Below, one piece after another: positions 1 through 64,000 of a DNA stretch of 64,000 nucleotides (its first letter is position 1; every line of letters begins with the position of its first letter). Position numbers and translations under genes: made by a program. The notes below the pieces were generated by a model. The model saw nothing but the letters and a program-made list of their open reading frames with translations, did not search any database and was not told where the DNA came from. Origin of the DNA: Gibbula magus (lineage: Eukaryota > Mollusca > Gastropoda > Trochida > Trochidae); assembly GCA_936450465.1 (NCBI GenBank), contig OW388297.1:54986989-55050988 (forward strand). The letters run 5' to 3'.

Positions 1-286
1 TCTAATATGTCAAAGAATGTTTTTGGAGCAAGAATTTCCAAGCAAATCTTTTTTAATTGTAAGCATGCTATTTGAAAATAAATGACATCTAAGTCATATT
101 TACTTATTGAGCCTATTTGACATCGGGATTCGCGGTTAACGAAAATAAACATTGATGTATCGTGGACCGTTTGGAGTATCGCATCAGGATATTTTTCAAA
201 ACAAAACTTAGTATCGATACACTGTATCGGCGGCCCATAGATCGATGCTTATCGATGCTTATCGATGAATCGTCGCACCACTAGTA
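1..286. other. sequence upstream of the exon array, no gene seen
   Basis: This AT-rich stretch has no recognisable exon. It contains short ATCGAT-rich direct repeats around 240-270 and stops abruptly where the tandem exon-bearing units begin near 287, inside what is intron in the other units. It may be transposon-derived. The promoter and first exon of the downstream gene are not visible here and probably lie outside the window. Confidence 0.4.
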
Positions 287-547
287 GTATTGCTTCTCTC
301 TGTTCTAAATATCTTAATGCACCTCACATATGCAAACTAATTCATCCTTAAACAACTCACAATTGTAAGGATATACAACTCACAAGTGCGGAGATCTACT
401 ACAGCTCAGAAGTGTAGAGATATACTACAGCTCACAAGTGTTGAGGTTACCTACGTTTCATTTGCCATATCTATAAGTTGGTGAACCTCACAATACCCCG
501 AAACTTGCGAGTGTGGTGTAATAATTTTACATTTCATGTTCATTTAG

Positions 548-706
548 GTGATTCTTTGGAACTACCTGATGCATCCCCAATGGAGGATTCGGAAGAACCT
601 ACACAGCCTTTAGTGAAGGTACCTACATCATCACTGACACAGTCAAAGGCCCTATCCACTACCTCAAGACAAGCTTCTGACTACAAACCACTTCCAAAAG
701 AACAGG
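548..706 (+). CDS. array exon 1 (class A)
   Basis: The 159-nt exon is phase 1 at both ends. It carries the longer MEDSEEPT variant and encodes Leu where most copies have Met after the Asp-Ser start. No in-frame stop is present; the acceptor is CATTTAG and the donor GTAAGT. Confidence 0.8.
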
Positions 707-3700
707 GTAAGTTTACAATACGTTTACAGTTATGCTTAGCGACTTAACAGCTAGCCCTAACTGTTAAATGACTAGGATATGGTATTGCTTCTTTCTCTTC
801 TAAATATCTTGATGCACCTCACATATGCAAACTAATTCATCCTTAAACAACTCACAATTGTAAGGATATACAACTCGCAAGTGCGGAGATCTACTACAGC
901 TCAGAAGTGTAGCGATATACTACAGCTCACAAGTGTTGAGGTTACCTACGTTTCATTTGCCATATCTATAAGTTGGTGAACCTCACAATACGCCGAAACT
1001 CACGAGTGTGATGTAATAATTTTACATTTTCATGTTCATTTAGGTGATTCCATGGAACTACCTGATGCATCCCCTATGGAGGAAGAACCTACACAGCCTT
1101 CAGTAAAGGTACCTACATCATCACTGACACAGCCGAAGGCCCTATCTGCTATCTCAAGACATGCTCCTGACTACAAACCACTTCCAAAAGAACAGGGTAA
1201 GTTTACAATACGTTTACAGTTATCCTTAGCGACTTAACGCTAGCCCTAACTATTAAATGACTTAGGATAGGGTATTGCTTCTTTCTCTTCTAAATATCTT
1301 AATGCACCTCACATATGCAAACTTATTCATCCTTAAACAACTCACAATTGTAAGGATATACAACTCACAAGTGCGGAGATCTACTACAGCTCAGAAGTGT
1401 AGAGATATACTACAGCTCACAAGTGTTGAGGTTACCTATGTTTCATTTGCCATATCTATAAGTTGGTGAACCTCACAATACGCCGAAACTCACGAGTGTG
1501 ATGTAAAATTTTTACATTTTCATGTTCATTTAGGTGATTCTATGGAACTACCTGATGCATCCACTGTGGAGGAAGAACCTACACAGCCTTTAGTAAAGGT
1601 ACCTACATCATCACTGACACAGCCGAAGGCCCTATCTGCTACCGCAAGACATGCTCCTGACTACAAACCACTTCCAAAAGAACAGGGTAAGTTTACAATA
1701 CGTTTACAGTTATCCTTAGCAACTTAACGCTAGCCCTAACTATTAAATGACTTAGGATATGGTATTGCTTCTTTCTGTTCTAAATATCTTAAAGAACCTT
1801 ACATATGCAAACTCATTCATCCTTAAACATCTCACAATTGTAAGGATATACAACTCACAAGTGCGGAGATCTACTACAGCTCAGAAGTGTAGAGTTATAC
1901 TACAGCTCACAAGTGTTGAGGTTACCTATGTTTCATTTGCCATATCTATAAGATGAACCTCACAATACGCCGAACCTCGTGAGTGTGATGTAATAATTTT
2001 ACATTTTCATGTTCATTTAGGTGATTTTATGGAACTACCTGATACATCCCCCTTTGAGGAAGAACCTACACAGCCTTTAGTAAAGGTACCTACATCATCA
2101 CTGACACAGCCGAAGGCCCTGTCCGCTACCTCAAGACATGCTCCTGACTACAAACCACTTCCCAAAGACCTGGGTAAGTTTACAATAGGTTTAAAGTTAT
2201 GCTTAGCGACTTAACAGCTAGCCCTAACTGTTAAATGACTTAGGATGGCTTCTCTCTGTTCTAAATATCTTAATGCACCTGACATATGCAAACTAATTCA
2301 TCCTTTTGTATACAACTCACAATTGTAAGGATATACAACTCACAAGTGCGGAGATCTACTACAGCTCAGAAGTGTAGAGATATACTACAGCTCACAAGTT
2401 TTGAGGTTACATATGTTTCATTTGCCATATCTATAAGATGGTGAACCTCACAATACCCCGAAACTCACGAGTGTGGTGTAATAATTTTATATTTTCATGT
2501 TCATTTAGGTGATTCTATGGAACTACCTGTTGCCCTTGTGGAGGAAGAACCTACACAGCCTTTATTTAAGGTACCTATATCATCACTGACACAGCCGAAG
2601 GCCCTATCCGCTACCTCAAGACATGCTCCTGACTACAAACCACTTCCAAAAGAACAGGGTAAGTTTACAATTTGTTTACAGTTATGCTTAGCAACTTAAC
2701 AGCTAGCCCTAACTATTAAATGACTTAGGATATGGTATTGCTTCTTTCTGTTCTAAATATCTTAAAGAACCTTACATATGCAAACTCATTCATCCTTAAA
2801 CAACTCACAATTGTAAGGATATACAACTCACAAGTGCGGAGATCTACTACAGCTCAGATGTGTAGAGTTATACTACAGCTCACAAGTGTTGAGGTTGCCT
2901 ACGTTTCATTTGCCATATCTATAAGATGAACCTCACAATACGCCGAACCTCGCGAGTGTGATGTAATAATTTTACATTTTCATGTTCATTTAGGTGATTT
3001 TATGGAACTACCTGATACATCCCCCTTTGAGGAAGAACCTACACAGCCTTTAGTAAAGGTACCTACATCATCACTGACACAGCCGAAGGCCCTGTCCGCT
3101 ACCTCAAGACATGCTCCTGACTACAAACCACTTCCCAAAGACCTGGGTAAGTTTACAATAGGTTTAAAGTTATGCTTAGCGACTTAACAGCTAGCCCTAA
3201 CTGTTAAATGACTTAGGATGGCTTCTCTCTGTTCTAAATATCTTAATGCACCTGACATATGCAAACTAATTCATCCTTTTGTATACAACTCACAATTGTA
3301 AGGATATACAACTCACAAGTGCGGAGATCTACTACAGCTCAGAAGTGTAGAGATATACTACAGCTCACAAGTGTTGAGGTTACATATGTTTCATTTGCCA
3401 TATCTATAAGATGGTGAACCTCACAATACCCCGAAACTCACGAGTGTGGTGTAATAATTTTACATTTTCATGTTCATTTAGGTGATTCTATGGAACTACC
3501 TGTTGCCCTTGTGGAGGAAGAACCTACACAGCCTTTATTTAAGGTACCTATATCATCACTGACACAGCCGAAGGCCCTATCCGCTACCTCAAGACATGCT
3601 CCTGACTACAAACCACTTCCAAAAGAACAGGGTAAGTTTACAATTTGTTTACAGTTATGCTTAGCAACTTAACAGCTAGCCCTAACTGTTAAATGACTTA

Positions 3701-6700
3701 GGATATGGTATTGCTTCTTTCTGTTCTAAATATCTTAATGCACCTCACATATGCAAACTAATTCATCCTTAAACAACCCACAATTGTAAGGATATACAAC
3801 TCACAAGTGCGGAGATCTTCTACAGCTCAGATGTGTAGAGTTATACTACAGCTCACAAGTGTTGAGGTTGCCTACGTTTCATTTGCCATATCTATTAGTT
3901 TGTGAACCTCACAATACCCCGAAACTTGCGAGTGTGGTGTAATAATTTTACATTTCATGTTCATTTAGGTGATTCTATGGAACTACCTGATGCATCTCCA
4001 ATGGAGGATTCGGAAGAACCTACACAGCCTTTAGTGAAGGTACCTACATCATCACTGACACAGCCAAAGGCCCTGTCCGCTACCTCAAGACATGCTCCTG
4101 ACTACAAACCACTTCCAAAAGAACAGGGTAAGTTTACAATACGTTTACAGTTATGCTTAACGACTTAACGCTAGCCCTAACTATAAAATGACTTAGGATA
4201 TTGTATTGCTTCTTTCTGTTCTAAATATCTTAATGCACCTTACATATGCAAACTAATTCACCCTTAAACAACTCACAATTGTAAGGATATACAGCTCACA
4301 AGTGCGGAGATCTACTACAGCTCAGAAGTGTAGTTATACTAAGCTCACAAGTGTTGAGGTTACCTATGTTTCATTTGCCATATCTATAAGTTGGTGAACC
4401 TCACAACACCCCGAAACTCGCGAGTGTGATGTAATAATTTTACATTTTCATGTTCATTTAGGTGATTTTATTGAACTACCTGATACATCCCCCTTCGAGG
4501 AAGAACCTACACAGCCTTTAGTAAAGGTACCTACATCATCACTGACACAGCCGAAGGCCCTGTCCGCTACCTCAAGACATGCTCCTGACTACAAACCACT
4601 TCCCAAAGACCTGGGTAAGTTTACAATAGGTTTAAAGTTATGCTTAGCGACTTAACAGCTAGCCCTAACTGTTAAATGACTTAGGATGGCTTCTCTCTGT
4701 TCTAAATATCTTAATGCACCTCACATATGCAAACTAATTCATCCTTATACAACTCACAATTGTAAGGATATGCAACTCACAAGTGCGGATATCTACTACA
4801 GCTCAGAAGTGTAGAGTTATACTACAGCTCACAAGTGTTGAGGTTACCTATGTTTCATTTGCCATATCTATAAGATGGTGAACCTCACAATACGCCGAAA
4901 CTCACGAGTGTGGTGTAATAATTTTACATTTTCATGTTCATTTAGGTGATTCTATGGAACTACCTGTTGCCCTTGTGGAGGAAGAACCTACACAGCCTTT
5001 AGTGAAGGTAACTACATCATCACTGACACAGCCGAAGGCCCTATCCGCTACCTCAAGACATGCTCCTGACTACAAACCACTTCCAAAAGAACAGGGTAAG
5101 TTTACAATTTGTTTACAGTAATGCTTAGCGACTTAACAGCTAGCCCTAAGTGTTAAATGACTTTGATATGGTATTGCTTCTTTCTGTTCTAAATATCTTA
5201 ATGCACCTCACATATGCAAATTAATTCATCCTTAAACAACTCACAATTGTAAGGATATACAACTCAGAAGTGCGGAGATCTACTACAGCTCAGATGTGTA
5301 GAGTTATACTACAGCTCACAAGTGTTGAGGTTACCTATGTTTCATTTGCCATATCTATAAGATGAACCTCACAATACGCCGAAACTCACTAGTGTGATGT
5401 AATAATTTTACATTTTTATGTTCATTTAGGTGATTTTATGGAACTACCTGATACATCCCCAATGGAGGAAGAACCTACACAGCCTTTAGTAAAGGTACCT
5501 ACATCATCACTGACACAGCCGAAGGCCCTGTCCGCTACCTCAAGACATGCTCCTGACTACAAACCACTTCCCAAAGACCCGGGTAATTTTACAATAGGTT
5601 TAAAGTTATGCTTAGCGACTTAACAGCTAGCCCTAACTGTTAAATGACTTAGGATATTGTATTGCTTCTCTCTGTTCTTAATATCTTAATGCACCTCACA
5701 TATGCAAAATAATTCATCCTTAAACAACTCGCAATTGTAAGGATATACAACTCACAAGTGCGGAGATCTACTACAGCTCAGAAGTGTAGAGATATACTAC
5801 AGCTCACAAGTGTTGAGGTTACCTATGTTTCATTTGCCATATCTATAAGTTGGTGAACCTCACAACACCCCGAAACTCACGAGCATGGTGTAATAATTTT
5901 ACATTTTCATGTTCAATTAGGTGATTTTATGGAACTACCTGATACATCCCCTTTCGAGAAAGAACCTACACAGCCTTTAGTGAAGGTACCTATATCATCA
6001 CTGACACAGCCGAAGGCCCTGTCCGCTGCCTCAACACATGCTCCTGACTACAAACCACTTCCAAAAGAACAGGGTAAGTTTACAATAGGTTTACAGTTAT
6101 GCTTAGTGACTTAACAGCTAGCGCTAACTATCAAATGTCTTAGGATATTGTATTGCTTATCCCCATTAAGATATTAATCTACCTCACATGTGCTTAATAC
6201 TTAACTCTAAATAACTCACAAGTGTGGAGATATTCGTTAACTAACAAGTGTGAGATATACTACAGCTCACGAATGTTGAGAACCTAGGTTTCACCTGACA
6301 TATTTATAAGTTGAACCTACAATAACCCGAAACTCGAGATTGTGGAGTAATAACTTTACATTTTCACGTTCATTTAGATGGTATGGAACTACCTGATACA
6401 TCCCCTGTCACTATACAGCCATTAGTGAAGGTACCTACAACACTGACAGAGCCGGAGGAAGGCGACCTTATTTTCACCCTGGATTTCACAAGTTAGTGAA
6501 CCTCACTACTGAAACTCTGCTTAGACGTTGACTTGCTTCGGTAACAGTTTTGATAGGCCGGTTTCTTTTACTCAGTGTCACTTGGATTGATTACAACAGT
6601 ATTTTAAAGTATTCTCTGTATTTAAGTTTTCTGCTTGATGACATACTGAGGAAAATAATTTTTACTAATACATAAAAGTTCAAATACGAAATAATAGTGA

Positions 6701-9700
6701 CTAGTCGCATTTATATGAGTACTTTTCAATGGAACCTTAGCATCAGGTCAGATGAAAACAAAATGAAAGACGCAGATGAACTTGTGGTTTTGATTCAGAC
6801 AATATTAGCCTTACATTACTGAATTCATCTCATTTTCATTGTGTTACATGCATATTTGTTCCTGTTTATTTTAGATGTACCGGAAGGTGACATGGAGAAG
6901 GTGGATAATTCCTTCAGTGATGACTCAGGAGATGAGTTTGTTTTGGATAGTCACGATGATAGTGATAGTGACAGTAGTTCTGAAACTTTTCCTGGAATTA
7001 AGGAGAGTCTGAATGAGTTCGACTTCGACTTTGACGACGAGTTTGATGTTATCCCTGAAGCTAAGAATCCACAGTTGTTCATCACAAAAGTTATCAAAAG
7101 CTTCACAGCAAAGAATGGAAAGACCAAGAAAGACCCAAGAGTTTTCAATAGTTACCAGTACTGTTTACCCTGTTCAAAAAAGGTGTCAAAATTCAGCCAA
7201 CATATTTGCCGTCGACACAAGAATGAACCAGCGGTAAAGGAAATCTGCATGATGGAGAAAGGAAAGGAAAAGAAAACAGCTATTGGTATGTTACGGAATA
7301 AGTACAATCATCATCACAACCTGAAATCAATAGAGAAGGGTAAGGGTGAAATCATTCTTCACAGAAGACCTACTCATGAATTTGTGTTGTCAGAATATGG
7401 TCCGTGTCCAGATTGTCTACAATGGATACAACAAAAACTATTGAAGAGACACCAGAAATCATGCTTTAGAAGTGACACGTGTGAGAGCCCTCAGGGTTTC
7501 CTTAAAACCAAAAGTGATGCTTTGGCAGGAAGAATACATACCCAAGCATCAGCTAAGCTCACAAAAGAAGTCTTTGCCATTATGAGATCAGATGAATTTG
7601 GGAAAGTCGCCCAAGAAGATCCGCTCATTATAGCGCTCGGAAATCAGTGGATGGACAAAAATATTGGGAATGAATTGAAGAGAGGAAAATACACTTCACA
7701 GATCATGAGGCTTTGTGCAAAGCTGTTGGTAGAACTGAGGAAAATCAAACCCCTTGATAACAACTCCATGGCTGACTTCTTGACTCCTGGAAATTTCAAT
7801 GAAATAGTTGAAGCTGTCCTGAAGATATCTTCCCTGAATGAACAAGAAGAAAAGCAAACACCAAGCAATGCCATTAAGATTGGCTATGATTTGAAGAGCT
7901 TGATTAACCTGAAGCTTGTATTTTGTGGAATAATGCAGAAAGACGAACCAGCCAGGAAAGATTGTGAAGATCTCATGCAGATGATGAAAGTACTTTGGGG
8001 GACTAAAGTCACAAAGACTGCCAGAGTATTACTGGATACCCGCAAGTTTCAGAAGAGTGTTCCTCTCCCGTCGGCTGAAGACATTACAAGGTTGCACGAT
8101 CATCTGCAGGAAGAACTGAAGGAGGTAGATCTAAGCGAAGAAACATATGACAACTTTATCAGAGTAGCAGAGTTGACAATATCCAAAATTGTTACCTACA
8201 ACAGGAGACGGACAGGAGAAGTTGAAGCTGTAAAGTGAGTTTTAATTGATACACCTTGATACACCTTGATACACCTTGAAGTATTCCACCACCTGTTTTT
8301 ACAGTGACTGCCTTGATATGAATTTTTTTGATTCATTGATACTGAACGAATTCATATCAATTGATTATCTCAAGTAAAACATACAAACATACATGATAGA
8401 AAAACTAACAAATTCTTTGAAATTTGGGGATAGAAATAGCGATATAAATATTTATATATATATATATTTCGAGTAATACATAAAATATTTCCCCTTGCGA
8501 TCTAATTTTAATATTAAGAAAAAAACATTGAAAACTGTTTGACCTTATAATGGACATACTTTCATAATCCTATTGTATTTGTAATATGGCTTTTATATGT
8601 AGTATTTGTACCACTTGTGCCAATATATTTCCAATGATACTTATGATTTCTACCATTAATCCTAATTACTGTGAGGTACTGTTAGTCACTAACTAAACTC
8701 ATTATTTTGTAGAGTTCGGGATTACTGCAAAAGGTCACGGGGAGCTGTGAATGACATCACTGAATTAACGCGCTTTGAAAGGAGACTGCTTGAAACACAG
8801 GATGTAATGGAAGTCAGAGGAAAGGTAAATAGTGCCCTATTGATATAAGAAATTTTAAATGTATTAACGTAATTATAATCCAATGAAATGAATGCTATTT
8901 AGAACACATTTGTGTAAATTTATTATTTTATCATCCACAGGAGATAATGCGTTTGTGATACCAACCGATATCTCTTAGGAGATATCATTTTTACAGTAGA
9001 TTTATAACAATGCCCTGTTGGCTTAAGTTTTATCAACTTGTGTTGATATATTTGATATGAGGAGACACTTGGATGAGATTCTCAATTTCCCATAATGTTT
9101 TATTTAGTTATTCCACTTGAGCTCAATGGAGAATATGACATATTCATGTCATCATTGCTCATTGATCTTAATGCTGAATAATATTTTAGAGACAAATTAA
9201 CTTTCTAGATAGTGTTTACAGAATAATTATTTTCTTGTTCCTTTTAGACCGGAAGAGGTGTTCCTATCATACTGCCACCAGAAATACAGAAGACCATGGA
9301 TTTTCTCTCCAATTCTGTTGTCCGACAGAAATGCGGCATCAAGAGCCCCTATCTATTTGCAAGAAAAGGTACCACTATCAGAACATTCAGGGCTGTTACA
9401 ATTACATGTGAACATTTGTCATATATTGTTTTATGTCCACAAAGTACTGGATTACATCAATTGATATAATCTAGCATTGTCAGTATAACTAAATCAAACA
9501 CCCTTCGGATAACTTTGCAAATTTACCCTTTGAAAATTGAATGTTTGGTTACCCTACCAGAAAGTTTTGGGATATTAATAAGATACAATTTTGTTCATCT
9601 TTGTTTTACATTGTTTTAGGCCATGGGCCGAACCCTCAAATTGTGTCAAAGTGCTTCAACATATCTGGTGAATACAAAGTTTGTGTTTTAGAATTATCTC

Positions 9701-12700
9701 TATAATTTATCATGACCTCTAAAAAACTTTTCTGGTTAATTAAGTTGCACATTAATAATTTAGAAGCCTCAGAATTAAAAATAATCTGCAGTAAATCTCC
9801 ATGACTGCAAATACATTATTGACCAATCACAAGACAGGAAGCCGTCCATTCTGTGCGGTACTACAACATGGCCATGGCCAGAGTATGGCATGTTTATGTC
9901 ACATCAATGGGGATAAACTAGCTGATTAACATCCATTTATGGATATAACATGGACAAAAGTAAATCAGCATCAAGATAGAGACGTCTACAGAACTGGTTG
10001 GAAAACGCTCTCACACTGATGTAAAATGTGTATCTCATTTCAGAAAGACTGTAACGTGTTGAAAAATAAATGGATTTAAATAAAATGGTTTTCTCTTTTT
10101 TATGTGAGGCTCACAGATGGGCTTGTGTTATCGTGTTCTTTTTCGACTTCTTATCAAGAACCACTGTTTCTAGAGGGACTCCTTGCCCCATGGGGTTTAT
10201 TCATAAAGTGTGTACGCATTTAGTGGCACAGAGGCAACAACTTAAACACCTAATTGTATCCTCTTCTCAAGTAGGTAAAGCTCAAGGAAGCTAAAATCTT
10301 GTGTACAGACTCCTTAGCCAGACAAACTTCAAAGCCATTGGCTTCAATTTTGTCAATTGATAATTCTGAAAAAAAGTCTACAACTGTACAATCTGGAAAT
10401 ATATTTGGGATTCTCTTAAAAAATACTACTCCTTGCTTTAGATAGGTCATTACAAGTACTACTAACCATACTTGTAAATATGGAAATTTTATTGCATTTG
10501 GCCTTCTCATAATCTTGTGAGTTTAAAGGTTCTGAAGTCTGTTACTAAAAAGAAAGAGACTTAGGCTCTGTAGCTTTCAGAATTTGCTTAATTTATTATC
10601 TAAGGTTTGAAGATCTAAAACAACTAATTTCCCAAGTTATACATTTGAATGTTTTTGGTCAAAATACCTTAATTGGCATTAAAAAAGTTAAATAAAAAAT
10701 GTGTGTGTATGCTGTCATATACACCATGCAAATAACCCCCTTCTCACTCTACCTCCTCCTAAGTTCAATACACATCTCTATTTTGCAGTACCCACTACCA
10801 AGGTGACAATAAGGTCAGCTGTGATTGTGCAAGAATGAATGAGACAGTTTAACTTCATGCAACTGAAACAGAATTTAATCTACTCAAGAGTATATAAGCT
10901 ATATTTTGGTTATACAGTGCATTTGAAACGTCACATCAACATCTATATGGTTAGATTCTTGAGAGGTATTATATCTTTTTATATCTGGTTCTTGGAGAAA
11001 AGTCGGTACAAGATTTTAGACTGGACCCCCTGCCGCGCCCATATTTAAGGAGGGTGAGGGTCAAATAAACAAACTTTGATCCCCTAGGTGCAAGGTACCT
11101 CCCCTAAAAATTTCAGCTTTGGTGGAATAGTGGTTCTTCTTGAGAAGTCGAAAGTTTACAGACATCACCGGACTACGACCCATGCCATAAGCGCACCTGA
11201 TCGTTTAGACCTGAAGAGCTAAAATGACATTTCTTCACTTAAAATACATTAATCACAATTTATACTTAATTCCCCAAGTATAACTCAAAGTGTTCTTTGA
11301 CAGTAACATACATTTTTTTAATGAACTCTAATGAATTACTGAACTATAATTTGAATTGAATTATTTTTTTTATTAATTTGATAATTAATAATTCTATCAT
11401 ACTATAATTTTTCATACACTTTGTCTTCATTATTATTATCAGACACAACTTTTCAAAGTGAGAAAAACTGGGTGAAAAAATTACTTCTATGTTGTCTTAT
11501 ATATTAATGCAAATCTGAAACTGACCGAAATATTGGATGGGTGTCATTCAAATTTATTGTTTCATAATTTTGCTACATTGATTTCATATTGAGTATCTGA
11601 CTGGATAGCACAGAATAATGTAATGGAATAGCAATAATGGAATACAAAAACAAATTATGTCCAAGATTAAAGTGTTTCTGCGAAAATATTTTATTCATTC
11701 ATGTGGTAATACTGATTTAACACACTGAAAAAAAATGTAATTCTGATTGTTTTTAGATTCATTAAATTTTAATAAATATGGACTAATTATGAATTTAGAA
11801 AAGAATTTTCAACTGTTTTAACAAAAGTTTTCTTGCACAAGTACATTGAAAAGCTGGCCAATGCAATTACCCACAGGCCAAGGTCAAGGCTGAATGATCA
11901 GAATCTGCGCAGGGGGTACCACTCTTTCAAGAGCTGTAGATAATTAATGTGCAACTTTTTTAGCAAGAAAAGTTTTGTTTCTCATCAAGCACATGCTGGG
12001 GATCATTTTGATATATAGTTCTGGTATTCACCAAATATGTTGAAGCACTTTCCTATTTCTAGAGGCCCTAGAATTTTTGGCCCACGGCCTATTTATCATG
12101 GATTGTATTATTGTAGGAGATGGGACTGTACGAGCATATGATGCATTGCATAAGACTGCGACATCAGCCGGGATTGAGGAGCCCTCAAAAGTAACAAGCA
12201 CCCAGCTGAGGAAGTACATGGCTACCATTACTCAGGTATTTATTGGTAACTTTGACAATAATACAGACCATTGAAAGCTAAGTTTTTCCAATTAACACGC
12301 CCATAAAATTAAGAGAACTTTCATAGGTGCTAATTTCTCCTAGTTGTTTATCTAGTCCATAAAGGTCAATCATTAAGTGAATATGAAATATTCGCTTCGT
12401 TGATGGTCATTGTCATTGAACCCAAATATCTTTTGAATACAAATTATTTATTTAAAAAATACAGCTGTGTGTACCCCCCATTAAAGAAACAAACTAATGT
12501 GATCATCATATTTCTCAGTCGTCACTCCAGTGTTTCAAATGTGCCCAGTGATGCAATCTGAATGATACTTTTTAGAAATGCAATTAATTGGGTTTAATGT
12601 TCATTGGTCTTGGTATAAATTGCCCATTTTATTGTGGTTGTGAAGGTGGAACAGCAGAGGGCGACATCCTCAGATTTTGGGCTACTCTTGTTTTTGGTCC

Positions 12701-13381
12701 CGCAAACGTTAATTGAATTTATTTCAGTGACTTGCTTTACTTGGGAGGGGATAGGCTATAGGGGAAAAAAAATTTAATTGTCTATTGTCTAATAATTTGT
12801 TTTCGTTTTAGGTCCTGGATCTGAAGGAAAATCAGCTAAACTGGGTTCTGAATCATATGGGCCACACTCTTGATGTCCACAAGATCCACTATAGGGCAAC
12901 AAGTGACGTAATAGAAAGGACACAGATTGCAAAGATTCTCCTCATCCAGGATCATTCAAGAATGAAGGAATTTGCCAACAGGAAACTGGAGGACATACAA
13001 ATGGATGAACTTTTGTTAGAAGCGAAGGAAAGGTCTGAACAGGACATCACAGGGGGTGAACTTGAGGAACTCTTGGACAAAGCAGAGAAGTTCTTTGACG
13101 AAGAAGTTGTTGAAGAAGATGAAGCGAAGAAAGCAAGATCTCATTTGACGAGAAAAACCTGGTCAAAGGAAGAAGAAGAAGAAATTAAGGCAGAATTCCG
13201 AGAAAACTTCGACAGATTATGCCGTCCGAAGGTGAAGGCAGTCGAGAGATGTTTGCGGAAGAGCAAGAAAAGAGGTGGTACTCTTCATTTGCGCACAAAA
13301 GAAACCCTGAAGAAAAAGATATTCAGAATGATTGATGCAGAATTAAGAAAGACAGCAGACTGTAATGATCAGCATAAGTGA
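548..13381 (+). CDS. multi-exon tyrosine-recombinase-like protein with repeat-exon N terminus (5' incomplete)
   Basis: Exons visible here are the 12 array exons followed by 6875-8234, 8713-8824, 9248-9368, 12117-12235 and 12812-13381. Phases agree at every junction: 1, 2, 0, 1, 0. The last five exons give about 760 residues, and each array exon adds 50-53. Domains in order are a Pro/Thr/Glu-rich repeat region, an acidic Ser/Asp-rich segment, a C2H2-like and a C2HC-like finger, an alpha-helical linker, a tyrosine-recombinase-like core with Arg (NRRRTGE), Lys (VRGKTGRG), Arg (TQLRK), His (MGH) and Tyr (HYR), then an acidic coiled stretch and a Myb/SANT-like end. I recognise the C-terminal part as a recurrent uncharacterised metazoan family, abundant in fish and marine invertebrates. 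The usual His of HxxR is Thr here. DNA binding is likely; recombinase activity is uncertain. It may be a domesticated or still mobile Crypton/DIRS-like YR gene. Confidence 0.75.
1044..1196 (+). CDS. array exon 2 (class B)
   Basis: The 153-nt exon is phase 1 at both ends and encodes a 51-residue unit with ELPDASPMEEEPTQPSVKVP and ending in KEQ-Gly. Splice signals are intact. Confidence 0.8.
1534..1686 (+). CDS. array exon 3 (class B variant)
   Basis: The 153-nt exon is phase 1 at both ends and reads DASTVEEEPT in its variable segment. Acceptor and donor are intact and the frame is open. Confidence 0.8.
2021..2173 (+). CDS. array exon 4 (class C)
   Basis: The 153-nt phase 1-1 exon has DTSPFEEEPT and the class-C ending PKDL-Gly. 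It is identical in sequence to array exon 6. Confidence 0.8.
2509..2658 (+). CDS. array exon 5 (class D)
   Basis: The 150-nt phase 1-1 exon has PVALVEEEPT and is one codon shorter than classes B and C. It is the twin of array exon 7, 973 bp downstream. Confidence 0.8.
2994..3146 (+). CDS. array exon 6 (class C)
   Basis: The 153-nt phase 1-1 exon is identical to array exon 4 and lies 973 bp downstream of it, part of a duplicated C-D dimer. Confidence 0.8.
3482..3631 (+). CDS. array exon 7 (class D)
   Basis: The 150-nt phase 1-1 exon is the twin of array exon 5. Acceptor, donor and frame are intact. Confidence 0.8.
3969..4127 (+). CDS. array exon 8 (class A)
   Basis: The 159-nt phase 1-1 exon carries the MEDSEEPT variant otherwise seen only in array exon 1, and its upstream intron also resembles that of unit 1. 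Confidence 0.8.
4462..4614 (+). CDS. array exon 9 (class C)
   Basis: The 153-nt phase 1-1 exon encodes Ile where most copies have Met, has the SPFEEEPT segment and the PKDL-Gly ending, and keeps its frame and splice sites. Confidence 0.78.
4946..5095 (+). CDS. array exon 10 (class D)
   Basis: The 150-nt phase 1-1 exon has PVALVEEEPT and a Pro-to-Thr change in KVTTSS. The intron stops soon after the donor, so no long ORF spans it, but the exon itself is open. Confidence 0.78.
5430..5582 (+). CDS. array exon 11 (class C variant, weaker donor)
   Basis: The 153-nt phase 1-1 exon has DTSPMEEEPT and the ending PKDP-Gly. Its donor is GTAATT rather than GTAAGT, so it may be used less efficiently. 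Confidence 0.72.
5921..6073 (+). CDS. array exon 12 (class C/B hybrid)
   Basis: The 153-nt phase 1-1 exon has SPFEKEPT but the KEQ-Gly ending. The acceptor is CAATTAG instead of CATTTAG. It is the last copy with both splice sites and is the nearest to the main coding exon. Confidence 0.75.
6378..6484 (+). pseudogene. decayed thirteenth array exon
   Basis: It starts after CATTTAG with the recognisable MELPDTSP sequence but loses the conserved middle. It fuses through a deletion to what is intron in other units and reaches a stop without a GTAAGT donor. It is probably skipped. Confidence 0.7.
6485..6874 (+). other. intron between array and main exon
   Basis: The sequence is AT-rich with no homology to the array beyond about 6500. 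It ends in a good pyrimidine tract and TTTTAG acceptor at 6874. Nothing else is recognised. Confidence 0.6.
6875..8234 (+). CDS. main exon: acidic region, two zinc fingers, start of recombinase core
   Basis: The 1360-nt exon enters in phase 1: the G of an array exon plus AT gives Asp. It leaves in phase 2 at GTGAGT. The open frame begins slightly upstream, but that is intron, and the GTG there is not a start. Residues about 5-60 are Ser/Asp/Glu-rich. C97, C100, H110 and H115 form a C2H2-like finger (CX2C, X9, HX4H). C178, C181, H193 and C197 form a C2HC finger. A helical region follows. NRRRTGE near residue 445 matches the first catalytic Arg box of tyrosine recombinases (known for the fold; function inferred). 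Confidence 0.88.
8235..8712 (+). other. intron
   Basis: The intron runs GTGAGT to GTAG. Near its start it has three copies of a 10-11 bp GATACACCTT motif and around 8450 a short TA run. No gene is seen. Confidence 0.7.
8713..8824 (+). CDS. recombinase-core exon B
   Basis: The 112-nt exon's first A completes a Lys codon. It then encodes 37 residues from VRDYCKRSRG to MEVRGK and ends in phase 0 at GTAAAT. The final Lys fits the beta-hairpin Lys of tyrosine recombinases, completed by TGRG in the next exon. Confidence 0.85.
8825..9247 (+). other. intron
   Basis: The intron runs GTAAAT to TTTTAG. AT-rich; nothing else recognised. Confidence 0.65.
9248..9368 (+). CDS. recombinase-core exon C
   Basis: The 121-nt exon encodes 40 residues (TGRGVPIILPPEIQKTM ... 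SPYLFARK) plus one base, leaving in phase 1 at GTACCA. The GxxVPIILP stretch is the strand after the catalytic Lys in this family. Confidence 0.85.
9369..12116 (+). other. 2.75-kb intron with dispersed-repeat fragments
   Basis: The intron has fragments resembling other repeats of the window. 10250-10330 has the 'tgtgtacagactccttagcc' theme of the 19-kb satellite; 11130-11220 looks like the end of a molluscan interspersed repeat. Short ORFs here have no codon or splice support. It ends with TATTGTAG. Confidence 0.6.
12117..12235 (+). CDS. recombinase-core exon D
   Basis: The 119-nt exon enters in phase 1 (G plus GA) and leaves in phase 0 at GTATTT. It encodes DGTVRAYDALHK ... TSTQLRKYMATITQ. 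TQLRK aligns with the HxxR box of tyrosine recombinases; the first position is Thr instead of His while the Arg is kept. Confidence 0.85.
12236..12811 (+). other. intron
   Basis: The intron runs GTATTT to TTTTAG. AT-rich, no gene or clear repeat recognised. Confidence 0.65.
12812..13381 (+). CDS. terminal exon: catalytic Tyr, acidic coil, Myb/SANT-like end
   Basis: The 570-nt phase-0 exon encodes 189 residues then TGA. It begins VLDLKENQLNWVLNHMGH, where G17-H18 is the conserved Gly-His, and Y27 in HKIHYR is the candidate nucleophile. Residues about 60-110 are acidic and coiled. KTWSKEEEEEIKAEF (W near 117) starts a Myb/SANT-like helix set seen at the C terminus of relatives in other animals. 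No AATAAA lies close behind the stop. Confidence 0.87.
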   Translation, partial: VLDLKENQLNWVLNHMGHTLDVHKIHYRATSDVIERTQIAKILLIQDHSRMKEFANRKLEDIQMDELLLEAKERSEQDITGGELEELLDKAEKFFDEEVVEEDEAKKARSHLTRKTWSKEEEEEIKAEFRENFDRLCRPKVKAVERCLRKSKKRGGTLHLRTKETLKKKIFRMIDAELRKTADCNDQHK

Positions 13382-13439
13382 TCGACATTTCACATTTTCG
13401 GAGTTTCGGATTTGTCTATATGGCCGAGTTTTACGTTAT

Positions 13440-13850
13440 CTTCCGAGTTTTTTTTAGTTTATTATTTTGAGATGGTATCTAGGAATTACTTTATTTTGTT
13501 ATTTGATAAAGTAACAAAGACTCCAATGTTGATGTTGTAGGAGTATCTCAGAGTTAAAGAGTTAATTATACGAGTCGGAGTTTAAGCTGTTACAAGTGAC
13601 AATATCATTTTTAAATCAATGTCTGAGTATGACCTCATGTTATTTAGGGGTGTCTAAGTTTGTTAGTTTGAGACAGTTTCTAGATATGACTTAAATTTGT
13701 TATTTGGTACAGTAACAAAGACAATGTTGATGATGTTGAATGACTATCTCAGAGAGTTGGTTACATTCAAAGGAAGGCAAGCTCTTACCAGTGACCATTT
13801 TTATGCTTCAAACAATAATGTCTGAGTATGACCACGTTTTGTGATGTACG
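13440..13850. repeat. tandem duplication of about 200 bp behind the recombinase stop codon
   Basis: Two diverged copies, about 13450-13645 and 13655-13845, share segments such as 'agtaacaaagac...caatgttgatg' and 'aatgtctgagtatgacc'. They probably lie in the 3' UTR. Confidence 0.7.
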
Positions 13851-14034
13851 GTTATGCAACAATGTTCTGCCCTTAAATTTAATTAACAACTAAGGCCTTT
13901 GGTTGACATTATTGATACACATTTTTTTTTAAAAGAAAATGTTTTTATATTTTTATCTGCATGGTCATGTCTGGTAATATGTCCATGAACATGCGTATCA
14001 TTTATAGTCCAATCCTGTCATATCAGCAAATTTT

Positions 14035-14460
14035 TATCATGTCCCCCGAAAAAATTTCTGGTTTCCATGTGAACAATTTGAAGTGAGTGCAAATTGGGGC
14101 TAGGGACCTTTTCCGACCTCTATTTCAAAATCTATCCAGTATTTCTGAACCAAAATTGGTATGTAGTTAGACCTAGTGGTGGAGTGGTGCCTTTTGCCAT
14201 TTTTTGGTTATTCTGATATTTTTTTTCTTCTGGTTTCCATGGAAACAATTTGAACTTGGTGCGTATTGGGGGTAGGGCCCTTTTCCGGCCTCTATCTCCA
14301 AAACCGTTAAATATTTTTTTCACCAAACTTTGTATTTGCTTAGACCTAGTGATAGAGTGGTGCCTATTGCTACTTTGGCTATTCTGTTGTTTTTTTTTAT
14401 TACTCGTTATTAATGCAGTATTGAACTTAGTGCTTAGCATAAGTGAAAAATAAGGGTAAT
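14035..14460 (+). repeat. dispersed element, two internal direct copies
   Basis: A unit reading 'tctggtttccatgnnaacaat...' to '...tagacctagtg...' occurs twice, at about 14055-14215 and 14228-14385. The same family appears in reverse orientation at 37070-37640, including the shared flank near 'gggacatcacagtgcat'. Type unknown. Confidence 0.75.
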
Positions 14461-16307
14461 ATGACTAGGTTGGATTGAAAGTTGGAGTGAGGGACATCAC
14501 AGTGCATTACATGCACATATTTCTATTTGATAATAATTTCATACATCATTAATAAAGGGTAACATCACTGACATAATTGGTTACAGTGAACACTGATAAG
14601 AATTCTGTGAAAGATAAGGCAGTTTCATAAAAAAGGTTTGTAGTCAGGTTCTCAAAGATGGATTTACGTTGGTATTTTACAAGAAATTATAACTTCACCA
14701 CAAAGATATCATCACAGATTTGAAAGGTAACATCACTGACATTAAATGATAATAAATAATAGAACTCACCATCGTAGCACAGATAATGTGTTTGTTTACT
14801 TTCTATTCATTAGTATAAAGGAAATATTTTCTGATGTTTAAAGATACACACTTCATGTCTTGAATAAATCAAGTATGCCGTACCAACAGGAATTACCTGC
14901 TAAGTATGGTAGAGCATAAAAACGGAAATGTTTTAATCAGCAACAGGACAGACAGTTAATGACCATTGCAACTTGTTGACTAAAAATACAAGTTCTCATA
15001 ATGACATTGATGTGTCACAAAAGAAATTTATATTAATAACAACTGATGTACAGTACATTGTGGAGTTGCATCTCGCAATGACAGAATATTGGCAAAGTAC
15101 TTACTAATAGTCGTTATGACTGAATTAATAGGTAACTTTAATTGGAAAACAACTTTCAATAAAGAATGAACTATGCATTTCAGTGAAGCTAATCTGAAAT
15201 ACTTTCCCAGCTTTCCACACAACTCACTGATCCACTAGTGATGAAGTATCATTGCTCTTACATAATGGCTCCTGTGTTTTATTTCGGTGTTCATATTTCA
15301 TACTAACTTAAGTTGTCCATCGAAATGCAAGCACAGAGGTGTCCATCGCGTAAAGCGGGTGTTCATGAACACCTGGTATAGCTGTGAACACCTGATATGA
15401 GTAAACTTCTTATTTGTATATCCACTTTTGTTTCTTTCAAATCCATGTGATGATAAATAGTAGAATAGCATTTCTCAACATAAGCAAATCGCAAATACTT
15501 TTAACGGAATGTGGGATCGAACCTGCAACCAAATGGTTTCTGGTCAAGTGATCTAATCATTACACCACGGAAACAGGATGAGTTAAGAAAGGCTTTTTCA
15601 TAATCAAATTAATAGTGTTCTTTGATTTGTTTGGATGCAAACTGTCATCAGTTCTTGTACAAGTTATTGATTTTTAAACTTCACTGAAAGTTCAAAATGT
15701 TTAAACTAAAATGAAAGTGTGTAAACCGGACATACTAACAATGACTATTTCGACCTTTCGTGTTTTTTTTCCATGCTTAAGTTTTCACAACATCCCAGTA
15801 ACAGTCCAGACGTTTGGGTAGGGGCTGTAGAAATCGACCCATGTATATTAAAGAGGGCATATTACAACATTTTACCATTGAATATTGCTGTAGTTTGGCA
15901 AATGACTTTAAATCAAGTTCATATTTTATTGTCCTGAACAACGTTATTTTCCTACAAAAAATAATCAGAAGCATAATCATGCTACACAAGTGTAGGTTTT
16001 CTAAATTTGATCTTGGATATCTCGAGATTTACCTTCATCTTCTCTAGCCAATCTCAGATTTTATTACCTTACTGGTACACTGCATATTCATCCAGTGTTC
16101 CATATCTCTTTAGCAGAGTTTAATTTTGGAGATTTTATTAATACTAATCAATTAATGAATACTATCAATCAGACTAAAACAAAGTAAAACTTGTTCAAAA
16201 CAATTTAAGCATACCATTTATAAGTAATATTTGTTCTTTTTCAACAATTAATACAATTGATTTGTCAGTGATGTTACTTTTTATGTCAGTGATGTTACCA
16301 TAATTGA
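14461..16307. repeat. possible 1.8-kb inverted-end element
   Basis: The motif GTAACATCACTGACAT occurs in direct orientation at about 14561 and 14727 and inverted at about 16265-16300 (twice). This gives matching inverted sub-terminal repeats around a gene-less interior. The interior holds tRNA-like boxes near 15515 but no long ORF. No target-site duplication was identified. Confidence 0.4.
15511..15583 (-). repeat. tRNA-like pol III promoter remnant
   Basis: On the minus strand TGGTGTAATGATTAG resembles an A box and GGTTCGATCCC a B box about 40 nt later. The acceptor and T stems do not pair cleanly, so a degenerate tRNA-derived SINE head is more likely than a working tRNA gene. Confidence 0.45.
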
Positions 16308-16607
16308 TATATCGCTTTGAACCTTATAGTTAAAGTGACATTTCTTTGTTGTGATATTTTTTTACTAACTGTAAAACACAATGTATGACACAACTGGAGA
16401 AATTCAAATTGGGATTAAAATGTGTAACATGAAAATAATTCCTTGTTACCAGTTTTGCTCCTTTTTTGGAAAATGACCCGTAAACTTCTTGACTAGAAAA
16501 GGGGTTAACTTTATCATGTTTATTTTATTCTGAGTTGCAACCCAGATGTTTTTATCTCTGCAAAATTCTACATTTGTGGGTTTTGCATGGGATTATGGGT
16601 AATTTAA

Positions 16608-16985
16608 ATGGCGACCAGTGTTAGACTCAGCATGGGGCAGTGTTGTGGTAAGAAGTTAAAGGTACGGTTAAACACCTGTGAAGAGCAACTTGATAGCATG
16701 GACTGTAGGATGCAGATGATGATTAGGGACATTGATAAACTTTATATATATGCAGAGTGTCCTAAACATTGCTCCTATATGGACAGATTGTCAATTGTTG
16801 AAAGTGAACTGAAGTGTTTGAAGTCACGTCCTCCACGTCTACCACCACGATCATTTGAACGACCATCACCGAGGGTACTGTTTGCCCCACATCCAACTCC
16901 AAATACTTCGGAGTCCATGGGAAATTGTTCAAGTGAATCCTACATTGATATGCACTCTCCGGGAACTTCCACTGCACAATCCTAA
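16608..16985 (+). CDS. short single-exon protein with predicted N-terminal acylation
   Basis: The open frame has 125 codons before TAA. The second ATG at 16632 has the better context (AGCATGG) and gives MGQCCGKK: Gly2 for N-myristoylation, adjacent cysteines for palmitoylation and a basic patch, giving 117 residues. The middle is helical and Cys-rich (CEEQLDSMDCRMQMMIRDID), possibly a coiled coil. Residues about 74-90 are Pro/Arg-rich (RPPRLPPRSFERPSP), a candidate SH3-binding segment; the tail is Ser-rich. AATAAA follows at about 17009. The protein is not recognised. It could be a small membrane-tethered adaptor, or a retrocopy or chance ORF. Confidence 0.5.
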   Translation: MATSVRLSMGQCCGKKLKVRLNTCEEQLDSMDCRMQMMIRDIDKLYIYAECPKHCSYMDRLSIVESELKCLKSRPPRLPPRSFERPSPRVLFAPHPTPNTSESMGNCSSESYIDMHSPGTSTAQS

Positions 16986-17005
16986 AGATCTATGTTGCCT
17001 TCAAA

Positions 17006-17020
17006 CAAATAAAGTTATTG
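17006..17020 (+). terminator. poly(A) signal of the short acylated-protein gene
   Basis: CAAATAAAG lies about 20 nt after the stop of the 16.6-kb ORF on the same strand, which supports a real transcript end. Confidence 0.45.
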
Positions 17021-17089
17021 GAATGAATGTTTCAGGGTTTTTTGTGATATATTTCCATAGTCTGTAGCTCTCAAGTCTTCAGCCTTTAA

Positions 17090-17383
17090 AGGCGCTGTAG
17101 CATGTTTTTTGCAAATTTTATTTTTGCAAATTTCTCATTTATAATCCGTAGTTGTAATAAAGGTGTTGTGTACAAAGCCAAAATTGCATGGCAGCCATTT
17201 TATTGTGAACACATTTTATTATTTTGAATGACAAAAACTATTCCCAGGGCTTTACGAAACTATGTACACTCTTTTGTAACTTGATTTTCTGAAGAGAGAA
17301 GGGTGTTTTACTATTGTTGACATTATTTTTCAAATACATTTCATCGACTTATTTGAGCGGGAAAAAAACATGCTACAGCGCCT
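17090..17383. mobile_element. TTAA-flanked MITE, copy 1
   Basis: The TIRs are AGGCGCTGTAGCATGTTTTT and its complement. TTAA lies directly on each side (17086-17089 and 17384-17387), the piggyBac-type target duplication. At 294 bp it has no coding capacity. Other copies lie near 26.3, 34.2, 39.3, 40.1 and 44.4 kb. Confidence 0.85.
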
Positions 17384-17387
17384 TTAA

Positions 17388-17672
17388 TGCCTCTCCAAAG
17401 TATTTCTCTTATATCACAGCTACTAGTATTATTGCAGGGAGAAAGCCTGCAGCGCCAAGTGACCATGCATGCGGTGAAACCTGCGATCATCGGCTGGAAC
17501 TAGTGAACGATGTGTGGTACCTCGCTGAAATTCAGTGTAGCATTGGGCCCAAACCTTACTGCATGTAGAACAGTTCTCTACTGCAGACAAAGTTGCTGTG
17601 CCCCTGGCGGGATTCGAACCCGGGACCTCTTTGATCTGAAGCTGAACGCCCTAACCACTGCGCTATCCCCCC
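17388..17672 (-). mobile_element. tRNA-headed SINE, family S1
   Basis: On the minus strand it starts with a tRNA-like head: GGATAGCGCAGTGGTTAGGG as A box and GGGTTCGAATCCCG as B box. The body is shared with the copies at 51.9 and 56.5 kb. The 3' side is truncated next to MITE copy 1. Confidence 0.85.
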
Positions 17673-19040
17673 TCTTGTAAATGGAAACTTGCAAAACACA
17701 TATATTTTTTTTTAAAGTCACATTTAAAGAAATTACTTTTGAAATATGTCCCATTATGAATAGCGATTCCGTTAACCATGTAATGAATTTTGTTCCTCAT
17801 TACTTGTATGCAAAAACGTATGCAATTTTGCATTGTCTGATTGAAACTTTTAAGGAGAACATAGTAAAATGTGATCATAATGAATGCAGAGTACTTTATC
17901 AATGCACAGGCATAGGTACGTGGTTGTTGGCAGTATAATTAGAAGGCAGAAATGTGATTTCAACCTTGAATAATGCTCGAATTTAAGAGAAAAAACTGGG
18001 ATGAGAATATTAAGCTTATCAGCTGTTTTGGGATTGGTCTATATTGTAGTTTTTTCCATAGATTTCTATTCTGGAACCTTCATGTCATGCATTTCAACTG
18101 AAATCAAACAACCCATTGCCATCCCTGAAAACCAAGTAATAGTTATATTTAATTGGCATTAGAGGAAGAATGTGCAAGTCGTACGAGATAATTAGATGAG
18201 CAACAAATTGAAAACATACCTATAACTGATGAAGCACAACTAAATGATACACTTTTATTAATGATGTATCTACAATCACACATCTCTGGAAACAATGGAG
18301 TATTAATGAAACAATATCAATATGCTAATCAATACCTTTGGGAATGCTGTTGGTAGTGTAACTCAAACTAGTATCGTCAAAGGGGAGACAATTCTAAAGT
18401 GTTGTGAAAAACGCCAGTGAGAAATTGCAAAAGGGGGTTGAAACATTTGCTCTCATATGATTTGTGGTCAAGGGGGAGACAATTTCAAACGCAAAGAAAC
18501 AGAAGTGGATTGCAATAGCTGATTAGCTCGCATGTCATTGATGTACTATTAAGATGATACCAGATATTTACTAAAACTTTTGATTTGAAAGTCTATCATC
18601 AAAAGGTGTTCCAATGATGCTGCATACACTGATGACAGCAAAAGTTTTTAAAATATGGTATTTTTAGACAAACGGCACTGTGGATACTCAAGAAAGCTTT
18701 CCCTTGTGAAACCCCATAACATTAGGCGCATAATTTGCATAAGTACGGACTTGGTCTTATCACAAGTTACGGACACTGTGCTAAGTATAGTAACTCCTCT
18801 AGGAACTTCCGAATGTTGCACCCCATACAGTTCAGTAGATAATTAACCCATAACTGACGGATGTACATGATATTTGAAACTCGGAAGTATACGGACAGCT
18901 CAAATGCACAATTCACGGACGCTAAGGTGCTGCTCTTAAGTGCTAGATGTACTATCAAGCACCCCACAAATGAAATTACCCCACAACTACTCTCTCGTGG
19001 GTACGTCCGTCCGTCCGTCCATCCGTCCGTAAACTTTTCG
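17673..19040. other. gene-less region with repeat fragments
   Basis: No convincing exon is seen. 18380-18490 has two GGGGAGACAATT-type motifs and 19005-19030 has a GTCC microsatellite at the edge of the satellite. The short ORFs overlap on both strands and look random. Confidence 0.5.
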
Positions 19041-20770
19041 CTTTTTCGGCTTCTTCTCCAGAGCCAATAACTCCACAGAGCTGAAATTTTATGTGCAGAC
19101 TCCTTGGCTAATGGGGATTCTAAATTGTAGATTTCGTGACCCCATGAGCTCAAATGGGGTCACAGGGGTCACAACCTTAAAAACCTATTTTCATCTTCTT
19201 CTCAAGTTCCAAAAGGTCTAGAGAGCTGAAAAGTTGTGTGCAGACTTCTTGGCTAATGGGGATTCTAAATTGTAGATTTCGTGACCCCGTGACCCCAAAT
19301 GGGGTCACAGGGGTCACATCCTTAAAAACCTATTTTCATCTTCTTCTCCAGTTCAAAAAGGTCTAGAGAGCTGAAAAGTTGTGTGCAGACTCCTTGTCTA
19401 ATGGGGATTCTAAATTGTAGATTTCGTGACCCCGTGACCCCAAATGGGGTCACAGGGGTCACATCCTTAAAAACCTATTTTCATCTTCTTCTCAAGTCCC
19501 AAAAGGTCTAGAGAGCTGAAAAGTTGTGTGCAGACTTCTTGGCTAATGGGGATTCTAAATTGTAGATTTCGTGACCCCGTGACCCCAAATGGGGTCACAG
19601 GGGTCACATCCTTAAAAACCTATTTTCATCTTCTTCTCCAGTTCAAAAAGGTCTAGAGAGCTGAAAAGTTGTGTGCAGACTCCTTGGCTAATGGGGATTC
19701 TAAATTGAAGATTTTGTGACCCCATGACCCCAAATGGGGTCACAGGGGTCACATCCTTAAAAACCTATTTTCATCTTCTTCTCCAGTTCCAAAAGGTCTA
19801 GAGAGCTGAAAAGTGGTGTGCAGACTCCTTGGCTAATGGGGATTCTAAATTGTAGATTTCGTGACCCCATGACCCCAAATGGAGTCATAGGGGTCACATC
19901 CTTAAAAACCTATTTTCGTCTTCTTCTCCAGTTCCAAAAGGTCTAGAGAGCTGAAAAGTTGTGTGCAGACTCCTTGGCTAATGGGGATTCTAAATTGTAG
20001 ATTTCGTGACCCCGTGACCCCAAATAGGGTCACAGGGGTCACATCCTCAAAAACCTATTTTCATCTTCTTCTCCAGTTCCAAAAGGTCTAGAGAGCTGAA
20101 AAGTTGTGTGCAGACTCCTTGGCTAATGGGGATTCTAAATTGTAGATTTCATGACCCCATGACCCCAAATGGGATCACAGGGGTCACATCCTTAAAAACC
20201 TATTTTCATCTTCTTCTCCAGTTCCAAAAGGTCTAGAGAGCTGAAATGTTGTGTGTAGACTCCTTGGTCAATGGGGATTCTAAATTGTAGATTTCGTGAC
20301 CCCATGACCCCAAATGGGGTCACAGGGGTCACATCCTTAAAAACCTATTTTCATCTTCTTCTCAAGTTCCAAAAGGTCTAGAGAGCTGAAATGTTGTGTG
20401 CAGACTCATTGGCCAATGTGGATTCTAAATTGTAGATTTCTTGACCCCATGACCCCAAATGGGATCACAGGGGTCACATCCTTAAAAACCTATTTTCATC
20501 TTCTTCTCCAGTTGCAAAAGGTCTAGAGAGCTGAAAAGTTTGGCCAATGGGGATTCTAAATTGTAGATTTTGTGACCCTGTGACCCCAATCTAGGTCACG
20601 GGTCATGACCCAAAAACCTATTTTCATCTTCTTCTCCAGTTTATATGTAAAGCTCTAGAAAGGTGAAATGTTGTGTAGCGATTCTTTGGTCAAAGGTGAT
20701 TCTTAATTGTTGGATTAGTGACCGTGTGACTCCAAATGTGGGTCACAGGGGTCATGATCTAAAACCAATA
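19041..20770. repeat. 145-bp satellite, about 12 units, each with a hairpin
   Basis: Units such as 'ccaaaaggtctagagagctg' ... 'tggggattctaaattgtag' ... repeat every 144-146 bp. Outer units are more diverged, the usual sign of unequal exchange in the middle. Every unit contains GTGACCCC ... GTGACCCCAAATGGGGTCAC ... GGGGTCAC, which can fold into a nested hairpin. No ORF. Confidence 0.95.
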
Positions 20771-23355
20771 TTATTTTGCTTGTTAACAATGTATTACTTG
20801 AGATAACTTAGATATTCAACCTTTGATAATAAATCAGTAAAACCGTGATGAGCTACAGAGCCCATGGCTCTATTTTTCAACTACGTTGGAATTTTGTTTT
20901 TAGACATTTCCATGGAAACAGAACTTAACGTTTTGTTTCTGAAACAGAACTCAACAACTGTAAGTCGTAGTTTAATGAAACGTTGTATATGAAAAAATTA
21001 CCATGTGTTGTTTGTTCTCACCTTTTCGGGACTTATATTTTTAGCCATTTCCATAGAAAAACATCATCTGCATTCCGGAGCAAAACTCAAAATGATTTTT
21101 ACAATTTTGCTTCCAAAACAGATCTTGAAAAATGTTAGGCAGAGATTGATACACCTTAGGATTATATATTCTTGTGAAGCATGAATTTATTACAAATGAG
21201 TGATTTAGGATTTATAAATGAATAAAGCACCATGATGATTGTTTATTTTAGAGTCCCACTAGGCAGGGGATACAGACAATCTCATTAAAATCAGATAGTA
21301 ATTAAGTTCCACTACGTTACGCATATATTGTGTAAGGTAGTGCAACTAAATATGGTCTGATTTTAATGAGACTCGGGATACAATAGACTCTGTGTGCTTA
21401 TTTATCTCTACACGGTAGGTAATCTTATACATTTTTAATACAAATATACTGTTTATTATTCTACTGTTTGTTTCTTAATGCCAGAATATTATTTTCAACA
21501 GCATTTACCACTCGACAAGTGCGTGTTTCCAGCCAGCCCTGCTAGTGTGTGGCGAGGCGTTTTTTTCTGTGTTCACGCGGTTAAGAGAGGGAGCGAGACC
21601 ACAACCCTGCGACACACCAACTACAGTTGCGGCATCACAGACAACCGATCCTACCTCATCATCTCGACTTGCTACCTTCCCTCGCGTTTTCTTTGTAGTT
21701 TTGTTGATGTTTCTCCTAGTTTAGAGATTTGATGCAATAAAGATTCTGAGAGTGCACGTGAAAATATTTTTAAAATTGCTCACTTAAAATATGTAAACAA
21801 GCGACACTCAAGAGACAAGAAACACATATGGTCGGAGACGCCGAGTTGAGTGATAGTAATAAAATTAAACAATTTATATATCCAAAAATATGGTTGCTTC
21901 ATTAAGGCATAAAATGCACTACACAAGTATAAAATAAGTGTTTATTTAATACTTTCGAATATAAAAACAACAACATTTCTAACTTATGACAACCAAATAG
22001 GAAATTTCATTTTTTTTTATTTCAAACTAATAAAAACATGTTTGCACCCTGTTCGTGTTAATATATAGAGACAGGTAGAACTTTAAATCATTCCCATCAC
22101 TTCTGATTCTGTGTCTGATTTACTTTTAAAAAATATGGTTGTTAATACGAATTAAAGATTTGCATTTTTTTTTCAACAATCTAACATATTCCAAACAAAT
22201 GTATCTTGAACATCGCTTTAAAAAATAATTAAAGTATTAAGTACATGTACACTTTGTGCTAAATGATCAAAGGAGATGTTAATTGGCTAAGATAGGTTGT
22301 AAATCTACTACGAATGAATACAGTACACGGTAACAGTATAATGAGTGCATAATATCATATGATAGATTTAATATGTAGATATTATTCACTAGGGAGAATA
22401 CTACACAAAATCTCCGAAAGATTTTCTTTCATCATGTCAGCGTTACACAGCATATGATAAAACGTACCGGAAAACTTGTTTTACTTACAATACAGTATAT
22501 ACATGATGAAATGAAATGATTTTAAAAATAATTACAACATGAATGAAGAAACAAATTCTGATTTTCAAACTTGAGAAGGCAATATTTCAGATTGTTATAT
22601 TGTTCATATCATTTTGTTTCGAGTAAATGAGCATACCCCTTAACCCACAAGGACATGTATTATCGAAAAACAAGCGACTAGAAAACATTTTCAGTCGATA
22701 ATCAGACCCTTTATACTAGTAAACGGGCGTAGTCGCTTATTTTCGACAATGCATGCCCGGTGTTTTCATTCGTCACTCGATGAAGAAATAATTACAAAAA
22801 AACATTTATAAAGGGTGACATTTGTTTGGAACATTCATTTCAAGATGACTGGTGACATATACTAATATACGTGCAAAATAAACTTCCCACTGTTTTTAAG
22901 AGAGCATAGAACGAAACTGTTGTCGGAGAAGGTAGATTTGAATGTAGATAAGAATGATTCTTTTATTTTCATGTCTGTTTCAATACAGGTACACTTGGGA
23001 TGCTGTTATATCTTTTTCAAAATGTTTTTGATTCAGGATGTGTGGTATTAAGTTTTAAACTTTATAAAATTTAGATATTTAATTTATTAAAGATGTTGTC
23101 GACATACATGACCCGCTTGAACTTTAATTTGTTGAGGCATCATGACTGCAGGACACCACAAAGTCATTTTTTACTCTTCTCTCGTCTAGTTCAAATTTAG
23201 TTTAGTTGACGTCAGAAGACAGGATGTAACTATGTTTCAGTAGAAAGTATCACTCGTGGGTCGAAATAATTTCTAATTTGTAGTGGGAAGTTTCTTTTGC
23301 ATAAAATATAAAATGAAAATATAAAACGAAAATTGTTTCGACGGTAAGATCGAGA
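20771..23355. other. gene-less region downstream of gene Y
   Basis: 21278-21374 is a foldback (TCTCATTAAAATCAGA and its complement). 22661-22755 holds a second inverted repeat. 22990-23340 is a diverged member of the dispersed family also seen near 35.4, 41.1 and 59.5 kb. An 84-codon ORF at 21478 is followed by AATAAA near 21737 but has no other support. Otherwise AT-rich. Confidence 0.5.
21278..21374. repeat. foldback element, about 97 bp
   Basis: TCTCATTAAAATCAGA at the left matches the inverted TCTGATTTTAATGAGA at the right, with nested CACTACGTTAC and GTAAGGTAGTG. It is a hairpin MITE-like remnant. Confidence 0.7.
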
Positions 23356-23554
23356 TCAAAGTCCATGGAACAGATCGAATAAGGCATGGGACAATCCACT
23401 GATAAGCAAGATGGCGGCAAGGGAGATCACGTGACTTGTTGCTCCACATATCCGGGGTCTGTAATAGTCCATGACCCGGAGATACAGGTCAACTATATTT
23501 TGGTCACACTGATTGAGTGACGTCACCAAACAGGAACGTGCAAAGTCGTAGGTT
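23356..23554 (-). CDS. gene Y exon 5 (C terminus)
   Basis: The acceptor is TTTCCAG. The first A completes the Arg codon begun in exon 4, followed by 65 codons and TGA. It has three cysteines, then the hydrophobic tail. Confidence 0.83.
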
Positions 23555-26500
23555 CTGGAAACACAAAACTTGAATGAGATATCGAAGAGCAAGACACTAT
23601 CCATCCTCGATAATCCAGCGCTATTGTTCCGATAAATCTACACACAAGCGCTGGAAAACAGTAAAGGTATTTATCCCTAACCTAGTTACCTCCCTTCGCA
23701 ATGACTAAGCGAAACGCTTGCTTTCTAACAACCAATGAGATCACTTGAAATCAAGGGTGAAATAACAAGCACACTCGTGTCAGGATCTTGGCTTTCGCAG
23801 ATGATTGGGAACGCCTGGTAGCACAGGGATTTTAATCATTTACCTCCACCCGTTTTGATGGACATGAATACACCCTTCTTCTCGTACATACTTCTTAAAA
23901 CTTTCTTTTGAGTTTCTGTCAGGTTTTCTACGCTGAATTTGTTACAAACTTTATCGTAATCGAGTGAGTCGGCCGCTGCCATGTTTGTTTCTATAAACAA
24001 CGGTAGTGATGCGTTTTGATTGGTCAAGTTGTTTACGCAGATAGTGTCTGCGTTTCGTTTCTGATCGGATAGCATGGACCCAAGAGGAGGTAACTAGGTT
24101 AGGGATAAATACCCTTACTGTTGGACACTATCAAGAGTGACATTATCAAATGGACAGTCATTTCATTATTGACGACACCATCAAGATTTAGCCTTTGGAA
24201 AGCATTAAGAAGAAGAACATACAAGAAAAACAAGATCTCCTGGATGACAACTCCATTGGTGTGAACATACACGATGTTTGTTGGAGTACATTCTTATTTT
24301 TTCATCTGCTTCAACCGCGCCAAATGTTGCTGACGTTCACTGTTAGCGTTCGACTGAGCATTAAAGAGAACAAAGCGCCAACAACAATCTTTAAACGATC
24401 GGTATAAATTACAAATCTTTCAATTTAGGATGAAATGAAACAGGCAATCATTTCTTTTTTATTTTATTTGTTTTCGTTATTGACCACATTCCCAGTTCTC
24501 CCCTTCTTGTTAATATAAGCGTTCCCGTCCCGTAAGTAAATCGTTATCTATCAGTGTCACCACAGTATATCATTTTCTCTGAAAGAGACACCTGTTTCTT
24601 CACAGTAAGATCTAATATAAAGGGTCTTTTATCTATATCTATATCTCTCGTATCTATAAGAGAGACGTACGCATACATCAGCATAAGCTGACGACTATCT
24701 TTCTTAGTGTTAAGACATCTTAACAAATCTAAGCCTGGTATATATGGATCGTAGTACCTGCACATCCTGTCCTCCTCTGTGAAGTCCTCGTCCTCAACGT
24801 ACGAGTTTCGGTCCTTGTCCTTAACGCAGCTGTTCTGCTGGGCTAACTTCCCGTCCTCACAGCTCTGATGTAAAGCTGAAATGATAGCCATGATAACGAC
24901 ATAGTGTAACAAGAAATAGGACTACCATCTTTTCAGTACTTAGGGAGTTCAAATCCTCTTCTTTGACCATCATTCATGTTTTTTTCAAAGTCATTTGCAA
25001 AACAAAAAAACGAGATGTGAATAGAACACGCAAACAGATCATGATAAATGTTTGCGTAACCACAGACCATTATTAGCTCAAATACGTTCGAGCATAGAGA
25101 AAACTGGTTATTCATCTCGGTCGTGCAGCACATTTGCGCTAAACTTGGCTTATGATATAAAACGAAATATCTTCTTATTTACCTAATAACGAACGGATTA
25201 TCTATCTAGTGTTTAATAGTTAATATCGTTGCTGAAAGAGGTCAAATGAACTACATTTGTTTATACAGGACTATTATGTCAACGTGTCCTTATCAATCGG
25301 GATTATCTTACCTTGAAAGTACAGAGTGTTTTCAGGTAAACAACAGACTCAATTATTGACAAAATCACATATTTAAAAATGTAAACATTTAACGATTTGT
25401 TCCCCTATCAGTTCATAGCATCCAGCAAATAAGGAATCAAACTTCTTTTGATATCAAAATTACGAAAACACCAACAAAAAAAACTATTGCCGTGAGTACA
25501 ATAGGTAAAATTACCTAACTTGATAAATCACGCATTGATGCATACATGTATCTTCCGTCACAAAGGCATCAGCTTTCGATTAATATAGATACTTACACAT
25601 ACGGTTTTCACAGAGGTACTCCATGCCTTCGCGTATCCGGATCCTGTCGGGCAGGAAGTCCTTGTATCCGGATGGAACACACTTCATCAAGACGTCATAG
25701 CGGCACTGCATTTGTCGCTCGATCTTCCGCCTCTCCCTGAAATATATGTTTCAAATATTAGGGAGCGTCAACGGCTTCTGAAGACATGTGTAAGTATATT
25801 TCAGTCGTGTTTATCACTCGTGGATTGAATAATCTTGTCTTTGTATGGTGACGTTTCTTTTGCTGTTGAGTGTATTGAAAATCGGTTACTAAGTGGGAGA
25901 AAACATTGTACCATTCACATAAACTAATCTTGTTTTGTCCAGTGCTACTCCCGAGCAAGGATTATCATAAAACTAATAACACCTACTCTTTGTGGAAGTA
26001 ACGAGTTTTTGAAAAACAAATTGTCAACTTACACTCTCTGACATGTTTATGGTCGGAGATGCGAAGTACCAAACTCCACTGGTGATTGGTCATACTTGAA
26101 TAGTACTACATTTTTTAATATGTTTAGGTTGGTTGAACAATATAATCTCACCAATGATTTTGCAGCAATTGATATGCAAGTCTAAGGGGACAGACACTGT
26201 GATGGAACAGGTGCAATATGTGGATACTTCTTTCCTTATCACCTAAGTAAACACACGACTGGATCTCTCACGATATGTCTCTATCAGATGTGCAGGTCAT
26301 AATAAGTTATGGCTGCTTTGACAACTCTATCAATGTAGATTTAAAGGGGCAGTAGCACGTTTTTTCTCTCAAAAAATTTGATGAAATGTATTTGAAAAAT
26401 AATTTCACCAATAGTAAAACATCATTCTCTCTTCGGAAAATAAAGTTTAAAATTAGTGTACATGTTTCGGTAAAGCAATGGGAATCGTTTTTGTAATACA

Positions 26501-29500
26501 AAATAATAAATTGTGTTCACAATAAAATGGCCGCCAAGCAATTTTTGCTTTATACGCAACATAGTTTTTACCACTACAGATAATTGGTTTGTGTAATAAG
26601 ATGTTTTACCCTCTAAAGTTAATTTAAATGACATAAACTATCATTATAAATTGGAAATTTGAAAAAATAAATTTTGCAAAAAACGTGCTACAGCGCCTTT
26701 AAACATCTATCTCGTGTTGTATTAACTGCATCGAGAAGGCTTATATTAAAAGAATGTTGTTGTGGTATTGTTGCCACCGATATTGTTAAGCATGCTTTTA
26801 TGTCTTGGCGTATGGATATGCAAGGAAGAAATGAATTGTATGAACATGTTTTTGATATCATTGATGTTGACTTCTTTGTCAAATTGTTGGCAAATGATGA
26901 TGATATGATTTCATTCTTGCTCGGCGGTTTTCCAGAATGTAATGTAGATATTGACTTTAAAGCCTGGTGTAAAATCATGTTTATTGTTGCTGACTTTATT
27001 TGCAAATGTAAAGCATTGTTTGTGTAATATCAATCCTTTAGTAACTGTACATTAGACCTGTCATTACCAGCTATTATACTCACCCCTTTTGCGCATGCGC
27101 GAGAATCCCCTTCAACGAGCAAAATGTATTGTAGATGATTACTGTTTACTGTACTGTATCTTGATAAAAACCTGTCGAACAGACTGTTTTTCGCGGGCCA
27201 AATCATATATTTCTAATAATGTGTTCGCAAATTCAAGGTCTGGATTACAAAGATGATAAAGTGTCCTTTAAGGATATGTAATTAAAATCAATTTAAAACT
27301 TATACCCATTATTCCTGGAATATTTGAAAATAGGGGAAATCTGAATTATTCGTTGTCATGCTTCGCTGATCCTGACTATGTGTCTTACTGTCGGTAACCC
27401 GTCACAGTGGGCGGTCTTTAAGTATGTTTGTCTTGTAATGTAACCTTGAAATGACTGAATTTGTTTGAGAATGTCTTTCTACATAAAGTTCGTAAAGTAG
27501 TTTCAGCACTGCTTGGATTACTGTTTATTAGCGTTAGCGTATTTGTCACAAGTTTTTTCTTCGGTATGTTTTTATGCCAATCGAGATAGCTTTACGATTT
27601 CGATATTAATAAATAAATATGTTTATAAGCAATGCAGACCATTCATCATTAGTTTGAGCTGATATTGAAACACAAATTACAGAAAACTATAGTAGCGTGA
27701 GGTTAGGTTTTGAATATTTTGTTGACCCGCATCATTACTAAGAACCCTTCACAAATCGAAATTATGTGTAGGAGAATGTCCGAAAACTGGCCATTAGTTT
27801 TGCACGTGGACCATGTTTGAGGCCGTTAGGCCGAAAACATGCTCCACGAGCAAAACTAATGGCCAGTTTGAGGACATTCTCCTACTTAAAACAAAGTTTA
27901 AGTAAACATGTTCTTGCTTCTGAAATGCACGCCACAACGCACCTTATCATGCGCAAAACTAATGGCGACCTTTGCTCTATATGTATTTCATGATCTTCTC
28001 GGAATTGTCAGTTGCATTCCCTCTCCTTCAAGTTATAACATGTAGAACAAATCAGGCGTTTTCCTAGTGAATGGTAAGTTTGTAAACATTATATTTTATT
28101 TTTAAAAGGAAAAGTAAGCAATGATGAAACAGTTTAGTCTATAGAAAAGGTTTTCGAATTAGAAAATCAAAAACACCATGCATAGTATTCATAATTAATT
28201 GATAAATTGATGGGCAATTCATATCTTTACTTATTAACTTATACCACCATGTTTTATTTCATATTGGTAAGGTTATGACAATTCATCGAATGTATGTTGT
28301 TTTAAAAGTTTAAATTACACAAATTCATCAACCCTACACTACGCTATTATTCAGTATCTTTTATCTTGAAATCTTAAGGTTTTACCTTGAAATTCAAGAT
28401 ACTAAGTTGAAAATTCAATTTAATTTTTTGGAAAATCAAGTAGGTATCTTGAAAATTCAACTTTCTATTCTAAATTTAACTAAGTATCTTAAAACATTAA
28501 CTTAGTATCTTGAAAATTTAATTTACTATTTGGAAAATTCATATGACTATTTGGAAAATTAAACTCAATTTTGTTGAATATTAAACCCTAAATTTCAAGA
28601 TAATTATTTTTTAATTTGTAACTACAACTTGAATAAACAACAATAACAAATTGTAATTATACTTTAAAATATTCTTATTTAAACTTTTAAACTTCAATAT
28701 GTAAAACGTTCAAATCTTGTAATTACATTGTTTTATCATTGGCATCACCTTGTAAACATTAGAGATAATAAGTTGATTTTTCAAGATATTAAGATGATTT
28801 TTCAAATTATTAAGTTTGAATTTGAATTTTCAAGACACAAAGTTCACTATTCAAGTTTAATTTTCAAGGGACTATTTGTCAAAATAGGACTTTCAAGATA
28901 AAATGTGCGGAATAATATCGTAGCTTGGCCCTATTTCAGTTGAATTTTCAAAATAATAACATGAATTGTCATGATACTAAGATTAATTTGCAAAATACTA
29001 AGTTGAATTTTCTAGATTATCAGTTGAATTCTCCAGATAGGATGCTTAATGCCACAGGGGTTCGAATCGCTGTTTTGAAAATATTTTCAAAATTCAAAAT
29101 CTAGATTGTTGCATTCATATGATGTTTATGTACGATATTGTGAGCTCATATTCCAAATTTGAGCGAAATCGGTTAAGAAATAAAGATTTGAGATATATCC
29201 CCGCTATTGATATAAAGACACAAGGGAGGACACTTGCTCTACGAAGTTCTGATCGAAGACCGGAAGGCCAAACTATTCCTACGTGCGGTTCAATAAACCT
29301 TTGCTTTCTCACAAAAAAATGTATTGAACATATAGACCCGTCTTTTGCCTTTCTGTGTGTCCCATTGATTTTTCTCTAACTTCATTTCACATTTGACCAC
29401 TGACCCTCGCAAATAGCCGACCCTCCTTTGTGTACATAATAGTGGACGACATCGAGAAATCACCATCTTTTCCGTAATTCATGATCAAACACGCCACTCT

Positions 29501-29562
29501 CAAATCGCTCGGAGATAGAAAGCGCCTCTCATTGGTCAATTATGACGTCGGTTAACCACGCC

Positions 29563-29596
<34 letters not shown>

Positions 29597-32500
29597 AAAT
29601 ATTTTTGCTTGATAAATTAAATAAGAAAGTAATTGTTTTTTAAACACGTATTTTTAATCAGTCAATTATAATTGAGTGTAATGCAGGTTTAAAAAAATAT
29701 ATGAAATAAATTTCGTTCCCTGATTCTAATTGCTAGTTGATCCAAACAAACAGATGTTTGTCAACACTGGTCAACAACCGATAATTCTTTCAATATCACG
29801 ATTTTGTTATTCAAAACTTCATGCAAAAATTTGGGGATTCATTTCCTAAATCAAACGTAATGAAAACAACAACAAAAAGTGACAATGAACGGACATGATG
29901 TTTATAAAAATATTATTTTCACGGGAAGTGCTGCTTATATAGTTTGTAAATATGCCATTTTAGACAAAAGACAAAAGAGAAGCTTTAAAGTAGAATCGGA
30001 TACATTTATTTATGATAACTGCCTATCAATCGGCACAATGGCCATTGTATGTTCGTCATTCCCCATTTGCCATACTTCCGTATTCGTTTTCCGGTGTTTC
30101 CATTGTTTGTCAAATGTGTTAAACTTTTATCGAACTTATAATCAGAATACCTAATGATTTATTTCATTCGATATTTCCGTTTCGCAGACAATAACTAAGC
30201 AAATCATTCGGAATGTAAGTGACTCGCCTTGGCCAAACTGGTAACGTGCGTTTGTTTTTCGGGCAAAACAACAATTATCTCCCTTGATTGAGGGGGCGTG
30301 GTTATCAATAGCGGGGTTATTTATCTCAAAGTCTTATTTCTTATCCGATTTCGCTCAAATTTGGAATATGAGCTCACAATATCGTACATAAACACCATAT
30401 GAATGCAACAATCTAGACTTTGAATTTTGAAAATATTGTCAAAACAGCGATTCGAACCCCTGTGCTTAATGCCCTCGAAGGCGCTGTGCCACATCTCATT
30501 ACACCGCCCGATAAGCCGTATCCATAGAAAACGGTTATCCGTATTGAAAGAAAATGGTGCGACGTATATAACGCGACAGTGGTGTGGAACTCTTCAGTGT
30601 GAGAGGTAGATGTGTAGGCCTCATGCGAATTTGAGATTTCAGACAAGATGTTTGACCATTCTGTCATGGTAGCATATTTAAAACACCTTAAATGCCCGCT
30701 CGAAGGGAAATGGACTCGCATGGCTTAACCAAACAATGAACATTCGCTTGAGAACGTATTGTTTCAAGAGTATTATTTAGCCATTTGGAACACTTATTTA
30801 CCTTTTCGTGAAATCATTTTATTTCAGTAAAAAAAATGTGCTACGGGGCCTTTAAAGTTTTCCGGACAGACGGACAGACATGTCTGTCTTATTCAGGACT
30901 AATATCTCCTTTACATATCTCTTTATCAGTTCATGAAAAATTCGTTTTATGAGTTGCTATATTTATATACATGTATATTCTCTCATAAAGACATCATTAT
31001 CAGTTTTAACGATGTCATAAGCCTATCTTAATTCGTACATTTTGCACCAAATTAGGAGATAAGTTTATCATATTAAGTAGAAAAGTATGTGTAATTACAA
31101 TTAAGCAAGACTACTTTTTCTTTCATTTGTGTTGTGGTTAGCGTGCTGACCTTACACGCCAGAGACCCGGGTTCGAATCCCATATTGTGGTCTGGGTCAC
31201 ATACTGTGTTACGTCTTTGGGCAAGGCATTCATCCTTATAGCACTCAGTCCACCCATGCAGCTGTACACAGGGTACGGAACGGAGCGCTAGTAGCAGCAT
31301 CGAAAGTACAATTCCGTCAGGGTAATAATATGTGTAGCGCTTAGAGCATGCCAAGCATGGATTCAGCGCAATATAAATATTCAATTATAATTATTACCCT
31401 GTCCTGTCGAGATGTCTATATTTACGTTATTAAAGTTTGTTCATAACGCAAGATGAGTCAATCTGTCAAGAACGTAAAACAAAGGTTTCTTAAATAATTT
31501 CGTTCGCATGGTATGTGTTATCACGTTGATATAATACGATAATTTAATAAATACGATAATTTACGAATCGAACGGGGATCTGTTTATTCATACTTTTACT
31601 TTAAATTCTAACGTATGTTGGCCGGTAGATCGTAGTTATTATCGTTTTGTGAAGTTAGCTATTCTTTCTCCTGGTAGTGTAATTTATCCACTCTATGGTC
31701 ACCTTTGAACTGTTGCGATTTTCGTCGACCTCGTAAGACGTTTACTCGAAGTCGCCAATAGGTTTGCACGGGCTTTTGTATTACATCACGTTTCTCGGGA
31801 TTCAGGCGGTTGCGTTCGAGCGCATTCAATCTGACGGGAACAATTCCTGGTTTCGGTTCCTAAACTATTGGAGACTTTTCGTAAAATAGTAAACTATTGG
31901 AGACTTGTGTCACCAAAATACGATCACACAACTATCCTAATGTTTACGTAACTTTGTTTTAAGTATAAATACTCATTAACTGTAACATCTATAGTTTAGT
32001 TATATTTTATCGAGAAACTGAACTTAAGTTTAATAAGTGACCTGGCCATGTATAATGTAACATAAAGTTTAATCCTTCTCCAAATTAGGCAATGCAGATT
32101 CTCCAAAAGTATCACATAATTATTTAAGCAGATGGGAATTCCATGTTTTTTATTTGCTTTTAGAATATTATCACTTGTTCGTTCGACATTTGATATGTAA
32201 CGTTTACATCTGAAATAATTATAAATGAAATTATAAATGATTAAATATCCACGTATTACTATGAGAAATAAATGAGTAGAGATACCCATTATATGCTTAT
32301 CGTTAGTCGATTAATGTAGAAAGAAGTCATATGAATACAAATAAATATTTCATTTTAAGGTAAGTGTATACATTCATTCTTTTCTTACATGGACATTGTT
32401 TTTTGCTAAACGTGATGTCATCATAGCATACAAAAAAGTATACCTCAGAATTATACTGCCTTTTGTCCGTGAAATTTCATAATTATTAAACTTCATCCCA

Positions 32501-35500
32501 TGATTTTACTTCTCAATAAGATTGCAGTTTCCTGTGTGTATTCCGTTTGTCTAGACTTGATGAAAAATCACCTAAACTGCTTAATGTTTTACAGTCATGG
32601 GGAAGGACTAATGCCTTCATTACCCAGGTTCAGTTTATGACCACACATGTGGTCACCATATGTTACTAGCTATCAATAGGAGAAAGAACACGAAGAAGCA
32701 TGGAACAACCATGATTGGTTGAGTGTCCTCATCGATATTGTTCTGATAACAGCGAAGAGTAATCGTGTATATCAAAATTAAGGGTTTTAACTTAATTAAG
32801 TGTATACATTTCAGTCTTTAGCGTCTTGTGTTTAAAAAATAATTAAGAAGTAGTATTTATGAATAAATAAATAACTGTATTCAGTGGATGATCGTGTTAC
32901 ATTTCATAAACAATTTTGTATTTTGTACAAAATTAAGTGTATTTAAGTATTACACATTGTAGAAGGGTATTACGTATAAGGGTATGTAGACAATCAATAC
33001 GCCAATGCCAATGTGGCAGTTCATGTAGTTTACATACTCAAGATGTGTTTCAAACCACATAATTTCGGCTATTATTTTAAACATGTTGATTATATTGTTC
33101 TTTGTTAAAAGCAGAGTTCCTCAAAGCTATCAATGACTCGTGACTATTTATAACATAGTAGCTCTTTAATACAGCGAATCTTAAAGAAATAAAATCACAA
33201 GAATGATAGAAGGGTAATTATTAAATTCCATATACTAAATTTTAGTGTATACTTCAAACCATTGTTAACCTTTTTATCGCTGACCACTCTTCACAACCAA
33301 TATTTTACACACAATTCAAATAATAATTCAAACTGGAGCCCTAAAGGTGCCTTGATAAGAACTGAGGAATCTTGATATAATTTTCTAGACTGGGCTAGTC
33401 GTCGGTTGAATATTTTCCACTAAGTTCTATAGGACAGACTACTGACCACCGAGAACCAGTAGCTCAGTTTAACTGATTCGCAATAACCATACGTGTTTAC
33501 TTAGCCCCAGTGACGCAACAAGGTCCAACCCCCTGCAGTGGCTGTGCAGTGAGTTGGAGCACAGTTCAAGCGTAACAACTGTACCCATGTAATCTTCAAT
33601 CTTGGAGGTAATATCTAATCTATCTATATCATTTACCATCCTCGGTTACCCATGGTTTTATATATGCTCCGTTACTCTCCACTATATCACCCATGGGAAA
33701 CCTTATCAGGAGAATCTGTACTCAAATTACCCGCCCTTGGTCAGCGTAACGAGGTCAGTAACCAAAGAAAATGCTCAATGGGATAAGACGGAAATGGCCG
33801 AGGGAGATAACCGGTGACGGATGGCTAACACAATGACCTCGCTTGCTTTGAAACGAAGTGATATGAATTGTCATTGGCTCGCAGGTCCAAGCTGCGTAGC
33901 AGTTTGATTGGCTCACGCCGGCCAAGGGCGGGTAATTTGAGTACAGATTTCTCTGATAAGGTTTCCCATGGGTGATATAGTGGAGAGTAACGGAGCATAT
34001 ATAAAACCATGGGTAACCGAGGATGATCATTAACATGGTTGAAGGCCTCTGAGAACTGGCAACAAAGAATCCTCGTGGTTCCAAACTGCTTTTAGGTAAC
34101 ACAGGAAATGTATTCTCTATAACACGTGTTATCTACCACCTGGTTAAACAGCTATGAATATACTGCACACCTTAAAGGAACAGTAGCACGTTATTCGTTC
34201 AAATAAGTCGATAAAATGTATTTGAAAAATAATGTCACCAACAGTTAAACACCCTTCTCTCTTCGTAAAATCAAGTTATAAATGAGTGTACATGGTTCCG
34301 TAGAGCCATGGCAATCGTTTTTTGTCATTCGAAATAATAAAAAATGTTCACAATAAAATGGCCGCCATGCAATTTTTGCTTTATACACAACACCGGTATT
34401 ACCACTACGGATAATTGGTTTGTGTAATAATATAAGATGTTGTATCCTCTAAAGTAAATATAAATGACAAAAACCATTATTATAAATGGGAAATTTTAAA
34501 AATAAAATTTGCAAAAAACGTGCTACTGCCCCTTTAAGGCGCAGAGTGCTCATTATCACATATTGTTTTAAACAAAAATTAACGATTACAGCAGGGATAT
34601 TTGCTCTCTCTGATATAGTCAACGATGCCTGTAGACGACACATAACTATCGTGATTCCAAACTGTTAGGGAAACCTACTCTCTGTTATCGCCCACTTTGT
34701 TGAAAATCTCTTAAAGGGACACCGCGTCGAGCATAACAATGAGATCAGATATCTACCTACATGTATGCTGATTAGAGTGTCTGCTAACGAGTCACGCTTC
34801 GCTTCACTGTTTACATGGAGTTGTTTATTACAAATTACCTCAATTGTCTGAAATTGGGGGTTGTGACTCGTTGGCAGACACGTTAATCAGCATAGGTAGA
34901 TAAATCTGATCTCATTTTTATCCTCGACGCGGTGTCCTTTTAATACCACAAGCCAGAAGATGGCGAAAGGTTCCCATGATGACAAACTAAAATTAGGAAA
35001 AGCCAATGATTACACGTGGATACTTACTCTCTCTGACACTTGTTATCGTCCACGTGGTTGAAGAGCTCCGAGTACTGAACCCCTGTTGGCGATAAACCAT
35101 GCTCAAGTCCAACCGAAGTATCCATATAGAGAGATGGAGGTAGAAAGATGTAGTAGGGCTGTTCAATGCCCGTGCACCTGTCAAGGTCAACCTTCAGCTG
35201 CTCAAGGGGACATACAGGTAGGATCTTGTTGAAGATGTTGAATCCATGGCTCGGGAGTAGCACTGGACAAAACAAGATTAGTTTATGTGAATGGGAAATG
35301 TTTTCTCCCACTTAGTAACCGATTGTTAGTATACTCAACAGCTAAAGAAACGTCAGCATACAACGACAAGATTATTCAATCCACGAGTGATAAACACGAC
35401 TTAATTATAGTTACATCATGTATTCAGAAGCCAGCTTAACCTAATTTGGAAAGTTAAAAAGTTATCTGTTCATTTTTCTGAGAAATATATGTTTTCAGAA

Positions 35501-36710
35501 ATCTTTAACATCGTCGTTTGCGAATCTTTTTAACTGGACCAGATAGGAGAGTCAAAAAGGGCCTTTTGGTATGTTTTATGACGTTCTACAGTAAAGACGC
35601 GTCAACAAATTTAATTTCAAGAAGGTTATTCATGTCGACAATATATTTTGATAATTACATTTCTACATTTTAATTTTTTATATTTAAATGCCTTAATACT
35701 CTTATACTGTGCATCCATTGTGTTTAATAACATTTTATTTGGCTTTAACATTTGCCAATATACGATATGTGCTGATATCAGTTCAAATAATTTCACTCAA
35801 CTTGCATTCATCCCAAATCGCCAATTATATAAAAATTACTAGTTTCCAATTAAAATCGACGAACATCATTATACTTGTGCAGAAACCGAAACTACACGTT
35901 CCATTTTTCATGTACAGTAGTTATAAGACCTATTAAACATTATCAACTTAAGTTTTCTCTTAGTCTGTTGTAAATAAATTTCCAAAATTACGTTTGACTA
36001 ATTGACGCGCGCCACACGCGGTGTATTGTCCGGTTTTCGATTAGAAATCGATACTTTTACCTTTATATCGTCACTATACTCAGTCGACTAAGATCAAAAT
36101 GGCAATTTTCGGCAACAGTCAGTTCTTCTGGATAAAATAACACAATTTATAACGTTTGACCATCAAACAACAAAATGGATGTACCTTTAAACACTCTGGC
36201 CAAAAAACCATTTTGAAAACCGGTTTCAGCAACACTTGGTATTTGAACTGACATTAAAGTAAAAATGTCATACTCTGATGCATTAAATTATGATTACATC
36301 TTTTATTCAAAATCTACTTTCTCCGCCAGCAGTATTTTTTTTTTGCGCTGGTGAAAAGGTGGTTACGTTTCTTTTGCGGTTGAGTGTACCATACTCACAT
36401 CTTTGACACATGTTTGGCAATTTGGCTCCATTTGTCAGTAGAACACAAGAGAGTATAACAATAAATGTTAATGGCAGTGGCATATTTTGTGTGTGATGAA
36501 TTTACTGAATTTGAGTTTTTAGGGTAAACAAAATCACAATGAACATATGACATAACAGAAATGCTTGAAGTTCATCATATGATGTTTAAAATGATGAAAC
36601 AACTGCGATTGTATCCTACCCTTAGGTTAGGCATCAGGGGCGGATACATCTTTTATGGAAAGTGGGGGTGCACTTTTCCAGACCTCGCAAATGCCTTCAG
36701 TGCCGGGGGT

Positions 36711-36746
<36 letters not shown>

Positions 36747-38432
36747 TTATGGTGACTTTGCTTAGTGAAAATTTTGTGGGAACATACGGTGTAAATTTTC
36801 CTTCTCTGTGGCAAAAAGGGGGGGGGGGGGGGAGGGGGGTGCACCTCTGTTTTGAGGTTGGTTTCACTGGTCATTTCACATTGTCAAATGAAAAGGGGGG
36901 GGGGGGGGGGGGGTGCGCACCCATGCACCCCCCCCCCCCTCTGGATCCGCCCCTGGGCATACTCCTTTAGAATTAAAATACCCGCCACTCATGAGCTGAA
37001 ATACTGTTGGATATGAAATAATGATGTTATGCATCAAAACTAGAAATATGTGCATGTGATGCACTGTGATGTCCCCGCTCCAAGTTTCAATCCAACATTG
37101 TCAACTTAACCTTATTTTTCACGTATGCCAGAGGCAATCCGAAAAGGTTTATCTTTTAGAATAAATTGAACTTATTTCCATGAAGCATCTCAGTTCAAAT
37201 GGTGCCCTTTTCTTGCCTTTTTGTTAAAATAGTTTCCATGGAGACCAGAAAAAAAATCAGAATGATTTAAGTAACAAAAGGCTGGCACCATTCCATCTGT
37301 GAGTCTAAACACATACCAAGTCTCATTCAATAATACAAAATAGATTTTGAGATGGAGGTCGGAAAAGGTTCCTTACCCATATATGTACTAAGTTAAAACT
37401 GTTTCCATGGAAACCAATTTTTTAAAATAAAAATCAGAATAACCTAAGTAGCAAAAGGCAACACTTCACCACTAGGTCTAACCACATACCAAGTTTCGTA
37501 AAAAAGTAATGAACGGTTTTCGAAATATGGCCTGGAAACAAAGCATTTCGGAAGGACTGAATCACGGAAGGACGGAAGGACGGAAGGACGGAATTACGGA
37601 CGGAGGCGCACAGCTTTGCGGGGGACATACTAGTATTTGCGCTATGAAACAATTGTTAATGGTTAAATTTATAGACGCAATTGTTCGTTGGTCTAGTGAA
37701 GGTGATTATTGTTTCTGAACACAAATAGAACATTTATCAAAATAACTACGGTAATCTGAACTCCCGCTTCTAGAAACGGAGGTACGCAGAGATAACGTGT
37801 GGATTCGAAAATATTCACTAACGACCCATATTCTGACGTTCAAATATGAACGAGTTGAATTTTCCTTGTCATGCCCCTTGTTAATATTGTATAATTTTTT
37901 AACTAAAAATATTACTTTATTTATAAGGGTTTCATAAAGTAACGAAACATATTATATGTAATGTGAATTAACATGAAATATTAATTCTCATAATTAAACT
38001 TTATCATAACGTACTGAGATAGATACAATATATCGCTAATATTAATAAACAACGAACAGTAAATTAACATTTTAACAATAGTCAGTAGTTCGAACATATT
38101 ACATGTATTTGAAGTTTATTCAATTGAATTTACCTGTTTAACAATGTGATTACCCCCAAAAGCTTTTATCCGCATAAAGCAAAATATTATAATGACATAA
38201 AACATAAAGGTAAGAAATTGTTAACTTACATAAACACATTTACCTGTAGTAATACTCATGTAACACAATAACTGGTACCCATGACAATAAGGACAGGTAA
38301 GTACTTTTTAATTTTCATAAACCAAAATTTCATAATAGCACCACAGATATATTGAAGGAGAAGATAATGTCAAGAAAATGTCTTACCTGATGTGAGTAAT
38401 AACACGATTTTCACACAATAACTGGTATCCAT
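23356..38432 (-). CDS. gene Y: secreted 12-cysteine protein with hydrophobic tail
   Basis: Five coding exons on the minus strand (38387-38432, 35028-35262, 25597-25736, 24758-24875, 23356-23554) join in phases 1, 2, 1, 2 to give 245 residues plus TGA. Exon 1 encodes the start of a signal peptide (MDTSYCVKIVLLLTS). Twelve cysteines fall three per exon in exons 2-5, including CX11C in exon 2. The C terminus (about HVISLAAILLISGLSH onward) is hydrophobic after a Cys-Gly-Ala-Thr-Ser stretch, as in a GPI-anchor signal or a short membrane segment. Structure and cysteines match gene X at 46-54 kb, so the two are tandem paralogs. The family is not firmly recognised; the spacing recalls DUF19-type extracellular domains (low confidence). 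Introns are large and full of mobile elements. Confidence 0.82.
23659..24120 (-). mobile_element. 462-bp TIR element carrying a RecQ-like helicase exon
   Basis: The ends are inverted repeats of about 35 bp: CAGTAAAGGTATTTATCCCT ... continuing ACCTAGTTACCTCC, and its near-perfect complement at 24086-24120. It sits in intron 4 of gene Y. The interior holds an ORF of 79 codons (24075 to 23836) that ends at a donor inside a Walker A motif. A clear target-site duplication was not found. It looks like an internally deleted derivative of a larger coding transposon, or a gene-fragment capture. Confidence 0.75.
23836..24075 (-). pseudogene. 5' exon of a RecQ-like DEAD helicase inside a TIR element
   Basis: The reading frame ends ...NLTETQKKVLRSMYEKKGVF then MSIKTGGGK. 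Q, the spacing and GxxxxGKT/S-like KTGGGK match the Q-motif/Walker A order of superfamily-2 RecQ helicases. The coding part stops at GGAG|GTAAAT, a plausible donor, but no downstream helicase exon is present before the right TIR. The N-terminal 50 residues are not conserved in anything I recognise. Confidence 0.6.
24121..24757 (-). other. rest of gene Y intron 4
   Basis: The sequence between the TIR element and the exon 4 donor has no further gene. An open frame runs through the donor of exon 4, which explains a longer apparent ORF. Confidence 0.55.
24758..24875 (-). CDS. gene Y exon 4
   Basis: The 118-nt exon, exactly the size of gene X exon 4, enters in phase 1 and leaves in phase 2 (CAG|GTACTA). 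It encodes LHQSCEDGKLAQQNSC ... MC with three cysteines and an acidic stretch. Confidence 0.83.
24876..25596 (-). other. gene Y intron 3
   Basis: Plain 720-bp AT-rich intron; nothing else recognised. Confidence 0.6.
25597..25736 (-). CDS. gene Y exon 3
   Basis: The 140-nt exon, the same length as gene X exon 3, enters in phase 2 and leaves in phase 1 at GTAAGT. It encodes ERRKIERQMQCRYDVLMKC ... YLCENRM with three cysteines. Confidence 0.85.
25780..25956 (+). repeat. inverted partial duplication of the gene Y exon 2 acceptor region
   Basis: 25873-25956 read on the + strand reproduces the exon 2 acceptor and first bases (TTGTTTTGTCCAG then TGCTACTCCCGAGC) plus about 70 bp of upstream intron from 35247-35331. 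The preceding 25780-25872 matches the end of the TIR element inserted there. The copy is in the opposite orientation to the gene. Confidence 0.8.
26345..26698. mobile_element. TTAA-flanked MITE, copy 2
   Basis: The 354-bp element has ends AGGGGCAGTAGCACGTTTTTT and the complement of AGGCGCTGTAGCACG, with TTAA at 26341-26344 and 26699-26702. Same family as the 17.1-kb copy. Confidence 0.87.
26699..27027 (+). pseudogene. ORF remnant, possibly LINE C terminus
   Basis: About 108 codons remain open right after MITE copy 2 (HLSRVVLTASRRLILKECC ... CKCKALFV stop). Composition and position suggest the end of a retrotransposon ORF, but no diagnostic motif is present. A chance ORF cannot be excluded. 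Confidence 0.3.
27769..27885. repeat. 117-bp near-perfect palindrome
   Basis: TAGGAGAATGTCC ... AAACTGGCCATTAGTTTTGC on the left is mirrored by GCAAAACTAATGGCCAGTTT ... GGACATTCTCCTA on the right, around a short GAGGCCGTTAGGCC centre. It is foldback-like and non-coding. Confidence 0.85.
28330..29035. repeat. AT-rich minisatellite in two inverted blocks
   Basis: The left block (28360-28620) has degenerate copies of TATCTTGAAAATTCAA-type units. The right block (28765-29035) has the complement TTGAATTTTCAAGATA-type units. The flanks CTACGCTATTATTC and GGAATAATATCGTAG are also inverted. Confidence 0.65.
29053..30510. repeat. inverted 160-bp arms around a 1.1-kb interior, one arm with tRNA-like head
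   Basis: 29053-29213 and 30305-30470 match as inverted repeats (for example GTACGATATTGTGAGCTCAT and TTTGAGCGAAATCGG). The right arm continues into a minus-strand tRNA-like head with B box GGGGTTCGAATC. Either two SINEs in opposite orientation or one large foldback element. The interior has a poly-C run and a 91-codon ORF without support. Confidence 0.65.
29566..29594. repeat. poly-C tract
   Basis: About 28 consecutive C on the + strand. A G-quadruplex-prone homopolymer whose assembled length may not be exact. Confidence 0.9.
31122..31392 (+). mobile_element. tRNA-headed SINE, family S2
   Basis: A-box-like TGGTTAGCGTGCTGACC and B box GGGTTCGAATCCC lie at the head. The body has the widespread marine-invertebrate motif GGGCAAGGCATTCATCC ... 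CTCAGTCCACCCATGCAGC and the tail is ATTATA-rich. Confidence 0.85.
31393..33600. other. AT-rich stretch of gene Y intron 2, nothing recognised
   Basis: A short direct repeat (GTAAACTATTGGAGACTT twice, about 31860-31905) is the only local structure noticed. Confidence 0.5.
33632..34026. repeat. 395-bp foldback with about 110-bp arms
   Basis: 33632-33740 (CCTCGGTTACCCATGG ... AAATTACCCGCCCTTGG) is mirrored by 33922-34026 with only a few differences. The interior is about 180 bp. Overlapping ORFs on both strands are a by-product of the symmetry. Confidence 0.88.
34106..34155 (-). repeat. decayed copy of gene Y exon 2 end, a
   Basis: The + strand text 'tattctctataacacgtgtt' and 'accacctggttaaacagct' parallels the true exon 2 end and donor (35021-35067, 'cacgtggttgaagagct'). 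It keeps the order but not a usable reading frame. Confidence 0.55.
34176..34533. mobile_element. TTAA-flanked MITE, copy 3
   Basis: The 358-bp element has ends AGGAACAGTAGCACG and the complement of AGGGGCAGTAGCACG, with TTAA on both sides (34172-34175 and 34534-34537). Confidence 0.87.
34668..34710 (-). repeat. decayed copy of gene Y exon 2 end, b
   Basis: 'ctactctctgttatcgccca' followed by 'ctttgttgaaaatctc' parallels the true exon 2 end with a deletion. It lies directly beside the TTAA foldback. Confidence 0.5.
34715..34939. mobile_element. 225-bp TTAA foldback MITE
   Basis: Arms start AGGGACACCGCGTCGAGCAT and AAGGACACCGCGTCGAGGAT (inverted). They run through ATGAGATCAGAT and GTCTGC-AACGAGTCAC over about 85 bp each. 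TTAA lies at 34711-34714 and 34940-34943. It is a distinct family from the larger MITE. Confidence 0.88.
35028..35262 (-). CDS. gene Y exon 2
   Basis: The 235-nt exon enters in phase 1 (G plus TG gives Val) and leaves in phase 2 at GTAAGT. It encodes 77 residues from LLPSHGFNIF to DDNKCQR. Cysteines C17 and C29 form CX11C and the third is C75, as in gene X exon 2. Confidence 0.83.
35332..36386. mobile_element. 1.05-kb TIR element flanked by TA, mariner-like
   Basis: The ends are TACTCAACAGCTAAAGAAAC and, inverted, CACTCAACCGCAAAAGAAAC. TA is present on both outer sides. There is no transposase ORF. Related ends or interiors occur at 25.8, 36.4, 40.6-41.4 and 59.5 kb. It lies in gene Y intron 1. 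Confidence 0.7.
36635..36955. mobile_element. 321-bp TIR element with G-rich core
   Basis: Terminal CAGGGGCGGAT and ATCCGCCCCTG are inverted, with GGCAT repeated directly outside each end (36630-36634 and 36956-36960). The interior holds three long G runs. CAGGGG ends suggest a hAT-like non-autonomous element, although the duplication seen is 5 bp. Confidence 0.75.
36702..36745. repeat. poly-G tract
   Basis: A run of about 37 uninterrupted G preceded by GGGGGT. Further runs lie at about 36817-36838 and 36895-36913. The long glycine/proline ORFs across them are artefacts. Confidence 0.9.
37065..37640 (-). repeat. dispersed element, reverse copy of the 14.0-kb family
   Basis: The inverted 'tttccatggaaacc' ... 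'agtctaaacacataccaag' segments occur twice, as at 14.0-14.4 kb, and the same flanking 'gatgcactgtgatgtccc' is present. It ends in a GGAC-rich tract (37555-37595) followed by GCGGGGGACATACTAG. Confidence 0.75.
38244..38282 (-). pseudogene. decayed duplicate of gene Y exon 1
   Basis: ATGGGTACCAGTTATTGTGT repeats the true exon 1 start (ATGGATACCAGTTATTGTGT) but then reads ACATGA, an in-frame stop. A donor-like CAG|GTAAAT follows. It lies 150 bp downstream of the true exon, inside intron 1. Confidence 0.75.
38387..38432 (-). CDS. gene Y exon 1 (start codon, signal peptide)
   Basis: ATG followed by 14 codons and one base, MDTSYCVKIVLLLTS, with donor TCAG|GTAAGA in phase 1. Hydrophobic as expected for a signal peptide. 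Confidence 0.78.
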
Positions 38433-39317
38433 GGCGATACTGGGTTCAGAACAACTTTATCCCATGGCCACTCCGATATCCAGCCAATTGTCGGCGTATC
38501 AAACGGTTTACCTGTAAGTTACCTGCCCACGCGTGATCAATCGGTGTTTACATACATGTATATCTAAACTATGTGGGCTTTATCGGACATATGGACACTG
38601 TACGAATGTTCTAGTTAGGTCACGTGATCATGACACGTAATATATGTCAATCTAATACTGATAAATGACAATAAGATAATGTTGTGTTTGTTTTATAAAC
38701 AATGCAATTGACAAGACTGGTTAGCCTTGGCCAAAATGGACCATTAATATAACCCGGCGCGTAATGAATGTCAAATATTATCAGGATAAATGACATTAAG
38801 ATTATGCTATGTTATTTTTTTAAATCGCGACTTGAAAATCTTGGCCTTAATCGAGCATTAAAAGGATCTCAGCGCGTAATATATGTCAACTATTGATAAA
38901 GAACTTGCGACGATTTGTAAGAAGGCAATCAATAGACTTGAAATAGATCGTCCAACGTTGACGTTTGATTCTACATTGAAATCAACAAGTGTAATGTGTC
39001 AATCAAATGATGATTAACGCAAGCAATTGAGATGATTAGACAATCTTGTTATATAACCATTGACCAATCATGATATTCTGGACAGTAATCATCTGATCTG
39101 TATGTATGATTGTTAAACGTGTATTTATTTGTAAAAAAAAACACAGTCCCTAAGGACATGACAAGTCAATTGCAAAATACAAACATACATTTTTTGAAAG
39201 TAAATGCTCATGTCATATTATTATTTTGTTAGTATATGACGTTCTTAACCCATCACTGCTGTAGGGCGTCATAAAACAATCCCCTTTTGACTCCTCTATC
39301 TTGTCAAAACCAGGTTT
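38433..39317. other. upstream region of gene Y
   Basis: About 118-bp degenerate direct repeats (three, 38630-38900) share 'gcgcgtaatatatgtcaa' and 'gataaatgacaataagat'. GTCACGTGAT, an E-box of CLEAR type, lies at about 38620. No TATA box was pinned down. Confidence 0.5.
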
Positions 39318-39626
39318 TCTGAAACTTTTTAAAAATTTCCCATTTATAATGATAGATTATGTCATTAACGTTTACTTTAGAGTGTAAACATCTTAATACA
39401 CAAACCAGTGGTAATAACGGTTTTATGTATAAAGCAAAACTTGCATGGCGGCCATTTTAATATGAACACATTTTATTATTTCGAATTACAAATACAATTC
39501 CCATGGCTTTACCGAACCATGTACACTCATTTTTTAACTTGGTTTTCCGAAGAGAGAAGGGCGTTTCACTATTTGTGACATTATTTTTCAAATACATTTT
39601 ATCAACTTATTTGAGCGAAAAAAACC
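39318..39626. mobile_element. TTAA MITE, truncated copy
   Basis: The interior matches the MITE family (the 'tggcggccattttaatatga' and 'ccatggctttaccgaacc' segments), but both terminal repeats are missing or eroded. Confidence 0.75.
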
Positions 39627-40080
39627 AAAATCCCAATTTATATAAGTTGTCTTTTAATTAGGATACCCATGAAGTTCGACCAGAGAGTCAAGATTATATC
39701 ACATGTATTAAGTATGTTTTTGAAATGATAATCAACTTCCTCAAATATGCGATATTCTTCATTACTTGGGATGTATATAGAATCGTCCATATTCTCTAAG
39801 AACCACAGTGTTGACTTGTTAATTTGACAGTATATAATCATTTGATTTCTATTGAACTTTTTTTTCAATAGTTTATAAGTCTGATATACTAGATTTCCGA
39901 TCAATAAGTTACAATAGAAAACGCATTGCTACGAGCGTATCCAAAAGTCGATTTGCTGTGGTAAAAGCAAGTCCGCCACATAATGAGTTGAGATTATATA
40001 CTATAAAGATTATATAAAAAATGAGTTGTGTGCTTGCTATGAATTGGCTTTTGTTCGGAAGGTTTTTGGTGTCAATTCAA
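39627..40080. other. gene-less AT-rich stretch
   Basis: An 88-codon minus-strand ORF is present but has no motif or splice support. Nothing else recognised. Confidence 0.45.
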
Positions 40081-40429
40081 GGAGGCTGTAGCACGTTTTT
40101 GCAAATTTTATTTTTTCAAATTTTCCATTTATAATGATAGTTTATACAATTTATATTTACTTTCGAGTGTAAGACGTCTTATTTCACAAACCAATTATCC
40201 GTAGTGGTAATAACGGTGTTGCGTATAAAGCAAAAATTGCATGGCGGCCATTTTAATGTGAACACATTTTATTATTTCGAATTACAAATACAATTCCCAT
40301 GGCTTTACCGAACCATGTACACTAATTTCTAACTTGGTTTTCCGAAAAGAGAAGGGTGTTTCACTGTTGGTGACATTATTTTTCAAATACATTTTATCGA
40401 CTTATTTGAGCGAAAAAACGTGCTACTGC
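40081..40429. mobile_element. TTAA MITE, copy with eroded target site
   Basis: The TIRs GGCTGTAGCACGTTTTTGC and AAAAAACGTGCTACTGC remain, but the flanking TTAA has changed on both sides. Confidence 0.8.
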
Positions 40430-40469
40430 TAATACGAGAGAACTTTCATTTCAGATCCTTTGATTTAGC

Positions 40470-40925
40470 ATTTCTCATAATGTTGAAGATATTCTCATAA
40501 TGTTGAAGATATTCTCATAATGTTGAAGATGTCCCCCATTCAAAACTATTTGTGATTTGTTTGATATTGTATATGCTTGAAAACGATATAATATCCTTCC
40601 ACACCCGGGTAAAAGAAACGCCTACCCCCAAATGAAAAATACCTTAATCCACGAGTTATTAGTATGACTGACAGTGACATGCAGTAATGTCATATCTCTA
40701 GGAAAATAAACTGAATGTATAAGTTTTGTAACATTTTCTGCCGAAATACGAGAGTGAATTTGGACATTTTGGCTTATCCTAAAACGGTACAGTAAGGATG
40801 CATTAACGATAAACGTCCAAGAAGGTGCAAAATGTGCAATAAACTCATAGGCAAAATGTGCAATAAACTCACGTGCAAAATGTGCAATAAACTCACATGC
40901 AAAATGTGCAATAAACTTTCGTGCA
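40470..40925. repeat. two short tandem arrays
   Basis: TTCTCATAATGTTGAAGATA is repeated three times at 40473-40530. A 24-25-bp unit with GCAAAATGTGCAATAAACTC is repeated four times at 40826-40920, giving four AATAAA hexamers in a row. Confidence 0.85.
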
Positions 40926-41500
40926 AAAAAAACGTAGTGATAGATATTTCAATTCACGTGCGATACATGGATTAGAGTTACATCGTGCCTTCGGGAGACA
41001 ACTAAACAAAATTTGAATTTCAAAATATAATATCTGTTCATATTTCTGAGAAACACACGTTTTAAGAAATCGATTTTGAATGTCCTTAACTAGATGAGAT
41101 GGAGAGTCAAAACATATTTTTTTAATTGACGTCCTAAAGTGATAATTCGTCAACAAATTTAAGTCCAATCAGGTAAGTATGTTGACAACATCTTTTATAA
41201 ATGAAATTTCTTCACTTTATACATTTTTAACTTTAATGACAAACATTCATGCCAAAACACATTTTGCAAATGTGCACCCCAAGTGTATTTAAAATGATAT
41301 AAAAATAAAAGTATTATATTCTGATGTATGAAATTGTGAGAACTTATATATTGAACATGTATCTATCGAATAAATTTAATATCTATTTTCTCAGACGACA
41401 GCATATTGTATAATACTATCTGAAAATACATATTGTATTTGCCGAAATCAGTGTTGGAAAAGAGTTTAAAGGGAAAGTTCTATCAACGATCTACCGGCAG
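40926..41500. repeat. dispersed element related to the 35.4-kb TIR element
   Basis: Segments such as 'tctgagaaacacacgtttta' and 'cgtcaacaaatttaa' match 35465-35640 and partly 59450-59600. Diverged, with no ORF. Confidence 0.6.
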
Positions 41501-41519
41501 CATCCGCCATATTGGATTC

Positions 41520-43755
41520 TTGGCATTACGTGAAATGAAAACACGCTATATATAGAGTTCTGGAAACGGTTTAACAAAAATAAGAACAAAAACAATATTG
41601 ATGCGGATGATTTGGACTTAAATGACTTTTTCGAACATTTCAAGAAAATTCATACAGATATCGACTTCGTAAATCAAAGTGTTGAAGAAGAACTGTCGCA
41701 CTTGGAAACTACTGATGATAACAAAAATGAAGTGCTTGACAAACCCATCTCCTTTGACGAAATCATAAATGCACTTAAACAAATGAAAAAAAAAAAGCCC
41801 CCGGAGAGGACGGAATTCTTGTAGAATATCTGGACTCGATAATGGACATCTTCGGCCAAGATATCACCACCTTGTTTAATAAGATATTTGACTCTGGATA
41901 CTTCCCTTCTGTGTGGACTGTTGGGCAAATCATACCAATACACAAAAAAGGAAGTCAAACGGACACAAACAATTATCGAGGGATCACTCTTCTCAGCAAT
42001 TTTGGGAAGCTATTTTCAAAGATTTTGAATATAAGGCTTAACGAAGTTGTTTTGGAAAATAATCTTATTTCAGATGCACAGTTTGGATTCAAAAAGAAAC
42101 ATAGCACTATTGATTCAATATTTGTTTTAAAGTCACTAATTGAAAAAAGTTTGAAAGACAATGGGAAACTATTTTGTGCATTTATAGACTACGAAAAAGC
42201 TTTTGATAGCGTCTACAGAAATGGATTATGGCTGAAACTCTACAAGCTCGGTATAAACGGTAAAGTGACTAACATATGCCGGTCCATGTACGAAAGTGTA
42301 AAATCCAGTGTCAAACTACGAGATAAAACAAGTCCCACATTCAATTACAATATAGGATTAAGACAAGGTGAGATCCTATCCCCACTCCTTTTCTCACTTT
42401 TTATTGAAGATTTGGAACAACAACTATCAGGAGAAACAAACGCTGGGATCAACATAGATGACCTTATGCTTTATCTTCTACATTTCGCTGATGACATGGT
42501 TTTATTCAGCGAAACACCAGATGGATTACAGAACTGTTTGAATAATCTTGATTCATATTGTGACTACTGGGGTCTCACGGTCAACATAATCAAGACCAAA
42601 ACAGTGGTTTTCCGGAAGTCTAATTTACCTACCAATTTTAATTTCATCTATAATGGACACATTTTGGAACTCCAGAATGAATTTAACTATCTCGGTCTGC
42701 TTATGTCATCGAACGGGAAATATACGAAAGCAATAAACGCCCTTGCAGACAAAGGTACAAAAACAGCGAACGCTCTTTTGTATGATATCAGAAAGAATAA
42801 CCTGGATATTCAGACTTCAGTTGAACTCTTCGACTCCTGTGTAGCTCCTGTCCTTAATTACGTAAGTGAAGTATGGGGTTATGCTAAAGCAGAGAAAATA
42901 GAGAGAATTCACCAGAAATTTCTAAAACAACTTTTATCGGTGAAAGAGAGTACAAATAACATTCAAATATATGGAGAGCTCGGCCGTTTCCCTTTGTATA
43001 TCAACAGACAAGTAGACATGGTGAAATATTGGCTAAAAGTGGTTTCCTCAGAGAACTATTTTACAAACGATATTAGGGTTTATGATACAAAACTCCTCAA
43101 CTTGGATCCGAGAAATAAAGCATATTTTGGAAACAAACGGATTTGGGTATATATGGATGAACCCCACTCTCACCACCCCCAGGGAGTTTACCCCCGTGCT
43201 CAGACGAAGGCTAGAGGACAACTTCATTACTGCATGGCAGTCAAACCTAAATAACTCTTCCCCGCTCTACCTATATAAAGAATATAAGATACAATTTAAA
43301 CTAGAGGATTATATTAAGAAGATCAACAACGCAAACCACAGAAAAGCTCTATGCAAACTACGTTTATCGTCGCGCTTGCTCTACATAGAGACCGGCCGCC
43401 ATGGACGTAACCGGGTACCTCGCTATGAGCGCGTGTGCACGCTGTGTAGCTGTATGGAATTAGAAGACGAATTACATTTCATACTCGTTTGCCCAAAATA
43501 TGCGGAGCTCCGTAGCAAATATCTAAAAAGATTCTAGATCACCAAACCTTCATACTACAAGTTCATACTTCTCATGCAAACTGTTAATGTTACAGAAATG
43601 AAAATGTTAGCAAAATATTGTTTTGAAGCATTTAAAACCCGTAACTAACTAACTATCTCACTGTACATCCTCCCCCCACCTTTCATTACAAATGTATGTG
43701 TAATGGCCAGAGGCCAAAATGGTCTGTGCTAATAAAGGTATCTGTCTGTCTATAT
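41520..43755 (+). pseudogene. LINE 1: 5'-truncated reverse transcriptase, two frameshifts
   Basis: The reading frame begins near 41550, contains KKK and, after a one-base shift in an A run near 41790, APGEDGILVEYLDS. NYRGITLLSNFGKLFSK, FIDYEKAFDSVYR, LRQGEILSPLLFSLFIEDL and the active site HFADDMVLFSE follow to about 43075. A second shift between about 43080 and 43105 restores WIREIKHILETNGF, and the end has CTLCSC ... DELHFILVCP, a Cys/His C-terminal motif. It stops at 43537. The 3' UTR ends AATAAAGG then a TCTG tail. No endonuclease is left. Non-LTR retrotransposon; clade not assigned. Confidence 0.9.
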
Positions 43756-44437
43756 TTAACCTAATTTCACACTTTCTAAAAAATTAAACATATACAATGA
43801 TAGAAAATTCACATAGTAAAAGATAATACATAATAAAACTAATAAATAATATGCTGTTAGACCGTACGTAGCGAAATTTTCCCCACTCGCAGCGCCGATG
43901 AATGGCTTCAGTTCTCATCGTTTTTATTTTTCAACAAGTGTGCGCTTTTATCAATTTGTGAAATATAAAGTCATATACTTTCATTAGTATCTTTCAATTT
44001 GACTGTCTTTTAATCATGTATTAATGACCTATACATGTATGTGTAAACAGGAATATATCCTCTCGAATTTCGTTTCCACAAAAAATACCCCGATAGAACC
44101 CTCCTTTTAACACCTTTTGTGTGTTTGAATAAACCTAAAATAAAAAAGTACCATACCCTGATGAATAAAACTGTGTATACTTATTTACAAGATAATTGCT
44201 AATTAAATTGCAATTGCGAAAATAAGGACGTTGATAATTAATATACTACCTGTGTCCCCTTTAAATCATATTAAATGGCTTGTGAAAAACAGAGGTGTCG
44301 TAAATATAATATGTCACAAAATATACAAACAATACGAATACGAAAAATTTATTTTATTTTTCAAGGTTGCAGTACCAACATAACTACTATCACACGACAT
44401 AACGACTTGCATGCTAAAATAAAAATGTAGAAACCAC
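43756..44437. other. gene-less region
   Basis: AT-rich; 44090-44180 resembles the dispersed family near 41.3 kb ('taccataccctgatgaataa'). Nothing else. Confidence 0.45.
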
Positions 44438-44773
44438 AGGGGCAGTAGCACGTCTTTTCGCTCAAATAAGTTTATGAAAGTATTTGAAAAATAATATTAC
44501 AAATATTAAAACACCCTTCTTTCTTCGGAAAATCAAGTTAAAATGAGTGAACATGGTTATTACCACTACGGGAAATTGGTTTATGTACTAAGATGCTTTA
44601 CCCTCTAGAGTAAATATAAATGACATAAACTATTATAAATCGGAAATTTGAAAAAATAAATGACAGAAACTATCATTATAAATGGGAAATTTGAAAAAAT
44701 AAATGACATAAACTATCATTATAAATTGGAAATTCGAAAAAATAAGATTTGTAAAAAACGTGCTACTGCCCCT
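44438..44773. mobile_element. TTAA MITE, copy with internal tandem duplication
   Basis: The ends are AGGGGCAGTAGCACG and its complement. TTAA survives only on the right (44774-44777). The segment 'aaatgacataaactat...' is present three times near the right end. Confidence 0.82.
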
Positions 44774-44986
44774 TTAACATCCTCAATGATTTTTTTAATT
44801 AAATTAACCCTTTTCCTGCAGATCAAGGAATAATTTGGGATAGTCTTAACCCAGTGGCCAATTCTCTCTGCACCAAAAAAACCTCAAAAACGAGGATATT
44901 AGAAAACGATGGTTGACTGAGTAAACGGGCATTTAGATATTGTTTACATAAGAATAGGAAGATTTCTGAATAACAATTCCTTTAAT

Positions 44987-45018
44987 GTTTTCGGAGTATA
45001 TACTCACTCCTTCATCAG
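44987..45018 (-). ncRNA. hammerhead-ribozyme-like core, copy a
   Basis: On the minus strand CTGATGA, then AGGAGTGAGTATATACTCC (a stem II with GGAGT pairing ACTCC), then GAAAAC. The consensus is CUGAUGA, stem II, GAAA, and an extra A is present. Such motifs are known in Penelope-like elements and retrozymes. Activity is unproven. Confidence 0.4.
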
Positions 45019-45043
45019 GTGGAATATGGTGTCATAATACCAG

Positions 45044-45077
45044 CTGATGAAACAGTGAGTTTAAATTCCGAAACGTC
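45044..45077 (+). ncRNA. hammerhead-ribozyme-like core, copy b
   Basis: CTGATGA at 45044, then a 19-nt segment aligned with the stem II of copy a but no longer well paired, then GAAACGTC. It is inverted relative to copy a, 25 nt apart. Confidence 0.4.
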
Positions 45078-45093
45078 GCGCATTTTCACATGA

Positions 45094-46368
45094 AAGATGT
45101 TATATAGAAAACCTTCGAATTCTTAAAAATATCATGATTCATCATTGCAATCCGTGTTTAAAAGAAACATTTACCATTCAAATATTAGTGACGTCGTTGA
45201 CCATTTAAAATCATAATATCATATAACTGAATTGATTAATTTTAAAAATATCTTTGACATGATATATGCACAGAAATAACGTCCGTTAAGAATGATAATG
45301 ACGTCACTTCCTGAGCACGTATAATGATTCATTGGTTGGATAATTTCGAGTTCATTTCAGAGTCTGGCTAGGATCAAAGGCACATATTGGCTTAACAATT
45401 TAAACATTTTTACAATGGACACGTTTTTGAGGAATAGTCTCTTTAACTATATGCAAGAGCAAGAGTAAATATCCGAGGACTTGGTTGTCAATCACCGTAT
45501 GATTTTACTTCAACTTTCTGAGCAATGTTTAATCTGTACACCCTTCAATGAAAAAATATTGAAAATATATTTATCAATATCAATAATTTGGAAATATAAA
45601 TTCTTTATCATATCATGTTTACATTTCATACAATCGCATAGTCTCAGACAATGCAGATTTGAATCGAATTCAAGATTTTAAAATCATTAAAAATTAATTC
45701 AAATATTAACGACAATTTGTCACTAACGCTAAGAAATGACTTTTTCCATACGCTCAATCACGGAACCGATATCTACATAATCAAATATCAAAAGTAGGCC
45801 TATAAAGACCTATTTTTTGTATTTTTTCTTATTAAATAGTAAAATCCCATAAATACTGATGTTTCTCATGGGAACAAATCAAGTGGTATGAGCCATCACA
45901 AAATCATGGGGTTTGTATTCTATTTACAAGAAGAAAATAATTATTGATAGACATGTTGGTACATTTTGATCCATTTACACGACCACAAGAGCATCAAACC
46001 CATGATACATCGTCATTTTCTTGAACAGAAACGTTATTGCACGGTCACGTTCTTCATCGGTCCTTGGTAGAATTCCCCCGTAAATTATAACTCGCACCAT
46101 TTCCATCACTGGCTAAGTTGAGCCTTGATGCATTCCATTTCTAGCACTTTCTTTTCTAGCTTAGCACCGCGATGCACGTACACTTCATAGTGCATACTGA
46201 CAAGCGAGCAAAAAAGGGACCGACATGAAGCAAGGCTTAAATTAGCCAGTGATGATACTGGATCGTGCTATGACCTATGGGGGAAGTTGGTTTTGGTAGT
46301 GTATGTTGAAGCACACCAATGTTCTGTGTCTTTTAAGTTGAGTGTCTTCTGGCGATGACGTCAGACTA
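45094..46368. other. gene-less region downstream of gene X
   Basis: AT-rich with no recognisable exon or clear repeat. Confidence 0.45.
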
Positions 46369-46555
46369 TCATTTGGTGAGTAGAAACACGCACCACGACG
46401 CTATAACGAGGAGAAGCGGTATAGCGGAAGTCAAGCCACAAGACGCACATGTCGTGGGTACCAGGTAGTTCATTGCTGTCTTGTAGAGTTTCAGAGCTGA
46501 CGGGCCGCATGGACGGAAACTAGTGGCGACACATTTCTTGGCATTCGTATACCGT
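46369..46555 (-). CDS. gene X exon 5 (C terminus)
   Basis: The acceptor is TTTTCAG. The first A completes GCA from exon 4, then 61 codons and TGA. It encodes RYTNAKKCVATSFRPCG ... TTCASC and the hydrophobic tail. Confidence 0.87.
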
Positions 46556-49500
46556 CTGAAAATACAGAGGAACAATTTGATAAGTAAAGAAAATTTCATA
46601 TTTTTCCGATTTTTCCATCATTGTACCTTGGTTCCCTGAGCCCAATAACGCTCATTTTGACGCAAGCTGATTACTCATCGCTAAATAAGCATAGCATGCC
46701 ATTTTTCAGCCAATGGAATGTCGTGATTCGAACGTCGACGACCGTCCGTTGGTCATCTCATCCCGGTCCTGCCTCTTTTGCTCGAATGACAGTTTTTTCA
46801 TTAGCTGGCTATTGATATCAATAGGCGGTAGTTACTTCGCTCAGGGAATCAGGGGTTTTAGTAGCGGATATAAATACACTGATGGAGCAGGATTTATTCC
46901 GATATTCCATCGAATATCTGTACGTGAATCCCTCCTTAGGTCTATAATAATATCTATGCTTCGAAAAACTGCCTGGGGTAAAGTGCTTTTGAACCCTATA
47001 ATGTCAACCTATGGAATATTTTTTTTAGAACTCCTTGTTAGCAAAGATGTGTTATTCTGACGACAGTAATGTAAGATGCTCTATTATTGTGTTTCCAAAG
47101 AAAGTTGTTATCATCAACTATTTATACGAATATTTTCATAACAGATATGTTTACTTATTATAAGAAAACAATTATTATAATAAGTATTGTTTTTTTCACT
47201 CTACAAAATTATTATTGACCAACCCAAATATTTTCATAATTTTCATAAATAGTTTCATATTATGATATATCGGTACTTAGATATGTAATACTAAAATACC
47301 TATAATGATTTTGTGGGTCTTTTAACGTCCCGAAAAGATTAAACAGTTATGTTTTTAATCAAAATGTGAAGACCAAATATAATTTGATCCACTCACGCGC
47401 ATGATTTCTCTGCGGGAGTCTGGGATAAGGTGATTGTTGGGTTGTCGAATCCAATACCCAGCATGCACGCGCCAAACTGCTTCCGGTACGTTTGTAGACA
47501 GTCCTCGTTCAGATCTGGAAACAAAGTGAAATGAAACTCATTGCAGTCTGATTAGAAATCGGCCTTGTTCCGAGGAACAATATAATGCATCTTGCGGGAT
47601 ACGAACACGTTCTATAGATTCCTCGCCACAAGGTCTGAAGACACCCCGTATAGGTGCGTGTTCCGTACCAGTTTAGCGCAGACAAAGCCCGATCAAATAG
47701 CTGACCAATTACATCATACGGTTGCTGTTTTTCAAAAAAGTATTCGGAACAGATGAAAGGATAACTGTTTGGGGTTATCTGCCCTTAGCTTCTTAACTTA
47801 ACTTAATTGCGTCAGAACATGCAAGTATACGGGCTGTTATCAGACGGTTTTGCGAGTAAACCTCCGAACGATATGAGTTCGTTTCTCCCTAGATGCACTA
47901 TTTTGCAACTTTTGTTCCTCGGAAAAGGGTCGATTTCAATCAGACTGAAACTCATTGTGTTTCGGTAGAGTCATGCCTATGCAAACTCGGGTCTCCATCT
48001 ACAATGAACGCACATTTGTTCCGCAATTTCCACAAACGTGACCGATCAATTGTGATTAAAAACAGCTATGTTTATTTGAACAAGGAGCCACGAGTCATCA
48101 CTATTGATATTTTGTCCAAGGAACCCGACCGAGCAAACGTGCCTTTAACAGCACTGTATATTTAAACAAGGACATAAGAATACTCACTGTGGACATTTTG
48201 ACAGAGGAACCTTGCCGGGCAATAGTGCCTTTAAGAGCTCTGTATACTTCAGCAATATTACTCACTATCGATATTCTGACATAGGAACCTGGGCTGACCT
48301 AGCAATGATGCCTTTAAGAACAACTTTTATATTTAAACAAGAACAGAAGAATACTCATTGTGGACATTTTTACGAATTAACATAGCCGAGCAATAGTGCC
48401 TTTAAGATGACTGTTCATTTAAACAATAACGCAATGGTGCCTTTAAGAGTACTGAATATTTAAGCAAAGACGCACGAATACTCACTGTGGACATTTTGAC
48501 AGAGGAACCTTGCTGCGCCAGCCAGACTATTTCTGTTTGGTAAAAGGTTCTTGTAGTCATCAGCCAGACAGTCCTGCATCACAGAGTGCTTACACCTCAA
48601 CTGGGTAGCATACTCGTCTATCAGTCTGTGTATAAACATGGGTAAAATGTTAAAATGATAGAGGGGATACAGCATTTCCTTGGCTAATACCCTCACGCTA
48701 CATTCTCATTGCGTGAATTGAAAGTTTGTATTTATGTACAAGATGTTGCCGCATGAAATAATGGTATTTGTTAAGACTTGACAGATATTCTATTGATTAT
48801 ATAGTGTATTTCTTAATTAAAATCGGATTTTTTAAAGTTGAATGGCCCTAAAGAAAAACCATTGCCAGAAAAAACAGTGTGACGTTTTAAGATCATTCGC
48901 TACGTCGAACCTTTGTTTCAAGTCTCGAAATGTTACCTTCGAGTAGTTAAAACATGTTATTTTCACTTTACACAGGAATTCATATTTAATAGGGGCGAAG
49001 TTGTTTTTGCCAGGGCATATATAAATGAGACCTTGAGTCCTTCTTATATATATATAAAAAGCCCTTGGTTTTATATATGCACGACGCGGATATAACAGTT
49101 GAACGGTTCTGAAAGAACAATTACAATTCATGGTTTATATGTATTTACAGCGCAAAACTAATCCACGATCGATTGTAAATGAGTAAGATACATGAATCGT
49201 GGAACTCATCTCGAATAAATGCAACCACATACAGCTACGTAGCGAAAGTTTGTTCCCCCATTGGTATTTAGTATCATGTCTTCGAAGCATCGTATCAATG
49301 CGAAAGCTAGACCGAACATTTGCATTTTTGCATTATAAACAAGAAAAAAGAGAGCATGGCTCACATACCCCCGCCATCCGCTATCCGTCCATTGAGCATT
49401 ATAGATGTGAAGGTTACTATGTTTAAAAAACAGCTTCAAGCATCATAATATTGTGCAAAATAATTTTAGGAACTTACTGTTATTACAAAATTTCATTCAC

Positions 49501-52500
49501 CCAGATGTACTATTTTTCAGGTAACTTAATTTTTCCCATTAGAGCATCGCACCGGTAATTTGTACCAAGTTCAATTACAGATTCAAGGGCTTCATAACTC
49601 CGTTAAAAACAATATTTCGGAACTGGACTGTGAACTCGATGAAGAGTATCATCTGGACTACCTACATGTACAATTTCATTCACCTAGATGTAATAGTTTC
49701 CGAGAAAACTTGACCCCATTTGAGCATCACATATACAGTTCTTTTGGTACTAAGTTAAATTTCGGATTCAAGGGCCATAACTCCGTTTAAAAATAATAAT
49801 TCGGAACTGGTTTTCGAACTCGATAAAGAGTATGGTCATGAGTACTCACAACCAAAATTTCATTCACCTACAGGTAGGTTGAACAGTATCCGAGAAAACT
49901 TGTCCCCATTGAACACAATAAAACTAAGTAAAAAAAGTGACGTTTCCATGGAAACGACAAAAAATTTAAATCTCAGAATATTGGAAATTGTCTGTGCACC
50001 ATCGGAAGAACATGGTTAACAACTGTACAAAGTTTGGTTGATGTACCTTTGACGGTTTTTGAGAAAATTGACCGGACGGAAGGATGGACTTCGTAGCGGG
50101 GGTATAATAAGACAGTTGAGTGTTCATCACATAATCTGATTTGATGCCTCACAGTAAACAGCTGTAATTATTTTGGCAGCTCTTTGAAGTGACCAGGGTT
50201 CAATATTTTCAAACTGCAGTTTTATTTTATTTCCTTCGTTGAAATATTCAGTAAGTGATTCATTGGTTTTGACATACATCACATATTTCCTTTTGTACTC
50301 ATTCACTGTATGTATGATGATTTTTTTCTCATTTACTTAATATGAAAACTTTTATTCTATAATTAATGAAATTGGAATTTTCTAAACTTCTGTTTTTTCA
50401 ATTATGCGAAATTTCATAAACATGCACCATTGCACTGTTTTCTCACGGATATATGATGATTCAGCAATTTTCGTTGTATAATTTTATGACGTTACTAATA
50501 TACACATGTAGGTGAACAAACTTTCGGTACGCAACTGTAAGTTACTAAATCTCCTTATGGATATTTTATAATCTGTCAATTTCTATTGGGCGTTTGCGAT
50601 TCTAAACCCTAAGTTATAAAGTTTAGGATCGGTTGAGAACTATTGGTATAAGAAGATATGTTAATATCGCTCATCAATGAATAGTTTTAAATAGTAATTC
50701 AACATTGGACATGATCCACGGATGAGATGAGGGTTACCATAAAGCAATTCACATTAATAACTGATTTGCTTTGCAATTTGTAGTAACGACTCGTCATGCG
50801 ATTTTATATAAAGCTGATATATAAACAAACTGAATTTTTCTAATCAGACTTTAACAAGTTGAGGGCCACTAACAAGTGATTACGTTCGTTTTCATTGAGT
50901 CACGTTACATTAAAAACGAGAACGCCCTTTAATTGGTATATTGGAACATGAAAGCTGCTATTGTGTTATTTGGATATGAAAATGAAAATTTACACCAATA
51001 TGCAACATATCCTTTCGAAATATGAAACTAAGTAATTACACACAAATTAGGTGTATTATACCATAAACATTGAGCTAATTAAATAGTATATCTTAGACGT
51101 ACTTACTATCATATCAGTGAACTGATGTCCCCATATTTCATAATATTACAACGAATCAACCAAATGCACAAAGAAGTATATCTAGCTTCATCAAGTTGGG
51201 TATCTCTCCATGACACCTGAACAACTAATAATATGTTTACTGTTAATGTATGGGGCATTAAGTATGTTGTTGGTGTCAAATTATGCCAAACATACTGAAT
51301 AGTGTCATTTTATCGAGAAGTACTGAATGTTGCTGAATAGTATCAATTTAACGCTAGTTCATTCAGCATAGTGACAATATAAAGGGGAAAACCGGACAAT
51401 GACATGAGAAAATATGCTTGTTCTTATGAATACCACTTCTAAATGCCCTTCACAGAAGACCTGATGTAAAAGGTTGTTGCTCGATTTTCATTGAAAATAA
51501 GTAATTATCGTATATTTGGCGATAGGGTATGAATATGCAAGTCAAGCGAAATTACTTAACTTAAATCAGGCTTTGTGGTCCTATGTGGTATAACAGCAAA
51601 ATTAAGTTTTATGAAAAATACCTAATGTCTCTTTAATGTTTACCTGCACTCTTTAGGAGTTGCTCCCTTAAACATCTCCTCGTAGTCTACAAAGCTGGAG
51701 GAGTAGGAGGCGGAGGAGGAGGTCCTCAACACATCTACAGTCATGTACCCCTTCTCACAGTCGGCCATCTGGTCTGACATCTCCGTATGCTCGCACCAAA
51801 ACAGTTCCTCGATGTTATTTCTCTTGTGTCTCGCATTATGAGGGTCTTGTCCTTTTGCGAGTACTGTAATTGAAATGAGATTTTCTGTGTAATGCGAGAG
51901 GTGAGGTAATTTTGGGGTTTAACGCCGCTTTCAAGAGTATTTCACTTATATCACAGCTGCTAGTATTAGTGCAGGGAGAAAGCTTGCAACACTACATGTC
52001 TATGCATTTCGGTGGAACCTGCGAGATACGGCTGGAATTAGCGAACCATGTGTGTACTGAAATTAGTGTAGCAATGCACCCAAACATTCCAGTACGAACA
52101 GTTCTCATAAGTCCTTTGGCGATGCTGTAATTAAAATTTCTGCATAATTCTTATGGAAGTGGAATCCATTCTTATCTAAGAAATTGCCTCTTTTATGTAT
52201 CGATCCTGTCCTTTTACGAGTACTGTAATTAAAATCAGATTTCTGTGTATCTGTTATGGAAGTGGAAACACTGCGTCTGTAAGATGTTGATTATCTTATG
52301 TGGGTTCTGCTCTTTTACGAGTACTGTAATTGAAATGAGATTCTGCGTGATGCCTGCGTGATGCCTGCGTGATGCCTGCGTGATGCCTCGTAGGAACCAT
52401 GCTTCTCTGAGTCTGCATATCTTATGTCTCATTCGGTTATGTATCAACAGGACACAAGCAAGATACCAGCACTGCTGGAAGCGCTTGTAAAATCTCCTTG

Positions 52501-54306
52501 TCAAATTAAATAAGGGAGAACTGCAAATGAAATATAATTTCTTTGTAAATGAACCCATGCTTCTCTGTTACGATGCTGCTTCTCTTTAAAGTAAAATATT
52601 TAAAGATTTCATATCACAATTAAATGTTACGATTATAGCTGATCGTTGAAATCTCATAAATGGGAATACATTTCTTAAAAATGTATTATGATCTATATCG
52701 TAAAATATAGAGAAATATTATCAAATGAGTCAATCACTAGTCACTGTGTATGTCATTCAAGGTTCCAGTAAGATGTTTCTCATTACGCCCTTATGGCAAA
52801 TTATATGGCAAAGTTAGAGAAATTGAAACTCTGAAAATGTTATCGCCTTAGCCTATTTCATTATGATGCACTTCGAGGGATTGCATCACATAATTCACGA
52901 TACCTTGACATAATTGTTGTTTACATGGCGTACTTTGAAGGTGCAATTGAAGCAAATTTATTTGATGTCGAAAACCAAAAGACAATTTAATTGTTCTTAG
53001 ATACAGTGTATACGGGGTGTCCTCATTACCTTGTGTATGTAGTGGATAAGCTTTAGGAATCAGCCTCTTTTCTATCACAACGTGACTATGAGCCATGTAT
53101 AACTGGGCTCCGTTTCATAACAGAGAGCGCTTATAATCGCTCATTGAAAGCTCAACTCTCCTGAACGACACGGTGCAAAACTTCAAAGTTCGCTCGCTTT
53201 GCTACGTAGCGCCACATTGAGCAATCGCGTTCAAGAGAGGTTTAAAAGTAACCGCTAATTGAGCGATTACTTTGAAACCTCTCTTGAACATGGCACTAGT
53301 CTAACACTTTCACCCTTATTAACTGTCATCATTTTAATAACTATTGAAAAGGAATCTAGGGGAAATTGGATAACATAATAGGATATGGGATATAAGAAAA
53401 TGGACCCCCCCCCCCCCCCCCCCCCCCCCAATTTGCATGGGCGGGTATGACGACCCCAAATGTGGACCCCTGTTTTCCATTGGTGGACCTCCCTCCCCCT
53501 CCCCATTCAAATCCGCCACTAAAATTTGCCACAATTGCCCCAAAATTTAACCTTTTCGAGTTTCTATGATATATAACAGTTATGTATAAAAAAATCAAGG
53601 GCCCTAAACTGTACAGTTGATTATAAAAATGTGAGCTGTTTACAATTCGAATATTTGAACTCAAAATATTTAAAACTTTGAAACAACAATTGTAAAATTT
53701 CGATAAAACAACTTCTTTATTGTGAACAAATGATGTTTTGGAGGTCCCAATGATTTTATTTATAAAAATGTTGTTTTTCTAAACTCTTGCCTTGTTGTCA
53801 ATATAATTTATTATCCAATTGCTACCAGTCGGAAGGGATTCGCAGTCTTATTCTAACACATTCTTGTTAGTAGTTTGTTGATAATAATTCAAAGTGATAA
53901 CACGAGAGTCAGAGAATATTCGAGTTGAATATCATGTGATGCATAGATCACCACCAATAAACCAATTTCAAAATCACAGAACAAACGAATATTACCCATA
54001 CTTTATCTGAATGGGATTTAGAAGTTTGTTAGATGAATATAACTCCATAGACTTCGTTTATAATTAATATCACCCATTTTTTAAACAACATTCTTCAAGC
54101 TCATGACATCAACACATCCAAAATAGGAGACATGATTTTGTGTTTTGTTGTTATCAACACATCGATAATAAGAGACATGATTTTGTGTTTTGTTGTTATC
54201 AAACTTAATTTCTATGTTTTGTTTTGCTTATTTGATCACATGTATTATAAAAGGCACAAAAAAACTTACCTATCAAGGAAATTGTCATCAAAAACACCTT
54301 CCTCAT
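46369..54306 (-). CDS. gene X: secreted 12-cysteine protein with hydrophobic tail, paralog of gene Y
   Basis: Five coding exons on the minus strand (54270-54306, 51644-51863, 48486-48625, 47397-47514, 46369-46555) join in phases 1, 2, 1, 2 to give 233 residues plus TGA. MRKVFLMTISLIVLAKG is a signal peptide. Three cysteines per exon in exons 2-5 align with gene Y, including CX11C (C then EHTEMSDQMAD then C). The C terminus, AIPLLLVIASWCVFLLTK after CASCGLTS, looks like a GPI-anchor or membrane tail. Exons 3 and 4 are exactly as long as in gene Y (140 and 118 nt). The function is unknown; a DUF19-like extracellular domain is one possibility. Confidence 0.87.
46556..47396 (-). other. gene X intron 4
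   Basis: Two short inverted segments, TTGGTTCCCTGAGC (46629) and GCTCAGGGAATCAGG (46838), bracket about 200 bp, perhaps a small foldback. A TATAAATAC on the + strand near 46871 has no associated gene. Confidence 0.45.
47397..47514 (-). CDS. gene X exon 4
   Basis: The 118-nt exon has acceptor TTTCCAG and donor GC|GTGAGT. It encodes LNEDCLQTYRKQFGACMLG ... KSC with three cysteines. The phase 1 entry makes Asn with exon 3. Confidence 0.87.
47530..47960. repeat. about 430-bp foldback element in gene X intron 3
   Basis: TGAAACTCATTGCAGTCTGAT ... CCGAGGAACAA ... ATGCATCTT at 47530-47595 is mirrored at 47890-47958 (AGATGCACTA ... TTGTTCCTCGG ... CAGACTGAAACTCA). Non-coding. Confidence 0.7.
48088..48470 (-). 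repeat. array of decayed copies of the gene X exon 3 end and donor
   Basis: At least three, perhaps four, degenerate copies of the exon 3 3' end plus donor lie in intron 3. The donor complement ACTCAC recurs at 48182 and 48260, as ACTCAT at 48353, and true at 48480. Each is followed by text like 'tgtggacattttgacagagg' and separated by 'gcaatagtgcctttaaga'. Spacings are about 78-127 bp. Confidence 0.75.
48486..48625 (-). CDS. gene X exon 3
   Basis: The 140-nt exon has acceptor ATACACAG and donor CACA|GTGAGT. It encodes LIDEYATQLRCKHSVMQDCL ... FLCQNVH with three cysteines. Confidence 0.87.
48626..51643 (-). other. 3.0-kb gene X intron 2
   Basis: 49490-50105 contains about two and a half copies of a ~190-bp tandem unit ('aaaatttcattcacc', 'aagggccataactccgtt') ending in a GGAC-rich sequence and GCGGGGGTATAATAAG, an interspersed-repeat style end. 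The rest is AT-rich with no gene. Confidence 0.65.
51644..51863 (-). CDS. gene X exon 2
   Basis: The 220-nt exon has acceptor AATTACAG and donor CAG|GTAAAC. It encodes 72 residues with a Ser-rich segment (RTSSSASYSSSF) and cysteines C23, C35 and C72. The phase 1 entry makes Val with exon 1. Confidence 0.87.
51896..52116 (-). mobile_element. SINE family S1, head truncated
   Basis: It shares GGGGTTTAACGCCGCTTTCA and the body with the 56.5-kb SINE, with the GGTGA-type tail at the left. The tRNA head is missing. It lies within 35 bp of the true exon 2 acceptor of gene X. Confidence 0.82.
52117..52350 (-). repeat. decayed copies of the gene X exon 2 start and acceptor
   Basis: Copies of the exon 2 acceptor region (+ strand 'ccttttacgagtactgtaat') occur at about 52117-52190, 52204-52290 and 52305-52345, upstream of the true acceptor in transcription order. 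Two keep the ACAG|TACTCG junction. Confidence 0.8.
52342..52388. repeat. 11-bp tandem repeat
   Basis: TGCGTGATGCC is repeated four times inside gene X intron 1. Confidence 0.95.
53105..53295. repeat. hairpin-bearing dispersed element
   Basis: 23-bp arms at 53229-53251 and 53267-53289 (GTTCAAGAGAGGTTTNAAAG) differ at one base. The left part (CATAACAGAGAGCGCTTATA) recurs at 60520-60595. Confidence 0.8.
53401..53510. repeat. poly-C element remnant
   Basis: About 26 C in a row followed by text resembling the interior of the 36.6-kb G-rich element ('ttccattggtggacct', 'aaatccgcca'). It lies in gene X intron 1. Confidence 0.7.
54105..54215. repeat. direct duplication of about 60 bp
   Basis: 'agacatgattttgtgttttg' with 'ttgttatcaa' occurs twice, 60 bp apart, close to gene X exon 1. 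Confidence 0.8.
54270..54306 (-). CDS. gene X exon 1 (start codon, signal peptide)
   Basis: ATG plus 11 codons and one base, MRKVFLMTISLI, with donor ATAG|GTAAGT in phase 1. With exon 2 it completes a typical signal peptide. Confidence 0.83.
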
Positions 54307-54399
54307 GGTAATTAATGAAAATCGGTAATCATTCCAATATTTTAAAACCATGAATGATGTTGTGAACAAACCGGAAGTCACAAACAGATCGAATTCAAG
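54307..54399. promoter_or_regulatory. candidate bidirectional promoter
   Basis: 93 bp separate the gene X start (minus) from a Kozak-like ATG on the plus strand. ACCGGAAGTC at about 54370 is a good ETS/GABP-type site, common in head-to-head promoters, and AAGATGGCGG overlaps the plus start (YY1-like). No TATA box. Confidence 0.45.
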
Positions 54400-54454
54400 A
54401 TGGCGGAGACCCTGTACTGCACAATGTCTGGTGAACTGGGCACGCTCTTATCAG
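54400..54454 (+). CDS. candidate first coding exon of a divergent gene
   Basis: ATG in the context AAGATGGCGG opens MAETLYCTMSGELGTLLS. The exon ends TCAG|GTGCGT in phase 1. No later exon of this gene was recognised in the window. Not identified; could be chance. Confidence 0.4.
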
Positions 54455-54930
54455 GTGCGTTAGTCACTTTGTTTAAACTGGCGAACGCTTGTTATCGCAT
54501 TACCGTATATAACCTATAATCTACATATACTCATGGTAAAAATGGTTGACACCCCTCAACAGAAAATGCATTTTAGCAAATTAAATACATGCGGACAATT
54601 AATATTGTTCGATATTATGGTATTTTTAATCAAACGGCACATGATGTAAACTTTATAATACCATGCATGTATTGTGTGCGTATGAGATTCCATGAAAGAT
54701 TTTGTGTATATTTGGGTTCAGTAGAATTATTTTTTCAAATGCAACTTTTTATTATTTATTGGAACCAAAATGAGAACACTCAAACACTGGAACAATATCG
54801 AACCAATGCCAATATATCAAGACAAGAATGAACTCTTTTGAATAAATTTCGTTTTTCTTATATCCCTCTTTCTTTGGTATTTTAAAGTACAAGTGGAGAA
54901 ATAGCAAATGCAATATGTGTCTTTTTACAC
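54455..54930. other. gene-less region
   Basis: AT-rich; an 80-codon ORF at 54589 starts with ATG but has no motif. Nothing else recognised. Confidence 0.45.
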
Positions 54931-54934
54931 AACC

Positions 54935-55775
54935 ACTAATATAGGATGTAGGCTGTTATCCCTTTGAAGTTTTTGACATAATATGTTTATGAGCTACACT
55001 TTACGGCATAAAATGTATCATTACAATATCCTTTCAGAACTCTCAAGTAACGTAATTGACAAAACGAATGCACATTATGCAAACTGGAATATTCAACATC
55101 ATGATTTCATGGTTGTCTTTGATATGGAGATTGGCGTCTACGATAATAATTATACTCCCTGAATTAATGGCAGTGAGTGAAACGGTGTATTGTAATACAT
55201 ATTGGGAATTTTGGAGTGAGATTCTGGCTTTTATGTAATAAATAAACCCCCAACAGTGATGCGTATCTATACATTTCTTCGACTGACTAGTACTAAACAT
55301 AATGGCTACCACTAATATAGGTTGCATTTTCTTATCCCTTTGAAGTTTTTGACATAATATGTTTATGAGCTACACTTTACTGCATAAAATGTATCATTAC
55401 AATATCCTTTCAGAACTCTCAAGTAACGCATGTATGCAACGCTGCCTTTCAATGCCACTGCAGATATACCCTACTTTCAAATAATGCATCAAGTATGAAG
55501 AAAAAGATATATAAGCGGTTAATAATTGACAAAACGAATGCACATTATGCAAAATGGAATATTCAACATCATGATTTCATGGTTGTCTTTGATATGGAGA
55601 TTGGCGTCTAAAATAATGATTATACTCCCTGAATTAATGGCAATGAGTGAAACGGTGTTCTGTAATACATATTGGGAGTGAGATTCTGACTTTTATGAAA
55701 TACATAAACCCCTACCAGTGATGCGTATCTATACCTTTCTTCGACTGAATAGTGATAAACATAATGGCGACTTTA
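54935..55775. repeat. tandem duplication of about 380-460 bp
   Basis: 54935-55310 and 55305-55770 are two copies ('ccctttgaagtttttgacat', 'atggttgtctttgatatgga'). The second has about 95 extra bp after 'ctctcaagtaacg'. Confidence 0.9.
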
Positions 55776-55784
55776 CTGAAGATA

Positions 55785-56060
55785 GGACTTTGCAATTGTA
55801 TGTGGCGACACCTGCTAAACAGACATGAGGTTATTAGTAAATCGAGGCTTCTCAAATACTTCCATGTATTTCATTATTTTATAAACGAGATAATTATTTG
55901 GAATAGCCTAACATAATTGCCATTTTCCGACGATAGGACTTTAAAATTTCATGTGGCGACATCTACTAAACAGACATAAGGTTATTAGTAAATAGAGAAT
56001 ACTTAATATCCTTTCATGTATTCCATTATTTAATAAACAAGATAATTATTTGGTATTATT
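55785..56060. repeat. tandem duplication of about 155 bp
   Basis: Two copies contain 'gataggactttnnaat', 'gtggcgacanctnctaaaca' and 'gataattatttgg'. The preceding duplication runs into it. Confidence 0.88.
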
Positions 56061-56475
56061 CGCCTACTTAATCCAGCGCAAGGGAAGAGCATGCCTTTAA
56101 ACTTCAATTTCAACACGCTTGTTACCACTTGGTCGTTGTACTTACATTGCAACGGGACAGCAATCTAGTGTGGTATCATATCGCAACCGGATTATACTAC
56201 ACTGACGGACAAAAGAAAGTCAGTTGTATTTATCATATTATAATTTTCAAAGTCAAATATCTCGAGTTTTCGACTTCGTATTAAACAACTGACTAAAGTT
56301 TGGGAAATTAGTCCAAAACATTAAATCAGTCAAAGAATATCTCTACGCATTTAGAAAAAAAATTAAATTTAAAATTTAAATTTTAAAATTCCCCCAAATT
56401 AATGTTGATAAAACAAAACTGTTCATCGACATATAACATATCCTCGTCCTGCACATATTTAAGTTAAAGATACAG

Positions 56476-56773
56476 GTGAGGTGAGGTGAGTTGGGGTTTA
56501 AGAGTATTTCACTTATATCGCGGCTGCTAGTATTATGGCAGGGACAAAGCCCGCAACGCAATGTGGCTATGCTTTGTGGTAAATCCTGCGAGCATCGACT
56601 GGAACTAGCGAACCATGGGTGGTACTACGCTGAAATTCAGTGTAGCATTGCAACCAAACCTTACTGCGTGTAGAACAGTTCTTTACTGCAGACAAAGTTG
56701 CCGTGCCCCTGGCGGGATTCGAACCTCGGACCTCTTGATCGTGAACGCGTTAACCACTGCGCTATCCCGCCCC
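56476..56773 (-). mobile_element. complete SINE family S1 with target-site duplications
   Basis: The 298-bp element has its head at the right end: minus strand GGGATAGCGCAGTGGTTAAC as A box and GAGGTTCGAATCCCGCC as B box. It has a conserved body and a CTCAC-repeat tail. TAAAGATACAG is repeated exactly at 56465-56475 and 56774-56784. Confidence 0.93.
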
Positions 56774-56784
56774 TAAAGATACAG

Positions 56785-57578
56785 AGTTGTATATATATGT
56801 TAATGGGAACTCACTGTTCATTAACGGACTTCCATGGATATTTTTCATTTAAATTCACAAACATTTACACCACTTTTGTGTAACATAACATTCACTGATT
56901 GTGTTCAGTCAGCAAGTCACCGCAATTCAACAGTCGAAAGTCGATTTTGAATGCTTTTTTTATATTTTTTTTATAGGGATATGATTTGTAAAAAGATACC
57001 CACAATTTCAAACATAAGATACTCATACTTTTATATTTATGTATGGGAAAGCACACTTGGGGTGTTGAAATCGATTTTTCAAAATGGTTTTGGCCAGAGG
57101 TTTTGACATTTAACTTAGAAATTCATAAACTGTACATTCTCTTCCCACAGAGGTTACTCACTTCAGAATTCCGATCCTAACCTACATGACGTGAATCCGA
57201 GGGTAGAAATGGAGTGTCCTGATTGGGGGCAATTGACTCTAGTTGTGTAATCAGCGTTTGTCATTGACAATGTCGTATTGATATCTTTGAATGATAGTTT
57301 ATTATGTCAAAAAGGCCACAGGCCCATAGGACATAACATGTAAATTTTGTCAATGTCAAATATTTGTTTTACAAAAGTATAACATGAACACTTGCCCCAA
57401 TCATAAATAAGTATGTACTATACGTAATAAGCATGTATGTCGTATTGATAAAATAAATGTATTACTAAGATTAACGTTTTCACTGTAAATGTGTTTTCAT
57501 CGAAATATGCTTTTTGATTTTGTTAAAATAATTGATAAAAAACATATTGTTAACTCAAGAAATACAAACCAGTGACAA
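56785..57578. other. gene-less region with dispersed fragments
   Basis: 57040-57140 is a diverged member of the family near 36.2 and 41.3 kb ('cacttggggtgtt', 'ttggccagaggt'). No gene. Confidence 0.5.
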
Positions 57579-57609
<31 letters not shown>

Positions 57610-57610
57610 A
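57579..57610. repeat. poly-C tract
   Basis: About 30 C followed by an A run and a T run, at the truncated 5' side of LINE 2. Confidence 0.9.
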
Positions 57611-57644
57611 CCCAAAAAAAATAATTTTTTTTTATTATTTGTGT

Positions 57645-59290
57645 TAGAAGAAGCAGGGATACAGTCTCTTTCTTTAATTTAATATTAACATCTGGTCACA
57701 TTCCTGAATCCTGGCTAACTGGTGTTATAAGACCCATTTATAAAAAGAAAGCTGACACAGGTGATCCAAACTCCTATCGCCCCATTACTATTCTCAGCTG
57801 TTTTGGAAAACTTTTTACTGCAGTCCTAAATAGGAGATTGAACATTTCTTGAATCAAATGAAATATTATCACAGGCCCAAGCAGGATTCAGGGAAAACTT
57901 CTCAACAATTGATAACATATTTGTACTGCATATTTTATCTCAAATACTTAAGAACTTCAACAGAAAATTATACTGTGCATTTATTGACTTCACAAAAGCT
58001 TTTGATAATGTCTGGAGAGTTGGCTTATGGCAAAAACTGTTGACTTATAACATTGATGGAAAATTTCTTCATTTAGTAAGAAATATGTACAGTAATATAA
58101 AGTCATGTGTTGCAGTAGATGATACTCAATCTGAATATTTCTTTAGTTATCGTGGTGTTCGTCAAGGCGAAAATCTCTCACCTTTGTTGTTCTCTATTTT
58201 TCTGAATGACTTAGAACATTATTTAAGTCGGCAAGGGTGCCAGGGTGTCACATTTGATAGCATTGATGTTGATTACACTGACTTGTGTATTAACTTATTA
58301 ATACTTTTATATGCTGATGATACGGTACTTTTGGGAGAAACTCCCCTTAAACTTCAATCTTCTCTGGATAACTTTTATAAATATTGTGAACTATGGAAAA
58401 TGGATGTAAACATTTCCAAAACTAAGATTGTTATATTTGGAAGTGGTGTAGCATCCAAATCAAAACTATCTTTCTGCTTCGGAGAGAAAAATATTGAAAT
58501 ATCAGACTCTTGGAAGATTTCCCCTTAAAATACCTGTAGCTTTAAAAATGATCAAATTTTGGTATAAGCTCGAAACATTGGATGTTCCAACCAAATTCTC
58601 AACCAACCTCTACAGGCTATTAAGGCACAATGAATCACTCAGTGTTCGTAACCCCTGGTTTAGCTAAATTATATGAAGATGCTTTTTAACAATTGTGGAT
58701 TAACGTGTATGTTCTCTGAACCTATGTATTATTCAATCAACGAAATTGTAGCACTAATAGACCGGTCATTAAAGGACCAATTCTTACAGAGCTGGCAAAA
58801 TGATATCTCTGAAAGCTCTAAAGGATATTATTAAAAGCTCTTTCTCTTTTGAACCTTATCTCTTAATGCCTAAACCAATTTCATACCCTTTATTACTATT
58901 TAGAACAAGTAATCACTATCTACCTATTGAAACTGGCCGCTGGAAAGGCATCTCACGTGAAAATAGAAATTGCCCGCTCTGTAACTCTCCAGCAATAGCA
59001 GATGAATTTCACTACTTGTTTCGATGTTCAGCTTTCTCAGATAGAAGAAAACTGTTTATACCAGAATATATATTAATATTTTCCCAAATATCCACAAAAT
59101 GAAAACATTGTTATGTTCACAAAAACTCAGAGTCGTAAAGAAATTGTCCAGATTTATAACAATTGTAAATACCGAACTGAAAAAACTGTACTAATATTGA
59201 CCTCCACAATTGTGTATATGTTTGTTTTGTTTATATTATTATGCTCTTGTACCACCAGTGGTGGTGTATAGAGAATAAAGAATTTGAATT
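57645..59290 (+). pseudogene. LINE 2: truncated, frameshifted, internally deleted
   Basis: Reverse transcriptase pieces appear in shifting frames: PNSYRPITILSCFGKLFT, FIDFTKAFDNVWR, VRQGENLSPLLFSIFLNDL and the active site LLYADDTVLLGE (58040-58528 is the longest open part). After SDSWKIS a deletion jumps to the C-terminal part. The end has LPIETGRW and CPLCNSP ... DEFHYLFRC. The 3' end is GAGAATAAAG with a GAATTT tail. Same family as LINE 3, different from LINE 1. Confidence 0.9.
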
Positions 59291-60000
59291 TGGTTCCCCT
59301 TTCCCCCGCTAGGGAATTTTGCTGGAGCTTTGAAATTCAGGCCATGTAGAACAGAGGTTAGGATCGGAAATCTGAAGGGGTAACCACTGTGGGAAGAGAT
59401 TGAAAATGTAGGGTGATTAAGAAGATTCGAAAACGATGATTTCTAAACTGTTTGTTTCTCAGAATTATGAACAGAAAATGTTTTAATTTAGTTTAGTTGG
59501 TGCCTGAAGACATGCTGTATCTCAGTTTCAGTCGTGTTTATCACGTGTGGATTGAGGTATCTTGTATTTTGTATGGTGAAGCTTGTTTTGCGGTTGAGTG
59601 TATTCCATGTTTGTCAGTGGTGCATATCTTACGGGAAGGTGTTACGGGAAGCATGACGAAATAAAGGATTTTGGAGAATACAGCAGTCATGAATTTCTTT
59701 TAAAAAGACATTGCAGTCGCTTAACGAATGCTTCTTCGTGTGTCTTATAGCAGTGAAATATTCATTCTCAAACATATCCTGTGATAGCCACGTCATTGGT
59801 ACATGTTTATGAACTTTGACATAATGAAATAGACAGAAGGGGTCATATTTTGAAAAATCAAATTTCATTAATTTTCGAATTAATGAGAACAATATCCGTT
59901 TCTCGGCTATTGTAGTTGAATAAATGTCTGTTCATCTTTCCATGTGTAAAAGCCGAGAGGGTGGAAAGTTGAATGAATGAATCGCATGAATATTCATTAA
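59291..60000. other. gene-less region with dispersed-element end
   Basis: 59440-59605 matches the TIR-element family of 35.4 kb, ending GCGGTTGAGTGTA. An 87-codon minus-strand ORF (59892-59629) is unsupported. Confidence 0.5.
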
Positions 60001-60106
60001 CTAGCAAGGTATATATGCAATGTAAGAGCACGGAGCCGCATCTGACTCTTCGTCTAGCAGTTTCTGCATCAGCAAGAAGTCACGGTCAAGGTAGGCAAAC
60101 CTTTAA
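60001..60106 (+). promoter_or_regulatory. candidate TATA promoter and non-coding first exon
   Basis: TATATATG at 60010, about 30 nt before a pyrimidine-rich start region (TCTGACTCTTCGTC). The exon-like sequence ends GGTCAAG|GTAGGC near 60090, a plausible donor. No downstream exon was found. Confidence 0.3.
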
Positions 60107-60112
60107 ATAATG

Positions 60113-60115
60113 TTT

Positions 60116-60148
<33 letters not shown>

Positions 60149-60153
60149 ATATT
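60113..60153. repeat. TA microsatellite
   Basis: An alternating TA run of about 40 bp. Confidence 0.95.
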
Positions 60154-60597
60154 TGGAGAAAAGGAGATACATATATAAACAGAATTGAGGGATATGATCA
60201 AGAAGTAAGAAAGGGGAAAGAAAAGCGACTTATTGAGACAGAGGGAAATTTAAATTTAAATCTAAGTAGCCATGTTAAAGGTAAGAACGGATTTTACTAG
60301 ATGTGCGTTTGCGGGACACTTAGGGTCTCGCCTTTCCCTTTTCCGTCTTCTCGTCAGCATCAATAAAATGGGAATATTTAATAAAAATTCATTATTCGAG
60401 TTATTACTAACAAGTTGAATCATCACTTTCGTGCGCATATATGGATTTTGTAAGGCAATAAAGACAATTCATTTCTCTTTACGGGAATGTAACATTATGA
60501 AATCTAGCCATCTGGGCTCTGTTCCATAACAGCGAGCGCTTATAATCGCTCATTGAGCGCTACATAATCCTCTCTTGAACGCGATTGCTCAATGTAA
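60154..60597. other. gene-less region with a hairpin-element fragment
   Basis: 60518-60595 repeats the 53.1-kb dispersed element (CATAACAGCGAGCGCTTATA). The remainder is featureless. Confidence 0.5.
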
Positions 60598-60621
60598 CTT
60601 CTTCAACTTCAACTTCATTTA
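60598..60621 (-). mobile_element. detached tail of LINE 3
   Basis: On the minus strand, ATGAAGTTGAAGTTGAAGAA continues the 3' end of LINE 3 (GAGAATAAA at 62180-62188) once the intervening TIR element is removed. This gives a TTGAAG-repeat tail. Confidence 0.65.
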
Positions 60622-62177
60622 AGGCCACACTCCATACAGGCAGCGCGCAAGCAGCGCTGCGCGTATCAGTGGGTCGGCGCGTTGACTTTGTGCCTCTGTT
60701 CGAGCAGCGCGTTACCGCGTCAAATACAAAACTCACCACAGGCATGTCACTGACATCGTCATACAGGATTAGAGAACAGGGGTAATAATTGGGGGATATT
60801 ATTTTGGGAAACCAAAAACAAGATTATAACACAAATTCAAGCCTGTGGTAGCATTGATATACTTCATTTTTAATCTAACAATTCTTTTTTTTAACTTTTA
60901 ATTTTTGGATCTCAATCATTACAATTCATTTAAACAGTTCAATACATACACATGCTAAATTCATATACTATAAAGATACATGCAGAGTCTGAAAACAGGC
61001 ATTTAATATTTAATTTAAGTTTAATATTGATTCTGTTTCAGATTTGCAAAATGTAGGCTACATTTTTTATTGTTTTTATATTTCAATTTTGCTAACAAAT
61101 CATTTGCAGGTAGAAACCTATGAAGTATACTGTATTGTAATCTAATACTTCTTGTCACTCATTAGTGAAAATAGAAGAAGCAGTCAGACACTGTTTAAAA
61201 CAGTCTCATTGCAAAACTTTCAATGATGTTTTCGAAGCTGTCGTAGGTTGACAACACATTGAACTTACAGTGCAATGTATATAGTAACATTAACATGGGG
61301 TTTCTTACAATAATAGCCACATCAACCGTGTAATAGGTGTCATTTAATTTATTAATTGAAAATTTAAATAATGTAAATTAGACACAATTTTAAACTGATG
61401 TGTTAGCAGTGATTGAACTAGGATATCTGAAAGCTGAATATGTGTATGAAAGGGTTGCGCTATTATTGAATATAAGTTTAGTTTAAAACTGATGTTCTTC
61501 ATTGCCATTTTATTTTATTTATATGCAGCCAGAATGTGCGAACAGAGAAAAGATAACAGAGACCCCTTTGTCGATTTTTCTCAAATATTTACACTAAATA
61601 TACAGAGAATAATTGTTTATGTATAGTATTCAAATGCTACAGTCAATTAATAAGGGTTTGGACATTATATGTGGATACAGTGTAATGTCAAATAGGCCTA
61701 CAAACAACTAAATATTAACTGGTTTTAGATCGAATTAATAGCAATTTTTAACTCAGTCTTGGTCCTGTTGTTAAAATGTTACATCAGATGCACATAATTT
61801 GAACATTTTGAATAAGATATATCATGTTTCAAGCCAGGGCAATTGTCAGTCCTTTTCAGTACTTTATTATGTCTGCTGTCATAGAGTAGGTGTTTCTTTA
61901 CCTCAGTGATAAATAATTCATCATGAATTTCAATAATGTCAATAATATTCTTTTAAAATTACCAAAAAGAGGTGTATTCTTGTCAATCGGAAGAGGGGGA
62001 TTCCCTGGTGCGTCAGCACGTCAAGCAGCAAAAATCGCTTTTTTCGCGATTCAGAAATTTTGACGCTGACGCGCTGCTTGAATGGAGGGACATAAACGTA
62101 AAATAACTAAATCTATTTATTTTGTCATGACGCGACGCACAGCGCTGCTTGCGCGCTGCCTGTATGGAGTGTGGCCT
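60622..62177. mobile_element. 1.56-kb non-autonomous TIR element, Harbinger-like
   Basis: Terminal AGGCCACACTCCATACAGGC followed by AGCGCGCAAGCAGCGCTG is exactly inverted at the right end. TTA is repeated outside (60619-60621 and 62178-62180), the 3-bp TWA duplication typical of PIF/Harbinger. GC-rich sub-terminal repeats flank an AT-rich interior without an ORF. Confidence 0.88.
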
Positions 62178-63412
62178 TTATTCTCAAAAACAACCTTTGG
62201 TGGTATACGAGTACATATTCATCAATAATCATATAATATACAATGTCAAAATGGCGGTGGGTTATAACAGGATATTTTCAAGTACAGTCATATACAGTAC
62301 AGTCAAAAACGAAACAAGTTTAAATGATCTAAGCATATTATTGGTCAGGTTACTTAGCTTTTGAAATTGTAGAGAGTATAATGTTTATGAACTTAGCTAG
62401 GTTTAAATTTCTTAAAAACAATCAATATTGTGTGGTAAAGAGTTATCAATAAGATGAAATATTTGCAAAGGTAAGTATTCTTGCTGGAACATAATTTTTC
62501 TGGTTTCATTGAAAGTAGGACAACGTAAAATATAGTGAAATTCATCTGCTATTGAAGGTGAGTCGCATAATCTACATAATCTATTATCTCTTGGGGTATT
62601 ATTCCAACGTCCTGTCTCGACAGGCAACCAGTGATTAGAAGTTCCAAAGTTTAACAACGTAAAACTAATATACCTGGGTAATAAAAGGTAGGTATCAAAA
62701 GAAGGTAAAACCTTAATATATTTATAATAGTGTCCCTTCGAACTTATTTCGATATCTTTTCTCCACTTTTGGTAAAACTGATCTTTTAGTGTAGTTTCTA
62801 CTGTCTTAAGTATCCATAACTATAATAGACTATAATTACCAGGTGAAGTATATACATAGCCCACATGAGTCTAAGATATTTTCAACAGAACTAAGCCATG
62901 GATAGGAGTGATTATTAACAACGCTATCTAGTGACATGAAATTGTAAATTACTGAGGATAATTTAAAATGGGAAAGAGGTGTGTTGAGTTTATGCCAAAA
63001 ATTAATCATTCTTTTAGATACATGAATACTGATCGGATATCTTCCAAATTCACCGTACAACATAAAATTCGGTGTTGGCATTCTAAGATCAGAGGCTAAT
63101 TTGAGAAACTTAGTATGTATAGTTTCGAATATATCTGTTTTAGCATGACCCCAAAATTCATAGCCATATAAAATGATAGTGAGGATCATTACATCAAACG
63201 CTTTAACATCACAATCAAGGGGTATATCGTTATTTCTTGCCATTTTCAGTAACACATACATACATTTCTTAGCTTGTGTAGCAAGTTCCGATACACCAAA
63301 AGTATATTTTCTGTTTTTTTTTATTGAACTTAAATCCCAAGTAATTATAATTATCAACTATTTCAATTTCATCTTCACCATAGTAAAATGACAATTTATT
63401 TACTCTACAAAT
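62178..63412 (-). pseudogene. LINE 3: 5'-truncated C-terminal half
   Basis: On the minus strand YYGEDEIEIVDNYNYLGFKF (just after the RT core), then VMILTIILYGYEFWGHAK, LYGEFGRYPISI and LPVETGRW, ending with CRLCDSP ... DEFHYILRCP. Several frame breaks. The same family as LINE 2 by its end motifs. Its 3' tail is separated by the TIR element. Confidence 0.88.
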
Positions 63413-63413
63413 C

Positions 63414-63463
63414 AACGAAATGATGTCATAGTGCCTCAAATATCCCTATGACATCATTTCGTT
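63414..63463. repeat. perfect 18-bp inverted repeat
   Basis: AACGAAATGATGTCATAG and its exact complement surround a 14-bp loop, at the truncated 5' edge of LINE 3. Confidence 0.95.
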
Positions 63464-64000
63464 TCCAAAAATAGACCAATGCCAAGGTCATTCAATATGG
63501 ACGTCTCACTATATATCAAACGATGTTTCGAAACACACTTGAGATTATCTAAAATCCCTGGTACGTCAATTACAGTGCATCTCATGTTATAATTCTTGCG
63601 CGATCTGATGCATTAAACACTGGGCTTTGTAAATGGGTCACTATTAGCTGACAGGATATTATAAAGTTTTTTATAATATTTTTTTTCAAGCGAATATTTT
63701 ATCATTTTGGTGGGCTTCCCAAATGGCTGACATGAGCAATGTCCTAATATTTTAGGCTTGAACAATCATATCCTTGTTATTATCCGTTCGATTTTTACGT
63801 TTGATGGCTTGTATTAAAGACAAATGTATTGGCTTTGACGTGGTATATAACATTGAATGATAATATGATGATAACATTCTGAAATATAATTTTAAACGGA
63901 CATGGGGTGTTGACCCCGTTACATCCTTTTACTTTTCTTTTTTTAATAGTATATTAATTTTGTTAATGTCATGCGAATATAGTTCAATTGGGAGTCCATG
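63464..64000. other. gene-less end of the window
   Basis: AT-rich, no exon or repeat recognised. Confidence 0.45.

What the first reader, a model, noticed from the sequence alone, without database searches (positions are those of the whole stretch)
548..6874. Modular array of 12 symmetric exons feeding a recombinase gene
Twelve tandem exon copies are all phase 1-1, all open, and all keep AG and GT signals. The last base G plus GT always makes Gly, and G plus AT makes Asp at the junction to 6875. Any subset can be spliced in frame, so one locus could produce proteins with zero to twelve copies of a 50-53-residue Pro/Thr/Glu-rich module ahead of a DNA-binding recombinase-like protein. I know of no description of such a module on this family.
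Basis: partly seen in the sequence, partly recalled or inferred. Interest (0 to 1): 0.85.

Follow-up and report, generated by a model that had tools for sequence, protein, structure and literature searches.

The report
Jumping gene with variable exon array
The twelve repeated exons belong to the recombinase gene of a large, recently active jumping element, and near-identical copies of that element elsewhere in the same genome carry different numbers of these exons, so the front end of the enzyme probably differs in length from copy to copy.

Summary
In detail: 12 tandem exons (548-6073), phase 1-1, open, AG/GT kept. A 13th exon (6378-6491) and upstream module exons behave alike. But this is no single host gene. 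The genome holds nine end-to-end copies, on nine contigs, of a 30.6-44.5 kb element with 99-100% identical end stretches; the window holds its 3' half (to about 19004). Six 3' ends read sit at GTCC-type repeats. The downstream 760-aa protein keeps tyrosine-recombinase residues and models like Xer recombinases. Ten young arrays have 9, 10, 10, 10, 12, 12, 12, 13, 14 and 22 exons, though five compared copies differ from the window's by only 0-0.5% outside the array. All 93 exons read are open. Length changes are multiples of three in 7 of 7 exon and 8 of 21 intron events (P 0.005); substitutions alone show little constraint. An upstream exon matches the point where two scallop relatives' own, dissimilar N-terminal repeats begin; 11 of 30 informative relatives carry such arrays. 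Most likely: a mobile recombinase gene whose coding exon array encodes a repetitive N-terminal tail. No transcript was available; the isoform ladder is untested.

The parts
1..19004 (+). 3' half of the mobile element (C9 copy; its 5' end lies about 19.4 kb upstream of the window, G000:C9:54967572)
   Evidence: homology to other copies and end searches
287..6158 (+). tandem array of 12 intron-exon units of about 488 bp
548..706 (+). array exon 1 (159 nt, phase 1-1)
1044..1196 (+). array exon 2 (153 nt)
1534..1686 (+). array exon 3 (153 nt)
2021..2173 (+). array exon 4 (153 nt)
2509..2658 (+). array exon 5 (150 nt)
2994..3146 (+). array exon 6 (153 nt)
3482..3631 (+). array exon 7 (150 nt)
3969..4127 (+). 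array exon 8 (159 nt)
4462..4614 (+). array exon 9 (153 nt)
4946..5095 (+). array exon 10 (150 nt)
5430..5582 (+). array exon 11 (153 nt, donor GTAATT)
5921..6073 (+). array exon 12 (153 nt)
6378..6491 (+). diverged 13th module exon (114 nt, phase 1-1, donor GTTAGT)
   Evidence: found in all seven copies read; 126 nt in C12
6494..8362 (+). interval missing with the same breakpoints in copies C2, C4, C7 and C16
6875..8234 (+). first recombinase exon
   Evidence: homologues
8713..8824 (+). recombinase exon 2
9248..9368 (+). recombinase exon 3
9617..12091 (.). nested insertion in the window copy, not part of the element
   Evidence: absent from the six other copies compared; uninterrupted site in C17
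12117..12235 (+). recombinase exon 4
12812..13381 (+). recombinase last exon with stop
16608..16985 (+). small open frame of the element (125 aa), function unknown
   Evidence: 56% identical over 75 aa to a frame beside the C17 copy
19005..19030 (.). GTCC-type repeat at the 3' junction

Best explanation
The array is the variable-number coding part of the recombinase gene of a large (about 31-45 kb), recently active tyrosine-recombinase transposon. Shown: near-identical copies with common ends on different contigs; GTCC-type repeats at the six 3' ends and the one 5' end that were read; a tyrosine-recombinase-like protein; phase 1-1 symmetry of each array, module and 63-nt exon found before the recombinase exons; exon number that differs between copies (9-22) while the array's outer units stay nearly the same; a kept reading frame. 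Inferred: the units are spliced in and translated as a repetitive, probably disordered N-terminal tail; units are gained and lost by unequal exchange or slippage, mostly inside the array; because each unit is a phase 1-1 exon with its own splice sites, any number leaves the recombinase in frame. The element probably moves by recombinase-mediated recombination between its ends and short GTCC repeats, as has been proposed for Cryptons.
For: Mobility: recombinase exon at 97-100% identity on seven contigs; 5' terminal 300 bp at 100% in 10 places and 3' terminal 300 bp at 99-100% in 10 places, pairing to nine end-to-end elements; no difference between C9 and C17 in 9,039 bp outside the array; GTCC-type repeats at the 3' end in six copies and at the 5' end in C17; four copies that share one deletion of the first recombinase exon. 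Array: 12, 14, 22, 12, 10, 13 and 10 exons in C9, C5, C10, C17, C14, C11 and C12; 10, 10, 9 and 12 in C2, C4, C7 and C16 (my count of match rows). Coding: 93 of 93 exons open and divisible by three; length changes multiples of three in 7 of 7 exon and 8 of 21 intron events, P 0.005; C9-C12 exon divergence 6.9% against 10.9% for introns. Position: 63-nt upstream exon found in seven of seven copies and similar to P0004 and P0033 (shuffle P 0.0002 and 0.0004; two of eight proteins tested) just before their own repeats. Recombinase: R, K, R, H and Y in 19 of 19 sequences (the window's and 18 relatives); Xer-type best fold matches; pN/pS 0.29 between C9 and C12 in exons 1-2.
Against: No transcript. 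Inside the window array exons are not slower than introns (6.9% against 5.2-7.8%, or 6.8% against 5.0-5.4% without pairs of exon 12) and pN/pS is 0.74, with 10 synonymous and 28 other changes against 7.8 and 22.8 expected at intron rates. The recombinase frame is broken in two of seven copies (C10, C12), C10 being the one with 22 exons. The 5' end was read in one copy only. No empty target site was seen. The start codon exon is not settled. The fold matches have E-values of 0.01-0.02 at best.
Confidence: 0.66

Rival explanations
1. The array is a non-coding satellite that grew inside the gene; the extra units are skipped, and their open frames are inherited from a recent common unit.
For: Units are young; within the window array exons vary as much as introns and pN/pS is 0.74. 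No transcript was available.
Against: No disabling change in 93 exons against about six expected in the window's twelve alone; exon indels all multiples of three; splice sites kept; exons more alike than introns between C9 and C12 and within C12; relatives have translated-frame arrays at the matching place.
Confidence: 0.2
2. The intron part is the functional part: the 26-bp sub-repeats act as regulatory or recombinase-binding sites and the exons ride along.
For: About four motif instances per unit (46 in the array) and almost none elsewhere in the window.
Against: No hit of 9 bits or more at the element ends; the one outside the array belongs to the upstream module exon's intron. Frame keeping of the exons is not explained.
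Confidence: 0.08
3. Array-length differences are assembly errors.
For: Repeats of about 488 bp at 91-100% identity can be mis-sized; the read type of the assembly is unknown here.
Against: Unit types keep the same order at both ends and differ in the middle; C9 and C17 on different contigs have the same twelve types; ten loci give six different lengths.
Confidence: 0.08
4. A host gene copied by segmental duplication, not a transposon.
For: Multi-exon gene with relatives in annotated animal genomes; an empty site was not seen.
Against: Same two ends in nine copies on nine contigs; flanks differ just beyond the 3' GTCC repeat in the six copies read, although four share a host repeat; deletion derivatives in four places.
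Confidence: 0.04

Closest known systems
Crypton tyrosine-recombinase DNA transposons (Kojima and Jurka 2011, PMC3212892; passages seen)
   Same: A transposon in an animal genome whose gene encodes a tyrosine-recombinase-like protein; short direct repeats, here GTCC, at the ends as far as read.
   Different: 31-45 kb; a multi-exon gene with an exon array; no Pfam DUF3504 or integrase match; His of HxxR is T, S or V. That Cryptons are much smaller is recalled.
90-bp exon arrays of Tetrahymena LRR genes (PMC6564038; passages seen)
   Same: Long tandem arrays of nearly identical symmetric coding exons, grown by clonal expansion.
   Different: [quoted passage not shown] here 150-159-nt exons with phase 1 introns in a transposon's recombinase gene, with number differing between near-identical copies.
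Uncharacterised recombinase-like proteins of bivalves, gastropods and echinoderms (P0001-P0044)
   Same: Same protein family; the 25 hits are 34-49% identical to the window's protein. 11 of 30 informative members have an N-terminal tandem array.
   Different: Their units (13-101 residues) show no clear similarity to this module (lowest shuffle P 0.046 of 12) and little to each other (2 of 66 pairs below 0.01). In the own-genome relative L008 the 26-residue unit, 12 copies, lies inside one exon.
Starship giant transposons of fungi (seen only as search listing)
   Same: Large elements with a tyrosine recombinase.
   Different: Fungal; no link by sequence was tested beyond Pfam, which gave no match.

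Membership tests
Tyrosine recombinase superfamily | Catalytic Arg, Lys, Arg, His, Tyr at the expected motifs | tested here: met
   R445, K491, R563, H589, Y598 conserved in 19 of 19 sequences (the window's and 18 relatives); motif assignment by eye, motif recalled
Tyrosine recombinase superfamily | His of the HxxR motif | tested here: not met
   T in 14, S in 4, V in 1 of 19; that known recombinases also vary here is recalled
Tyrosine recombinase superfamily | Fold of the catalytic domain | tested here: inconclusive
   [not shown]
Crypton | Mobile element encoding a tyrosine recombinase | tested here: met
Crypton | R-H-R-Y tetrad as given in PMC3212892 | tested here: inconclusive
   Both R and Y present; which His is meant was not checked; the HxxR His is replaced and the later His is kept
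Crypton | Short direct repeats (4-6 bp) at both ends | tested here: inconclusive
   GTCC-type repeats at six 3' ends and one 5' end; 5' ends of the other copies not read
Crypton | Sequence similarity to Crypton/DUF3504 recombinases | tested here: not met
   no DUF3504 or integrase match in Pfam for the window's protein or six relatives at E <= 5; no direct comparison with Crypton proteins was made
Coding tandem exon array | Symmetric exons, all open, splice sites kept | tested here: met
   93 of 93 exons in seven copies; not checked in C2, C4, C7, C16
Coding tandem exon array | Spliced into mRNA | not testable with these tools
   no transcript data available

The most novel reading that the evidence does not exclude
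A family of animal tyrosine-recombinase transposons repeatedly regrows a tandem N-terminal tail at about the same place in the protein, each lineage from largely dissimilar sequence; in this element the tail is encoded as a splice-symmetric exon array whose length changes so often that copies in one genome carry genes with 9 to 22 modules. Tail length would be a fast-evolving control, for example of multimerisation, chromatin targeting or escape from host silencing.
Probability: 0.33. Interest if true: 0.86.

Novelty: new variant of a known kind. Interest (0 to 1): 0.72.

Why it matters
If right, this is a large, recently active tyrosine-recombinase element in an animal genome whose recombinase gene is length-polymorphic through its exons. 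Near-identical copies with different exon counts form a natural length series, so tail length against copy success can be tested directly. The repeated presence of dissimilar N-terminal arrays in the family asks what selects for a repetitive tail on a recombinase. Eight literature searches (open-access library, listings only except for three papers opened for passages) showed no description of such an array on a transposon's recombinase.

Tried and rejected
Rejected: single-copy host gene. Rejected: the 26-bp intron sub-repeat as the element's terminal motif; a weight matrix found no hit of 9 bits or more at the ends of the C17 copy, although similar words had caught my eye. Doubtful: MRTEQ...EENEK (L035:3726-3876) as start exon; its match to relatives is weak (lowest shuffle P 0.03 of six) and its frame is broken in C12; the 63-nt exon is better supported. 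Module homologues: none at E <= 10. Viral contigs: no relative. Pfam gave no informative domain for the window's protein. Not used: pN/pS values for C10 and C12 over the whole frame (frameshifts); only exons 1-2 of C12 are used. Not obtained because the genome search did not complete: a stop check of modules in C2, C4, C7 and C16, the 5' junction in other copies, and the spread of L035:3601-3950. C10's array units are missing from the listing and are counted. P0042 and P0043 have borderline repeats (13.2 and 12.8) and were not counted as arrays; 14 of 44 relatives had no informative N-terminus. C12's 3' end was not found. In my notes L008's unit is given as 28 residues; one search shows 26.
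Full report
What is there. The window's first 6.2 kb hold a tandem array of 12 units of about 488 bp. Each unit has one exon of 150, 153 or 159 nt, open, phase 1-1, with AG before and GT after. Five exons from 6875 to 13381 splice to a clean 760-aa protein. Three things go beyond it. A diverged 13th exon of 114 nt lies at 6378-6491, again phase 1-1; its GTTAGT donor cuts just before an in-frame TAG. Upstream of the window, in L009, lie two more module exons (7453-7560, 108 nt; 7843-7968, 126 nt) and a 63-nt exon (4253-4315), all phase 1-1. With all of these joined the frame runs 1,510 residues to the stop.

It is a mobile element. A search of the window's own genome (1.47 Gb, 140 contigs, unnamed) gave 93 matches of the first recombinase exon: seven at 97-100% identity on seven contigs and 86 at 22-45%, several of these multicopy (lower bounds). 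Homology between the young copies runs far beyond the gene on both sides. On the 3' side it ends at about 19004, in GTCC-type repeats, after which flanks differ, although four copies share a host repeat there (six copies read, C12's end not found). On the 5' side the end was read in the C17 copy, again behind GTCC repeats. The terminal 300 bp gave 14 matches for the 5' end, 10 of them at 100%, and 13 for the 3' end, 10 at 99-100%. Pairing gives nine elements from end to end: C17 35.9 kb, C14 34.2, C10 44.5, C9 (window) 38.4, C5 36.3, C11 37.2, C7 30.6, C4 30.9, C2 30.9. C16 showed only the 5' end and C15 only the 3' end. C12 is older (92% at the 5' end; 5% mismatches in 5,818 aligned bp). C9 and C17 show no difference in 9,039 bp outside the array, which suggests very recent movement. 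The window copy has an insertion at 9617-12091 that the six other copies compared lack; C17 shows the uninterrupted site. The recombinase frame is intact in five of seven copies and frameshifted in C10 and C12.

Deleted relatives. C2, C4, C7 and C16 carry the array but lack 6494-8362, which holds the whole first recombinase exon, with the same breakpoints and 13 bp of overlap. One deletion that then spread to four places is what trans-mobilised derivatives look like; that reading is inference.

The array varies in number. From sequence the copies have 12 (C9), 12 (C17), 10 (C14), 13 (C11), 14 (C5), 22 (C10) and 10 (C12) array exons. From match rows C2 has 10, C4 10, C7 9 and C16 12 (my count). 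The module types at both ends are nearly the same in the six young arrays read, ending G-H-I-J (J twice in C11); the middle differs, often by D-E pairs. In about 9 kb outside the array, C5, C10, C14, C11 and C17 differ from the window copy by 0 to 0.5%. Array length thus changes much faster than sequence.

Are the exons coding? For: 93 of 93 exons are open, divisible by three and flanked by splice signals, and unit spacing leaves no gap where a broken unit could hide, apart from the duplicated end of C11, which includes exon 13 twice. At intron rates about 6.3 disabling changes were expected in the window array and none is seen. Exon length changes are multiples of three in 7 of 7 events against 8 of 21 in introns (P 0.005; 5 of 5 without the upstream exons, P 0.02; exon events listed by hand). 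Between C9 and C12 exons differ by 6.9% and introns by 10.9%; within C12 exons vary by 2.5% and introns by 8-13%. Against: within the window array exons are not slower than introns, pN/pS is 0.74, and the mix of changes is close to that expected at intron rates. Together this fits a tail whose frame matters and whose exact sequence matters little. The recombinase is constrained: pN/pS 0.29 in exons 1-2 between C9 and C12.

The place of the array. The 63-nt exon encodes EGLKNMKKTLAAFKSDCSWAK. It is in seven of seven copies; its two changes in C12 are synonymous by eye. Of eight relatives tested it matches two Pecten maximus proteins well (shuffle P 0.0002 for P0004, 0.0004 for P0033), the others weakly or not. 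In those two, this segment stands just before their own tandem repeats. Of 44 relatives from two searches, 30 had an informative N-terminus and 11 of these carry a tandem array with units of 13 to 101 residues. The units show no clear likeness to this module (lowest shuffle P 0.046 of 12) and little to each other (2 of 66 pairs below 0.01). In the own-genome relative L008 a 26-residue unit is repeated 12 times inside one exon. The relatives are not independent samples, and the searches scored only candidates sharing most words.

The protein. R, K, R, H and Y are conserved in 19 of 19 sequences, the window's and 18 relatives; the His of HxxR is T, S or V. AlphaFold2 models of P0001 and P0003 (mean pLDDT 67.6 and 72.8) give Xer recombinases and an integrase as best matches, at E 0.01-0.02. 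In the P0001 model nearly all of the first 210 residues, its own array included, have pLDDT under 50, which fits disorder. Pfam does not recognise the domain.

How it most likely works. A symmetric exon can be gained or lost without shifting the frame. Unequal exchange or slippage between units changes their number, and the recombinase stays readable. I propose that the tail is translated and, as relatives carry tails at the same site, that it tunes the recombinase or its contacts; both steps are inference.

Compared with what is known. It works like a tyrosine-recombinase DNA transposon, nearest in concept to Cryptons (passages of PMC3212892), but membership is not shown. The exon array is most like the 90-bp exon arrays of Tetrahymena LRR genes (passages of PMC6564038), which are host genes. 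A review of giant transposons (PMC6431247, passages) mentions tyrosine recombinases only for bacterial elements in the places found. Eight searches showed no such array on a transposon's recombinase; the library is open-access only.

Noticed in passing
window 9617-12091: Nested insertion with inverted ends (116 aligned bp, 72% identity) in intron 3 of the window copy only; C17 shows the uninterrupted site.
   Followed up: partly
L037:1-1720: The C17 copy sits just behind what looks like the 3' end of a related element: a frame 56% identical over 75 aa to the window's small frame, then TCGTGGGTACGTCCGTCC, the same end sequence. Elements may insert next to each other.
   Followed up: partly
window 16608-16985: Small open frame of 125 aa in the element, no Pfam match, related frame beside the C17 copy.
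   Followed up: partly
homologues P0006 and P0027: Two relatives carry a SET-like domain (P0006 just under the Pfam cut-off; P0027, a sea cucumber protein named N-lysine methyltransferase).
   Followed up: no
G000 C16, C17, C9, C12, C11 (37% matches): A second, diverged recombinase family in this genome has six matches at 37% with open frames of 968-1058 aa, so other such elements may be young too.
   Followed up: no
window 19043-20754: Tandem repeat of period 145 bp, 11.9 copies, directly beyond the element's 3' end.
   Followed up: no
window 41779-43254 and 57842-58528: Open frames that look like reverse transcriptase of non-LTR retroelements, judged by eye.
   Followed up: no
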